Below, one piece after another: positions 1 through 44,058 of a DNA stretch of 44,058 nucleotides (positions within the stretch are counted from its first letter, which is position 1; every line of letters begins with the position of its first letter). The DNA comes from a virus. Where the stretch lies: the IMG/VR virus record IMGVR_UViG_3300008267_000200, positions 1 to 44,058 of that record; one strand, 5' to 3'. The translations under genes and the position numbers were made by a program. The notes beneath the pieces were generated by a model. It saw only the letters and a program-made list of their open reading frames with translations, did not search any database and was not told the DNA's origin.

Positions 1-154
1 ATACCTCTGCAACTTCTGCAGCTGAAAGGTTGTACTTCTTAGCAATAGCAGCTCTGTCAAGGCCGTTATTCAAATCACCAAGGACTGATGATACAGTAAT
101 TACTGTGGTTGGTTGTGTTGCAACTTCTTGTGCAACTGTAGCTTCAATAGCCAT
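1..154 (-). CDS. Small helix-turn-helix protein, N-terminal part
   Basis: The ATG is at 152-154 (minus) and the frame stays open to the window edge, so only about 51 N-terminal residues are visible and the C-terminus is missing. After a Thr/Val-rich N-terminus comes a segment (about residues 30-50, GLDRAAIAKKYNLSAAEV) with the spacing of a helix-turn-helix of the kind found in small phage DNA-binding proteins. It lies 16 bases downstream of the Sak4-like ATPase gene stop and is probably in the same transcript. The role is inferred only from the helix-turn-helix pattern and the replication-gene neighbourhood. Confidence 0.55.
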   Translation of the reverse strand, partial: MAIEATVAQEVATQPTTVITVSSVLGDLNNGLDRAAIAKKYNLSAAEVAEV

Positions 155-170
155 TTGATTAGGATTTTAA

Positions 171-875
171 TTAGTCAATATAAATTTTACTCCAGTCAAG
201 TTCCATGACCTGACCCTTTAAATGCTCACAACGAGAGCCTGCAGTAATCTCTTCACTAGAATCGAATGAGATCATTGTCTTGTTTCCATCTCTATAAACG
301 TAGCCTATGGCATCCGAGTTAGAGCAAGCAATGTTTCTAATTTTACCAGTCAAGTCGAGATCTTTAGCAGACACCTCCTTACCTTTCTTCTCAAGCATCT
401 TATCCTTGAGGTGGCCGATATAGATGATATGATCAGAAAGCATCTCCAATCTGTCCATCCATTTCTTAATAGCCATTCTCAAGTACAAATAGCCTGCACC
501 CTGAGGAAGAGACAACACCGATAACCCTTTGTTATCTGCATCGAAGTTCTTACCCATCGGGGTTTGTCTGTACAATTCCTTAGCCTCTGACTCACACCAA
601 ACTTCTAGTTGTGTGAGAGTGTCGATAGCTATGTACTTATAGGGCTTCTTGGCTTGCATGATAGCCTTCCCTACCTGTGCTAACTCTGCAAGATTTGCTA
701 CCTTGATCTTGAGTGCTTCAACCATGTCAGATCCTTGTTCCAGGTCTATGATTAAACACCCATCAAGCTTAGCAATTGCAGTAGTCTTACCAATCTTTGG
801 GGGCCCGTACATAATCATATGTCGTGGGCTTTTCCTTCCAACTGGTACTTTCTCTGTTGGCAATACTAATTCCAT
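171..875 (-). CDS. Sak4-like / RecA-fold ATPase (AAA_24 type)
   Basis: A 234-aa P-loop ATPase. Walker A is GPPKIGKTT at residues 24-32, followed by a strand ending in LIIDLEQGS. A Walker B-like strand (YIAIDTLTQLE) ends in Asp. This size and layout match the Sak4-like phage recombinases/annealing ATPases (AAA_24), which load on single-stranded DNA during phage recombination and replication. It sits downstream of the DnaB-type helicase gene with a 13-base gap, so it probably belongs to the replication operon. The ATG at 873-875 is preceded by TTATTAACT, a start-proximal sequence shared with two other genes of this block. A KaiC-like regulator is the alternative; the P-loop itself is certain. 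Confidence 0.75.
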   Translation of the reverse strand: MELVLPTEKVPVGRKSPRHMIMYGPPKIGKTTAIAKLDGCLIIDLEQGSDMVEALKIKVANLAELAQVGKAIMQAKKPYKYIAIDTLTQLEVWCESEAKELYRQTPMGKNFDADNKGLSVLSLPQGAGYLYLRMAIKKWMDRLEMLSDHIIYIGHLKDKMLEKKGKEVSAKDLDLTGKIRNIACSNSDAIGYVYRDGNKTMISFDSSEEITAGSRCEHLKGQVMELDWSKIYID

Positions 876-888
876 AGTTAATAATAAT

Positions 889-1863
889 TTACTTTTTTGG
901 TCTCTCTTTAATCGAGAAGGTAGACAGATCTGATTCGTAAGGAATCATGCCTAGCTGGCCATCCCTATTCTTTTCTACGTGACATGCAAGTAAGCCTACT
1001 GGGTTCTCACCACAGTATGCATCTGTTATCCCGTATAAATCATATGGACGTTGAAGCATCATAACCACGTGAGCATCCTGGCCTATCGAGTCACCCCCGA
1101 ACAGGTCAGTTAGCTGTGGCTGATACTGCTGCTTAGCACGATACTCTTGCTCGATGTTCCTGTTTAGCTGAGACAATAGGATATTGATTACCCCAAGTCT
1201 AGCCTGCAGCCACATACAAGTTTTAGATATCTGATTAAGCTTCTGTAGTTCTGTATCCTCAGTCCCTAGAATAAGTCTAGAGTGGTCGAAGAGGTTGATT
1301 ATTGTGTGGTTTGGGAATTTGATATTCACCCTGTTGTTCACCTCTTTAATCTTAACCATATTCTGAGGAATAGAGCAGAAGAATATCGGGTACTTACGAT
1401 ACTTATCTACTGCCTTCTCATAGTCATTGACCTTCTCGTCAGAGATTGGGGACTCGATACTATACAGCTCTGAGAACTGCAGCTTAACATCGTTAGCTGC
1501 TGCCCTCATAATCTGTTGATAGTCTGGCATCTCGAAACTCCAATAAAGGAGAATCATTTTCTTGTCCTTGTTCTTGTCTAGAAGATCGAAGACCAATTGG
1601 TTAGAGAAAGCTGATTTCCCTACACCTGGTCTCCCAGCAATTACATACATTTTCCCAGGCTGCAAACCACCAAGAAGATTCTTATTCAACCTATCCCATC
1701 CAGTAGGGAAGACAATCCTATTACCAAGCTTAGCAAGCTTGATCTCTTCGATTGATTTATCTACTGATTTTGAGATGTGACGAAACTCTTTTAAAGTCTC
1801 GTCTAAGTTGTTAGAGTGATCTTGTGATTCGTCCTGTGGTTGATTCAGGCTCTGTTGTGTCAT
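889..1863 (-). CDS. DnaB-type replicative helicase core (RecA-fold)
   Basis: A 324-aa DnaB-like helicase motor, which would unwind DNA at the fork. Walker A is GRPGVGKS at residues 77-84. Then come a SFEM segment (motif 1a region with catalytic Glu), a Walker B strand ending in LFDHSRL, LSQLNR (motif 3) and a DLFGGDSIGQDAHVVM region (motif 4). The N-terminal primase-interacting domain of bacterial DnaB is absent, as in many phage helicases. An in-frame TTG exists at 1911, but I chose ATG 1861-1863: its upstream is A-rich and the overlap with the preceding gene is only 53 nt. The preceding 182-aa gene may be its loader. Confidence 0.85.
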   Translation of the reverse strand: MTQQSLNQPQDESQDHSNNLDETLKEFRHISKSVDKSIEEIKLAKLGNRIVFPTGWDRLNKNLLGGLQPGKMYVIAGRPGVGKSAFSNQLVFDLLDKNKDKKMILLYWSFEMPDYQQIMRAAANDVKLQFSELYSIESPISDEKVNDYEKAVDKYRKYPIFFCSIPQNMVKIKEVNNRVNIKFPNHTIINLFDHSRLILGTEDTELQKLNQISKTCMWLQARLGVINILLSQLNRNIEQEYRAKQQYQPQLTDLFGGDSIGQDAHVVMMLQRPYDLYGITDAYCGENPVGLLACHVEKNRDGQLGMIPYESDLSTFSIKERPKK

Positions 1864-2359
1864 TTGTGTCTGTGTACTTTTCCCAACTGTGATTATTAAT
1901 CCATGTGTCAAGCATCTGCATATAGCCTAAGCCATTACCTTTCCTACGAAAGTCAAGTTCTCTGTTAAGGCAGCTGATAATCCTATCGTGCTTCTCCTTA
2001 TCAGTCCCCACAATCTTCTTGTACTTAGCTTTGGATTTGGAATTTGCTTTAGAGTCAGGATCTTTAGCTCTTAGCATTCTCACCTGTCCATTGTTGATAA
2101 CCTTTAGGGGGAATCGGGAGAGGAGACCATGCCACATCTGATCGAAGTCTGAGAGAGTGCTTGTCTCAAACTTATCCCTTAATGTAACATCGTCATCCTC
2201 CCCGATTTTGATCCACCCATTGGTTTGCAATAACTCTAAATCAACATTTAACTTTAAACTAGGATCAATTTCTTTACGACTCAGCAGTAACAAGTAAACA
2301 TACTCATCAGGACATAAGCCAAGATTAGTAAGCCTTTCAGTATCAAGTTCAATGATCAT
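1811..2359 (-). CDS. Unknown protein, possible helicase loader
   Basis: A 182-aa protein with no motif I can name. The N-terminal half (about 1-90) is mixed helix/strand with a possible winged-helix pattern (LDTERLTNLGL, then LLQTNGWIKI). A Lys/Ser-rich linker (about 105-120) and a helical, hydrophilic C-terminus follow. Its position directly before and overlapping the DnaB-type helicase gene is where phages often encode a DnaD/replisome organiser or helicase loader, so that role is a context-based guess. The ATG is at 2357-2359. Confidence 0.6.
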   Translation of the reverse strand: MIIELDTERLTNLGLCPDEYVYLLLLSRKEIDPSLKLNVDLELLQTNGWIKIGEDDDVTLRDKFETSTLSDFDQMWHGLLSRFPLKVINNGQVRMLRAKDPDSKANSKSKAKYKKIVGTDKEKHDRIISCLNRELDFRRKGNGLGYMQMLDTWINNHSWEKYTDTNDTTEPESTTGRITRSL

Positions 2360-2395
2360 AAAGATTTCTGTTATACTATCTATACTGAATCGTTT

Positions 2396-3589
2396 TCAAA
2401 TATAAGAAGAAATTCCATCAATCCAATTGATATTGGATAAATTTTTAATGGCATTTTCCAGCCACTTTTCCTCTTGACTATCCTTCACATAGAGAACTAC
2501 GACCTCTCCCACCTTGTCTTTATCAGACAATCTGAGGAGACGGCCGACCCTTTGAATCATCTGCAATGCCTTTGAGTCAAGGCCACAGATAACACCAAGG
2601 TTAGCATCATGCACATCAAAGCCCTGATTCAAGGCCTTTGTAGAGCACAGCACCTTTACAGTACTGTCTTTAAAGTCCTTGAGAGCTGCATCCTTTTCCT
2701 TCTTCTTGAGTTTAGAATGATATCTAGCTGCAGGGATGCCTTCATTTGCAATTGCCTCATGCATAGAATCAGTAAACTCATTACTACCCCCGAAGGTTAG
2801 TATCTTCTTATCAGGAAAAGCCTTAGCTATCTGAGCAGTATAAAGAATTTTGTTATGAGCCTTTTGGACTATCTCTTTACGATCTCTGATAGCCTTGTAG
2901 AACATAGCAGCATTCTTCTTATCCTCAGGACTAGCAGATTGAGGATTAGCTAAGATTTGATTAGCCCTGTTAAAGGAATCAAACTGTCCAAGCTTGTACT
3001 TGTAGTGTACAAACATGTTATTAGCTGTCTTGTAATCCTTTCTCTCTTCGTCAGTTAGCTCCACAGCTATACAATTAATCTTGTAAGGGGCAACCAATCC
3101 TTTGGCCACACACTCGTCAAGAGTTATTGTATAAACTGGGGGAGCAAGGTTAACTAAGAGAGTACGATAATCAGGTTCCTCGGGCAGAGTAGCAGTCATG
3201 CATAGCAGCATCTTATGAGTGTTGTCAGTGAAGACTGTACGATAGATAGGACTTAGCCCAAGATGTACCTCATCTGCTACGGTTACTGTATAAGTCTCCC
3301 CAGATAATTTACATGCTGACTGATAGCATAGAATATCTACTCTATCAAGTACATCGTCATAACCCCACTTCCCAAACTCATCTTTGAACTGATCTTGAAG
3401 CTGATTAGTAGGGACTAATACTAGTCCTCTCCCATCATTCCTTCTCAATAGCTCTCCGACTGCCATGATTCCAACTCTACTCTTACCGAAGCCTGTACCT
3501 GCAATAACAGAACCTCTGTACCCTGCTTTGGCCCATGACCTTAAAGCTGTACGTTGTTCTGTGTCTTTAACCTGTAACAAGTTCGTCAT
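2396..3589 (-). CDS. SF2 DNA helicase (DEVH box)
   Basis: A 397-aa superfamily 2 helicase. Domain 1 has Walker A GTGFGKSR (residues 31-38), a Q-like entry region (RTALRSWAKAGYRG), Walker B DEVH (106-109) and motif III TAT (132-134). Domain 2 has a KILTFGGS strand, LCSTKALNQGFDVHD (motif V region) and QRVGRLLR (motif VI with arginine finger). It resembles the compact restriction-type/UvsW/SSL2-like helicases used by phages for fork remodelling and recombination. It overlaps the DnaA-like gene by 23 nt, so the two are translated together. The family is sure; the exact role is not. Confidence 0.85.
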   Translation of the reverse strand: MTNLLQVKDTEQRTALRSWAKAGYRGSVIAGTGFGKSRVGIMAVGELLRRNDGRGLVLVPTNQLQDQFKDEFGKWGYDDVLDRVDILCYQSACKLSGETYTVTVADEVHLGLSPIYRTVFTDNTHKMLLCMTATLPEEPDYRTLLVNLAPPVYTITLDECVAKGLVAPYKINCIAVELTDEERKDYKTANNMFVHYKYKLGQFDSFNRANQILANPQSASPEDKKNAAMFYKAIRDRKEIVQKAHNKILYTAQIAKAFPDKKILTFGGSNEFTDSMHEAIANEGIPAARYHSKLKKKEKDAALKDFKDSTVKVLCSTKALNQGFDVHDANLGVICGLDSKALQMIQRVGRLLRLSDKDKVGEVVVLYVKDSQEEKWLENAIKNLSNINWIDGISSYI

Positions 3590-4007
3590 TAGATTGAATA
3601 GATAATCTCACGGTTAATAATTCTTTGAGCTCTTTAATTTCTAGCTCAGCTCTTCTTACCCTCTCCATGAGGATAGCAGGATCTATAAGCATGTACTTAG
3701 CAGTACACACCATAGCTACGTATTTATCTGAGCATTCCTCAAACATTTTAACGTAGTGCTTATCAACAGATATAAGGTCATCATGAACCTTGTACATGTG
3801 ATACACAGTAGCCCTGTCTTTACCAATCTTATTGCTTATCTCTGTCTCAGACAAGTCTGTGTAGATATGCAGTAGATTGACGTAAAGACAACGAGCCATT
3901 ACAAACTTTCTTTTACGATTACTCTTAAAGATTTCTAGTCTGGGAATACCAGTCTTTAGCTCTACTATCTTTAGCAGAGCTTCTGATACCTCGTCTGTGT
4001 TCTCCAT
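3567..4007 (-). CDS. Stand-alone DnaA domain IV-like DNA-binding protein
   Basis: A 146-aa protein whose residues about 22-80 read like domain IV of DnaA: a basic helix (SNRKRKFVMARCLYVNLL), then DLSETEISNKIG, then KDRATVYHMYKV. These parallel the DnaA order of an RKREIVMAR-type helix, an LSLPEIG-type helix and a recognition helix with R/H-T-V-x-H. The ATPase domain of DnaA is absent; the C-terminus (about 95-146) is helical. It would bind specific DNA sites, plausibly a phage origin or early operators. It overlaps the SF2 helicase gene by 23 nt and shares one base with the stop of the upstream membrane-protein gene. Confidence 0.72.
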   Translation of the reverse strand: MENTDEVSEALLKIVELKTGIPRLEIFKSNRKRKFVMARCLYVNLLHIYTDLSETEISNKIGKDRATVYHMYKVHDDLISVDKHYVKMFEECSDKYVAMVCTAKYMLIDPAILMERVRRAELEIKELKELLTVRLSIQSNDELVTG

Positions 4008-4276
4008 TAGTTAGAAGCTTTCATTTTCTTCTGACGAACACTGTTAGGATTAACAGGACGACCACGCTTCTTAGCAGTCTTCTTAACCTGACTTTTAGGG
4101 GTCATCATACGCTCTAGTTCATTAGTCTGCTTTCTAACAGTCTGAAGAACATCTTCGAGATAATCAATCTCTGCCTCAAGATTCAATAAAGAATACTCAA
4201 GTTTGGTAATTACATACCTGTGATAAAGAAAGAATGCAATCAATGCACCTACTGATACGATACTTACTACTAACAT
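4007..4276 (-). CDS. Membrane-anchored coiled-coil protein with AT-hook tail
   Basis: An 89-aa protein with three clear parts: an N-terminal membrane helix (about residues 2-18), a predicted coiled coil (about 24-58, Leu/Ile heptads) and a very basic C-terminus containing KKRGRPVNP (69-77), the core of an AT-hook minor-groove binder. It overlaps the DnaA-like gene by one base, so the two are probably coupled. I infer a membrane tether for DNA or the replisome. The parts are visible in the sequence; the function is inference. A Lys-rich tail that binds RNA or phospholipid is the alternative. Confidence 0.65.
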   Translation of the reverse strand: MLVVSIVSVGALIAFFLYHRYVITKLEYSLLNLEAEIDYLEDVLQTVRKQTNELERMMTPKSQVKKTAKKRGRPVNPNSVRQKKMKASN

Positions 4277-4288
4277 TTGATTTTAAGA

Positions 4289-4468
4289 TTAAAAGTGAAT
4301 ATAAATTGGATTACGTGTTAATTCGAAGAGCCTTCCACTGACAGTGAGACGTTTCTTTAGGTTTGATTTCATCCCTGTGTCATCTGATGGCTCTTCTGCT
4401 AGAAGCTGTCTACGTTCTACACGTAGATTGATAACTTCTATTTGTTGATCTAAGGTTAGTTCCTCCAT
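4289..4468 (-). CDS. Small unknown protein (59 aa)
   Basis: A 59-aa open frame starting with ATG at 4466-4468 and ending in TAA at 4289-4291. It is charged and helical (MEELTLDQQIEVINLRVERR at the start) with a short basic middle. It fits tightly between the neighbouring genes, on the same strand. The start is preceded by ATTATTAACT, exactly as at the Sak4-like gene, which supports translation. No family recognised. Confidence 0.6.
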   Translation of the reverse strand: MEELTLDQQIEVINLRVERRQLLAEEPSDDTGMKSNLKKRLTVSGRLFELTRNPIYIHF

Positions 4469-4470
4469 AG

Positions 4471-4563
4471 TTAATAATTAGAATTGTTTTTAGTTTGTTT
4501 GTAAAGATCATAAAGGGCATGTGCTATCAAGCAGCCCACTACTGTAGCTAATAAGGTAAACAT
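4471..4563 (-). CDS. Tiny membrane peptide (30 aa)
   Basis: A 30-aa open frame (MFTLLATVVGCLIAHALYDL, then a polar tail) made of one membrane helix and a hydrophilic end. It is placed 2 nt before the 59-aa gene and starts with ATTAACCATG, close to the start context of two other genes in this block. No function can be assigned; chance is possible at this length. Confidence 0.4.
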   Translation of the reverse strand: MFTLLATVVGCLIAHALYDLYKQTKNNSNY

Positions 4564-4583
4564 GGTTAATAAAATTTGATTAG

Positions 4584-4657
4584 TACCCCCATCAGGATTC
4601 GAACCTGAGGCCCACAGATTAGAAATCTGTTGCTCTATCCAACTGAGCTATGGAGGC
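4584..4657 (-). tRNA. tRNA-Arg (UCU)
   Basis: A complete cloverleaf on the minus strand, 74 nt with discriminator A. The acceptor GCCTCCA pairs with TGGGGGT, with two G-U pairs. The D-arm AGCTCAGTTGGATAGAGC is normal. The anticodon stem ACAGA/TCTGT closes loop TTTCTAA, giving anticodon UCU. The T-arm is a normal CAGGTTCGAATCCTG. No CCA is encoded. It reads AGA, by eye the main Arg codon of the tail, portal and terminase genes in this window, so it probably supports late expression. Confidence 0.93.
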
Positions 4658-4662
4658 ATTTG

Positions 4663-4755
4663 TAGTCAGGACAGGACTCGAACCTGTAAAAAGGTAGGCT
4701 ATGTACACTTGCCGTTTGAAGAACACTTGCAATTACTCATTTCTGCCACCTGACT
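4663..4755 (-). tRNA. tRNA-like gene, 93 nt, anticodon unclear
   Basis: The minus strand has a perfect 7-bp acceptor (AGTCAGG/CCTGACT), a perfect T-arm (ACAGG TTCGAGT CCTGT) and a plausible D-stem (GCAG/TTGC with one G-U). The remaining 40 nt do not give a standard anticodon arm. The best fit is GGCAA GTGTACA TAGCC, which would show anticodon GUA (Tyr) with one A-A mismatch and about 15 extra nt between the D- and anticodon arms. A type II (Leu-like) reading with anticodon CAA needs a poor stem. It is either a degenerate tRNA or one with an unusual insertion. Confidence 0.6.
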
Positions 4756-4762
4756 AAAAATA

Positions 4763-4790
4763 GAAGAGGGGGAGTCAGCTACACCCCCCT
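4763..4790 (-). terminator. Probable intrinsic terminator upstream of the tRNA pair
   Basis: Read on the minus strand: AGGGGG, an 11-nt loop, CCCCCT (arms 4785-4790 and 4767-4772), then a T-rich run TCTTCTATTTTT up to 4756. It lies after the 98-aa gene and just before the 93-nt tRNA-like gene, so it probably separates the PolA-region transcript from the tRNAs. Confidence 0.55.
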
Positions 4791-4849
4791 GTTGAATTAC
4801 TGGTCAGACTTAAAAGTTACTCGAGTCGTTTTAAATCCAAGGTTTCTGT

Positions 4850-5146
4850 TCACTCTTCTAAATTTTCATAGTTATTATTCTCATCTATATCTGATATCTT
4901 AAGTCCCCACATGAGATCAAACCATTGATACTCTGTGTCAGCCTTGTAGTAGCTAGACTTAAGCTCTCTCTTTAGATAACGAATAGCATAATCCTTGAAT
5001 GCATTTGATTGTTCTTGAGTCATTGTAAACTCGTGATACCACTCATCTTTACGATCTACTATATCATCGTAAGTCTGTGGTATATGAGCATACTCAAACA
5101 TCTTGTTAATCAAATGCTTTACTATTTTCTGTGCATCTACTCTCAT
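4850..5146 (-). CDS. Unknown acidic helical protein (98 aa)
   Basis: A 98-aa protein, aromatic- and acid-rich (Trp, Tyr, Glu, Asp), predicted helical, without a recognisable domain. The stop of the preceding CxxC protein overlaps its start (ATGA, 4 nt), so the two are translationally coupled. It is last in a four-gene run behind PolA. Function unknown. Confidence 0.65.
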   Translation of the reverse strand: MRVDAQKIVKHLINKMFEYAHIPQTYDDIVDRKDEWYHEFTMTQEQSNAFKDYAIRYLKRELKSSYYKADTEYQWFDLMWGLKISDIDENNNYENLEE

Positions 5147-5424
5147 TGATCATCCCTCCAATCATCTGCATGATCATCTAAATAACACTGTCTACATAGA
5201 CTACTTTCATCATGTACTTTTTGATAGCACTCATCATAGAAATCATCTTCTGTCATGTGCTCATCTGGATTAGCAATAGATTTATTAGCCTCTTCAGCTT
5301 TTGATGCTGCCATGCTTCTTGCAATATCCCCCATTTCTGCAGTATCACAGTATGGACAGTACTCATGTAGCTGATTCCAGGGTGCTTTTGGGTCATGTTC
5401 TGCCCCTAATGGATAATTACTCAT
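5143..5424 (-). CDS. Small zinc-ribbon-like protein (CxxC...CxxC)
   Basis: A 93-aa acidic protein with CPYC near residue 23 and CRQC near residue 77, plus His residues near both, giving one plausible zinc site that brings N- and C-terminal parts together. The middle is helical and Glu/Ala-rich. It overlaps the preceding gene by 8 nt and the following one by 4 nt. A nucleic-acid or protein adaptor role is possible, but only the metal site is supported by sequence. Confidence 0.65.
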   Translation of the reverse strand: MSNYPLGAEHDPKAPWNQLHEYCPYCDTAEMGDIARSMAASKAEEANKSIANPDEHMTEDDFYDECYQKVHDESSLCRQCYLDDHADDWRDDQ

Positions 5425-5767
5425 GTTCTTGTAGTTTTTGATTTAGTAATGTGTCTAATTTACCTTCGTTGTATAGTTGTAATAACAGGACAATATCAGG
5501 GAGTTTATAGTAATCTAACTCAGCTATTAGTTTAGCAAACTTGTCCATTGTCTCTGTTACCAAAGGCATTTGAACTCCGTCTGCATCCCACATAGCCATA
5601 ATAGTTTTACCATGCTCCTTAACGATAGTATCAACAGTTTGCTTTAGTGACTGCTTAGTTCTGTGATTATAAAACCACTTGATACTTTCGCAATTATCTG
5701 ATGCATACACTGATACCTGTAACCACATTAATAGATTAAGTACTTTGATTTGCTCTTCTTGTGTCAT
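5417..5767 (-). CDS. Unknown helical protein (116 aa)
   Basis: A 116-aa, mostly helical protein with hydrophobic Leu/Trp clusters at the start (KVLNLLMWLQVSVYASDNCE) and no motif I recognise. It lies one base after the PolA stop (same strand) and overlaps the CxxC protein gene by 8 nt, so it is made with the polymerase. Possibly a polymerase accessory factor, from position only. Confidence 0.6.
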   Translation of the reverse strand: MTQEEQIKVLNLLMWLQVSVYASDNCESIKWFYNHRTKQSLKQTVDTIVKEHGKTIMAMWDADGVQMPLVTETMDKFAKLIAELDYYKLPDIVLLLQLYNEGKLDTLLNQKLQEHE

Positions 5768-5768
5768 G

Positions 5769-7676
5769 TTACTTACTCCACACTTTAGTTATTGATGTCT
5801 CTGCTTTTAGTAGTCCGTTACGTATGATTTTATTAGCAGCTCTCTCCATCTCCTCAGTCATATAGATCTTCCATTCCTCTGCAAAATACTCAGGGCAAAT
5901 GGTGTCTATCTGATCGTGAACAGTCATTACTATCTTAACAGGATAATTATGTTTCTTGATTCTTTTATAAAGATATACAAGTGCTAATTTAGTCATATCT
6001 GCTGAACTACCCTGAATTGGGGTATTCTTAGACGCTCTCTCAATAGATCCAAGCTCCATAAAGCTGTCTCTATCTCCGTACATTTTTGGGGTCCAGCTGT
6101 CAAACCATCTCTTCCTATAGAATGGGAAGAACGTAGTAACAAACCCGTACCTCTTTCCAAACTCTCCCTGATCCTCAAGGAATCTTTTAATAGCAGGGAA
6201 AGCTTTGAAATACTTATCAATCAAATCCTTTGCTTCAGTCATTGAACAGTTAATAGTCTCACTAAGTTTCTTAGGCCCCATTCCATAAGCCAATCCAAAG
6301 TTGATTGTCTTAACCTGTGTCCTAAGCTTCTTGTGTTCCTTGCATTCACACTTCTGTGTATACTGATAGTAAGTACAACCATCTTCTGCTGCATTCTTCC
6401 ACACTGGTCCGAATACTAACTCAGCACATACAGAGTGTAAGTCTTCATTATTACGTAGTGACTTGAGGAATACAGGATCTCCAGAACCGTAAGCAATTAC
6501 ATTCAACTCTTGGCTTGAGTAATCAGAGGATACAAACACCCATCCATGTGGAGCAACAAAACAATTACGATACTCATTAGTTGCTGGTATCTGTTGCATA
6601 TTAGGTTCACTAGATGACACACGACCTGTGTCTAGTATCTGTTGAAAGTTAGTATGCACCTTACCATCACAACTAATGTAGCTGTTAAAGTTTGTTCCAA
6701 ATGCTGATGCTAGTTTACTCTTCTCCTTGTACTTGATGTACTCATCAATCAATGGATGCTTATAACGATAAGGAGCTAGCTTCTTACCATTTACATCCTC
6801 AATCTTAGGGAATAAAGTCTGGAATATCTTAAGCACTTGGCTTGGGCTGTCCCAGTTAACTGTTGAATCCTTTAACTCTGACTCATCTAAGAATAAGTCT
6901 AGTTGTTTCTTCGCTCTGTACATTTCGAACTCTGAATAGGATAAAAGGCTCGTGTCTAATTGTTTCCCTAAAAGGAAACTTTCTTGCTTATTCCTATCAG
7001 CTAGCTTCTTCCATTGAATGGTGTCAATCTCTAGCCCATTGTACTCAATCTCAGAGAATACAACAACAGCTTGATTCTCGAGTTTAGCTACATTGCTTAG
7101 AGTCTGAAGTTGTAATAGATCTACTTGTTGAAAGTAAATGTCTATTAGATACTCAACGTCCTTAGCACCATAGATAATTTGAGAGTCATCAAATGGAGTT
7201 GATGATGTTTGAGTAAACCTATTACGCACAGACTTATCTAACTCTTTATCAAGATATCTCTTGACAAGCTTAGCCAGTCCAAATCCGTAATCAGTTTTCC
7301 CACAGTGTAAAATCTTTTCGCATAGGTATGTATCATGAATGTTTACAGTATCTATCTTAAGATAATGCTTAATGAACTTGTAATCAAACTTTGCATTGTG
7401 GAATACTTTTACGATATCCTCATTGTTTAATACTCTGTTCAATTGCACCTGATCTGCATAAGTTAGATCTCTACAATCAATTACATACTGACGCTCTGCA
7501 TCACCGATTTGCAGCATAAGTAGTTTCTTACATGTAAAATCAAATCCTTCTGTCTCTGTATCTACGCCTAATACCTTACTGGTTAGTAGATCTTCAACAG
7601 CTTCTTCAATTGTACATGATTTAAAACTACTCGCTATCAGTGCTTGGTTCTTGCTGATAAAGAAAATGTTGTTCAT
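5769..7676 (-). CDS. polA: DNA polymerase, family A, with 3'-5' exonuclease
   Basis: A 635-aa replicative polymerase. The N-terminal proofreading domain carries ExoI VDTETEG (Asp39, Glu41), ExoII FHNAKFDY (Asn93, Asp97) and ExoIII Y-GAKD (Tyr168, Asp172). The polymerase domain carries motif A SSDYSSQEL (Asp384), motif B RTQVKTINFGLAYG (Lys455 to Tyr463) and motif C TVHDQ (His586, Asp587). There is no 5'-3' exonuclease domain, as usual for phage PolA. A Cys-rich insert (about 430-450, CTYYQYTQKCECKEH) sits between motifs A and B. An in-frame TTG lies at 7691, but ATG 7674-7676 fits better. All catalytic residues are intact, so it should be active. Confidence 0.95.
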   Translation of the reverse strand: MNNIFFISKNQALIASSFKSCTIEEAVEDLLTSKVLGVDTETEGFDFTCKKLLMLQIGDAERQYVIDCRDLTYADQVQLNRVLNNEDIVKVFHNAKFDYKFIKHYLKIDTVNIHDTYLCEKILHCGKTDYGFGLAKLVKRYLDKELDKSVRNRFTQTSSTPFDDSQIIYGAKDVEYLIDIYFQQVDLLQLQTLSNVAKLENQAVVVFSEIEYNGLEIDTIQWKKLADRNKQESFLLGKQLDTSLLSYSEFEMYRAKKQLDLFLDESELKDSTVNWDSPSQVLKIFQTLFPKIEDVNGKKLAPYRYKHPLIDEYIKYKEKSKLASAFGTNFNSYISCDGKVHTNFQQILDTGRVSSSEPNMQQIPATNEYRNCFVAPHGWVFVSSDYSSQELNVIAYGSGDPVFLKSLRNNEDLHSVCAELVFGPVWKNAAEDGCTYYQYTQKCECKEHKKLRTQVKTINFGLAYGMGPKKLSETINCSMTEAKDLIDKYFKAFPAIKRFLEDQGEFGKRYGFVTTFFPFYRKRWFDSWTPKMYGDRDSFMELGSIERASKNTPIQGSSADMTKLALVYLYKRIKKHNYPVKIVMTVHDQIDTICPEYFAEEWKIYMTEEMERAANKIIRNGLLKAETSITKVWSK

Positions 7677-7860
7677 GTTGTTGTTGTGCAATTTTGTGGT
7701 AAATATAAGCCATCACATTGGCAGCAAATTCTACGTCATATGATGCATTACCAAACTGGAAGTGTTTCTCTCCACGTTCAGCAGCCATCATAGCTTGTAG
7801 TTCAAAGGCTTGATAAGTCCCAGACTCCATCAAGTCAAATACTAATTTCATTCTCGACAT
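7627..7860 (-). CDS. Unknown small protein (77 aa) before polA
   Basis: A 77-aa helical protein (MSRMKLVFDLMESGTYQAFE at the start) whose end overlaps the polA start by 50 nt. I take the ATG at 7858-7860 and not the longer frame from 7962, because the region upstream holds a hairpin and the sequence TCAATAACTG just before this ATG matches the leader of other early genes. No family recognised. Confidence 0.6.
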   Translation of the reverse strand: MSRMKLVFDLMESGTYQAFELQAMMAAERGEKHFQFGNASYDVEFAANVMAYIYHKIAQQQHEQHFLYQQEPSTDSE

Positions 7861-7901
7861 ACAGTTATTGATTTTTAATTGTTTCGTAACTAGTAACAAA
7901 C

Positions 7902-7969
7902 GGACAGTGTCCCTTGTTTTCTCTTGATTATATACCAGAGAACAGACAGCAGGTAACCCCAAACCTGCT
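7902..7969. repeat. Two inverted repeats in the leader of the pre-polA gene
   Basis: GGACAGTGTCC (7902-7912) is a perfect 11-bp palindrome. AGCAGGT (7948-7954) pairs with ACCTGCT (7963-7969) around an 8-nt loop. Both lie between the 77-aa gene and the tRNA-like gene at 8018, where no protein is encoded. They could be an operator, an attenuator or a tRNA-processing element; nothing in the sequence decides. Confidence 0.45.
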
Positions 7970-8017
7970 ATAGTCTATTCAATGGTTATTCGTAAGTACA
8001 CAATGATAGGGTTTTTG

Positions 8018-8098
8018 AAATCAGGATGGGATTCGAACCCATACCTCTGCAAGAGTTCAACGGAACTTGCAGTGCTCTACCAGTTGAGCTACCTGATT
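8018..8098 (-). tRNA. tRNA-like gene with enlarged anticodon loop
   Basis: The minus strand shows acceptor AATCAGG/CCTGATT (8 bp if the flanking A-T is counted), a normal D-arm (GCTC AACTGGTA GAGC) and a perfect T-arm (ATGGG TTCGAAT CCCAT). The anticodon stem CTGCA/TGCAG is also perfect, but the loop between has 16 nt in place of 7 and contains its own small hairpin (GTTC CGTT GAAC). No anticodon can be read with confidence; GUU (Asn) is one option. All other arms are intact, so simple decay looks less likely than a deliberate or recent insertion. Confidence 0.7.
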
Positions 8099-8101
8099 TA
8101 C

Positions 8102-8119
8102 TCAGCTATGATTAGCTGA
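8102..8119. repeat. Hairpin at the end of the ssDNA-binding candidate
   Basis: TCAGCTA (8102-8108) and TAGCTGA (8113-8119) form a perfect 7-bp stem with a 4-nt loop over the stop codon of the 201-aa gene and directly before the tRNA-like gene. There is no T-run after it on either strand, so mRNA end protection or tRNA processing fits better than termination. Confidence 0.4.
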
Positions 8120-8717
8120 AGAACGGACTAGAGTCAAAGCTCTTACCAGCAGGAATGCCAGTAGATACGTTTGACTTAACAGCATCAGGCTCAAGGAAGT
8201 CATGATTAGCTTTGTTAAACACTACACGAGTGTTAGCAAAGATGTACATGCCCTTGTGAGTGATGAAGTCTCCATCTTTACCACGACGTTTAGCCGCAGT
8301 TTCGATGTTGCTTGCCTGCCAATCTGTAGGAGTTACAGTCTCGAAAACTTCTACTTTCATTGGGAAGGCTTCACCATTGATGTGAGCTACTGGATTGATG
8401 ACATTCAATGGGAGAATCTCACGTCCCATTTGGTCAACCTCCCAATCAGCATCATCCATCAGGTTGATGTTGAGATAAACTGAAGCATCCTTAGCTTCAG
8501 CAGTAAGCCAAGCACGACGAGCACCATTACCTTGTGAGAAACGGTCGTCTGACTTGTTAAAGATAGCAAGTGGGTTTGCTGCAGTAGACTGTGTTTTGAC
8601 AATCTCAGCAAATTCCAATTGAATCTTACCTCCATTAACCTTACGAGCTTGGAGTAAAAGGGTTTGACCCACTTGCAATCCCTGCAATGAGCCACTGTTG
8701 ATTGTGTTGTTCATCAT
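8112..8717 (-). CDS. Candidate ssDNA-binding protein
   Basis: A 201-aa protein, predicted mostly strand (LQVGQTLLLQARKVNGGKIQ near the start suggests an OB-like barrel), with a flexible C-terminus ending in FDSSPFFS that recalls the aromatic end of SSB proteins but is only weakly acidic. Its codons (many CGT, GGT) differ from the AGA/GGA-rich neighbours and look tuned for high expression, as expected for a stoichiometric replication protein. It is isolated between two terminator-like structures in the polymerase region. The role is inferred; a different abundant early protein is possible. Confidence 0.45.
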   Translation of the reverse strand: MMNNTINSGSLQGLQVGQTLLLQARKVNGGKIQLEFAEIVKTQSTAANPLAIFNKSDDRFSQGNGARRAWLTAEAKDASVYLNINLMDDADWEVDQMGREILPLNVINPVAHINGEAFPMKVEVFETVTPTDWQASNIETAAKRRGKDGDFITHKGMYIFANTRVVFNKANHDFLEPDAVKSNVSTGIPAGKSFDSSPFFS

Positions 8718-8819
8718 GATTTTGATGATTAAATAATAAATTAAATGAATGAATTGATTTTACCACTCTGCATTAAAGGGCTTGTGACCTTCAGTTGTTA
8801 CACTGGCTGCATTAGTAAA

Positions 8820-8835
8820 AGGGGACTAAGCCCCT
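8820..8835 (-). terminator. Intrinsic terminator overlapping a stop codon
   Basis: Read on the minus strand: AGGGG CTTAGT CCCCT followed by TTT. The loop contains the TAG stop of the 122-aa gene. It would end the 9744-8826 transcript before the ssDNA-binding candidate. Confidence 0.65.
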
Positions 8836-9194
8836 GTAAACATTCTAACTAGATCAGCATGATCGTCATTAGTTTGTGGATCAATCTTAGGAAGCTCAGG
8901 CATCCCAAGTTGTTTAGCTGAATAGACATAGTGATCTATATAACCCCATCCATTACTTAGATTATATGTAGTCTTTACATATTCTTCTAAGGCTTTCTCG
9001 ATATCTCTATCCCAAGCATTATGGAGTTTACGATACTCATGTAATGTCAGACCATCGAGTCTAGGAGTATAGCCCATGTCAAACCATGAGCTATATCCTG
9101 TACTAACTCGCACTTTCTCAGCAACAAATGTGATGATAGGAAACGGTATTGTTTCTTCTATCTCAACTCTCTTGATGTAGGTAAGTGTCTTCAT
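8826..9194 (-). CDS. Unknown protein (122 aa)
   Basis: A 122-aa protein, Trp/Tyr-rich (GYSSWFDMGYTPRLDGLTLH in the first half), without a motif I know. Upstream in-frame ATGs at 9245 and 9221 exist. I chose ATG 9192-9194 because it leaves a one-base gap after the TAA of the gene before it (TAATATG), a typical coupled junction. An intrinsic terminator covers its stop codon. Function unknown. Confidence 0.6.
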   Translation of the reverse strand: MKTLTYIKRVEIEETIPFPIITFVAEKVRVSTGYSSWFDMGYTPRLDGLTLHEYRKLHNAWDRDIEKALEEYVKTTYNLSNGWGYIDHYVYSAKQLGMPELPKIDPQTNDDHADLVRMFTGA

Positions 9195-9195
9195 A

Positions 9196-9744
9196 TTAGT
9201 AGCTGATTCTATCTGATTCATCACCATCGAAATAAGTGCACTCATCAGGTGTAACTAACTTGAATAGATAGTGATTACCTTTAGAAGATATCAAATGGTA
9301 TGTATTCGGCATGCATGAATTAACAGCAGCTACAACATCCCACCATCTGAGATCACCCCATCTTTCTGCTAACCCACCATACTCTTCATATGATACTATC
9401 TTACCATCAGCAGTAGCTTCGAATACATATGTCTCGCAAGCATCATCACTGATAGATGCAATGATGTATTCTGGTACATTAGGACGTTCACGATACTGAC
9501 GATACTCTGAGTCATCATCTGGATTAGCATCCTCATTGACCATATCAATGAACCACTCAGGTGTAGATTCTTCAGGAATGATGCATTCTTCCTCTATTAC
9601 TTTATACTTAGAGGGATCCATACCTAATCCAATGGAGTGATCTATCTCTGCCCACTCTCCGTGATGATCTTTGTACATCACTGTCTTGCCTTCAATCCAT
9701 GCAATATATACAGGGAGAAGTTCTTTAGCTCTTTCTCTTGTCAT
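9196..9744 (-). CDS. Unknown phage protein (182 aa)
   Basis: A 182-aa protein. Its N-terminus (MTRERAKELLPVYIAWIEGK, then a short YKDHHGEW strand pair) resembles a small domain common at the start of uncharacterised phage early proteins, which contain ...AKELLPIIQAFAEGK-type sequences. The middle is acidic (about 60-85); the C-terminal part has strand-rich segments with Trp pairs (RWGDLRWWDVV). The ATG at 9742-9744 is preferred over one 60 nt upstream; an ATCAATAAC leader lies before it. Function unknown. Confidence 0.6.
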   Translation of the reverse strand: MTRERAKELLPVYIAWIEGKTVMYKDHHGEWAEIDHSIGLGMDPSKYKVIEEECIIPEESTPEWFIDMVNEDANPDDDSEYRQYRERPNVPEYIIASISDDACETYVFEATADGKIVSYEEYGGLAERWGDLRWWDVVAAVNSCMPNTYHLISSKGNHYLFKLVTPDECTYFDGDESDRISY

Positions 9745-9837
9745 GATTTTATATGTGTTTGTTATTGATTTAAAAGTAAATAACGGTTTAAGCCTCACCG
9801 TCAAGCCACTATTGTATGAAGTCCAATAGTTAAAGTC

Positions 9838-10032
9838 CTATCTATTCCACCCACAACCACCATTGTCTTGTTTGACAAAGTTGTGATTGTGTGTAGATCT
9901 TAAATGATCTTGATAATAGCTACTTTTATTAGTAGCACAAGATGACATTAGTATTATCACTAGGATAATACCTAAGATAACAAGTGCAAAGCTTGTTAAA
10001 TCTTCAGCAAATTTAGTCTTAGTATTTCTCAT
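9838..10032 (-). CDS. Small predicted lipoprotein
   Basis: A 64-aa protein: a basic start, a long hydrophobic stretch (about 13-29) and a lipobox LMSSC with Cys32, followed by a polar, His/Asn-rich mature part of only 33 residues (two more Cys-type residues near the end: GGCGW). It would be lipid-anchored in the host envelope. Early phage lipoproteins can block receptor or DNA entry by competing phages (superinfection exclusion), which is the inference here. A plain membrane-anchored peptide is the alternative. Confidence 0.6.
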   Translation of the reverse strand: MRNTKTKFAEDLTSFALVILGIILVIILMSSCATNKSSYYQDHLRSTHNHNFVKQDNGGCGWNR

Positions 10033-10044
10033 AGTGTTATATTA

Positions 10045-10311
10045 TTAGAACTTGAGAGTTTGATTAAGACTAATACGTTTACGTTCAGCACGTTCTTCCA
10101 TCTCCATGCTATATACTACAACGTATATGATGGTGATGATTACAGTTGCAAAGCCCATCCCGAATTGATAGTCACCACTCATGATATCCATGAAGTAATG
10201 ATGGAGGTTAAGCATGATTGCTGCATGTAATACAGCAGGAGTAATGAATGTAACGGTAGCAACTACTGCAATCTGAGTAATTACTTTGATGAAATTAAGT
10301 GTGTAATTCAT
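10045..10311 (-). CDS. Small membrane protein (88 aa, 2-3 helices)
   Basis: An 88-aa hydrophobic protein with membrane segments at about 8-33 and 50-68 and a charged C-terminus (MEMEERAERKRIS). It stands 12 nt before the lipoprotein gene on the same strand, so both probably act at the envelope. Two copies of TCAATAACTTAAATC lie directly upstream of its ATG. Function unknown. Confidence 0.6.
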   Translation of the reverse strand: MNYTLNFIKVITQIAVVATVTFITPAVLHAAIMLNLHHYFMDIMSGDYQFGMGFATVIITIIYVVVYSMEMEERAERKRISLNQTLKF

Positions 10312-10314
10312 GAT

Positions 10315-10348
10315 GATTTAAGTTATTGATATTGATTTAAGTTATTGA
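10315..10348. repeat. 15-bp tandem direct repeat upstream of the membrane-protein gene
   Basis: GATTTAAGTTATTGA occurs at 10315-10329 and again at 10334-10348, spaced two helical turns apart (19 bp). It sits right before the ATG of the 88-aa gene. Shorter relatives (ATCAATAAC on the minus strand) precede the genes starting at 7860 and 9744. This may be an operator or a leader element. Confidence 0.55.
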
Positions 10349-10619
10349 ATACAAGAGTAACACTTTAAGCATCAGTGAGAAGCAGCTATACATATGATAC
10401 ATTTATAGTATGTATTCAATGTGTATTACTATAGGTTATAGCTATACCTTATCTATGCCTATGTTAAGCAAGCATAAGATGATGAAGTGTGATACCATGT
10501 TATATAACTAATTAGATAGTCATCATGATACCACACTTAATGGATGTGAGAGTATTGGCAATCAATCTCTCCAACACACATAATAATTTATTAGTAACGA
10601 GTAACAACACGAGAATTAA
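10349..10619. other. Gene-free region with inverted repeats
   Basis: No convincing gene lies here; the one longer frame on the minus strand has poor composition. The stretch is AT-rich. It contains ATACATA...TATGTAT (about 10395-10423), an AGGTTATAG/CTATACCT pair near 10434, and a larger imperfect repeat AAGTGTGATACCATG (10485-10499) against CATGATACCACACTT (10524-10538) with 13 of 15 positions paired. An origin or early control region is possible; this is inference from gene absence, AT content and symmetry. Confidence 0.45.
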
Positions 10620-10622
10620 ACC

Positions 10623-10652
10623 AAAAAAAGGGGACGAATGTCCCCTCTTTTT
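10623..10652 (-). terminator. Intrinsic terminator after the 99-aa gene
   Basis: On the minus strand, GGGGAC GAAT-type loop GTCCCC (arms 10640-10645 and 10630-10635) is followed by seven T. It ends transcription of the gene at 10663-10962. The A-rich other flank makes it weakly bidirectional. Confidence 0.8.
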
Positions 10653-10662
10653 AAACGAATGA

Positions 10663-10962
10663 TTACTTCTCTTCGTTTGTGATGATGCCCTGTTTACGGG
10701 CAGCTTCAACAATCATCTTAAACTTAGGATGTTTGTTGTGAACAAAACGAATCATTTGAGTTTCGTTTGTAAATTGTTCATCGAGGGATGCAAATCCCAC
10801 GAATACAACTTTACCGTCAATGACTTCGATTTCATCGTTGTCTTTGAGTACATCACGAGTAGAGAGGATAATACCTGAAAGTTTATTCTCCTTGAAACAA
10901 AGTGATGCGGAAGCAGCAGCAACCATGTTGCTTGCTTGTTGAACTGGTGTTTTCTTGCTCAT
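10663..10962 (-). CDS. Unknown, probably highly expressed early protein (99 aa)
   Basis: A 99-aa protein starting MSKKTPVQQASNMVAAASAS (ATG at 10960-10962; an in-frame ATG 60 nt upstream gives a worse start). The rest is a small alpha/beta fold with a strand pair around VIDGKVVFVG and a helical C-terminus. It is a monocistronic unit: it lies right after the divergent promoter region with a GGAGG-containing leader and ends at a strong terminator. Codons favour CGT/GTT types. It looks like a first-expressed, abundant early protein; function unknown. Confidence 0.65.
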   Translation of the reverse strand: MSKKTPVQQASNMVAAASASLCFKENKLSGIILSTRDVLKDNDEIEVIDGKVVFVGFASLDEQFTNETQMIRFVHNKHPKFKMIVEAARKQGIITNEEK

Positions 10963-11133
10963 TGTGTTTGAGTTTATGAAGTTTACGAATAAATTATTAT
11001 GGGGGATATACTTATCCTCCAAAACTTAGCGGGGGTCTTTGAATACGTAGGATCTCACTATCAAAAAATTTCCCCAGTTAAAAAAATTTTATGTCAAGTT
11101 TTCTGTGCAGTTAACTCGTAACATTTTTCACAT
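10963..11133. promoter_or_regulatory. Divergent control region between early and late blocks
   Basis: A 197-nt gap between the leftward and rightward blocks (10963-11159). It contains AT-rich tracts, a TTGACAT on the minus strand near 11093, and the 12-mer CAGTTAACTCGT at 11108-11119 that recurs at 11176-11187 inside the first rightward gene. The leftward leader has GGAGGATAAG near 11015. No clear -7 element for the leftward gene was found. Confidence 0.5.
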
Positions 11134-11141
11134 TAGATTTG
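11134..11141 (+). promoter_or_regulatory. TAnnTTTG promoter element before the 44-aa gene
   Basis: TAGATTTG matches the Bacteroidota -7 consensus TAnnTTTG and lies 18 nt before the ATG at 11160, the same spacing as at the GroES-like gene. The -33 position has GTT, not a clear TTG, so the match is partial. Confidence 0.5.
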
Positions 11142-11159
11142 TTACAAAATTCTAACTAA

Positions 11160-11294
11160 ATGGCTAAAGCAAATACAGTTAACTCGTGGTCCCCAAACCC
11201 TAGAAAGAAACGTCCAGGGGTACATTCTAAGAAAAAGTTCTCTAAACTGAAGAGCTCAAAACTTTACAAGAAAGTTAGTAGAGGTCAAGGATAA
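11160..11294 (+). CDS. Small strongly basic protein (44 aa)
   Basis: A 44-aa protein with about 15 Lys/Arg residues and no acidic residue (core PRKKRPGVHSKKKFSKLKSS, ending KKVSRGQG). I recall similar tiny KRxGVHxK...SKxYxKxxRGQG proteins in phages of Bacteroidota, all without known function. It is the first gene of the rightward block, preceded by a TAGATTTG element. The charge suggests binding to RNA, DNA or the ribosome. The frame, codons and promoter support a real gene. Confidence 0.65.
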   Translation: MAKANTVNSWSPNPRKKRPGVHSKKKFSKLKSSKLYKKVSRGQG

Positions 11295-11299
11295 TTTGC

Positions 11300-11307
11300 T
11301 ACATTTG
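11300..11307 (+). promoter_or_regulatory. TAnnTTTG element at the head of a structured RNA
   Basis: TACATTTG matches TAnnTTTG. Initiation 6-8 nt downstream would begin at about 11313, the first base of the closing helix of the structured RNA. The -33 region (TTAGTA near 11275) is a weak match. Confidence 0.5.
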
Positions 11308-11312
11308 CAGAC

Positions 11313-11521
11313 AGCAACCATTCAACTTGAATGATCACCCCTGAGGGCCAAAGAGTAAGTAAGGGGTCAGACGTTGGGTTCTATCATACTCACTTTCAAT
11401 TACATAGAGTATGAAAGTTGTCCCCGATAGTTGCTAAAAAGGAATTGACATAAGGTTCTGGGGTGGATTACGACTATAGGGAAGAATGGAATGTCCCACC
11501 GAAGGCTAAAGACGGCAGAAC
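11313..11521 (+). ncRNA. Multi-armed structured RNA / late-operon leader
   Basis: Helices readable by eye: P1 AGCAAC 11313-11318 with GTTGCT 11430-11435; P2 CATTC/GAATG 11319-11333; P3 ACCCCT 11337-11342 with AGGGGT 11362-11367; P5 TTGGG 11374-11378 with CCCGA 11423-11427; P4 TCATACTC 11384-11391 with GAGTATGA 11407-11414. A second domain is GTTCTG 11455-11460 with CAGAAC 11516-11521 enclosing GGTGG/CCACC. ACTTTCA 11392-11398 could instead pair with TGAAAGT 11412-11418, excluding the end of P4. There is no protein frame here and no terminator before the next gene. It may be a leader that controls the late operon or a separate sRNA. Confidence 0.6.
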
Positions 11522-11608
11522 TGAAACTCAATTTTAAACAAAAAATCCTAAGGGGATAGGTGTGCCCAATTGGGAAATTTAGTTTATCTTTATCTCAAAA
11601 TTTCTCGT
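11522..11608 (+). promoter_or_regulatory. Leader before the first tail gene
   Basis: Gene-free. It contains the palindrome CCCAATTGGG (11565-11574) and TATCTTTA at 11585-11592, 16 nt before the ATG at 11609. The same TATCTTTA-16 nt-ATG arrangement occurs at 38644, so it may be a variant -7 element. Confidence 0.4.
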
Positions 11609-11839
11609 ATGGCAACTAACATTAAAGCAGGGCTGTATCAACCCCCATTTACTACTGAGGAAGATCAGCTTACTTACATGTTAGTGTACGTAGATGATAA
11701 GGTAGTGCAGTTCTTAGATGAGGGGGAAAAGTTTGTCTGTCAGTTTAGCTATGAAGAGCTGAGAGGGATTATGGGGATAATGGCTGCAGAGCAAGAGAAG
11801 ACTCATCTTAGAATACAGGCTCATATTAAAAAGAACTAA
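11609..11839 (+). CDS. Small unknown protein at the head of the tail genes (76 aa)
   Basis: A 76-aa protein (MATNIKAGLYQPPFTTEEDQ at the start), acidic, with a strand-rich N-terminal half (LTYMLVYVDDKVVQFLDEGE) and a helical C-terminus. I chose ATG 11609 over an upstream TTG at 11570, which lies in the CCCAATTGGG palindrome. It is followed 6 nt later by the 115-aa gene. No family recognised; position suggests a tail-associated or regulatory role. Confidence 0.6.
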   Translation: MATNIKAGLYQPPFTTEEDQLTYMLVYVDDKVVQFLDEGEKFVCQFSYEELRGIMGIMAAEQEKTHLRIQAHIKKN

Positions 11840-11845
11840 GTTAAG

Positions 11846-12193
11846 ATGAAGCTTACAAAGATTGATAAAGTACAGACTAGTCTTAAGCAACTCATTGATG
11901 TAGACCCATCTGGGGAGATCAATGAGATTTATAGAGTCGATGATATTAGGCATAACCAAGTACTTATAGCTAAGGTTTATCAAGAAAGGCAAGATGTATT
12001 TAAGTTTGAATACTTGTCTAACTTCTTTGCTGCAGGGACTGGGATAACACTTACTACTAATGATGCTGGGGTTACTACTATTACATCTACTGCTACTAGC
12101 AGTGGGGTTAGTACTAACTCTAATGTGCTTATTGACTGTGGGGCATTCCTCACCCCTAACGAGAATGTACTTGTAGACTGTGGAACTTTTTAA
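11846..12193 (+). CDS. Small fibre-associated structural protein (115 aa)
   Basis: A 115-aa protein with a helical N-terminus, a FFAAGTGITLTTNDAGVTT segment typical of phage fibre beta-structure, and two near-repeats at the C-terminus (NVLIDCGAF and NVLVDCGTF). It lies directly before the large fibre gene. A fibre adaptor or short fibre is likely from composition and position. Confidence 0.55.
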   Translation: MKLTKIDKVQTSLKQLIDVDPSGEINEIYRVDDIRHNQVLIAKVYQERQDVFKFEYLSNFFAAGTGITLTTNDAGVTTITSTATSSGVSTNSNVLIDCGAFLTPNENVLVDCGTF

Positions 12194-12204
12194 ATTAAAA
12201 CTGA

Positions 12205-15200
12205 ATGGCTCTTAGAATACGTCGTGGATTATCAGCAGATAGAACATCAATAACCCCCGAACAAGGGGAGTTTTTGTATACAACAGACACCTACCAAGTC
12301 TACATTGGGGATGGGGTAACTGCTGGGGGTAAGCCACTATATACACTGACTTCTTTAGGGGCTATCGGGCTAACAGACTTAAGTGCTACAAGTCCTTTAT
12401 TCTATAACAACACTACAGGGGTATTCTCAATTCAAGTTGCCACTGGATCACAGAATGGATATCTAGCTTCAGGAGACTTTACTGCATTTAATAATAAGCA
12501 AACTGCTCTTGAGATATTCGATGAGACTACTTCATTAATTACCAACCCATCACAGATTAAGTTTGTAGGAACCCCAGTAACCGCAACAGTAGCAGGCTCA
12601 GTTGTAACAGTTACTATTAGTGGTACAGGTGGGGGAGGGGGAGGAGTAACAGGGGTATCTGTTGCAACTGCTAATGGTTTCTCAGGGGTATCAGACTTAA
12701 ATGCTACCAACCCAACTCTTACTTTAGGGACTACAGTATCAGGGTTACTAAAGGGGAATGGAACTGCAGTATCAGCTGCTGTAGCAGGGACAGATTACCA
12801 AGCTGCATTGACTGGTACTGGTCTGGTAAATTCTTCAGGGGGTACAATCAGTTATGTAACTAATAACTCTAGCAATTGGGATACAGCTTACTCTCAAAGA
12901 ATCTCATCATTTACTACAATAGGTAATAGTGGGGCTGCTACTTTTACAGGTAATGTCCTTAACATCCCTAACTATACTGCAGCAGGTATTGGGGCAATAG
13001 CATCCTCAAGAATTATCGGGACTACTAGCCCGTTACAAGGTGGGGGAGACTTGACTGCAGATAGGACTCTGTCTATCCTTCAAGCTACAACCTCACAAAG
13101 TGGGTTTTTAAGCTCTACTGATTGGAATACGTTTAATGGTAAGCAGGCTGCTCTCTCAGGAACAGGGATAGTTAAGTCTACTGCAGGGACGATTACTTAT
13201 CTGACTGATAACTCAGCTAACTGGGATACAGCATTTGGATGGGGTAACCACGCATCTGCAGGCTACTTAACCTCAGCTACTGCCGCATCTACGTATGTCC
13301 CTAGAACTAGGACTTTGACTATTGATGGGGTTTCACAAGATCTAACAGTAGATAGAAGCTTCACAATCAATAAGGCTATTAACGATCTTACTGATGTAAC
13401 TATTACGTCTGTAGCTGGAGGAGATCTTTTGCAGTATAACCTTGCCACAACTCAGTGGATAAACACTCCATTAAGTGCTATTACTTCAGTTGGGGCTGAC
13501 AACGGATTGAGTTTCTCAGGAGGTAATGTTATCCTTGGGGGAAGTCTAGACTTTGATACAACTATCAATACGTTTAACTCTAGTCAGTACTCATTAACAT
13601 TTACAGCAGGTTCGACAGCTTACTCATCCCCAGGTACTGCCCCACTAAGAATAACAGAGACTACAGCGTACTCAGCAGGTAGATCAGCATTTTATGTAGG
13701 AGCTAATGATAATCATGCCCTCTCTGCAGAAGGTAAAGGCGCCCCAGTAACTACAGCCCCAACTAACTTATATAGAAGATCATCTGCTAACTTGTCAAAG
13801 AATGCTACTATACATTCTAAAGCAAAGCAAGGGTTACCTTTATATGCATACTCAGATTCAGACGAAGCTTATTCATCTATAACTAGATATTCAACTCCTA
13901 GTACTCCAGGTATATTAATTGAAAAGACTACAGGATTAACAAACTCTACAACTGCTAACGCGTTAAGTTTAACTGCAGGAGATACATTTGGGGCAAATCA
14001 ACTGTACAATCTACTAACTTTAAGATTAACAAGATCTGCTACAACTTCTGGACTTGTACCTAACACTGGATTGGAGTTTTCTTTTGAAGCTCAGACTAGC
14101 GGAACCACTGACATTGAACGTCTTGCAAACTTTAAAGTATATAGAGACTCATCAAATAATGGTACGCTAGCTATAAGCACAAGAACATCTACAATAAATG
14201 ATGAATATGATGGAATAGTGTTAAGTAGCAATGGAGAAATTACTCTTCCAGGATATAGACCCACTTATACTGATCTTTTTAAATCTCTTCTAACCCCAAA
14301 TATTACTTCTGGACAGATAACTAGTGTAGGTCTTGTATACTCAGATGCATTTAGACCTAGAATAAAATATGGAGATACTGTTAGTGTACAGGCTGTTTCC
14401 CCATCAGGAACTGGAGCAACCTTTGGTCCAACATTAGGATACTCGTTAAAAAGAATACGAATAACTAATCCAGGATCTGGATATGTATCGCCCCCTACAG
14501 TAACTATAGCTGCACCCCCAGCTGGAGGATCAGGATGGACTACTGGAGTAACCGCAGTAGCAACTGCTACGTTAACAGCTAGTGGACAAGTAGAGTATAT
14601 AAAACTTACTAATCAAGGAACTAGATACGTTACAGTACCATCTGTCACTATATCTGCCCCACCATCAGGAACAACTGCAACAGCCGTTGCTGAGTTTGGA
14701 GAAGGAGAAGTATTATTTATTGCAGTAACAAACTCAGGATCAGGGTATAATAGTGCAACTACAAAGATTATTACTAGAACACAATCGTATGCTGGTGCAG
14801 TTCCATCAGCATACCTAGGAGTAGATAATAATGGTAAAGTACAATTAGCAACAATATCTGTAGATTACTTATTAAATGGGGGTCAGTCAACAGGTCCATT
14901 TGCAGAGGGAGGTCAATTCTACAATAACACCACTTTATACTTTACTCAAAAAAATTTTATTATTAATGGTAGTAATTATTTTAGTGTTTCAACTGGAGGA
15001 TCAGGATCAACATCTACAGATGATGGAAGAATAGTACTTTCAAGTACATCTGCAGGAGGAAACAAATTAGAGAGATCTATATTCCCTGACCTTACAAGTT
15101 CTCCATATACTGATTTTATAGGATTTGCGGATGATTATCTATCTTCTTCCTATACATCTACTTTTTTACATGGAGGTATAAATACAGATGGAACAGGATC

Positions 15201-16134
15201 ACTAGATGCTGGAAATATATATAACTATTATGCAATTAACCCTGGTTTAGACAAAGTTCTAAGTTTTTATTTAAGTACTTCCACAGATGGTACAGAACCA
15301 ATAAATATAAATTCAGGAGTAAAAGCATCATTATATCTACAACACTTAGGGGATATACAAAGTATAAACTTATTAAAGAAACACTTTGACGTTAGTTTAT
15401 CTAGTACCACTTATGTTACAAATGGTGATGGATACGTCTTATCAAACATAGTATCAAATCTATCAGCAGCAAATTACACCGCTAACTATGAAATAGAGAT
15501 AGGGGGAGAGACTAAGATAACATCCTCAGGATACTATGAAGATAACAGTGGAGCGGATACTGGTAGTTACACTGCTGAAATAGCATCTAGTGCTACTAGC
15601 GAAGGAGGATTGTATAGAGGAATAGACTTAGTAGCAACTTCTGATTTCCCTGGATTACTTGGAACATCTAGAATTAAAATAAACTCACAAAGAGTATACA
15701 TTCGTCCACAGAATATTGGGACAGCTGGGCAAGTACTAAACATTGCCAATGCAACAACTGGAGAGGTTGGTTATACTACGTTATCAACTGTTGCAACAAG
15801 CGGAGATTATGCGGATTTAACTGGCACACCAACTATCCCAACAACCTTAGATAGTTTAACTGATGTAAGTGCAGCTAGTCCAACAAATGGGCAAGTACTA
15901 TCTTATAATACAGCAGCTAGCGCATGGCAAGCAGCAACATTCTCTGCAAGTGGATTAACTTTGCGTACAAATACTGTTGCTAATGGTTCTCAAAGTATTT
16001 TAGACTTAAAGCAAGGTACTAACATTACTATAGTTGACGATGGAGTAGGCGGAGTTACAATTAATTCAACAGGTGGTGGAGGTGGAACAGGAACTATAGG
16101 GCTAGATTCAGTATTCATGTTAATGGGAGCGTAA
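12205..16134 (+). CDS. Large tail fibre protein (1309 aa)
   Basis: The N-terminal about 45 residues (LRIRRGLSADRTSITPEQGE, then LYTTDTYQVYIGDG) match the Mtd/hyaluronidase-type N-terminal domain that attaches fibres to the tail. A low-complexity Gly hinge follows at about 140. Next are two internal repeats (GTGLVNSSGGTISYVTNNSS near 200; GTGIVKSTAGTITYLTDNSA near 315) with NWDTA and GWGNHASAGYLT motifs. Later segments have repeated GSGYxxPPTVTIxxPP units (about 755-850). The C-terminus is Gly-rich. It would bind the host surface. The first 1.3 kb uses mainly GGG for Gly, the rest mainly GGA, suggesting joined modules. No chaperone domain is visible at the end. Confidence 0.85.
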   Translation: MALRIRRGLSADRTSITPEQGEFLYTTDTYQVYIGDGVTAGGKPLYTLTSLGAIGLTDLSATSPLFYNNTTGVFSIQVATGSQNGYLASGDFTAFNNKQTALEIFDETTSLITNPSQIKFVGTPVTATVAGSVVTVTISGTGGGGGGVTGVSVATANGFSGVSDLNATNPTLTLGTTVSGLLKGNGTAVSAAVAGTDYQAALTGTGLVNSSGGTISYVTNNSSNWDTAYSQRISSFTTIGNSGAATFTGNVLNIPNYTAAGIGAIASSRIIGTTSPLQGGGDLTADRTLSILQATTSQSGFLSSTDWNTFNGKQAALSGTGIVKSTAGTITYLTDNSANWDTAFGWGNHASAGYLTSATAASTYVPRTRTLTIDGVSQDLTVDRSFTINKAINDLTDVTITSVAGGDLLQYNLATTQWINTPLSAITSVGADNGLSFSGGNVILGGSLDFDTTINTFNSSQYSLTFTAGSTAYSSPGTAPLRITETTAYSAGRSAFYVGANDNHALSAEGKGAPVTTAPTNLYRRSSANLSKNATIHSKAKQGLPLYAYSDSDEAYSSITRYSTPSTPGILIEKTTGLTNSTTANALSLTAGDTFGANQLYNLLTLRLTRSATTSGLVPNTGLEFSFEAQTSGTTDIERLANFKVYRDSSNNGTLAISTRTSTINDEYDGIVLSSNGEITLPGYRPTYTDLFKSLLTPNITSGQITSVGLVYSDAFRPRIKYGDTVSVQAVSPSGTGATFGPTLGYSLKRIRITNPGSGYVSPPTVTIAAPPAGGSGWTTGVTAVATATLTASGQVEYIKLTNQGTRYVTVPSVTISAPPSGTTATAVAEFGEGEVLFIAVTNSGSGYNSATTKIITRTQSYAGAVPSAYLGVDNNGKVQLATISVDYLLNGGQSTGPFAEGGQFYNNTTLYFTQKNFIINGSNYFSVSTGGSGSTSTDDGRIVLSSTSAGGNKLERSIFPDLTSSPYTDFIGFADDYLSSSYTSTFLHGGINTDGTGSLDAGNIYNYYAINPGLDKVLSFYLSTSTDGTEPININSGVKASLYLQHLGDIQSINLLKKHFDVSLSSTTYVTNGDGYVLSNIVSNLSAANYTANYEIEIGGETKITSSGYYEDNSGADTGSYTAEIASSATSEGGLYRGIDLVATSDFPGLLGTSRIKINSQRVYIRPQNIGTAGQVLNIANATTGEVGYTTLSTVATSGDYADLTGTPTIPTTLDSLTDVSAASPTNGQVLSYNTAASAWQAATFSASGLTLRTNTVANGSQSILDLKQGTNITIVDDGVGGVTINSTGGGGGTGTIGLDSVFMLMGA

Positions 16135-16147
16135 AAAATAAAATTAA

Positions 16148-16480
16148 ATGCCAACAACTTATAAAATATTAGGGCAACAAGCCCCAGCAGCAACTACAGC
16201 AGTGGATCTATACACTGTTCCTGCTGCTACACAAGCCGTAGTTAGTTCAATAATTGTCTGCAATCGTTCATCGTCAGCTACGGCTACGTTTAGAATCTCA
16301 GCTTCAGTGGCTGGGGCAGCTACAGCTAACAAAGATTACATCTACTACGATTTAATCATTGGGCAAAGCGATACGTTTATTGCAACAATTGGGTTAACTT
16401 TGGGGGCTACGGATAAAATACGTATCTATGCATCTACTGCTAACTTATCATTCACTGCAGTTGGATCAGAAATAAGCTAA
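16148..16480 (+). CDS. Small virion-surface protein (110 aa)
   Basis: A 110-aa all-beta protein (alternating Ala/Thr/Ser-rich strands, VSSIIVCNRSSSATATFRIS). It resembles small jelly-roll-like proteins found beside phage fibres. It lies 13 nt after the large fibre gene and 6 nt before the next structural gene. Probable accessory tail-tip protein. Confidence 0.6.
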   Translation: MPTTYKILGQQAPAATTAVDLYTVPAATQAVVSSIIVCNRSSSATATFRISASVAGAATANKDYIYYDLIIGQSDTFIATIGLTLGATDKIRIYASTANLSFTAVGSEIS

Positions 16481-16486
16481 TAACCT

Positions 16487-17746
16487 ATGGCACAAGGATA
16501 TTCATCATACACAATAGTAGATAGCGGAGTTTCAATTAAGGATGGTCCTAACTTAGATGCATTCAGCAGACTAAGAGTATCACAGCCTGTCACTGCGTTC
16601 TCGTCACAGTTTACGTACAACTTAAATCCATTGCTATTTGAACAAGTAGCAAGCGGTACAGGGGCTACAGTAACTCATGATACTACTAATAGAAATACTC
16701 TATTGACGTTTGCCTCAACTCCAACTGGGGGGCAAGCGTTTATGCAGAGTTATGAATTCATTCCTTATCAGCCTAGTAAGTCTCAGCTTGTATTTATCAC
16801 ATTCAACATGATAGCTGCGGTAGCTAACACGTTAAAGTTTGCTGGATTATCAGATGGAAATAACGGAATTGAGTTTCAACTAAATGGGACTACTAGACAA
16901 TTTGTTATTTATTCTGATACCACACTTGGTGATCAAACTGTAGTACAATCCTCATGGAATCTAGATAAACTAGACGGCACTGGAAGTAGTGGAATAACAC
17001 TAGACGTTACTAAGACTCAAATTTTAGTAATAGACTTTCAAGCGTTGTACGTAGGAAGAGTTAGAGTTGGATTTGATATTGATGGGCAGATAATCTATTG
17101 CCATGAGTTTCTACATGCCAACTTAGTAGAATACCCATACATTCAAACTGCTAACCTTCCAGTTAGAGTTGGGATGACCTGTACAGGAACAGTATCTACT
17201 ACAATGAACTTTATTTGCTCAGCAGTAGTAAGCGAAGGAGGAATTGATTCCGCAGCTTTGTTTGGGTATGACTTTGTAGCTGCAAATTCTACAGATATAT
17301 CAGTAACTACATCACCCACTCATATGCTATCTATTCGCCCAAGAACTACCTTTAACTCTATTACTAATAGGATTAAACTAATTCCCACAGGTATAGATAT
17401 TATTATTACTGGATCAGGAACTAACATAGTGTTTTGGGAGTTAGTAGTAGGTCAAACATTGACTTCTGGTGTAGGTGCTGCAAATGTAAATACAACATAT
17501 TCAGGAACAGAAGTTTTAACTGGAGGAGTTATGTCAGGCTCCCCAATAGTTATTGACTCTGGGTATGCAACTAGTTCTAATCAAAGTAAAGCGTCATTTG
17601 ACGCAACTATATCGACTAGGTATCCTTTAACTTTAGATAGATCAGGAGCAAATAGAGATTTAGGGCAATTAACTTTAAGAGCAACCTCTATAGTTGGAGG
17701 AACATTTACCTGCAGAGGATTGATAAGATTTAAAGAGATTAGATAA
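16487..17746 (+). CDS. Tail-associated structural protein, DAFSRLRVS family
   Basis: A 419-aa protein whose N-terminus carries GPNLDAFSRLRVSQP, a motif seen in many phage virion proteins of the DAFGRLRVS type. A middle region has LDGTGSSGITLDVTKTQILV followed by strand-rich sequence typical of carbohydrate-binding or jelly-roll folds. It shares both motifs with the next gene, so the pair are paralogues. The adjacent genes overlap by one base (TAATG). Likely a tail spike or receptor-binding component. Confidence 0.7.
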   Translation: MAQGYSSYTIVDSGVSIKDGPNLDAFSRLRVSQPVTAFSSQFTYNLNPLLFEQVASGTGATVTHDTTNRNTLLTFASTPTGGQAFMQSYEFIPYQPSKSQLVFITFNMIAAVANTLKFAGLSDGNNGIEFQLNGTTRQFVIYSDTTLGDQTVVQSSWNLDKLDGTGSSGITLDVTKTQILVIDFQALYVGRVRVGFDIDGQIIYCHEFLHANLVEYPYIQTANLPVRVGMTCTGTVSTTMNFICSAVVSEGGIDSAALFGYDFVAANSTDISVTTSPTHMLSIRPRTTFNSITNRIKLIPTGIDIIITGSGTNIVFWELVVGQTLTSGVGAANVNTTYSGTEVLTGGVMSGSPIVIDSGYATSSNQSKASFDATISTRYPLTLDRSGANRDLGQLTLRATSIVGGTFTCRGLIRFKEIR

Positions 17747-19194
17747 TGCCTTTAGAAAGAATATATAGAGACATATCAATAAATGACTCAGTAAACTTAG
17801 ACTCATTCTCTAAAGTTAGAATATCTGAGGTATCTGACTATGATTTTTTTAATTTTACTTATGCCTCTACCAATACTTGGAATGTTAATGTATTTGGTGC
17901 TCCAGAAGCAGGATTAAATTTTTTTACACACTACATTGGAATAGATATAGTTGGATCATTTGCTAATCTATCTGCAGTAAAATTTATAGATAATAAGGTA
18001 CAATTTAAAGCTATTAGCGTACTTACTGGACTGACCCCAGCAGTTGCTTCTATACAAACTAGAAGACTTATAAACATCACAAGAAACTCTACTATAAAAG
18101 CATATATATCTTTTAAATTATCAAGTACACCTATTCCTGCCTCTAGAATTATGTGGATTGGAATAGGAAATGATAACGCTGTTAATAATGAAGATGGTAA
18201 AAGTGGGTTTATAGGACTTAAACTAGACCCTCTTGCTATAACTGCAACCAATCCGTTAGGAATAACTCTAAGCTTAACTTTAACTACAATAAGTTCAGTA
18301 AGCAAAATTGTCTTAAGTAAAGATGAGTGGGAAGATAGATTTGATGGAACTGGACCTAGTGGAGTAACCTTAGATTTTACAAAAATTCAAGTCCTATCAA
18401 TAGAATATAGATCGGGAGGACACGGAGAGACAGAATGGGGATTCATGGTAGGAAGTAAATTCTGTAGAGCAGCAGCTATGTACAATGTAAATAAATCTAT
18501 CAGTGATGGTTTTGGAAATGGTCTACTCGGAGGCACACCTGTTACGCTTCGACCATTTTTAAATAGTTGCAGACTTACAGCAGGATATGGAAGAACATCT
18601 GGAAGTAGCCCCTCTTTAACATCAAATGAAGTATTCTTTGACTTATATGGAGGAGTTGTATTTAGAGAAGAGAATCCAAATGAAATAAAACTTAAAAATA
18701 AATACAAATTTTCTACGTCAACTACCTATAATGCTACTATAAGTTCGGGAATAAGTACAAGTATAATAAGAATAAGAAAGAAAGCTAGTTATAATAGTGC
18801 AACATCTACATATTTTACTTTTGCAACTATTGATACAATAACATTTTTATCTACAGCTACTGTACCACTATACTGGGAATTAGTTTACAGTAATGCAGTA
18901 TCTACAACTTTTACTTCTTTAGATTCAAACTCTTTAATAGAAATAAATACTGGTACTGGTGCACTAAGGCCTACTGGGCCAATAATCTATGGGGGATTTG
19001 TAGCAGCAGGAGAAACTATAACTTTTAAAGTTCCTGAATCTGTAAAAAATATGTGGCAACTAGTAGATGGTGTTAGAGGAACAGGAACTGCAGATAACTA
19101 CACTTACTTTGCAATATGCGCAACCCCAATTGGAGGAGGAACAACAGCTAACCAAATAAGAGTATCAATAACAACTGAAGAAACTTATAACTAA
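17746..19194 (+). CDS. Tail-associated structural protein, paralogue of the preceding gene
   Basis: A 482-aa protein. The N-terminus has SVNLDSFSKVRISE, aligned with LDAFSRLRVS of the preceding protein, and the middle has FDGTGPSGVTLDFTKIQVLS, matching the same place there. Outside these, the sequences diverge strongly. Codons favour GGA and AGA. It overlaps genes on both sides by one base. Likely an alternative or partner receptor-binding protein. Confidence 0.68.
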   Translation: MPLERIYRDISINDSVNLDSFSKVRISEVSDYDFFNFTYASTNTWNVNVFGAPEAGLNFFTHYIGIDIVGSFANLSAVKFIDNKVQFKAISVLTGLTPAVASIQTRRLINITRNSTIKAYISFKLSSTPIPASRIMWIGIGNDNAVNNEDGKSGFIGLKLDPLAITATNPLGITLSLTLTTISSVSKIVLSKDEWEDRFDGTGPSGVTLDFTKIQVLSIEYRSGGHGETEWGFMVGSKFCRAAAMYNVNKSISDGFGNGLLGGTPVTLRPFLNSCRLTAGYGRTSGSSPSLTSNEVFFDLYGGVVFREENPNEIKLKNKYKFSTSTTYNATISSGISTSIIRIRKKASYNSATSTYFTFATIDTITFLSTATVPLYWELVYSNAVSTTFTSLDSNSLIEINTGTGALRPTGPIIYGGFVAAGETITFKVPESVKNMWQLVDGVRGTGTADNYTYFAICATPIGGGTTANQIRVSITTEETYN

Positions 19195-19715
19195 TGGCAC
19201 AAGGGTATACAAAAGGAATTCCACTTAGCACTGATGGTACGCTATCAGCTAATAGTGACTTAATTGTTCCATCTCAGAAAGCAGTTAAGGCTTACGTTGA
19301 CGCTAACTCTGGAGGTGGTGGAGGTAGTGGCGGTACTACTACTAATGCCTTGACAATAAATAACTCTGGTAGTGGAGATGTTTCTGGAACTACATTTAAT
19401 GGGTCAGCAGCGGTTACTATCTCATATAACACTGTTGGGGCACAGGCATCTAACTCTAACCTTACTAACTTAGCAGGTTTAACTTATGCTTCTACTTCAT
19501 TTGTAAAAATGACTGCAGCTAATACATTTAGTCTAGATACTACAGTATATGCACCATTAGCATCTCCTGCATTTACAGGAACTCCAACGGCAACAACACC
19601 ATCTGCTAACGATAATAGTACTAAATTAGCAACCACAGCTTATGTAGACAATGCAGTAAGTGGAGGAGGAGTAACTTTTAACCAAGTACAAAGAATAGCA
19701 TTCCTTAAGATATGA
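19194..19715 (+). CDS. Short tail fibre protein (173 aa)
   Basis: A 173-aa fibre protein. It contains DLIVPSQKAVKAYVDAN near residue 25, a Gly-rich hinge and PLASPAFTGTPTATTPSAND followed by TKLATTAYVDNAV. These are standard trimeric tail-fibre shaft elements (PxASPxFTGTPTAPT...TTQIATTAFV type). It lacks a large C-terminal head domain, so it could be a truncated fibre or a connector. It overlaps the next gene by ATGA. Confidence 0.75.
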   Translation: MAQGYTKGIPLSTDGTLSANSDLIVPSQKAVKAYVDANSGGGGGSGGTTTNALTINNSGSGDVSGTTFNGSAAVTISYNTVGAQASNSNLTNLAGLTYASTSFVKMTAANTFSLDTTVYAPLASPAFTGTPTATTPSANDNSTKLATTAYVDNAVSGGGVTFNQVQRIAFLKI

Positions 19716-20554
19716 TCATACTAAGCAATACAACAGATTCATTGCAAGTAGTGCTAGCATCTGCTGTTACTACTAACCAACTTAGGTGTTATGTAGCTTA
19801 TAGGGATACTACTGCTAGTACTATCACCCCAAATAGAGCTGTAGCTAACACAAATAACACGACCCCAGTCACGTTATTATCTGCTCCTTCAGCTTCAGCT
19901 CAAAAAATTGTAGATTATTTAAGTATTTATAACTCAGATACTGGTACTGAAATCGTAACCGTGTATATAAATAGCAGTTCTACTACTTACAAGTTAATAG
20001 AGATTGCATTAGCTCCTGGAGAAAAACTAGAATTTCAAGAAGGGCAAGGATTTAGAAGTCTAGCTGCAGATGGATCATTAAAGATTGGGGAAAATCAAAG
20101 TATTACATCTAATGGAAATGTCAATGTAGCATCAATATCTACGGGTATTACTACTACTAGTACTACGTATGTAAATATGACTGGATTATCATTCTCTATG
20201 GATGCTAATTCAACTTATTGGTTTAGATTTGTAATATCTACCTTTCATGCTAATGCCTCTGTTTCATATAGATTTGCAGTTAATAGTGCAGCTACCCTTA
20301 CATACTTATCTTACATGAGATTATTTAATGTAGGTACGGGTCCTAATAACTTAACAACTTACATATCAAAAGATTACGATTCTTCTGAAGCAGCAACTGG
20401 AAATACGGTAACAGCAGGAACAATAGCAACAATGGAAGGAATAATATCAGTATCAACTTCTGGAACACTCATAGGTAGAATGGCGCAAGAGTTGGCCTCT
20501 GGTACAATGAACGTAAGAGCTGGATCTTTAGTATACTACCAAAAACTAAGCTAA
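19712..20554 (+). CDS. Receptor-binding-type protein, copy 1 of 3
   Basis: A 280-aa beta-rich protein. The N-terminal about 120 residues (TTDSLQVVL, then IVDYLSIYN, then LAPGEKLEFQEGQGF) recur in the two genes that follow. The C-terminal half has a C1q-like look (TYVNMTGLSFSMDANSTYWF) and ends in SLVYYQKLS. The three copies probably form exchangeable tail-tip heads. It starts within the stop of the short fibre gene (ATGA). Confidence 0.68.
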   Translation: MIILSNTTDSLQVVLASAVTTNQLRCYVAYRDTTASTITPNRAVANTNNTTPVTLLSAPSASAQKIVDYLSIYNSDTGTEIVTVYINSSSTTYKLIEIALAPGEKLEFQEGQGFRSLAADGSLKIGENQSITSNGNVNVASISTGITTTSTTYVNMTGLSFSMDANSTYWFRFVISTFHANASVSYRFAVNSAATLTYLSYMRLFNVGTGPNNLTTYISKDYDSSEAATGNTVTAGTIATMEGIISVSTSGTLIGRMAQELASGTMNVRAGSLVYYQKLS

Positions 20555-20694
20555 TGAATATAGGAGATACCATAATAATACATGATAAAGCTTATACTGT
20601 ATGGCTTATTGAGGGAGCAGTATACCATCTAATTGCTGCTGATGGAGAAGGTAGATGCTATGTTGAGCAAACTTTGTTAAATTTAGAAGAATGA
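20554..20694 (+). CDS. Tiny protein between receptor-binding paralogues (46 aa)
   Basis: A 46-aa frame (MNIGDTIIIHDKAYTVWLIE at the start; acidic end) that shares one base with the stop before it (TAATG) and four with the next start (ATGA). This exact double coupling supports translation. It looks like a small beta-barrel (SH3-like strand order). Function unknown. Confidence 0.6.
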   Translation: MNIGDTIIIHDKAYTVWLIEGAVYHLIAADGEGRCYVEQTLLNLEE

Positions 20695-21548
20695 TAATCC
20701 TAGCAAATACTACAGATTCAATTCAAGTGTTGCTATCTGCAACTGTTGCTGCAAATCAACTGCAATGCTATGCTGCATTTAGAGATACTACATCTTCTGC
20801 AATAACTCCATCTAGTAGAGTAGTAACCACAAACAATACTACAGCTGTAGACTTAGTACAGTCTCCTGGATCATCTACTCAAAGAATTGTTGACTTCTTA
20901 AGTATACAGAACACAGATACAGCAACACAAGAGGTAACAATAAGATTTAATGACAATGGAGTTACTTATATCCTGTTTAAAATATCATTAAATACAGGAG
21001 AAAAAATAGAATACCATGACGGTAAAGGCTTTAAGGTGATAAACAGTGCAGGAGGAATAACTGGAATTGCAGAGATTGGCTCAAACATAAGCAATGTAGG
21101 CTTTAAAACTATCTATTTACCAACAGATTCAATCCTTACTTCAAGTAGAGCATTAGGATCATCTGATCCAGTTCCAGGATTAGAGTTTCCAGTAGTACAG
21201 GATAAAATATATCTTTTCAAATTTTTTATTTTATATGATGTAGATGCTACAACTACTGGAGTTAGGTTTAATGTTCACAATTCTTCTTTAACTAATAACT
21301 ATGCTGCAATAAATTTTGAAAGTTTAACAGCCTCTACTGCTTTCATACATTATACCTCTACAGACTTTTTACAAGGAGCTACTAGTAATACTAGTGCATA
21401 TACAGGACAAAACTGCTCAAGAATAGAAGGAGGATTTATAGCTGGAGGTCATGGAAGAGTAAGACTATATGCTGGTCACGATGTTGCAGCTGGTGCTACA
21501 CTCACCATCAAAAAAGGATCAATGGTTCAATTTTATCAACTAACTTAG
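20691..21548 (+). CDS. Receptor-binding-type protein, copy 2 of 3
   Basis: A 285-aa paralogue: TTDSIQVLL, RIVDFLSIQN and LNTGEKIEYHDGKGF align with copies 1 and 3. The C-terminal half is the most divergent of the three (LEFPVVQDKIYLFKFFILYD) but ends in the same way (GSMVQFYQLT). It is probably a virion tip protein with a different target or a partner subunit. Confidence 0.68.
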   Translation: MIILANTTDSIQVLLSATVAANQLQCYAAFRDTTSSAITPSSRVVTTNNTTAVDLVQSPGSSTQRIVDFLSIQNTDTATQEVTIRFNDNGVTYILFKISLNTGEKIEYHDGKGFKVINSAGGITGIAEIGSNISNVGFKTIYLPTDSILTSSRALGSSDPVPGLEFPVVQDKIYLFKFFILYDVDATTTGVRFNVHNSSLTNNYAAINFESLTASTAFIHYTSTDFLQGATSNTSAYTGQNCSRIEGGFIAGGHGRVRLYAGHDVAAGATLTIKKGSMVQFYQLT

Positions 21549-21549
21549 T

Positions 21550-22398
21550 ATGTTAATACTTACCCAAACTACAGATTCTTTACAAGTAGTACTGAGTGCT
21601 TCAACTACAATTGAAGCACAGTGTTTTGTTTCATATAGAAATACTACATCATCAGCTATAACTCCACTTAGAACTGTAACTAATACTAATGATACTACCG
21701 CAGTAACTTTAGTACCAGCTCCTTCAGCATCTAACCAAAGAATAGTTGATTACATTAGCATCTATAATGCTGACTCTAGTAGTATAACCCCAACAATACT
21801 CTTCAATGATAATGGGACTACATACACACTATTCTCAGCTACCATACTTCCAGGAGAGAAAATAGAGTACCATGAAGGAGCTGGATTCTCAGTCATAGGC
21901 TTTAACGGAGGAGCTAAAACTGCAACAGGATATAGTATATCTAACGTAACAACTCCCTGGACTACTGTAGTTCTTACTTCTGATGTAATAAATAACAATG
22001 CTACAGCAAATACTTACGAGGATATAACTGGTTTATCATTTACAGCATCTACTACAGGAACCTATTGGGTAAGATTAATAGCTCTAACATCTGTAGTTAC
22101 AAACAACAGACTTGGGGCATATGCATTTAATGGCCCTACAGCAAGTCTTATAACTCTTGCAGGATACGTTATGAACTCTAATACATCAATAGTGCAAAAT
22201 GTAATAAGTGCTTATAATTCACCAGCAACTGCATTAACAACCACAAGTCCAACTAGTAATAAGAATGTATACACATTAGAAGGATTTTTAACATTAACTG
22301 CTACAGGGACAGTGCAAGCAAGGCACATGTGTTCAACTTCATCAGGGGCTTTAACGACAATGGCAGGTACTACTCTACAGTATTATAAAGTTTTTTAA
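21550..22398 (+). CDS. Receptor-binding-type protein, copy 3 of 3
   Basis: A 282-aa paralogue: TTDSLQVVL, RIVDYISIYN and LPGEKIEYHEGAGF align with the two preceding genes. The C-terminal half (TYEDITGLSFTASTTGTYWV) resembles copy 1 more than copy 2 and ends in TTLQYYKVF. It starts one base after the previous stop. Unequal duplication with divergence of the head domain is the likely history. Confidence 0.68.
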   Translation: MLILTQTTDSLQVVLSASTTIEAQCFVSYRNTTSSAITPLRTVTNTNDTTAVTLVPAPSASNQRIVDYISIYNADSSSITPTILFNDNGTTYTLFSATILPGEKIEYHEGAGFSVIGFNGGAKTATGYSISNVTTPWTTVVLTSDVINNNATANTYEDITGLSFTASTTGTYWVRLIALTSVVTNNRLGAYAFNGPTASLITLAGYVMNSNTSIVQNVISAYNSPATALTTTSPTSNKNVYTLEGFLTLTATGTVQARHMCSTSSGALTTMAGTTLQYYKVF

Positions 22399-22407
22399 TC
22401 AAATATC

Positions 22408-24459
22408 ATGAAAATAAACTCAGTAAAATTTAAGGACAAAGCATCCTTTAACAAAAACAAAAGCAAACCTAATGTGGTTGCTATTCACGAACCTTTTGGA
22501 ATTCTCGTTTTTAAAGACGATACTCCAGTAACTCCTGATCCTAATAAGGTATCACAAGTTAACCAAGTAGATGGATCTTTAGATCAAGTATCTACAGGAC
22601 TTGCTATCTTAATTGGTAAAGATTATGCTTCAGCAAAGAAGTACCTTGATGCTAATAACATCGTAGTTAAAGATTCATTTGATCTTACAAGTACCTTCTT
22701 TGTGGAAGTTCCAGATTTCGTTCCATTTGATTCATTCTATGGAAGTATCATGGCAACAGGTCTATTCATTAGTGTAGAACCTGACTACATCGTACCAATG
22801 GAGACAACTGCAGAACAATTGTACAATGCACATTGGCACCTACCAAACATGAGAGCTGCAGAAGCTTGGTCAATTATGCCAAGAGATGGTGGTGGAGAAG
22901 TAGCTGTACTTGATATTGCTTGTGAAACAGGACATGAAGATTTGCAAGGAGCAATTAGCCCACTGTCATGGAACTGTGTGACTAATGCACCCGATGTAAA
23001 CCCAATTAGTGAGAATGAGAAGCACGGTACAGCATGTACAGGAGTTATTGCTGCAGTATGTAACAATGATATTGGGGTATTATCATTAGGAGGTAACAGA
23101 CTAAAAGTTCAGTTCCTACATATCGGGTATGGAAGTAATACTGGTGGTGGATTCTTTACATCAGATACGATTGTTACACTTGCTGTAAACAAAGCAATGG
23201 CTAACCCAAAGTGTTATGCAATCTCTATGTCATGGGGTGGTACTAACAATTACCCAGTATTTATCAATGCATTGAATACAGCTAAAACTGTAGCTAGAAG
23301 TGGTAAAGGTATTCCAATCTTTGCTTCTAGTGGTAACCAGTATTCATCAACTATTACAAGTAATCCAGCAGCTTATCCATCAGTAATGGCTATTGGTGCA
23401 TCAGCATCAAATAACACTAAAGCAGGATTTAGTAACTATGGTAGTAAACTATTTGCTGCTGCCCCAGGTACTAGCCTGCTAACTGTAGATAGAACTGGAG
23501 CTTCTGGATATGGACCAGAATCTTACAAAGGATTCTCAGGTACATCAGCATCTTGCCCAGCAATGGCTGCCGTAGCTGCAGCTGTTCTTGTAGTTAACCC
23601 AGACCTTACTGAAGCACAAGTAAAAGATATCCTCAAGAATTCATGTAGAAAACTTGGTGGATATGTTTACAATGCAGATGGTTGGTCAAACGAACTTGGT
23701 TACGGGATAATTGACATGTTCTCTGCAGTGACTTTGGCAAGTAACACTAATCCTGGAGATCCAAATCCTACTCCAAACTACAATTACTTTGGTACAATCT
23801 CTAGTCCCGCTACAGCTCAGCAAGGTGCAGTTGTAAATGTAGTTTACACTGTAAGTGCTGATAAAGCAGCTCCTACTGATACAGTAATTCCAGTATCGCT
23901 GTTCTTCAAACGTGCAGATGGAGGTAACTTTAACTTCTACAATGGTAATGTAACTATCCCTGCTAATCAGACTTCAGTAACAACTAGTATCCCTCATACT
24001 ATTTCAAATACTGCAACAGGTACAGCTCAGTTTGTACTCTCAGTAGATGCTAGTGGGTATCTCCCAGAGTCAAATGAGAATGATAACGTAGCTATGACTG
24101 CTATTAACGTAACAGTTCCACCACCCCCTACAACTCAACTTGACATGCAAGTAGAGATTACTGGCTATGAGTGGTTAGATGCTACTAGAGTTAGAATTGG
24201 ATATAGATTCAAAAATGTAGGATCTGCTACAGTTACTAACTTGAAAGCTACTGCTGGATTCGACGGAAGAACTCCTAATACTTGGACTAGAACAGAGACT
24301 TATGCTCCTGGTTCATCTAGATCTATGGGCTCTGTATTTTACACTAACATGTCCCCAACATTCCCTAACACTTTTAGAATTAAGATTGTACAGGTTAATG
24401 GGGTAATTGATGAGAACCCAGCTAATAACGAGGCAAGTATCCTAATTGCAATGAAATAA
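22408..24459 (+). CDS. Subtilisin-family serine protease with CARDB-like C-terminus
   Basis: A 683-aa S8 peptidase. Residues about 20-130 look like an I9-type propeptide/inhibitor (TSTFFVEVPDF, GLFISVEPDYIVP). The catalytic domain has Asp169 in VAVLDIACETGHEDL, His206 in EKHGTACTGVIA, Asn310 in FASSGNQ and Ser380 in GTSASCPAMAA, so all four key residues are present. From about 450 come one or two CARDB-like beta domains (ESNENDNVA; ENPANNEA repeats). No signal peptide is present, and it lies between receptor-binding and lysis genes, so a virion-borne protease acting on host surface proteins is likelier than a secreted enzyme. Confidence 0.9.
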   Translation: MKINSVKFKDKASFNKNKSKPNVVAIHEPFGILVFKDDTPVTPDPNKVSQVNQVDGSLDQVSTGLAILIGKDYASAKKYLDANNIVVKDSFDLTSTFFVEVPDFVPFDSFYGSIMATGLFISVEPDYIVPMETTAEQLYNAHWHLPNMRAAEAWSIMPRDGGGEVAVLDIACETGHEDLQGAISPLSWNCVTNAPDVNPISENEKHGTACTGVIAAVCNNDIGVLSLGGNRLKVQFLHIGYGSNTGGGFFTSDTIVTLAVNKAMANPKCYAISMSWGGTNNYPVFINALNTAKTVARSGKGIPIFASSGNQYSSTITSNPAAYPSVMAIGASASNNTKAGFSNYGSKLFAAAPGTSLLTVDRTGASGYGPESYKGFSGTSASCPAMAAVAAAVLVVNPDLTEAQVKDILKNSCRKLGGYVYNADGWSNELGYGIIDMFSAVTLASNTNPGDPNPTPNYNYFGTISSPATAQQGAVVNVVYTVSADKAAPTDTVIPVSLFFKRADGGNFNFYNGNVTIPANQTSVTTSIPHTISNTATGTAQFVLSVDASGYLPESNENDNVAMTAINVTVPPPPTTQLDMQVEITGYEWLDATRVRIGYRFKNVGSATVTNLKATAGFDGRTPNTWTRTETYAPGSSRSMGSVFYTNMSPTFPNTFRIKIVQVNGVIDENPANNEASILIAMK

Positions 24460-24460
24460 T

Positions 24461-24835
24461 ATGTTAAAGAAATTTATCTATAAACTACAGTTGTTTGATG
24501 GGGTATGGTCAGTTCCACTGTCAGTACTCTTCTTCTTACTTGTAGGTAAACTCAGTTATGAGTACTTTGGAGATACCCCACTTATCTCTACAGAGTATCT
24601 ACAACTAGTAATGCTTGCTGCAGTTATACTAATTTTTGCTAACTTTGTCGTATTCCTAGGAATTAGATTTAACTTTAGGAACCTGCAAAAGGACTTTTAC
24701 TCAAAAGAGATGAAGTACCTTGCAGGAATGGAGCTAACATCATGGCAAAAAATAAAGCTATACTTATTTGTTTACTTTGGGTTTTTAGTATCCTTCCTAC
24801 TAATTCTTTGGTTAGTAATGACGGCTACTGCGTGA
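24461..24835 (+). CDS. Membrane protein, holin candidate (124 aa)
   Basis: A 124-aa protein with membrane helices at about 15-32, 45-68 and 100-122, separated by charged loops. It stands directly before the endolysin gene and overlaps it by 94 nt in another frame. Size, helix count and place fit a holin. A different membrane protein cannot be excluded, since holins have no diagnostic motif. Confidence 0.6.
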   Translation: MLKKFIYKLQLFDGVWSVPLSVLFFLLVGKLSYEYFGDTPLISTEYLQLVMLAAVILIFANFVVFLGIRFNFRNLQKDFYSKEMKYLAGMELTSWQKIKLYLFVYFGFLVSFLLILWLVMTATA

Positions 24836-25317
24836 AATTAACAGCAGAGTCGTTCATTGGAATAGTCGAAAAAGGTGGAAACAATAAAGGATTTACAGAC
24901 CCTTACTTTCGTAAACTGATGGAAAAACAAGGATGGAGACCAGGTTATGCCTGGTGCTCCTTCTTTGTTATGGGGGTACTTAGTGAGTGTGGTATTCCAC
25001 ATACAATAACTGGATGGTCTCCTACAGCCTACAATAGAAAAGATGTAATCTTTACAAATGGTAAGTTCCTGCAATCTTACTCTACAAACGATGTGTTAGT
25101 AATGACACTAAGTTATGGAGATAAGAATAATAAGACTAGATACAAAGGTATCGGGCACACGGGAATTGTAGAGTTGGTAGGTAAGTATTCAGTTAGAACT
25201 GTAGAAGGGAATACTAACGATAGAGGTACTAGAGATTCAAGAACAGGGGACGGAGTATTTAGAAAGGTTCGTCCATTATCTAGAAATTTACATATAACCA
25301 GATGGAAAAAAGCTTAA
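24742..25317 (+). CDS. Secreted endolysin, CHAP/NlpC-P60-like peptidase
   Basis: A 191-aa protein. Residues 1-25 form a signal sequence (AILICLLWVFSILPTNS). The catalytic core has Cys72 in YAWCSFFV, His139 in IGHTGIV and a third polar residue in VEGNT (Glu155/Asn157), the order of CHAP-type amidase/endopeptidases that cut peptidoglycan. Export by Sec would make lysis depend on membrane depolarisation. It overlaps the holin-like gene by 94 nt and the next gene by 16 nt, as in a compact lysis cassette. Confidence 0.8.
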   Translation: MAKNKAILICLLWVFSILPTNSLVSNDGYCVKLTAESFIGIVEKGGNNKGFTDPYFRKLMEKQGWRPGYAWCSFFVMGVLSECGIPHTITGWSPTAYNRKDVIFTNGKFLQSYSTNDVLVMTLSYGDKNNKTRYKGIGHTGIVELVGKYSVRTVEGNTNDRGTRDSRTGDGVFRKVRPLSRNLHITRWKKA

Positions 25318-25703
25318 CCGTAAAAGTAATCCAGATACTATCAGCCATTCTACTGTTGATAGCAATGATAACTACAATAGCTACTTGTAATAGGGAAAAA
25401 GAAGACCCTATCAAAGATAGACTAGAGGAGATAAACGATAGTTTGATGTATGAGATGATGGAGAACTCAATTAAGATTGATTCCCTATACGATAAGATCG
25501 ACTCACTAGATTTTCTATCAGATACAATAATTAATAAACAACCCATTGTCAATGAATACTATCGTCAGGAGGTTTACAATATCCTTAATGCTGATGCTCG
25601 TAGTGCTAACCGCAAGCTCGCAGAAGTACTCAAAGTTTCCGATTCCCTCCTCAAAGCAGGATTCTTTTCCCGTACTATCAACATACCAAACGAACTTAAT
25701 TAA
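25302..25703 (+). CDS. Envelope coiled-coil protein, spanin-like (133 aa)
   Basis: A 133-aa protein with a hydrophobic N-terminus (about 9-27) ending in TIATC (Cys29), which could be a membrane anchor or a weak lipobox, followed by an acidic coiled coil (about 35-75) and a helical C-terminus. It begins inside the end of the endolysin gene and contains the start of the next gene in another frame, the typical Rz/Rz1 type layout. Likely one half of a spanin pair for outer membrane disruption. Confidence 0.55.
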   Translation: MEKSLTVKVIQILSAILLLIAMITTIATCNREKEDPIKDRLEEINDSLMYEMMENSIKIDSLYDKIDSLDFLSDTIINKQPIVNEYYRQEVYNILNADARSANRKLAEVLKVSDSLLKAGFFSRTINIPNELN

Positions 25704-26010
25704 TCTGAACTTTAACTCTATGATGTACTGGTACGATACTGCTACCAGGCTAGAGAGACTATACAATCTTCAGAAAGAGAAGTTAGACTTCTACTCAAAG
25801 ATAACTGGTGTACAAGCTACTAATGTAGAGATCCTTCAAACTGCTTATGAGAATAAGCTGGCAATTGATAAGAAACTTAAGACTGATAATGAGAACGAGA
25901 TGATAAAGCTCAATAAACAGATTAGAGGATTGAAAATAAAGAATACTATCCTAACTATTGGAATAGGTAGTTTAGCAGCTACTACAGTTTATTTTGCTGT
26001 TTTTAAATAA
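25552..26010 (+). CDS. Envelope coiled-coil protein nested with spanin-like gene (152 aa)
   Basis: A 152-aa protein: a signal sequence (about 1-23, ending TASSQ so the mature protein would start near Gln, a common feature of exported Bacteroidota proteins), a long coiled-coil region (about 60-130, LERLYNLQKEKLDF, then LKTDNENEMIKLNKQI) and a C-terminal membrane helix (about 133-150, TILTIGIGSLAATTVYFAVF). Its first 152 nt overlap the preceding gene in another frame. I chose ATG 25552 over TTG 25546. It would span the periplasm; partner or single spanin-type function is inferred. Confidence 0.55.
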   Translation: MNTIVRRFTISLMLMLVVLTASSQKYSKFPIPSSKQDSFPVLSTYQTNLINLNFNSMMYWYDTATRLERLYNLQKEKLDFYSKITGVQATNVEILQTAYENKLAIDKKLKTDNENEMIKLNKQIRGLKIKNTILTIGIGSLAATTVYFAVFK

Positions 26011-26015
26011 AGCTA

Positions 26016-26045
26016 TTGCTTATATAAAGGTTCTTAGTATATTTG
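26016..26045 (+). promoter_or_regulatory. Bacteroidota-type promoter (TTG-N19-TATATTTG)
   Basis: TTG at 26016-26018, a spacer of 19 nt and TATATTTG at 26038-26045 fit the Bacteroides/Flavobacterium vegetative consensus (TTG, 19-21 nt, TAnnTTTG). It lies 18 nt before the ATG of the GroES-like gene. This is the best promoter in the window. Confidence 0.8.
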
Positions 26046-26063
26046 CATAAAACCAAATGTAAC

Positions 26064-26333
26064 ATGAACTTTAATCCTACAAGAGATTGGGTAGTGCTCC
26101 CAATCCCAAACAAGAAAGTAACAGACAGTGGTATTCTTCTATCAGATGAAGCTGCTAATTCACTAAAGTCTAATATTCTCCAGGCTGTAAAAGTCGGTCC
26201 TGAATGCAAGCAGGTTAAAGAGGGAGATACCGTATACGTGCACCCGCACACGGAAGGGGTGATTATTGATGTTGAGGGAACTCAGTATGTAATGGTAAAT
26301 GAATTCATGCTTCTTGGGGTAATTAACAAGTAA
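26064..26333 (+). CDS. GroES-like co-chaperonin
   Basis: An 89-aa Cpn10 homologue. RDWVVLPIP aligns with the first strand of GroES, a mobile-loop region (VTDSGILLSDEA) contains the GIL hydrophobic contact for GroEL, then come VKVGP, VKEGDTVYV and a last strand FMLLGVI. It would replace host GroES as lid of host GroEL, as gp31 of T4 does for capsid folding. I chose ATG 26064 over a TTG at 26043 that lies inside the promoter. It has its own strong promoter, so it may be made separately from the lysis genes before it. Confidence 0.85.
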   Translation: MNFNPTRDWVVLPIPNKKVTDSGILLSDEAANSLKSNILQAVKVGPECKQVKEGDTVYVHPHTEGVIIDVEGTQYVMVNEFMLLGVINK

Positions 26334-26337
26334 AATA

Positions 26338-26643
26338 ATGGTAGGGACAGTAACAATTTCCCTAGCTGACTTTGAAAGCCTTCGTAGACAAGCAGATTCA
26401 GGGAGTAAAGCAACAGAAGATATTGTAAAAGCTGCCAAGGAATTGGAAGTTTTTCTCTCTTTTCTAATAACTAGAGAGAATATCGATGAGCATGTTGAAG
26501 AGTTTAACAGTTACTCTAAAAGATGCAAGATTAAAATAGTCGAAGGCAGAGCTAAAATCCAAATTACAAATGAAGAACCAACAGAAAGTAAGGAGACTGG
26601 TTATCAAGACGGATACGACCCAGAAGTTTCTCCAGATATTTAA
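26338..26643 (+). CDS. Unknown protein (101 aa)
   Basis: A 101-aa protein: a start VTISLADFESLRRQAD, a helical middle and an acidic tail (EEPTESKETGYQDGYDPE). It lies 4 nt after the GroES-like gene and overlaps the regulator gene by 74 nt in another frame. No family recognised. Confidence 0.6.
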   Translation: MVGTVTISLADFESLRRQADSGSKATEDIVKAAKELEVFLSFLITRENIDEHVEEFNSYSKRCKIKIVEGRAKIQITNEEPTESKETGYQDGYDPEVSPDI

Positions 26644-26899
26644 CGGGATATTAGAGCTAACAGACACTGAACTTAAAGTCCTTGCTGAATTCATTAATTC
26701 TAGTGAGACAGTTAATCTTTGTTCTCCTGCTAATAAGAGAAAAGTATCTGAAGTTCTAGGAATTAAGGACCACAACACCCTTAATAATTACGTGAAAAGA
26801 CTCAAAGATAAAGGAGCTATCACGCAAACTAAGAACGGGTACGAGTTAGCTGCTATCTTAAAGAGAGAACCTGTTGAAATCCACATTCTCCCAGTATGA
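26570..26899 (+). CDS. Winged-helix DNA-binding protein
   Basis: A 109-aa protein with a winged-helix pattern: LTDTELKVLAEFI (helix 1, about 30-42), KRKVSEVLGI (helix 2), HNTLNNYVKRLKDKGAI (recognition helix and wing). It could be a late regulator or a small DNA-packaging factor, since it stands six genes before TerL. Its first 74 nt overlap the previous gene; ATGA couples it to the next. Confidence 0.65.
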   Translation: MKNQQKVRRLVIKTDTTQKFLQIFNGILELTDTELKVLAEFINSSETVNLCSPANKRKVSEVLGIKDHNTLNNYVKRLKDKGAITQTKNGYELAAILKREPVEIHILPV

Positions 26900-27042
26900 C
26901 ACATGTATTCGTCCCCCCAACTAAGGTACTAACCTTCTTTTATATAGGGTATTACTCTCTAATGGTGATACAGAATGGGTATGGTGACGTAGAAGGACTA
27001 CATTTAACAGAATTAATAGAACCAAACATAGAAGAAGTATGA
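26896..27042 (+). CDS. Tiny protein (48 aa) coupled on both sides
   Basis: A 48-aa frame (hydrophobic-aromatic middle TFFYIGYYSLMVIQ, acidic end) that overlaps the gene before and after it by ATGA. This arrangement strongly suggests translation. No function can be assigned. Confidence 0.6.
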   Translation: MTHVFVPPTKVLTFFYIGYYSLMVIQNGYGDVEGLHLTELIEPNIEEV

Positions 27043-27329
27043 GTCAGAAACCCCCATCATTCCTTAAGATGATTGCAAACTTTGCTAAAGCATCAGCAGA
27101 GTACGTTGCAGCTGGAATGCCATCAGTAACCACAGAACAGTATGAGGAAAGAGTTGACATCTGTCACAATTGCCCTCATCTAATTGAGAAAACTAAACAA
27201 TGTGGATTGTGTGGCTGTTACATTGAGGATAAAGCTAGCTGGCAAACAGCAAAATGCCCAGACGATCCATCAAGATGGCCTTCTATTATAATAGGAGGTA
27301 AAGGAAAGCCGATTAACCTTAAGAAATGA
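27039..27329 (+). CDS. Small zinc-ribbon protein (96 aa)
   Basis: A 96-aa protein with CHNCPHL near residue 43, CGLCGC near 57 and a further Cys in AKCPDD (about 77), a treble-clef or ribbon-like metal site. Basic C-terminus (GGKGKPINLKK). Similar short Cys-rich proteins are common near terminase genes of Bacteroidota phages as I recall; role unknown. It overlaps the HU-like gene by ATGA. Confidence 0.65.
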   Translation: MSQKPPSFLKMIANFAKASAEYVAAGMPSVTTEQYEERVDICHNCPHLIEKTKQCGLCGCYIEDKASWQTAKCPDDPSRWPSIIIGGKGKPINLKK

Positions 27330-27565
27330 GTAAGGAAAAAGTAATTATACAAAAGTTAGCTACTAAGTATAACCTTCCTTTACAGAAAGTTGAGGAGATT
27401 GTCTACTACCAATTCAAGTATGTAGTCAATGTCATGAAGAAAGGGGACTTTGCTACAATTAGACTCCCATATTTTGGGGCATTCTCAGCTAAATCAGAGA
27501 GAATAGCCCACCTAAACGAGAAAACTAGACGGAAAAATGAAAGACTTGCTAACAATAAACAATAA
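27326..27565 (+). CDS. HU/IHF-like DNA-binding protein
   Basis: A 79-aa protein. After two helices (KLATKYNLPLQKVEEIVYYQ) comes TIRLPYFGAFSAKSERI, which corresponds to the F-G-x-F strand turn of HU/IHF. A long DNA-binding arm is replaced by a basic tail (KTRRKNERLANNK). IHF-like genes are a feature of crAss-like phages. It may bend DNA for packaging or in the virion. It overlaps the next gene by 29 nt. Confidence 0.65.
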   Translation: MSKEKVIIQKLATKYNLPLQKVEEIVYYQFKYVVNVMKKGDFATIRLPYFGAFSAKSERIAHLNEKTRRKNERLANNKQ

Positions 27566-28034
27566 CGTAGTCATCCCATCCCCGTATGCACTGACTGTCA
27601 CAGAATTCGAGAAGTTAACTACCAAAGAGTTAGCATTTATCTACTTTTTTGCAGATCATAGGTCTAGTTATGCAGCTTATGATGAAACTGAGAGAAGGGA
27701 TAAGCTACTAGAGGAGTTAAAAGTCAAGTCTACCCCTAACTTACATGCAGGATTGCAGAAGTACAGGGAATTGTCAGAGACTCATGCAATTAAGCTTCTA
27801 AAATCAGCTAGATCTGCAGTTAACAAGCTAGAGAAGTACTTCAAAGACATCGATCTTACAGCTATGGACGAGAATGGTAAGCTTCTCTACCAAGCCAAAG
27901 ACTTAGTTGCTAACTTATCTAAGATTGGGGAGGTAATAGAAGGCCTAGATAGACTAGAGGAGCTAGTACAGAAGCAGCAAGCTAAGGATAACCCTAACAG
28001 AGCAGGTGTCAAGACTAATAAGTACAGTGAATGA
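27537..28034 (+). CDS. Unknown protein before TerL, small terminase candidate
   Basis: A 165-aa, almost fully helical protein (TTKELAFIYFFADHRSSYAA, then charged helices). It lies directly before and overlaps TerL by ATGA, the usual place of a small terminase subunit. No helix-turn-helix is clear enough to prove this. Candidate TerS from context only. Confidence 0.5.
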   Translation: MKDLLTINNNVVIPSPYALTVTEFEKLTTKELAFIYFFADHRSSYAAYDETERRDKLLEELKVKSTPNLHAGLQKYRELSETHAIKLLKSARSAVNKLEKYFKDIDLTAMDENGKLLYQAKDLVANLSKIGEVIEGLDRLEELVQKQQAKDNPNRAGVKTNKYSE

Positions 28035-29998
28035 TGTTTAAAGACAGCCATTTATTCTCAGAAGCAGCTAATCACTACATCGAGTATGGGTATTACACAG
28101 ATGCCCTACCTGGTACTAAGCAATACTATGACTATTGGGATAGAGAACAGCATAGATGCATGCACGGGCATGAGATAAATGGGGTTAGGATATCAGGATT
28201 TCACTATTTTTACCTTAACTACTGTCCTATCGATAGAATTATAGATGAAGTACAGCCAGATGGGGAGACAATTTCACGAAGAGATAGGAGTTTTCCAGCC
28301 TTCTACGATGGGGATCATGAGTACTTTTCCTCGGTAGATAGGTGTAGAAGAGAGAATAAACACATGGTTGTGCTTAAGGCTAGACGTAAAGGTTTCTCTT
28401 ACAAAGCCGCAGCTATGCTATGTAGGAACTACTTTCATATACGAAATAGCAAGAACTTCGTATTTGCATCAGATAAACAGTATTTGACTGGGGATGGTAT
28501 GCTATCTAAGGCTTGGGATATCGTCTCTTTCGTAGATGATAATACAGCTTGGAGTCAACCCAGACTTATAGACAGGGAGATGCATAAGCAATCTGGATAT
28601 AAGAAGAATGTAAACGGAGCTGACGTAACTCTAGGATTTAAGTCACAAATAATAGGGGTATCTCTTAAAGATGACCCAGATAAGATACGTGGTAAAGCAG
28701 GGGAATTGATATTCTTTGAAGAAGCAGGTTCATTCTCAGGTTTGTTAAAGGCTTGGGAGGTAGCTATGCCTACAATGAGGCAAGGTTCTAAGACATTAGG
28801 TACTATGATTGCCTTTGGAACTGGTGGAGAAGAAGGTCCTGGATTCGAAGGATTAGAAGAACTGTTCTATCACCCCGAAGCTTATGACTGTTTAGCATTT
28901 GATAACGAGTGGGATGCTGGGGCTATGGGAACTAGCTGTGGATTCTTCGTTCCTATCTATAAAAACTTAGACGGTTTTATGGATAGTGAGGGAAATAGCT
29001 TATCTAACGAAGCTATGGACTATGAAGAGACACAAAGGGAGAAGAAGAGGAAAGGTAATGACCCAAAGTCATATGATCAGTATATAGCTGAACATCCATT
29101 TACCCCACAAGAGGCAACACTTCAAGTAACAGCTAATACATTCGATGTTAACTCCCTAAAAGAACAGTACAATAGAGTGATAGCTAGTGACTTACATAAG
29201 ATAGGGGTAGCTGGGGAGATGTACTACAATACTAAAGGAAAAGCAGACTTTGCCCCTAATTCTAGTGTTAGACCCATCTATAAGTTCCCACATAGACCAG
29301 ATGACGATTTAACTGGGGCAGTAGTAATTTATGAAGCCCCGTTTAAGACTCAAGAAGATATAATCCCAAAGAATCTGTACATTATCTGTCATGACCCGTA
29401 TGCACAGGGAAAGGCAACTAGTTCTATGTCGTTAGGGGCAGCCTATGTTATAAAGGTGCCTAACAATCTATCTAAGCCAGATGATATTATAGTAGCTTCT
29501 TATATAGGTAGACCTGCAACTCAGGATGAGTATAACAGAAACCTATTCATGCTAGCAGAATACTACAATGCTAAGATAGGATTCGAGAATGACCGAGGAG
29601 AAGTAATAGCTTATGCTAAAAGATTTAGAAAACTACACTTACTGCAAGAAGAATTCGAGATGTTGGATAAGAGAGAGTTACGATCTAAGAACGTAAAAAG
29701 GCAGTATGGTATGCACATGACTGAGCAGAGAAAAGCTCAGGGTGAACTTTATATACGAGATTGGCTAATTAGTGGCAGGGGACAGAACGAAGATGGGGAA
29801 ATAACCCTTAACTTGCAAAAAATTTATGACCCTGCTCTTTTACAGGAGTTGATTAAGTTTAATAGGAAAGGTAACTTTGACCGTGTTATGGCACTCATGG
29901 TTGGGATGTACCATACTAGAGAACTTTATAACAAGGAGTTAAGTTATAATGACTCCGATAACTCAAGTAATGAGTGGTTTGACAAGGTTTATAGGTAG
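28031..29998 (+). CDS. terL: Terminase large subunit
   Basis: A 655-aa packaging motor. The ATPase domain has an atypical Walker A KARRKGFS (about 117-124) and Walker B ELIFFEEAG (Glu230/231). The nuclease domain has ICHDPYAQGK (first Asp), FENDRGEVIAYA and a final Asp in NFDRVMALMVGMY. The RRKG-type P-loop is seen in TerL proteins of crAss-like and related phages. Start ATGATG; the first overlaps the preceding stop. Confidence 0.92.
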   Translation: MMFKDSHLFSEAANHYIEYGYYTDALPGTKQYYDYWDREQHRCMHGHEINGVRISGFHYFYLNYCPIDRIIDEVQPDGETISRRDRSFPAFYDGDHEYFSSVDRCRRENKHMVVLKARRKGFSYKAAAMLCRNYFHIRNSKNFVFASDKQYLTGDGMLSKAWDIVSFVDDNTAWSQPRLIDREMHKQSGYKKNVNGADVTLGFKSQIIGVSLKDDPDKIRGKAGELIFFEEAGSFSGLLKAWEVAMPTMRQGSKTLGTMIAFGTGGEEGPGFEGLEELFYHPEAYDCLAFDNEWDAGAMGTSCGFFVPIYKNLDGFMDSEGNSLSNEAMDYEETQREKKRKGNDPKSYDQYIAEHPFTPQEATLQVTANTFDVNSLKEQYNRVIASDLHKIGVAGEMYYNTKGKADFAPNSSVRPIYKFPHRPDDDLTGAVVIYEAPFKTQEDIIPKNLYIICHDPYAQGKATSSMSLGAAYVIKVPNNLSKPDDIIVASYIGRPATQDEYNRNLFMLAEYYNAKIGFENDRGEVIAYAKRFRKLHLLQEEFEMLDKRELRSKNVKRQYGMHMTEQRKAQGELYIRDWLISGRGQNEDGEITLNLQKIYDPALLQELIKFNRKGNFDRVMALMVGMYHTRELYNKELSYNDSDNSSNEWFDKVYR

Positions 29999-30028
29999 TG
30001 TCATATTAATAATAGTATTGATAAAACA

Positions 30029-30068
30029 CTAGAATTTTCTAGGCTACTGTAAAACAAAACTAATTTTG
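30029..30068 (+). promoter_or_regulatory. Palindrome and TAnnTTTG element before the portal gene
   Basis: CTAGAATTTTCTAG (30029-30042) is a perfect palindrome-like repeat. TAATTTTG at 30061-30068 lies only 5 nt before the portal ATG, so a transcript would be nearly leaderless. The -33 position lacks TTG. Confidence 0.4.
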
Positions 30069-30073
30069 TATTA

Positions 30074-32275
30074 ATGTTCGGACAAGCATCAATTCCAAAG
30101 CAAAGAATCCCTCTTAATCAGAAGAATAAAGAGTGGAGAGAGAACTGTGTAGACGCATTCATTAACCTATCAAAGTTTGGTATAAGTGAACGACGCAGTT
30201 ACCTTAAATCTCTATACGACTATTATAACGGAGTTATAGATGAAGAGGACTACAACTATGTTCTTAAGCCTTATGGTAAGACTAGAAGTCACTTCCCATC
30301 TAAGCTTAGAAATTACCCGATCATTAAGCCTATCATAGACCTTCTACTTGGGGAAAAGTCTAAACGTCCATTAGACTACACAGTAACTGTACAGAATGCA
30401 GACTCTGTAAGTATCAAAGAAGAGGCTCTTAAAAATCTACTTCTTGCTAATCTAAAAGCTCAGTTCCTTGCAGAATTGGCTAAGCAAGGAGAGATTGATT
30501 ACGAAGCAGAACCCCCACAACTGCCTAAGCAAATAGCAGATGAATTCAATAGAACTTATGTAGACTCTAGAGCAATTGCTGGACAAGCTAGCTTAAACTA
30601 CATCATGTACTATAATGAAATCTATGATAAGATACAGAAACAATTCTTCCATTTCCTTGTAGCAGGAGAATGCTATTCACATAAGGGAGTTAGAAGAAAC
30701 GAACCTTTTTATGAAGTTATCAATCCACTAGATGTAGACTATGACAAAGATCCAGACATTGATTTTGTTGAAGATGCAGACTGGGCAATACTTAGAAAAT
30801 ATTCTCATGCATCCACTATCATTGATGCTTATGGTGAATACTTAACTCCTGAACAAGTATTAGAGCTCGAGTCCCCAACACATACATCTGCAGAAGCCTA
30901 CCTTTTATATAGAGCAGAAGCTAGTGGTGCAGATGATAATATCTATCGTAATAGATTAATTGAGATTATATCAGTCTACTGGAAGAGTAGAAAGAGAATA
31001 GGTTTTGTAAGTTACATTGATCCTCTTACAGGTGTCGAAGAAATGTTTGATGTAGAGGAAGAGTATAAGTTACCACAGGAGTTAAAAGACCTAGGGGCTA
31101 AGATAACTTATGAGTGGGTCAATGAGGTTTGGGAGGGTACTAGAATTGATCGTAGATTCTACATTAACATTCGTCCTTACCCAAACCAAAGGGCTAGCCT
31201 GGATAATCCATCTAAGTGCAAGCTCCCAATTAATGGAAGAAAATACTCAGATATTAACTCTCAGAGTGTTTCTCTAGTAAGCTTAGGTATTCCATACCAG
31301 CTTAACTATAACATTTACAAATACCGTCTTGAACTGGCTATAGCTCGTAGTAAAGATATCATTGCTCAATTTGACATTAACATGATCCCTAAGAACTGGG
31401 ACATGGATAAGTTCATGTACTTTGTAGAGGGTACAGGTATTGCTTGGGTAGATTACAACAAGGAAGGAATTCAACTATCTCCTCAGCATCAGTCTGTATT
31501 GGATATGTCTATCAAGACAATATCTCAATACCTTACTCTTCTAGAATCTATTATGATTGAGTGGGAGAAAGTTAGTGGAGTGACTAGGCAGAGACAGGGC
31601 CAAATGGGTACCTATGAAGGAAAAGCTACATCTCAGCAGAGCATTGTTCAATCTTCGCACATTACTGAAGATATCTTTAGAAAGTTCTCTCACTTCGAGC
31701 AAAGAGAACTCCAAGGCCTTTTGGACTACTCAAAGGAAGCTTGGCTTAACGGAAAGAAGGCAATGTATGTAATGCCTGATGGTTCTATTAATCAAATAGA
31801 TCTAGAACCAATAAAGCATATGGAGTCAGAATACGGAATCTTTGTTTCTGATGCTGGCAAAGACATTGAGAAGAAACGTCAAATTGAAGGATTGGCTCAG
31901 TCTATGATTCAGAATGGCTTGCCAACTTCTGCTGTAATAAGTATATTTGAAAGTGAGAACTTCTCTCAGATTAAAGACAAAGTAGTTCAAGCTGAAAAAG
32001 CAGCTCAGGAATTGCAGCAAGCTCAGCAACAAGCAGAGCAAGAAATGAAGCAGCAAGAGTTAGAGATGAAACAGCAGGAAGTTGAAAGAGGATTTATTGA
32101 AAGAGAAAAGGATCGTCAACTTGAAATAGAAAAGGCTCTTATATCTGCTGAAGCTAGTGAGAAAGGAAGTAATGCTAATCTTGAAAAGATGATGCAAGAT
32201 TTTCAAATTAAGCAGCAACAGTTGGCTCTTAAAGAAAGAGAACTAGATATAAAGGCAAATCAAACTAATGAATAA
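30074..32275 (+). CDS. Portal protein
   Basis: A 733-aa protein in the portal position after TerL. The N-terminal third has the clip/stem region typical for portals of Bacteroidota podoviruses (YLKSLYDYYNGVIDEEDYNY; IIDLLLGEKSKRPLDYTV). The centre is mixed. The last about 100 residues are a Gln/Glu-rich coiled coil (QQAQQQAEQEMKQQELEMKQ), as in large crAss-like portals. It would form the dodecameric DNA gate and nucleate the capsid. It overlaps the next gene by 8 nt. Confidence 0.88.
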   Translation: MFGQASIPKQRIPLNQKNKEWRENCVDAFINLSKFGISERRSYLKSLYDYYNGVIDEEDYNYVLKPYGKTRSHFPSKLRNYPIIKPIIDLLLGEKSKRPLDYTVTVQNADSVSIKEEALKNLLLANLKAQFLAELAKQGEIDYEAEPPQLPKQIADEFNRTYVDSRAIAGQASLNYIMYYNEIYDKIQKQFFHFLVAGECYSHKGVRRNEPFYEVINPLDVDYDKDPDIDFVEDADWAILRKYSHASTIIDAYGEYLTPEQVLELESPTHTSAEAYLLYRAEASGADDNIYRNRLIEIISVYWKSRKRIGFVSYIDPLTGVEEMFDVEEEYKLPQELKDLGAKITYEWVNEVWEGTRIDRRFYINIRPYPNQRASLDNPSKCKLPINGRKYSDINSQSVSLVSLGIPYQLNYNIYKYRLELAIARSKDIIAQFDINMIPKNWDMDKFMYFVEGTGIAWVDYNKEGIQLSPQHQSVLDMSIKTISQYLTLLESIMIEWEKVSGVTRQRQGQMGTYEGKATSQQSIVQSSHITEDIFRKFSHFEQRELQGLLDYSKEAWLNGKKAMYVMPDGSINQIDLEPIKHMESEYGIFVSDAGKDIEKKRQIEGLAQSMIQNGLPTSAVISIFESENFSQIKDKVVQAEKAAQELQQAQQQAEQEMKQQELEMKQQEVERGFIEREKDRQLEIEKALISAEASEKGSNANLEKMMQDFQIKQQQLALKERELDIKANQTNE

Positions 32276-32847
32276 CTCAACTAGAAGGGAATTACTTAAT
32301 AAGTCTAGATCTATAGGATATCCTGGAAATATCCTAGAGGTTTTTAGTGCTTATGACCAAGGTAGAGATCTTCTATCAGAGTATACTGCAGAGCAACAGG
32401 CTAATATGCAAGTTGCTGAAACTCCACAAGAACAAGAACAAGGATTACGACCTGCACATGCAGCTGGAAACGTAGATCAATCTATGGCCTTCCCCAACTG
32501 GTCCATATGCAGGAACAGTAATAGAATCACCTGCTAAATCATATGCTAGTGGAGGTCCTAACATAGGAGGAATGCCTATGCCAACTCTTCCTCAAGAAGA
32601 ACCTCAGCAAGAAGAAGCTCCTCAAATGCTTGAGCAGCAACCTCCTATGCATACTAACATGCATACCCCTGGAAGTTTAGGAAATCACATGTATCCTTTC
32701 ATGAAAAAGGGTCAAAGTGGAGAAATGTACTACGATGCAACAGCTCAAATGCAAGAAGATCAACCGATAGAACCCATGCAAAATACCTATTTCAAGGGGG
32801 GTTTAAGGAACAGAGTGCGATATAATAAAGCTAAGTATAAAAGATAA
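32268..32847 (+). pseudogene. Conserved post-portal gene split by one extra C
   Basis: Frame 1 (32268-32537) ends QSMAFPNWSICRNSNRITC. The next frame, read from the CCCC run at 32492-32495, continues PTGPYAGTVIESPAKSYASG and runs on to the stop at 32847. Removing one C gives a smooth 192-aa protein reading SMAFPTGPYAGTVIES. The N-terminal part (RRELLNKSRSIGYPGNILEV) and the GLRPAHAAGNVDQSMAFP segment resemble a small protein common after portals in Bacteroidota phages. The C-terminal part is Pro/Gln-rich. Causes: sequencing error, mutation, or programmed +1 shift at CCC-A. Confidence 0.75.
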
Positions 32848-32877
32848 ATTTATACTTTCGACCAAAGTACTTACTAA

Positions 32878-32885
32878 TATATTTG
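32878..32885 (+). promoter_or_regulatory. TATATTTG element before the scaffold-like gene
   Basis: TATATTTG fits TAnnTTTG, with TTT in place of TTG 19 nt upstream. It lies 4 nt before the ATG at 32890; transcripts would start at or just inside the start codon. Confidence 0.5.
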
Positions 32886-32889
32886 TAAT

Positions 32890-33996
32890 ATGGCAACCAA
32901 AGAACAGAAATTAAACATTGCAGACATCACCTTCGACGATTTTATTGGTGATGGCTTAACTACTACAGAGGATTCTAAAGAGACCTCTGAAAACCTTGAC
33001 ACTTTAGAAGATGAACCAGAGGATACGGCTGATTCTGATGATGATGCAGATACTCCCGATTCTGACGATAATGATAGTGAAGATACTACTGATGAAGATG
33101 ATAACGAAGATTCAGAGGGTAACGAATATGAAGAGTCAGATGAGGATACATCGATTGCAGAATCTATTGCAAAAGCTTTGGGGTACGATATCGAAAACAA
33201 CTACGAGGATACTGAAGAAGGTCTGGTAGAGTTTACTAAAGATATTGCTCAGAACATTGCAGAAGATCAAATCAATGAATTGTTTCAACAATTCCCTCTA
33301 GTTCAGAAACATCTTGACTTTGTAATGGCTGGTGGAGACTCTGAGAAGTTCTTCCAAGCTTACAATCCTAATCTGGATTACAGCCAGTATGAGATTGACA
33401 AAGGAGATATTAGAACCCAAAAGGCTTTCGTATCTGAATACTTTAAGACTAAAGGGCATGACGAAGAGTTTATCAAAGACATGCTCGAGGATTATGAAGA
33501 TTCAGGTAAACTCTATGACAAAGCTACAATTGCTCAAAAGCAACTAGCTAATGTTCAAAGAGAAGAAAGAGAAAGACTTGTAGAAGAACAGAAACAAATT
33601 CAAGCTCAAACTGCTAAGCAGCAACAAGAGTTTTGGGAGAATGTAGCTAATGTTATTGATGAGGGTAAAGAATTTGCTGGGATCCGTATCCCTGAGAAAG
33701 AGAAAGCAAAGTTCTTCGATTATATATCGGCCCCTATTAATAAGAATGGAGCTACTAAAAGAGATGAAGATTATGCTAATGCCGAACTTGAGGTCAAACT
33801 AGCAGTTGACTATTTGATGTTCAAGGGCTTTAAGCTTAACGATATTATTAGCACTAAGGCTAAAACTGAAAGTGCTAGAAACCTTAAAGAGAAGTTGATT
33901 AACCAGCAAGAGAGGGTTAAGAACTACGGAAAGGTTGATAAGAAAATGACAAAATTTGATCCAGACAAACTGGATATGAAGAGGCTGTTTGAATAA
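32890..33996 (+). CDS. Acidic scaffold-like protein
   Basis: A 368-aa protein between portal and capsid genes. Residues about 30-95 are almost only Asp/Glu/Ser/Thr; then a helical, coiled-coil-rich region follows (about 210-240, REERERLVEEQKQIQAQTAK) and a basic C-terminus (about 330-368). Acidic, helical and followed by the capsid gene: this is the usual profile of a scaffolding protein. No protease motif seen. Confidence 0.65.
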   Translation: MATKEQKLNIADITFDDFIGDGLTTTEDSKETSENLDTLEDEPEDTADSDDDADTPDSDDNDSEDTTDEDDNEDSEGNEYEESDEDTSIAESIAKALGYDIENNYEDTEEGLVEFTKDIAQNIAEDQINELFQQFPLVQKHLDFVMAGGDSEKFFQAYNPNLDYSQYEIDKGDIRTQKAFVSEYFKTKGHDEEFIKDMLEDYEDSGKLYDKATIAQKQLANVQREERERLVEEQKQIQAQTAKQQQEFWENVANVIDEGKEFAGIRIPEKEKAKFFDYISAPINKNGATKRDEDYANAELEVKLAVDYLMFKGFKLNDIISTKAKTESARNLKEKLINQQERVKNYGKVDKKMTKFDPDKLDMKRLFE

Positions 33997-34033
33997 ACTC
34001 AGACAACAATTAACTTTTAAAATTATATAGATC

Positions 34034-35446
34034 ATGGCACTAATGCAAGTACTTAAGACTTACTATAATGATGCACAGATGACTGACACTAACTCGTTGG
34101 TTAATGCACTTATGGAACGTCCAGCGGAGCTCTCTCCGATTATTACTCATTTGGCTGGTCGTGAGGAGAAAAAATTCCCGTTGTCTTTCTTGACAGAAGG
34201 TGTTGGTAATACTCGCTCAATTGACCGTTATGAGTACGAATACCGTGTTAAAACACACGAAATTAATGTTCGTCCAGTTATCGCAAGTGTTGGAAACGGC
34301 ACAGGTGGTGCTGCTTTTACCCTTACTTTCCCTGATAAGTGGTTCATTTTCCCTTATACTTTGGTATCTCAGTCTGGTACACTAGCTCGTATTATGACTG
34401 AGCCAGTAGCTGATGGTGCTGGTTGGAAATACACTTTGAAGATTGTATCTCCAGATGTTCCAAACGTAGCAGCAGCTGATCTAGTTGATGGTGCTCTTTG
34501 GGGTATGTTGTATGCTAACGTGGGTATTGACTTCTCACGTGGTAATGCATCTAACTGGACTGCTCCAGGTCTTGTTCGTTCTAAGATTGGTACTGTACGT
34601 AAGTCTTACCATTTCTCTGGTAACGCTAAAGATTATGTAGCTCAGTTCGAGTTGCCTTTGAAAGAAGGTTCTAAGACTAAGTTGTGGATGGATTACGAAG
34701 AGTACCGTCACATGCTTAAGTTCAAAGAAGAATGTGAAATGTACTACTGGTATGGTCAGAAGACTCACGATGCTAATGGTGTTAGCACTATGCTCGATGA
34801 GAACGGCCAACCTGTAATCTCAGGTCCTGGTTTGCTTGAGCAAATCATCAACAAAGACACTTACTCTACTCTTACTCAAGCTAAACTTGAGGAGACTATC
34901 GGTGATTTGTTCTATGGTATGACTGATGCTACTGACAAGCAAGTTACTTTGTACACTGCTATCGGTGGTGCTCGTGAATTTGACCGTGCACTTAAGTCTT
35001 ACTACTCTGCTAATCCTTATCTTCAAACTACCCAGCCAACCTTCATCACTGGTTCTGGTCGTAGCTTGGGTATTACTGGTTACTTCACTACTTATGAGCA
35101 CGTAGATGGTCATAAAGTAAACGTAGTTAAGTCTCCTTTGTTTGATCACGGTCCTGTGGCTCAAGCTTCTAAGAAGCACCCAGTATCTGGTCTTCCACTC
35201 GAGTCTTATCGTATGGTGTTTGTTGACCAGTCTACTTATGATGGTGAGAATAACCTTCAGATGGTAAACAAAAAAGGTCGTGAAATGCTCCGTTGGTGTG
35301 TAGCAGGTTCAGTAGTTCCAAAAGGATTCACTGAAACTGACACCAGAGCTAGTGATATAGACGGTGCTTCTGTGCACATGTTGAAGACTGCTGGTATCCT
35401 ACTTCGTCGTTTCGATACTAGCTTGGATCTTCAGTGTAACGCATAG
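34034..35446 (+). CDS. Major capsid protein
   Basis: A 470-aa HK97-type capsid candidate. MERPAELSPIITHLAGREEK near the start, DRYEYEYRV (about 60), an insertion-like region RIMTEPVADGAGWKYTL and a late VKSPLFDH segment resemble capsid proteins of crAss-like and related Bacteroidota phages. Codons differ sharply from the tail genes: Arg CGT, Gly GGT and Leu CTT/TTG dominate, as expected for the most abundant late protein. Followed by a strong terminator. Portal, scaffold-like and capsid order is standard. Confidence 0.87.
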   Translation: MALMQVLKTYYNDAQMTDTNSLVNALMERPAELSPIITHLAGREEKKFPLSFLTEGVGNTRSIDRYEYEYRVKTHEINVRPVIASVGNGTGGAAFTLTFPDKWFIFPYTLVSQSGTLARIMTEPVADGAGWKYTLKIVSPDVPNVAAADLVDGALWGMLYANVGIDFSRGNASNWTAPGLVRSKIGTVRKSYHFSGNAKDYVAQFELPLKEGSKTKLWMDYEEYRHMLKFKEECEMYYWYGQKTHDANGVSTMLDENGQPVISGPGLLEQIINKDTYSTLTQAKLEETIGDLFYGMTDATDKQVTLYTAIGGAREFDRALKSYYSANPYLQTTQPTFITGSGRSLGITGYFTTYEHVDGHKVNVVKSPLFDHGPVAQASKKHPVSGLPLESYRMVFVDQSTYDGENNLQMVNKKGREMLRWCVAGSVVPKGFTETDTRASDIDGASVHMLKTAGILLRRFDTSLDLQCNA

Positions 35447-35467
35447 TAGTTTATTTGGTTTGCACTA

Positions 35468-35495
35468 AAAAGGGGGGTAACCACTCCCCCCTTTT
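35468..35495 (+). terminator. Strong intrinsic terminator after the capsid gene
   Basis: AAAAGGGGGG (35468-35477), an 8-nt loop and CCCCCCTTTT (35486-35495): a 10-bp stem ending in T. Works on both strands. Confidence 0.88.
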
Positions 35496-35556
35496 AAACA
35501 TAAAACCCTAGGTTATTCTTTCTCCTAGGCTTAACTAAAGCAAAAAGAACATTATT

Positions 35557-36363
35557 ATGGATAAGAAAATTTTTATTAGAAGAAAAGAGGTTCTAAACCA
35601 CCTTCCAAAGGAGATTAGAGCTGGAGCTAAAGTTAAAATTGGATCTATTTTTATAGACCGTCTCCCACTCAAAGGAGTAGATGGAGAAGAGGAAGCTAAA
35701 TTATTGAAAGGAATTATAGATGTTCCAGCAACTCACCAAGATTGGCCAGCAAAGACTAAAGATTTTTGGGCTAGCCTTAGCTTAAAAATACCTTTCGAGG
35801 GAGTTGAATTGAACATTGGTACCCATGATGATGGTACCCCAGTAAGTGCAATGGATTATATTTACTGGAAATGGTGCATGAAACATAGACAAGTAGCTAT
35901 TTCTGAAGAAGAAATGAACACAGATTCAAGCAAAAAGTTCTATATTTATGACCCACAAAAGGACTTGTTGAAGAAGAACGAAAAGGTACAAGTTAAGAAA
36001 GATGCTGACAAGGAGTTTATTAAACTCAGTGGCAACATGGATAAAGTTAAAATGTTGACTAGAGTTCTTATGGGGACAGACCCAGAAAGACTTTCGTCAA
36101 TGGAACTTGAGAATAACCTGTACGACTATAAAGAAAAGAATCCAGAGAGGTTTTTAAAATATAGTCTAGATGATAACCTTGAATTGAGAGCTGAAATTGA
36201 AACTATGGTTGAAAAGTCAGTTCTTCGTAAGATTGGAAACCAACTAATCTACGAGGATGAGACAATCGGAGAGGATATCAAAGATGCAATCGTATATTTC
36301 AAAAATAAGAAAAACTCAGGTCAAGTAAATATCATGAGAGCTAGACTCCAAGAAGTGATATAA
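35557..36363 (+). CDS. Unknown head-neck protein (268 aa)
   Basis: A 268-aa mixed helical protein, Lys/Glu-rich, without a known motif (start MDKKIFIRRKEVLNHLPKEI). Its place between capsid and ring-type genes is where head completion genes of crAss-like phages lie. It ends at 36363, and the next gene starts at 36364. Confidence 0.6.
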   Translation: MDKKIFIRRKEVLNHLPKEIRAGAKVKIGSIFIDRLPLKGVDGEEEAKLLKGIIDVPATHQDWPAKTKDFWASLSLKIPFEGVELNIGTHDDGTPVSAMDYIYWKWCMKHRQVAISEEEMNTDSSKKFYIYDPQKDLLKKNEKVQVKKDADKEFIKLSGNMDKVKMLTRVLMGTDPERLSSMELENNLYDYKEKNPERFLKYSLDDNLELRAEIETMVEKSVLRKIGNQLIYEDETIGEDIKDAIVYFKNKKNSGQVNIMRARLQEVI

Positions 36364-37533
36364 ATGACTGTAAACGAGATGCATATAGCTGTCAACCTGG
36401 GGGTGCAAAAACTTGCATCCTTCCAGGCTGACAACCTCTTACCTGAGGAAATTGATCATGAGTTAAATCTCTCTGTTATGAGATTCATAAAGCAGAGATA
36501 TAACCCTAGTTCTAATAGACAGGGTAAAGGCTTTGAGCAATCTCAGAAAAGGATAGATGATTTAAAGCATCTTGTTAGCACTCAAACAGGAACTACTGCA
36601 TCTTTTGGATATGCAGGAGATACATTAGGAGGATACATATACACTGCTAATAATAGTAATATCTATGTAGATAGATATACTCTCCCGCTAGATTACTTGT
36701 TTCTAGTAAACATTACTGCTCAAGTGTACTATGAGTGTAATGCTTCTATTTTTCCTAAGTATACTCCAAATTTTGTAAATTTATATACAGCTGAACTAGA
36801 TCTTACTCCTCCACTTCCTGGATACTTTTTAAGTATGATTGAAAGATGGGATACAGCTAGCAACAACTGGACACAGATTACAAACGTACCATTAGGAGAA
36901 GAATTAACTAGAGACTTACTTATTAATCAAACTACATATTTCAATATACCTAGTTTAAAAGCTACTATCAATGATCTTCGTGTTGGAGCATTAAATGATA
37001 CTGCTCAAGGAAATAGTGTAATAGATAGTAATACTTTATATTTAGAAAGATATAATGCTCCATTTGAAACAGATCCTAATACAGGATATTACTTAAGACT
37101 TACATGGTTAGATGATACGGGTCCATCTAATGCTATCTATGTTTCTATTAATAAATATATATACTTTCAAACTTCTACAGAAAGAAGAGCACCTACTGCT
37201 AGCAATAGATTAAGCTACTGTAAGTTTGCTCAGCATGATGATATTATTGCAATGATGGATGACCCATTTAATATCACAGATTATAGGTCTCCAATTTATA
37301 CAATTAGAGAAAATTATATAGATATCCATACGGATAACACATTTGTTGTCCCTAATGTATTTATTAACTATATTAGAAAACCTAAGAACATTTCACTAAG
37401 TACTGGAGTAGGTTGTGAATTACCAATTCATACCCATGACGAGATTATTGAAATGACTGTAAAGAGCATACTTGAGGGCTTTGAGTCCCAAAGGTATCAA
37501 TCACAATCAATGGAAACATTTGAAAGTGAATAA
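36364..37533 (+). CDS. Ring/collar-type structural protein (389 aa)
   Basis: A 389-aa protein. Its N-terminus (MTVNEMHIAVNLGVQKLASF, then EEIDHELNLSVMRFIKQRY) has the pattern of the short N-terminal helix domain of ring or tail-stub proteins of Bacteroidota podoviruses. The rest is beta-rich; near the end comes VPNVFINYIRKPKNISLSTG, then a helical segment. Likely part of the portal-tail connection. Codons AGA/ACT typical of late tail genes. Confidence 0.65.
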   Translation: MTVNEMHIAVNLGVQKLASFQADNLLPEEIDHELNLSVMRFIKQRYNPSSNRQGKGFEQSQKRIDDLKHLVSTQTGTTASFGYAGDTLGGYIYTANNSNIYVDRYTLPLDYLFLVNITAQVYYECNASIFPKYTPNFVNLYTAELDLTPPLPGYFLSMIERWDTASNNWTQITNVPLGEELTRDLLINQTTYFNIPSLKATINDLRVGALNDTAQGNSVIDSNTLYLERYNAPFETDPNTGYYLRLTWLDDTGPSNAIYVSINKYIYFQTSTERRAPTASNRLSYCKFAQHDDIIAMMDDPFNITDYRSPIYTIRENYIDIHTDNTFVVPNVFINYIRKPKNISLSTGVGCELPIHTHDEIIEMTVKSILEGFESQRYQSQSMETFESE

Positions 37534-37570
37534 TTCAAATAATGTGTTTAACGCCTAAAATTTAAAAAAA

Positions 37571-38599
37571 ATGGCACCTCAAAATTTAAATCAGGTATTT
37601 GTAGCTAACAGTGGAGTTTTGTTGGATGACGCTGAAGCTTTTAATACTGCAGCAGCTGTAACAGCATCTAAAGTTGGTGTGTGGAATCTTGGAATTGCTA
37701 CTCCAGCATACATTGATATCACTACTCCTGCAGATATGATGTCTTTGCAAGGCCCTATTCAAATTGTACAAACAATGCCTTCTGGTAGTTTGCCTATTGC
37801 TTCTCCTATTATCGATATTAAAGATATTAAGAGAATTAAGCATACTCCTGCAGCAGCATCTGTAAGACATTCTGCAGCTATTAATGTTGGTAATCCTACT
37901 ACTGGAGATAATGTTATGGTTCGTATTGCACTTCGCACTGCACCTACAGCTTATGCTAATTACTACCAAGATGGAACTGCTGTTGATCTTTCTGCATCAA
38001 ATACTCAGTTTCCTCTAATTGGTAATTTCTCTGCAGGTCGTATGATCTTCAACATTGAAGTTACTGGTGCTGAGCATGCAGCTGCTGAAGCAACATTGTA
38101 TGATAAAATCATTGAAAAGCTTCAGGCTAATCAAACCCTTAATGACTTGTTCAGTACTACTGATAATGGTACTGATATGGTAATTGCTGCACGTCACGCA
38201 GGAGTTGTATTTGATGTTACTATTGCTTATAGCAGTGGAACTAACACTGGAACAGCTTTGACTGCTCCAACTATGACTGGCTTTGATGCTGGTGCTGGTA
38301 ACTACTGGCAAGTACTTTCTGACGAAAAATCTTGTCGTTCTAAATATGGCAATTTTAACAGAATGTATTTCCCATACAATTTCCCAACTTTTGCTCAAAG
38401 TGGTACTAGTTACGATGTTGTAGAAATTCAATATGCTCACGCTCATCCATCAGATACTGGTATCGCTAGAGCAGGTGAATTGAATACTATCAAGATCTAT
38501 ATTGTAGATACTGCTGCTGGTTCGACTACAGCTGATACAGTATTCCTTGGAGCATCAGCTGCTAACTGGGGTGCTACTGCAACAGAAAGATTGTTCTAA
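37571..38599 (+). CDS. Abundant virion protein (342 aa)
   Basis: A 342-aa Ala/Thr-rich beta protein. VFVANSGVLLDDAEAFNTAA near the start and VVEIQYAHAHPSDTGIARA late recall tube or decoration proteins of Bacteroidota phages. Together with the capsid gene, it shows CGT/GGT/CTT-type codons and its own strong terminator, both signs of high expression. Decoration/auxiliary head protein or tail-tube-like protein are the two options. Confidence 0.6.
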   Translation: MAPQNLNQVFVANSGVLLDDAEAFNTAAAVTASKVGVWNLGIATPAYIDITTPADMMSLQGPIQIVQTMPSGSLPIASPIIDIKDIKRIKHTPAAASVRHSAAINVGNPTTGDNVMVRIALRTAPTAYANYYQDGTAVDLSASNTQFPLIGNFSAGRMIFNIEVTGAEHAAAEATLYDKIIEKLQANQTLNDLFSTTDNGTDMVIAARHAGVVFDVTIAYSSGTNTGTALTAPTMTGFDAGAGNYWQVLSDEKSCRSKYGNFNRMYFPYNFPTFAQSGTSYDVVEIQYAHAHPSDTGIARAGELNTIKIYIVDTAAGSTTADTVFLGASAANWGATATERLF

Positions 38600-38612
38600 T
38601 CTAATTAAATTG

Positions 38613-38641
38613 AAAAGTAGGGGAGCAATCCCCTACTTTTT
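38613..38641 (+). terminator. Strong intrinsic terminator with GCAA tetraloop
   Basis: AAAAGTAGGGGA (38613-38624), loop GCAA, TCCCCTACTTTT (38629-38640) plus one T: a perfect 12-bp stem. Confidence 0.92.
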
Positions 38642-38643
38642 CT

Positions 38644-38651
38644 TATCTTTA
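38644..38651 (+). promoter_or_regulatory. TATCTTTA element 16 nt before the cysteine-rich gene
   Basis: TATCTTTA differs from TAnnTTTG in one base and lies 16 nt before ATG 38668, as does the identical sequence before ATG 11609. It follows a terminator directly, so a new promoter is needed here. Confidence 0.45.
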
Positions 38652-38667
38652 CACAAACTATAAGCTA

Positions 38668-39150
38668 ATGCCAGCTAGAATCGAGTCTATAACTATTTCT
38701 CCAAACGGAAAGAATATAACAACAGTAGTAAGTGGTATTCCTACTAGTGATAAGCTTACGTATTACAACTACACTACTACTACTAACTATGCAAGTGCTA
38801 CAATAGCCTCAGACGCTAATGATATTCTAACTTGGAGCTTAGATTCATCAGCTGCTGGAGAAATATTTAATGGCATAATTAGTATGACATTAGAAAGTAC
38901 TGGAGCTAGTAGTTATGTAGTTGGAACTACAGAGATAGATTGTTGTATAGCAGGTTTAGTAGAAAGAGGCATTACCTGCACCTGTCAATGTGATAGGTGT
39001 GATGAAGACTTAAGAACTGCACAAAAGATAAGTCTACTTGTACAAGGAGCTAAACATGCTGCTTTTACTCCTGCTAATATTACAGATTCAATCCTTAAAT
39101 ACGATAAAGCTAAAAGCTTTTGCACTGCAACATGTGCATGTGGCTGTTAA
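38668..39150 (+). CDS. Cysteine-rich structural protein (160 aa)
   Basis: A 160-aa protein: a beta-rich N-terminal domain (about 1-90, Thr/Ser-rich), then DCCIAGLV, CTCQCDRC (about 110-117), a helix (LRTAQKISLLVQGAKHAA) and a C-terminus CTATCACGC. Ten Cys in total, in two clusters, suggest metal binding or disulfides. Similar two-cluster proteins sit in the same place in other Bacteroidota phages as far as I recall. Probably a virion protein. Confidence 0.6.
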   Translation: MPARIESITISPNGKNITTVVSGIPTSDKLTYYNYTTTTNYASATIASDANDILTWSLDSSAAGEIFNGIISMTLESTGASSYVVGTTEIDCCIAGLVERGITCTCQCDRCDEDLRTAQKISLLVQGAKHAAFTPANITDSILKYDKAKSFCTATCACGC

Positions 39151-39161
39151 TATACTAACTG

Positions 39162-40283
39162 ATGGCAATTTGTAGAACCTGTTCAACTGATGGTATAAGC
39201 ACTCCGTGTGACGGAGCAGTCATAACTATTTATGATGCAACTACTAGGGAGTTTTTTGAAGTAATTCCTATAATACAAGCATCAAGTGATGGTACTACTT
39301 ATTATTATAGATTTACTTATCGTACTACAGAAGGAGAATTTAATTATACAATTTATTCAAGAGATTCTGGAGTAAATTGGATATTTATACAGGATAGTAA
39401 TCAGATAGCAGGTGCAACTGCTATTATTCCAGCAGGAGGATCATGTCCCCCAGAAGGTGTATGGACGCCAACAGGAGATTTAAAACTTTGGGTAACAGAA
39501 ATAGAAAATCAACTTATCCCTACAGAAAGTTTAGATCCCGCACTTACTTGTATATCATCGGCAAATGTTCCCAGCACAGCTAATACTTTAGATTACGATA
39601 CTGTTCTTGCTAACTTTACAAGTTGTTTTAACACTAAAGTTACCACTTATTATAACAAAATATCTGGAGGAGTTCCTTGTGATAATCTGGAACTCACTAA
39701 AATGCAACTTATTCTCAATCTTTTAGATAAGAAAGATTGTGATTCCAATGCATTAGAATGTCTTTACAATAGAACTCCTCTACCTGGAGTACAGTTCCAG
39801 GCAATAGAGACACTACCGTATATAACAACTGTATTTGCAACACCATATGACTACTCTAAAGTAGAGACTACAGGAGACTTTAGAGAATATAAAGGATATA
39901 CTGTAACAGTAACTAGAGCAACAGGACAAGATGTAAGTCATACAATAGTAGATGTAGAGTATGTAGCAGGTACTAATATCAGTACATTTACTATATCTCC
40001 AGCAGGAGAAGCACCAGCTTACTCAGCTTTAGTTGCAGAACTATCAGCTCCAACCTATACCTCTACTACATACTTAGAGACTTTTTTAAACTTTGCAAAT
40101 AAATACTGTGCAGATTGCATAGTAACCCCAGATACTATATCATTAACTGGTGGTGGAACTAAAGGAAAAGCACCAGTATCAGCCGATCTAGATCCAACAG
40201 CAGACTACCTTACTAAAGAAGGAACTGCTACAGCAAATGTATTAATTTACTTAGAAAGTGAGTTCCCAATCAATTTAATATAA
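39162..40283 (+). CDS. Structural protein with N-terminal Cys motif (373 aa)
   Basis: A 373-aa protein. It starts MAICRTCSTDGISTPCDGAV, with three Cys in the first 16 residues; further Cys pairs lie in the centre (KKDCDSNALECLYN) and near 315 (YCADCIV). The rest is beta-rich with helices in the middle. It is 11 nt after the other Cys-rich gene, so they may form one assembly. No family recognised. Confidence 0.55.
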   Translation: MAICRTCSTDGISTPCDGAVITIYDATTREFFEVIPIIQASSDGTTYYYRFTYRTTEGEFNYTIYSRDSGVNWIFIQDSNQIAGATAIIPAGGSCPPEGVWTPTGDLKLWVTEIENQLIPTESLDPALTCISSANVPSTANTLDYDTVLANFTSCFNTKVTTYYNKISGGVPCDNLELTKMQLILNLLDKKDCDSNALECLYNRTPLPGVQFQAIETLPYITTVFATPYDYSKVETTGDFREYKGYTVTVTRATGQDVSHTIVDVEYVAGTNISTFTISPAGEAPAYSALVAELSAPTYTSTTYLETFLNFANKYCADCIVTPDTISLTGGGTKGKAPVSADLDPTADYLTKEGTATANVLIYLESEFPINLI

Positions 40284-40287
40284 AAAC

Positions 40288-41568
40288 ATGTCTACAATCT
40301 CAGCCTTAAATACATTAGTTAAATCAGGAGTAGTTGCTACAGACTATCTGTTAGTAGCTAGAACTAGTCCTGTAGGAAATAACAGATTTGTACTTCAAGA
40401 TCTGTTTCCTAGTGTTAACACTGTTGGTACTTCTAGTGAAACTCTAGTAATCAATGTAACAGATAAGAACACTATTAACTTTAAGGGAATTAAATCACTA
40501 AGCAATTTGCTTACCGTATCTACAGCTAGTAGCAATATTACTTTACAAGTTAATCCAGCAAACATTGATTTATCTACTTGTAATAACACTACATCTGGAT
40601 TCCTAAGTACAGTAAGCTTAACTACTAATGTAACTGGAACATTGCCAGTAGCTAATGGTGGTACTGGAGCTACTACTCTAACTGCTAATGGTTTAATTCT
40701 TGGTAATGGTACAGGTGCCTTTACTAGTTTGGGAGCTGCAACAAATGGTCAAATTCCAATTGGAAGAACTTCATTGGGTCCTGTGCTAGGAACACTAACA
40801 GCTGGTTCTAACATTACCATTACTAATGGACTTGGAACAATAACTATTGATGCTACAGTATCTTCAGCTAGTTCTAGCTTCAACATGAACGGATATAACT
40901 TATTCGGTTCAAACTGGATTAGTGGAGATGGTGCTAACGAAGGAATTAACATCAATTCTAGTGGTAGAGTATTCATAGGAGCTACTACCCCAGCTAGTAC
41001 TTTCCACGTTGGGGATTTGAACATTAACCAAGATATTTACCTCAATGGTTCTATTCCACAGGTAATCCAGGGAACTACTGCTTCTTCTCCATCAAGTCTT
41101 ACAATTGCAGCATCTACTGCTACAGCCGCTAATGCTGGTGGAACTCTTTATTTAAGAGGAGGAAACTCAGTAGGTATTAACCAAGGTGGATCAGTTATAT
41201 TTAATACTGGTAATCACGACGGTACTGGTACTTCTGGGGACTTTGAATTCTTTGGATATAACTCTTCAGCAGTAGCTCAGAGAATACTTACTCTTAAAGG
41301 AACTAGCAGATATGTAGGTATTACTAATGCATCTCCATCTGCCCCACTCGATATTAAGCAAGATGATTCTGCAGCAAATGTCCCAGTTTTAGAACTTGAA
41401 CAGCTTGACACAGACGAATCTTTTATTAACTTTGTCGGTACTAGTGGTGTAGCTAGTGCTAACTCGGTATCTAGTTCAACAGGAACAGCTGGTAATAAAG
41501 TTGGAGCAATACGAATTAAAGTTAATGGAGTTGTTAGATGGATTAGACTCCATGATAGTGCAGAATAA
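40288..41568 (+). CDS. Fibre protein (426 aa)
   Basis: A 426-aa fibre. PVANGGTGATTLTANGLILG (about 112) with following GNGTGAFTSLG is a classic phage fibre shaft motif. Later come DLNINQDIYLNG, a Gly/Thr-rich shaft, and a C-terminal VGAIRIKVNGVVRWIRLHDS. The N-terminus (LVKSGVVATDYLLVART) probably anchors it. It lies with head/neck genes and not with the main tail cluster, so a head or collar fibre is possible. Confidence 0.72.
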   Translation: MSTISALNTLVKSGVVATDYLLVARTSPVGNNRFVLQDLFPSVNTVGTSSETLVINVTDKNTINFKGIKSLSNLLTVSTASSNITLQVNPANIDLSTCNNTTSGFLSTVSLTTNVTGTLPVANGGTGATTLTANGLILGNGTGAFTSLGAATNGQIPIGRTSLGPVLGTLTAGSNITITNGLGTITIDATVSSASSSFNMNGYNLFGSNWISGDGANEGININSSGRVFIGATTPASTFHVGDLNINQDIYLNGSIPQVIQGTTASSPSSLTIAASTATAANAGGTLYLRGGNSVGINQGGSVIFNTGNHDGTGTSGDFEFFGYNSSAVAQRILTLKGTSRYVGITNASPSAPLDIKQDDSAANVPVLELEQLDTDESFINFVGTSGVASANSVSSSTGTAGNKVGAIRIKVNGVVRWIRLHDSAE

Positions 41569-41593
41569 TTTTTTATAAATAAACCAAATAATC

Positions 41594-42022
41594 ATGATTA
41601 ATTCAAAAGAAAAGTATGGTACACATGTTACCGCTACTAACAGAGAATTTTTGAACATTTTTAAAACCCTTAGTGACACTAGGTCAGTAAAGGGAGTTAA
41701 TTACGCTAAGGCAGTTATCAAGAATCTGCAAGTTATTAAAGAGCACTTGCAGCCTATTGAAGAAATGGCTTTGCCATCTGAGGAGTTCATTGAACTTTCT
41801 GTAAAAGCCCAAGAGTTTATTAATAAAGAAGACTCTGAGGGACTCGAAAAGTTTGAAAGTGAAAACAAAGAACTGATTGAGAAAAGAAAGAAGCAAATGG
41901 ATGAAGTCAATGCAAAGCTTGATGAGATAACTACGGTAGAGCTTGTAATGATTGAAGAAAAAGTTTTACCAGAGGACATCTCAGCTGAGCAAATTGAAGC
42001 TCTGATGAAGATCATCCAATGA
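41594..42022 (+). CDS. Acidic coiled-coil protein (142 aa)
   Basis: A 142-aa helical protein with Glu/Lys-rich coiled coils (about 75-120, EKFESENKELIEKRKKQMDE). It overlaps the metallophosphoesterase gene by ATGA. Function unknown; assembly factor or chaperone-like protein is a guess from charge and place. Confidence 0.6.
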   Translation: MINSKEKYGTHVTATNREFLNIFKTLSDTRSVKGVNYAKAVIKNLQVIKEHLQPIEEMALPSEEFIELSVKAQEFINKEDSEGLEKFESENKELIEKRKKQMDEVNAKLDEITTVELVMIEEKVLPEDISAEQIEALMKIIQ

Positions 42023-43167
42023 CAATAAAGAAGCTTGTTGAAGAACTAAAAGTTAAACCAGGTTACTTAAAAAGTAGCCCAACCAGAGTAGCATCTAGAT
42101 TTAAAGTATCTGTTGATGTTGCTATAAGAGCTATCAGGGAGGCTAAGCAACTAGGAAAAACAGTTGACAGTCTCCCTGATTTAGCTAATTCAAATAGTAA
42201 TTATAATGTAATTACAGAATTTGAACAGTATTTAATTAAGAACCAGATCTCAAAAGAGGATGTATCCTCAGTTAAGTTCTGGCAGACAATGGGAGGAGAG
42301 CAACGGTTCTCCGTCGTAACTAAATCTGGATTATCTGTTGAAGAGGTTAAAAAGGAGATAGAAGAGTTTGCAGCAAACTATAGCCCAAAAGTATTTAAGC
42401 AGACTCCTCCACCAGACTCAAAAGATGCAGTAGCTTACGAAATATCCCTACCTGACATACATTACGGAAAACTTACAGATCTTTCTATTGAAGGAATGGA
42501 GGCCCAGTTTTTAGACACTATACAGAGTCTAATGTATAAGGCCAAAGGTTTAAACATTCAGAAGATCATCCTTCCTATCGGGAATGATGGATTAAATTCA
42601 GAAGGTTTAAGAATGACCACAACCAAAGGAACTCCACAGCATGATGCTATAGGATGGAGAGAAACCTTTAGAGGATACTGTGAATTAGTTGTTAGAGGTA
42701 TTGACTATCTCAAAAAGTTTGCACCCGTAGATGTTATTGTAGTATCAGGGAATCACGACTTTGAAAGAATGTTTTATGCAGGGGACTTTATAAAAGGCTG
42801 GTATAGAAATGACAAGAATGTCACAGTTAATAACAGCAGTGCAAGTAGGAAGTATATAGAATTCGGGGTAAATATGATAATGTATACTCACGGAGATAAA
42901 GAGAAAGCTTCTGAAATGCCTCTAATTATGGCAACTGAGAAACCAGAGATGTTTGCCAGATGCCCAGTTAGAGAAGTACATTGTGGCCATTTGCATAAAG
43001 AAATGGTAAACGAGTACAGGGGAGTTAAAGTAAGATTTATCCCCTCCATTTGTGCTAATGATGACTGGCACAAAACTATGGGATACGAGTCATTGAGAGT
43101 AGCCCAAGGATATATTTGGAGTTATGAGAATGGCTTAGAAGGATACCTACAAAGTAACGTGAAATGA
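42019..43167 (+). CDS. Metallophosphoesterase with N-terminal helix-turn-helix-like domain
   Basis: A 382-aa calcineurin-like phosphoesterase. Metal ligands: DIHYGK (Asp146, His148), GNDG (188-191), GNHDFER (244-250), YTHGD (His291) and GHLH (323-326). All five motifs are present. The first about 45 residues (PTRVASRFKVSVDVAIRAIR) look like a helix-turn-helix. The substrate could be nucleic acid (Mre11/SbcD-like) or a small phosphodiester. Such genes are known among crAss-like and other Bacteroidota phages near tail genes. Confidence 0.85.
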   Translation: MTIKKLVEELKVKPGYLKSSPTRVASRFKVSVDVAIRAIREAKQLGKTVDSLPDLANSNSNYNVITEFEQYLIKNQISKEDVSSVKFWQTMGGEQRFSVVTKSGLSVEEVKKEIEEFAANYSPKVFKQTPPPDSKDAVAYEISLPDIHYGKLTDLSIEGMEAQFLDTIQSLMYKAKGLNIQKIILPIGNDGLNSEGLRMTTTKGTPQHDAIGWRETFRGYCELVVRGIDYLKKFAPVDVIVVSGNHDFERMFYAGDFIKGWYRNDKNVTVNNSSASRKYIEFGVNMIMYTHGDKEKASEMPLIMATEKPEMFARCPVREVHCGHLHKEMVNEYRGVKVRFIPSICANDDWHKTMGYESLRVAQGYIWSYENGLEGYLQSNVK

Positions 43168-43472
43168 TTAACTACAATAACGATACTGATGATGATGATT
43201 TTGAAAGATCTATGGATGAATTCTTAGAGAAGGTTGCATCTATAGATTCTTGCTATAATAATGGATATAAGCTTATTACTAACAAAAGAACTCTAGCAGA
43301 GTTAACTGAAGAGAAACTTGTAGTAATATTCCCTTTTAATCCAAAACAAAGAGAATCATTCTTGAAAGTAGCTGATCTAATGATTAACTACTTTGCAAGT
43401 ACGGAAGAATATGAAAAGTGTGCAGACTTAGTAAAAGTAAAAAAAGAGATAGAAAATAGTAATAGTAACTAA
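43164..43472 (+). CDS. Unknown acidic protein (102 aa)
   Basis: A 102-aa protein with a very acidic start (NNDTDDDDFERSMDEFLEKV) and helical rest. It overlaps the phosphoesterase gene by ATGA and lies 11 nt before the next gene. No family recognised. Confidence 0.6.
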   Translation: MINYNNDTDDDDFERSMDEFLEKVASIDSCYNNGYKLITNKRTLAELTEEKLVVIFPFNPKQRESFLKVADLMINYFASTEEYEKCADLVKVKKEIENSNSN

Positions 43473-43483
43473 TACTGTAAGTA

Positions 43484-44058
43484 ATGACATTAGATGAGAT
43501 TGCATATAACCTGCTGAATGCCTTTAGAGGAGGTAGATCATCGCAGGATGAGAATATCTCTTTAGACCAAATTAAGTTCAACATTAGGCACTATCGTGCT
43601 GTATTCATTCGTAGAGACTATGCTCGTAATGGACTAATTACTAGACACCTAGAGCAAGACTTAAGATGTGTACAACTAGAGAAAGTTGACATGTCTAAGT
43701 GCTGTAACATCACTATTGACTGTCCTGCCTATAGAACAGTTAAGAAAATTCCAAGAACTGTACGATTTAACTTCGAAGAAGCTATCACCTATGTAGGAGA
43801 TATCACTGGTACTAACAGATACCAAATGATTAGACCTTACGAGGTACCTTTCATTGCATCAGATAAGTTTACTAAAAATAATCCTAAAGCTTACATGATT
43901 GAGGATTATCTTTATATCCTCAATAATAAAGGGGCTGACTATGTCAACATTAGAGGTGTGTTCGAATCTCCTGAAGAGGCTTCTACTTTTAGTGATTGTT
44001 CTGGTGCTCCTTGTTATACAGATGCTTCCGAGTTTCCTATGCCTATGGATATGGTACA
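43484..44058 (+). CDS. Ring / tail-tube-like structural protein, N-terminal part
   Basis: ATG 43484; 191 residues are visible and the frame runs off the window edge. The start MTLDEIAYNLLNAFRGGRSS, then ISLDQIKFNIRHYRAVFIRR and QDLRCVQLEKVDMSKC are typical for the conserved ring/tail-stub protein of crAss-like phages (N-terminal helices, then a beta domain). It would connect portal and tail. The C-terminus is outside the window. Confidence 0.75.
   Translation, partial: MTLDEIAYNLLNAFRGGRSSQDENISLDQIKFNIRHYRAVFIRRDYARNGLITRHLEQDLRCVQLEKVDMSKCCNITIDCPAYRTVKKIPRTVRFNFEEAITYVGDITGTNRYQMIRPYEVPFIASDKFTKNNPKAYMIEDYLYILNNKGADYVNIRGVFESPEEASTFSDCSGAPCYTDASEFPMPMDMV

Follow-up and report, generated by a model that had tools for sequence, protein, structure and literature searches.

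A candidate new structured-RNA class at the start of the late gene block of a crAss-like phage, with relatives in other viruses and in bacterial genomes

Comparison of related sequences indicates that a locus between two oppositely directed gene blocks of a crAss-like phage is almost certainly the gene for a structured RNA of a new class. The gene occupies about 228 nt (positions 11313-11540) of the window, by which we mean the whole 44,058-nt stretch of DNA that was analyzed, and the RNA is predicted to form two domains, P1-P5 and P6-P8. Divergent copies were found that carry compensatory changes in many of the proposed pairs. The RNA occurs in more than 100 viral sequences, including that of the human-gut crAss-like phage cr118_1; it has no Rfam family and is unannotated in cr118_1, the sole named record.

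Genomic context and coding potential

The window is a 44-kb virus record of a crAss-like phage. Its capsid protein (34034-35446) matched Crass_capsid (PF23898) at 5.9e-77, and its terminase and portal matched PHROG families. Left of about 11.0 kb the genes run mostly leftward and include a polymerase and helicases; right of 11.6 kb they run rightward and include the structural and packaging genes. The GC skew changes sign at this strand switch. Between both blocks lie, in order, a basic 44-aa open reading frame (ORF; 11160-11294, plus strand), the element TACATTTG (11300-11307) and the RNA, and the rightward block is headed by a plus-strand gene of 76 aa (11609-11839) that had no Pfam or PHROG match. 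A preliminary description of this DNA had placed the RNA at the head of the late block, and this was supported.

The 44-aa ORF, which adjoins the RNA upstream, contains an RPGVHSK motif, has a pI of 11.8 and belongs to family F0 (28 members). Small proteins of the F0 type (RPGVHxKxK...RGQG, pI about 10.4-12) were found upstream of the RNA in many phages, and it is conceivable that the basic protein is a nucleic-acid-binding partner of the RNA. Other phage groups have small, mostly acidic proteins ending in CENCGS at this place (for example L046, L084, L128, L151 and L069). Elsewhere in the window, tRNA-like genes were predicted on the minus strand at 4583-4755 and 8017-8098, one being a tRNA-Arg(TCT) and the rest odd or weak predictions; they lie at least 3.2 kb from the RNA and on the opposite strand. 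A strong minus-strand hairpin of 15 pairs with a T-run at 10621-10654 is a likely terminator between leftward genes.

The RNA encodes no protein, as had been proposed. No ORF of at least 60 aa overlies 11313-11540, the complete ATG frames of more than 15 codons within 11291-11620 have 27 and 22 codons, and the indels in the RNAs of relatives are not divisible by three. Antisense ORFs cross the RNA in some relatives (families F49 and F22) and are absent from the window.

When the window was searched against Rfam 15 at the gathering score, only tRNAs were returned, and positions 11000-11700 gave no match up to an E-value of 5. Eight viral and eight bacterial loci, searched up to an E-value of 2, gave 5 and 12 matches, respectively, none of which overlapped the RNA, in agreement with the earlier statement that it belongs to no known class. 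A group I or group II intron or a known ribozyme appears unlikely, as no such Rfam match overlapped the RNA, which sits between complete ORFs. A riboswitch class appears likewise unlikely, as the downstream genes differ and the alternative pairings examined were not conserved. No description of the RNA was noticed in the abstract openings of the open-access papers searched. Given this and the lack of a matching Rfam entry, we regard it as a new RNA class; what it does may turn out to be familiar.

Architecture of the RNA

The 5' domain (11313-11435, plus strand) is closed by P1 (11313-11318/11430-11435), which opens into a four-way junction with P2, P3 and P4; covariation among 83 distinct relatives underlies this fold, and the minimum free energy (MFE) prediction agrees with it. 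The AGCAAC...GTTGCT helix with three enclosed arms that was noticed at the outset is thus P1 around P2, P3 and P4 with P5. Hairpin P2 (11319-11333; 11319-11324/11328-11333) showed changes on both sides in 4 of 4 counted pairs, with 95.0% of cells paired. The P3 arm (11337-11367; ACCCCT/AGGGGT at 11337-11342/11362-11367) did so in 3 of 5 counted pairs, with 99.2% of cells paired, and its two strands change together, bacterial copies having ACCCG/CGGGT, for instance; its apical part is variable, and by eye some relatives have GNRA-like loops. P4 (GTTGGG/CCCGAT, 11373-11378/11423-11428) carries P5 (11384-11391/11407-11414) on top, the two spanning 11373-11428, and changed on both sides in 3 of 6 pairs.

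The 3' domain (11441-11535, plus strand) is formed by P6 (11441-11448/11528-11535), P7 (11454-11460/11516-11522) and P8 (11462-11466/11496-11500); the register of P8 was taken from the alignment by eye, and the longest P8 helix that our script found in the window is in a different register. The second domain reported previously, closed by GTTCTG/CAGAAC, exists as P7, but the closing helix is P6, which had been cut off by the end of the described span at 11521.

The MFE fold of 11313-11540 yields P1-P7 at -57.9 kcal/mol (z -1.42), with 22 of 200 shuffled sequences equally stable. The span described previously (11300-11521) folds differently, at -52.7 kcal/mol (z -0.31). As the stability of the fold is unremarkable, the evidence is carried by covariation.

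A switch between two competing pairings had also been suggested. The P5 pairing, TCATACTC/GAGTATGA, was complete (8/8) in 9/9 group-A sequences and showed compensatory changes, whereas ACTTTCA/TGAAAGT, 7/7 in the window, was intact in 3 of 8 group-A sequences in all and had one or two mismatches in the other five. Because one pairing is kept and the alternative is not, the switch found no support.

A conserved element, CTAAGGGGATA.GTGTG (AAGGGG-A..URUGUCUA; 11548-11565, extending up to 11575, plus strand), occupies a fixed place 3' of the folded domains in most subfamilies seen. Its pairing with the 3' strand of P4 (UUGUCCCC/UUUUCUCC) was attractive by eye and was rejected: over 60 rows, the cognate value was 6.57 versus 6.40 after shuffling, and 87 of 500 shuffles were as good.

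Covariation among relatives

R1, a covariance model built on the 5' domain, gave 85 matches in 84 picked loci, with at least one in each locus. Alignment A5 comprises these 84 loci (71 viral, 12 bacterial and the window), picked out of more than 150, and is independent of the program used to parse copies. A5 was fitted to the structure and is hence biased towards the proposed fold; the covariation score of the 5' domain was 0.644 on 83 distinct relatives, versus 0.161 after shuffling and at most 0.101 when slid. Paired cells made up 95.1% versus 69.9% in shuffled controls, and 456 cells with double changes were counted versus 135.7. Changes on both sides affected 15 of 21 pairs versus 12.7, which is a slight excess only, reached in 2 of 500 shuffles, whereas the score and the cell counts stand well clear of the shuffles. 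The invariance of P4, of the P3-P4 joint (second pattern) and of P3 (first pattern) was partly selected, because those letters were in the search patterns.

The 3' domain was examined in 28 picked sequences from groups A, B and C and their near kin, with the large D-type group left out. Cognate strands formed longer helices than re-paired ones at P6 (6.85 versus 5.21; 27 rows), P7 (6.00 versus 4.18; 22 rows) and P8 (6.32 versus 5.32; 19 rows), with none of 500 re-pairings as good; the longest helix of each row was scored, and for a few rows this lies in another register. Compensatory changes in relatives, which the preliminary description had named beforehand as one test of its reading, were thus found in the 5' domain and in P6-P8.

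Promoter-type element and terminators

The element TACATTTG (plus strand) is of the Bacteroidota -7 type (TAnnTTTG) and ends 5 nt before P1, in accordance with the earlier reading of a promoter-type element at that distance from the AGCAAC helix, which starts at 11313. TAnnTTTG is cited in PMC7366714 as the -7 consensus that the primary sigma factor recognizes, deduced in Bacteroides fragilis. Across the window the motif occurs at chance frequency (47 versus 45.55 expected). Of 102 distinct viral upstream stretches, however, 57 have it with its first base 10-18 nt ahead of P1, versus 0.7 expected from mononucleotide shuffles; here, as in the terminator and bacterial-upstream counts, the shuffles keep base composition only. 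Given this placement, transcription would start on the first base of P1 or very close to it.

Of the 100 viral copies for which sufficient downstream sequence was available, 39 have a second TAnnTTTG between the RNA and the first gene, versus 5.1 expected. The other 61, including the window, have none, so that their first gene is probably dependent on read-through of the RNA. On the plus strand between the RNA and 11609, one scan detected no terminator and a laxer script one weak site. Terminator-like sites 3' of the RNA were near chance (15 of 100 viral copies versus 9.2 expected), which is consistent with the claim that no terminator precedes the late genes. In the window, such sites on both strands numbered 15 versus 9.0 (sd 3.7) from 10400 to 28000, and 11 versus 7.8 (sd 3.3) from 28000 to 44058. 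A strong hairpin of 13 pairs with a T-run, readable on both strands, is located at 38612-38641 between two rightward genes of the late block.

Distribution and context in viruses

Among relatives of a neighboring protein, found independently of the RNA, 9 of 19 loci with upstream sequence contained the RNA (L002-L004 and L006-L011); L002 is near-identical to the window, L006 equals L008 over the stretch compared, and L005 starts at the gene. Eight records from the more distant half of these relatives (L012-L015, L017, L018, L020 and L021) had no R1 match; one of these (G003) had a match to a broader model, R2, at an E-value of 0.0027 and was left out of the counts. A first search pattern with P3 fixed recovered 57 viral stretches, with wider similarity visible by eye in all those listed, and a second with P3 free recovered at least 120. 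All 94 loci added by the second pattern (L081-L174) matched R2 at E-values of at most 6.7e-6, some of them having been used to build R2.

Copies were resolved by a parser into 166, of which 139 were viral (110 distinct) and 27 bacterial (26 distinct), 16 unparsable ones being dropped. P1 and P2 were placed wrongly in about a dozen (for example L042, L058, L061, L076, L112, L127, L176, L179-L181 and L196), which blurs the flank, promoter and terminator counts.

Among named phages in INPHARED, 14 records of crAss-like or Flavobacterium phages were searched, and only one carried the RNA, namely cr118_1 (Besingivirus coli, listed as uncultured; 66589-66699, E-value 1.7e-6), where it sits in an unannotated divergent gap that a BLASTN match from L101 also touches (E-value 6e-3, 28% of the query). 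The other 13 had no credible copy among the few candidates passed by the prefilter, by which copies may be missed. Weak R2 matches in phi14:2, cr1_1 and ctbg_1 (E-values 0.03-0.07) lay entirely or mostly within coding sequence and were dismissed as chance hits. BLASTN with representatives found cr118_1 as the sole named phage, and no plasmids.

The window has a single R1 match, and 23 of 23 long viral records selected for the RNA, which are possibly fragments, had one match each. A possible second, divergent copy was seen on the minus strand of L159 (2185-2282; E-value 0.91 with R1 and 1.3e-4 with R2). This weak match is contained in both A5 and R2, and its R2 E-value is circular because R2 was built with it.

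A crAss-type capsid gene was present in 18 of the 23 long records, and its best match lay on the strand of the RNA in 18 of 18 and downstream in contig coordinates in 15 of 18; the exceptions (G519, G520 and G531) are possibly permuted circles. In L138, L115, L119 and L133 a terminase gene lies downstream on the strand of the RNA, and these terminases match PHROG families other than that of the window. The sole protein scanned in L101 and in L143 was a replication protein, so in these two the block is possibly a non-structural one. Flanks were counted in the 71 viral copies with at least two ORFs of at least 55 aa on either side. The next gene was on the same strand in 68 and the next four all were in 59, and a gene on the opposite strand came just before the RNA in 50. 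The gene that follows the RNA differs between phage groups.

Copies in bacterial genomes

The second pattern also recovered 29 stretches in six bacterial genomes. With R1, at least 15 matches were found in RUG14866 and at least 12 in RUI415, both of Bacteroidales type; bacterial counts per genome are lower bounds from 150 candidates scored in each. From the style of their isolate names, we take these two genomes to be from the rumen. They form one family with RGIG5037, which has at least one copy, as do Salinimicrobium sediminilitoris and a Pedobacter metagenome-assembled genome (MAG); a Flavobacterium MAG has one copy by R1 and two by pattern. Beyond the genome at the center of the scan, R1 found the RNA in 0 of 394 genomes of the phylum and 0 of 100 of the family. 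R2 found it in 2 of 246 genomes in the order of Salinimicrobium and in 3 of 190 in the family of RUI415, the known ones included. These large scans used strict filters, the phylum scan recovering 6 of the 15 RUG14866 copies, and genomes can be missed.

Upstream of the bacterial copies, TAnnTTTGC occurred within 220 nt in 23 of 24 versus 0.26 expected, and at the distance typical of phages in only 3 of 24. The downstream neighbor was convergent in 21 of 26. Neighboring genes were diverse, with 103 Pfam families over 48 proteins and the commonest in four; these 48 proteins included no consistent nuclease, reverse transcriptase or transposase (HNH in two, integrase in two). The copies in L177 and L181 have integrase-type genes close by, as does, below the Pfam cut-off, the copy in L203, which also has an rve integrase-core gene nearby. 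This suggests that these three copies, from the Flavobacterium and Pedobacter MAGs, are in integrated elements. In the Bacteroidales MAGs (L175-L202), the recurring unit consists of a promoter-type element, a leader of variable length, the RNA and often a GC-rich hairpin, and it frequently faces a convergent gene.

Possible functions

Copies that lack a co-directional operon behind them, as most bacterial ones do, retain the fold supported by covariation, together with promoter-type elements of their own, indicating that the function is not everywhere dependent on downstream genes in cis. We therefore prefer, with middling confidence, to regard the RNA as a free, trans-acting molecule, and we place a cis-acting leader second. 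The RNA would be made by the host RNA polymerase together with the late transcripts, as nothing clearly terminates before the first late gene. It would then act free in trans and may bind, sequester or retune a host macromolecule, and copies residing in integrated elements or on bacterial chromosomes would do likewise from their own promoters. RNA polymerase and the ribosome come first as candidates, a guess with no result pointing to either, and any named target is doubtful. The trans reading is favored by the genomes with 12 and 15 copies, by the diverse neighbors and convergent downstream genes of bacterial copies, by the varying next gene in viruses and by the frequency of a second TAnnTTTG. 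Against it stand the regular viral position at the head of a block, the constant capsid strand, the 61 copies with no second element and the bacterial elements, few of which are at the spacing seen in phages. The hairpin at 38612-38641 also counts against it, as a possible substrate for a cis antiterminator.

That antiterminator would be the RNA itself if it were a cis-acting leader, the nascent transcript folding behind RNA polymerase and modifying it for passage through the whole of the long late operon by processive antitermination, in principle as put does. We consider this possible, though less likely than the trans reading. Its best argument is that in unrelated phages the RNA stands first in the late block, which holds the capsid gene in crAss-like phages, and that it lies upstream of a same-strand terminase in the four records named above. 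The promoter-type element at the first base of the RNA, the want of a link to one particular downstream gene, the near-chance frequency of terminators directly after the RNA, and the 13-pair hairpin, which could be overridden, all fit as well. However, most bacterial copies have no co-directional gene behind them, terminator-like sites in the late block exceed chance by no clear margin, and there is a single copy, with none for the divergent block. The preliminary description had proposed either a leader controlling late transcription or a phage small RNA (sRNA); the former has become doubtful in view of the stand-alone bacterial copies and the second TAnnTTTG in 39 viral copies, and the latter fits better.

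A catalytic or mobile RNA, related to introns, ribozymes or transposons and spreading by itself, would explain the multi-copy genomes and the patchy distribution, namely 12-15 copies in two genomes of a family in which 3 of 190 genomes have the RNA. The integrase-type genes near three copies, and the rve gene in L203, could be read in the same way. We nevertheless judge it very unlikely, as copies have upstream promoter-type elements, no mobility protein is consistently present among the 48 neighbors and no Rfam intron or ribozyme match overlaps the RNA. Still less probable is a riboswitch or attenuator acting on the first downstream gene only: the 61 viral copies that precede that gene with no second promoter-type element would suit it, but the gene varies between phage groups, the alternative pairings examined are not conserved and most bacterial copies are followed by a convergent gene. 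That the divergent junction yields a replication primer or an origin transcript is scarcely credible, for although the RNA sits at a strand switch where the GC skew of the window changes sign, skew tracks gene direction anyway and multiple dispersed chromosomal copies are hard to reconcile with an origin.

Returning to the trans-acting reading, a wider and speculative picture, which we think unlikely as a whole, is an RNA machine shared as an accessory by unrelated phages, integrated elements and chromosomes. Phages would express it from the start of the late block and so commandeer a host complex; certain bacteria would have multiplied it to 12-15 copies per genome as decoys against phages or for their own use. 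The timing of late expression in crAss-like phages is, to our knowledge, largely unknown. With its putative promoter and 5' end, predicted helices and conserved junctions named, the RNA offers a defined and testable element, and its multi-copy chromosomal version would allow a direct test of a trans function or a host decoy.

Comparison with known RNAs

Likeness to the put RNAs of phage HK022, which act in cis on termination and suppress it by way of RNA polymerase, had been suggested. As described in PMC9378689, put RNAs are about 70 nt long, form two stem-loops and occur in two copies (putL and putR) behind early promoters. Both are folded phage RNAs downstream of a promoter that encode no protein. 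The likeness fails on size and architecture, the present RNA having about 228 nt and eight helices in two domains where that description gives two stem-loops, and on copy number and place, since each viral record searched has a single copy, which heads the structural-gene block, and bacterial genomes have stand-alone ones.

GOLLD and ROOL are large ornate phage RNAs, often near tRNA islands; ROOL env-120 has 659 nt and many GOLLD RNAs exceed 800 nt, according to PMC12286853. The present RNA resembles them, as they are portrayed there, in being an elaborate phage-borne non-coding RNA of unassigned function that came out of comparative genomics. It differs in its size of about 228 nt, in its location at the head of the late block with tRNAs at least 3.2 kb away on the other strand, and in having no Rfam match to either family.

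Lastly, GibS of Bacteroides is an intergenic sRNA that is described in PMC7366714 as relatively unfolded. Both are intergenic RNAs of Bacteroidota species; in contrast to GibS as characterized there, the RNA described here is highly structured by prediction and is found mainly in viral sequences.
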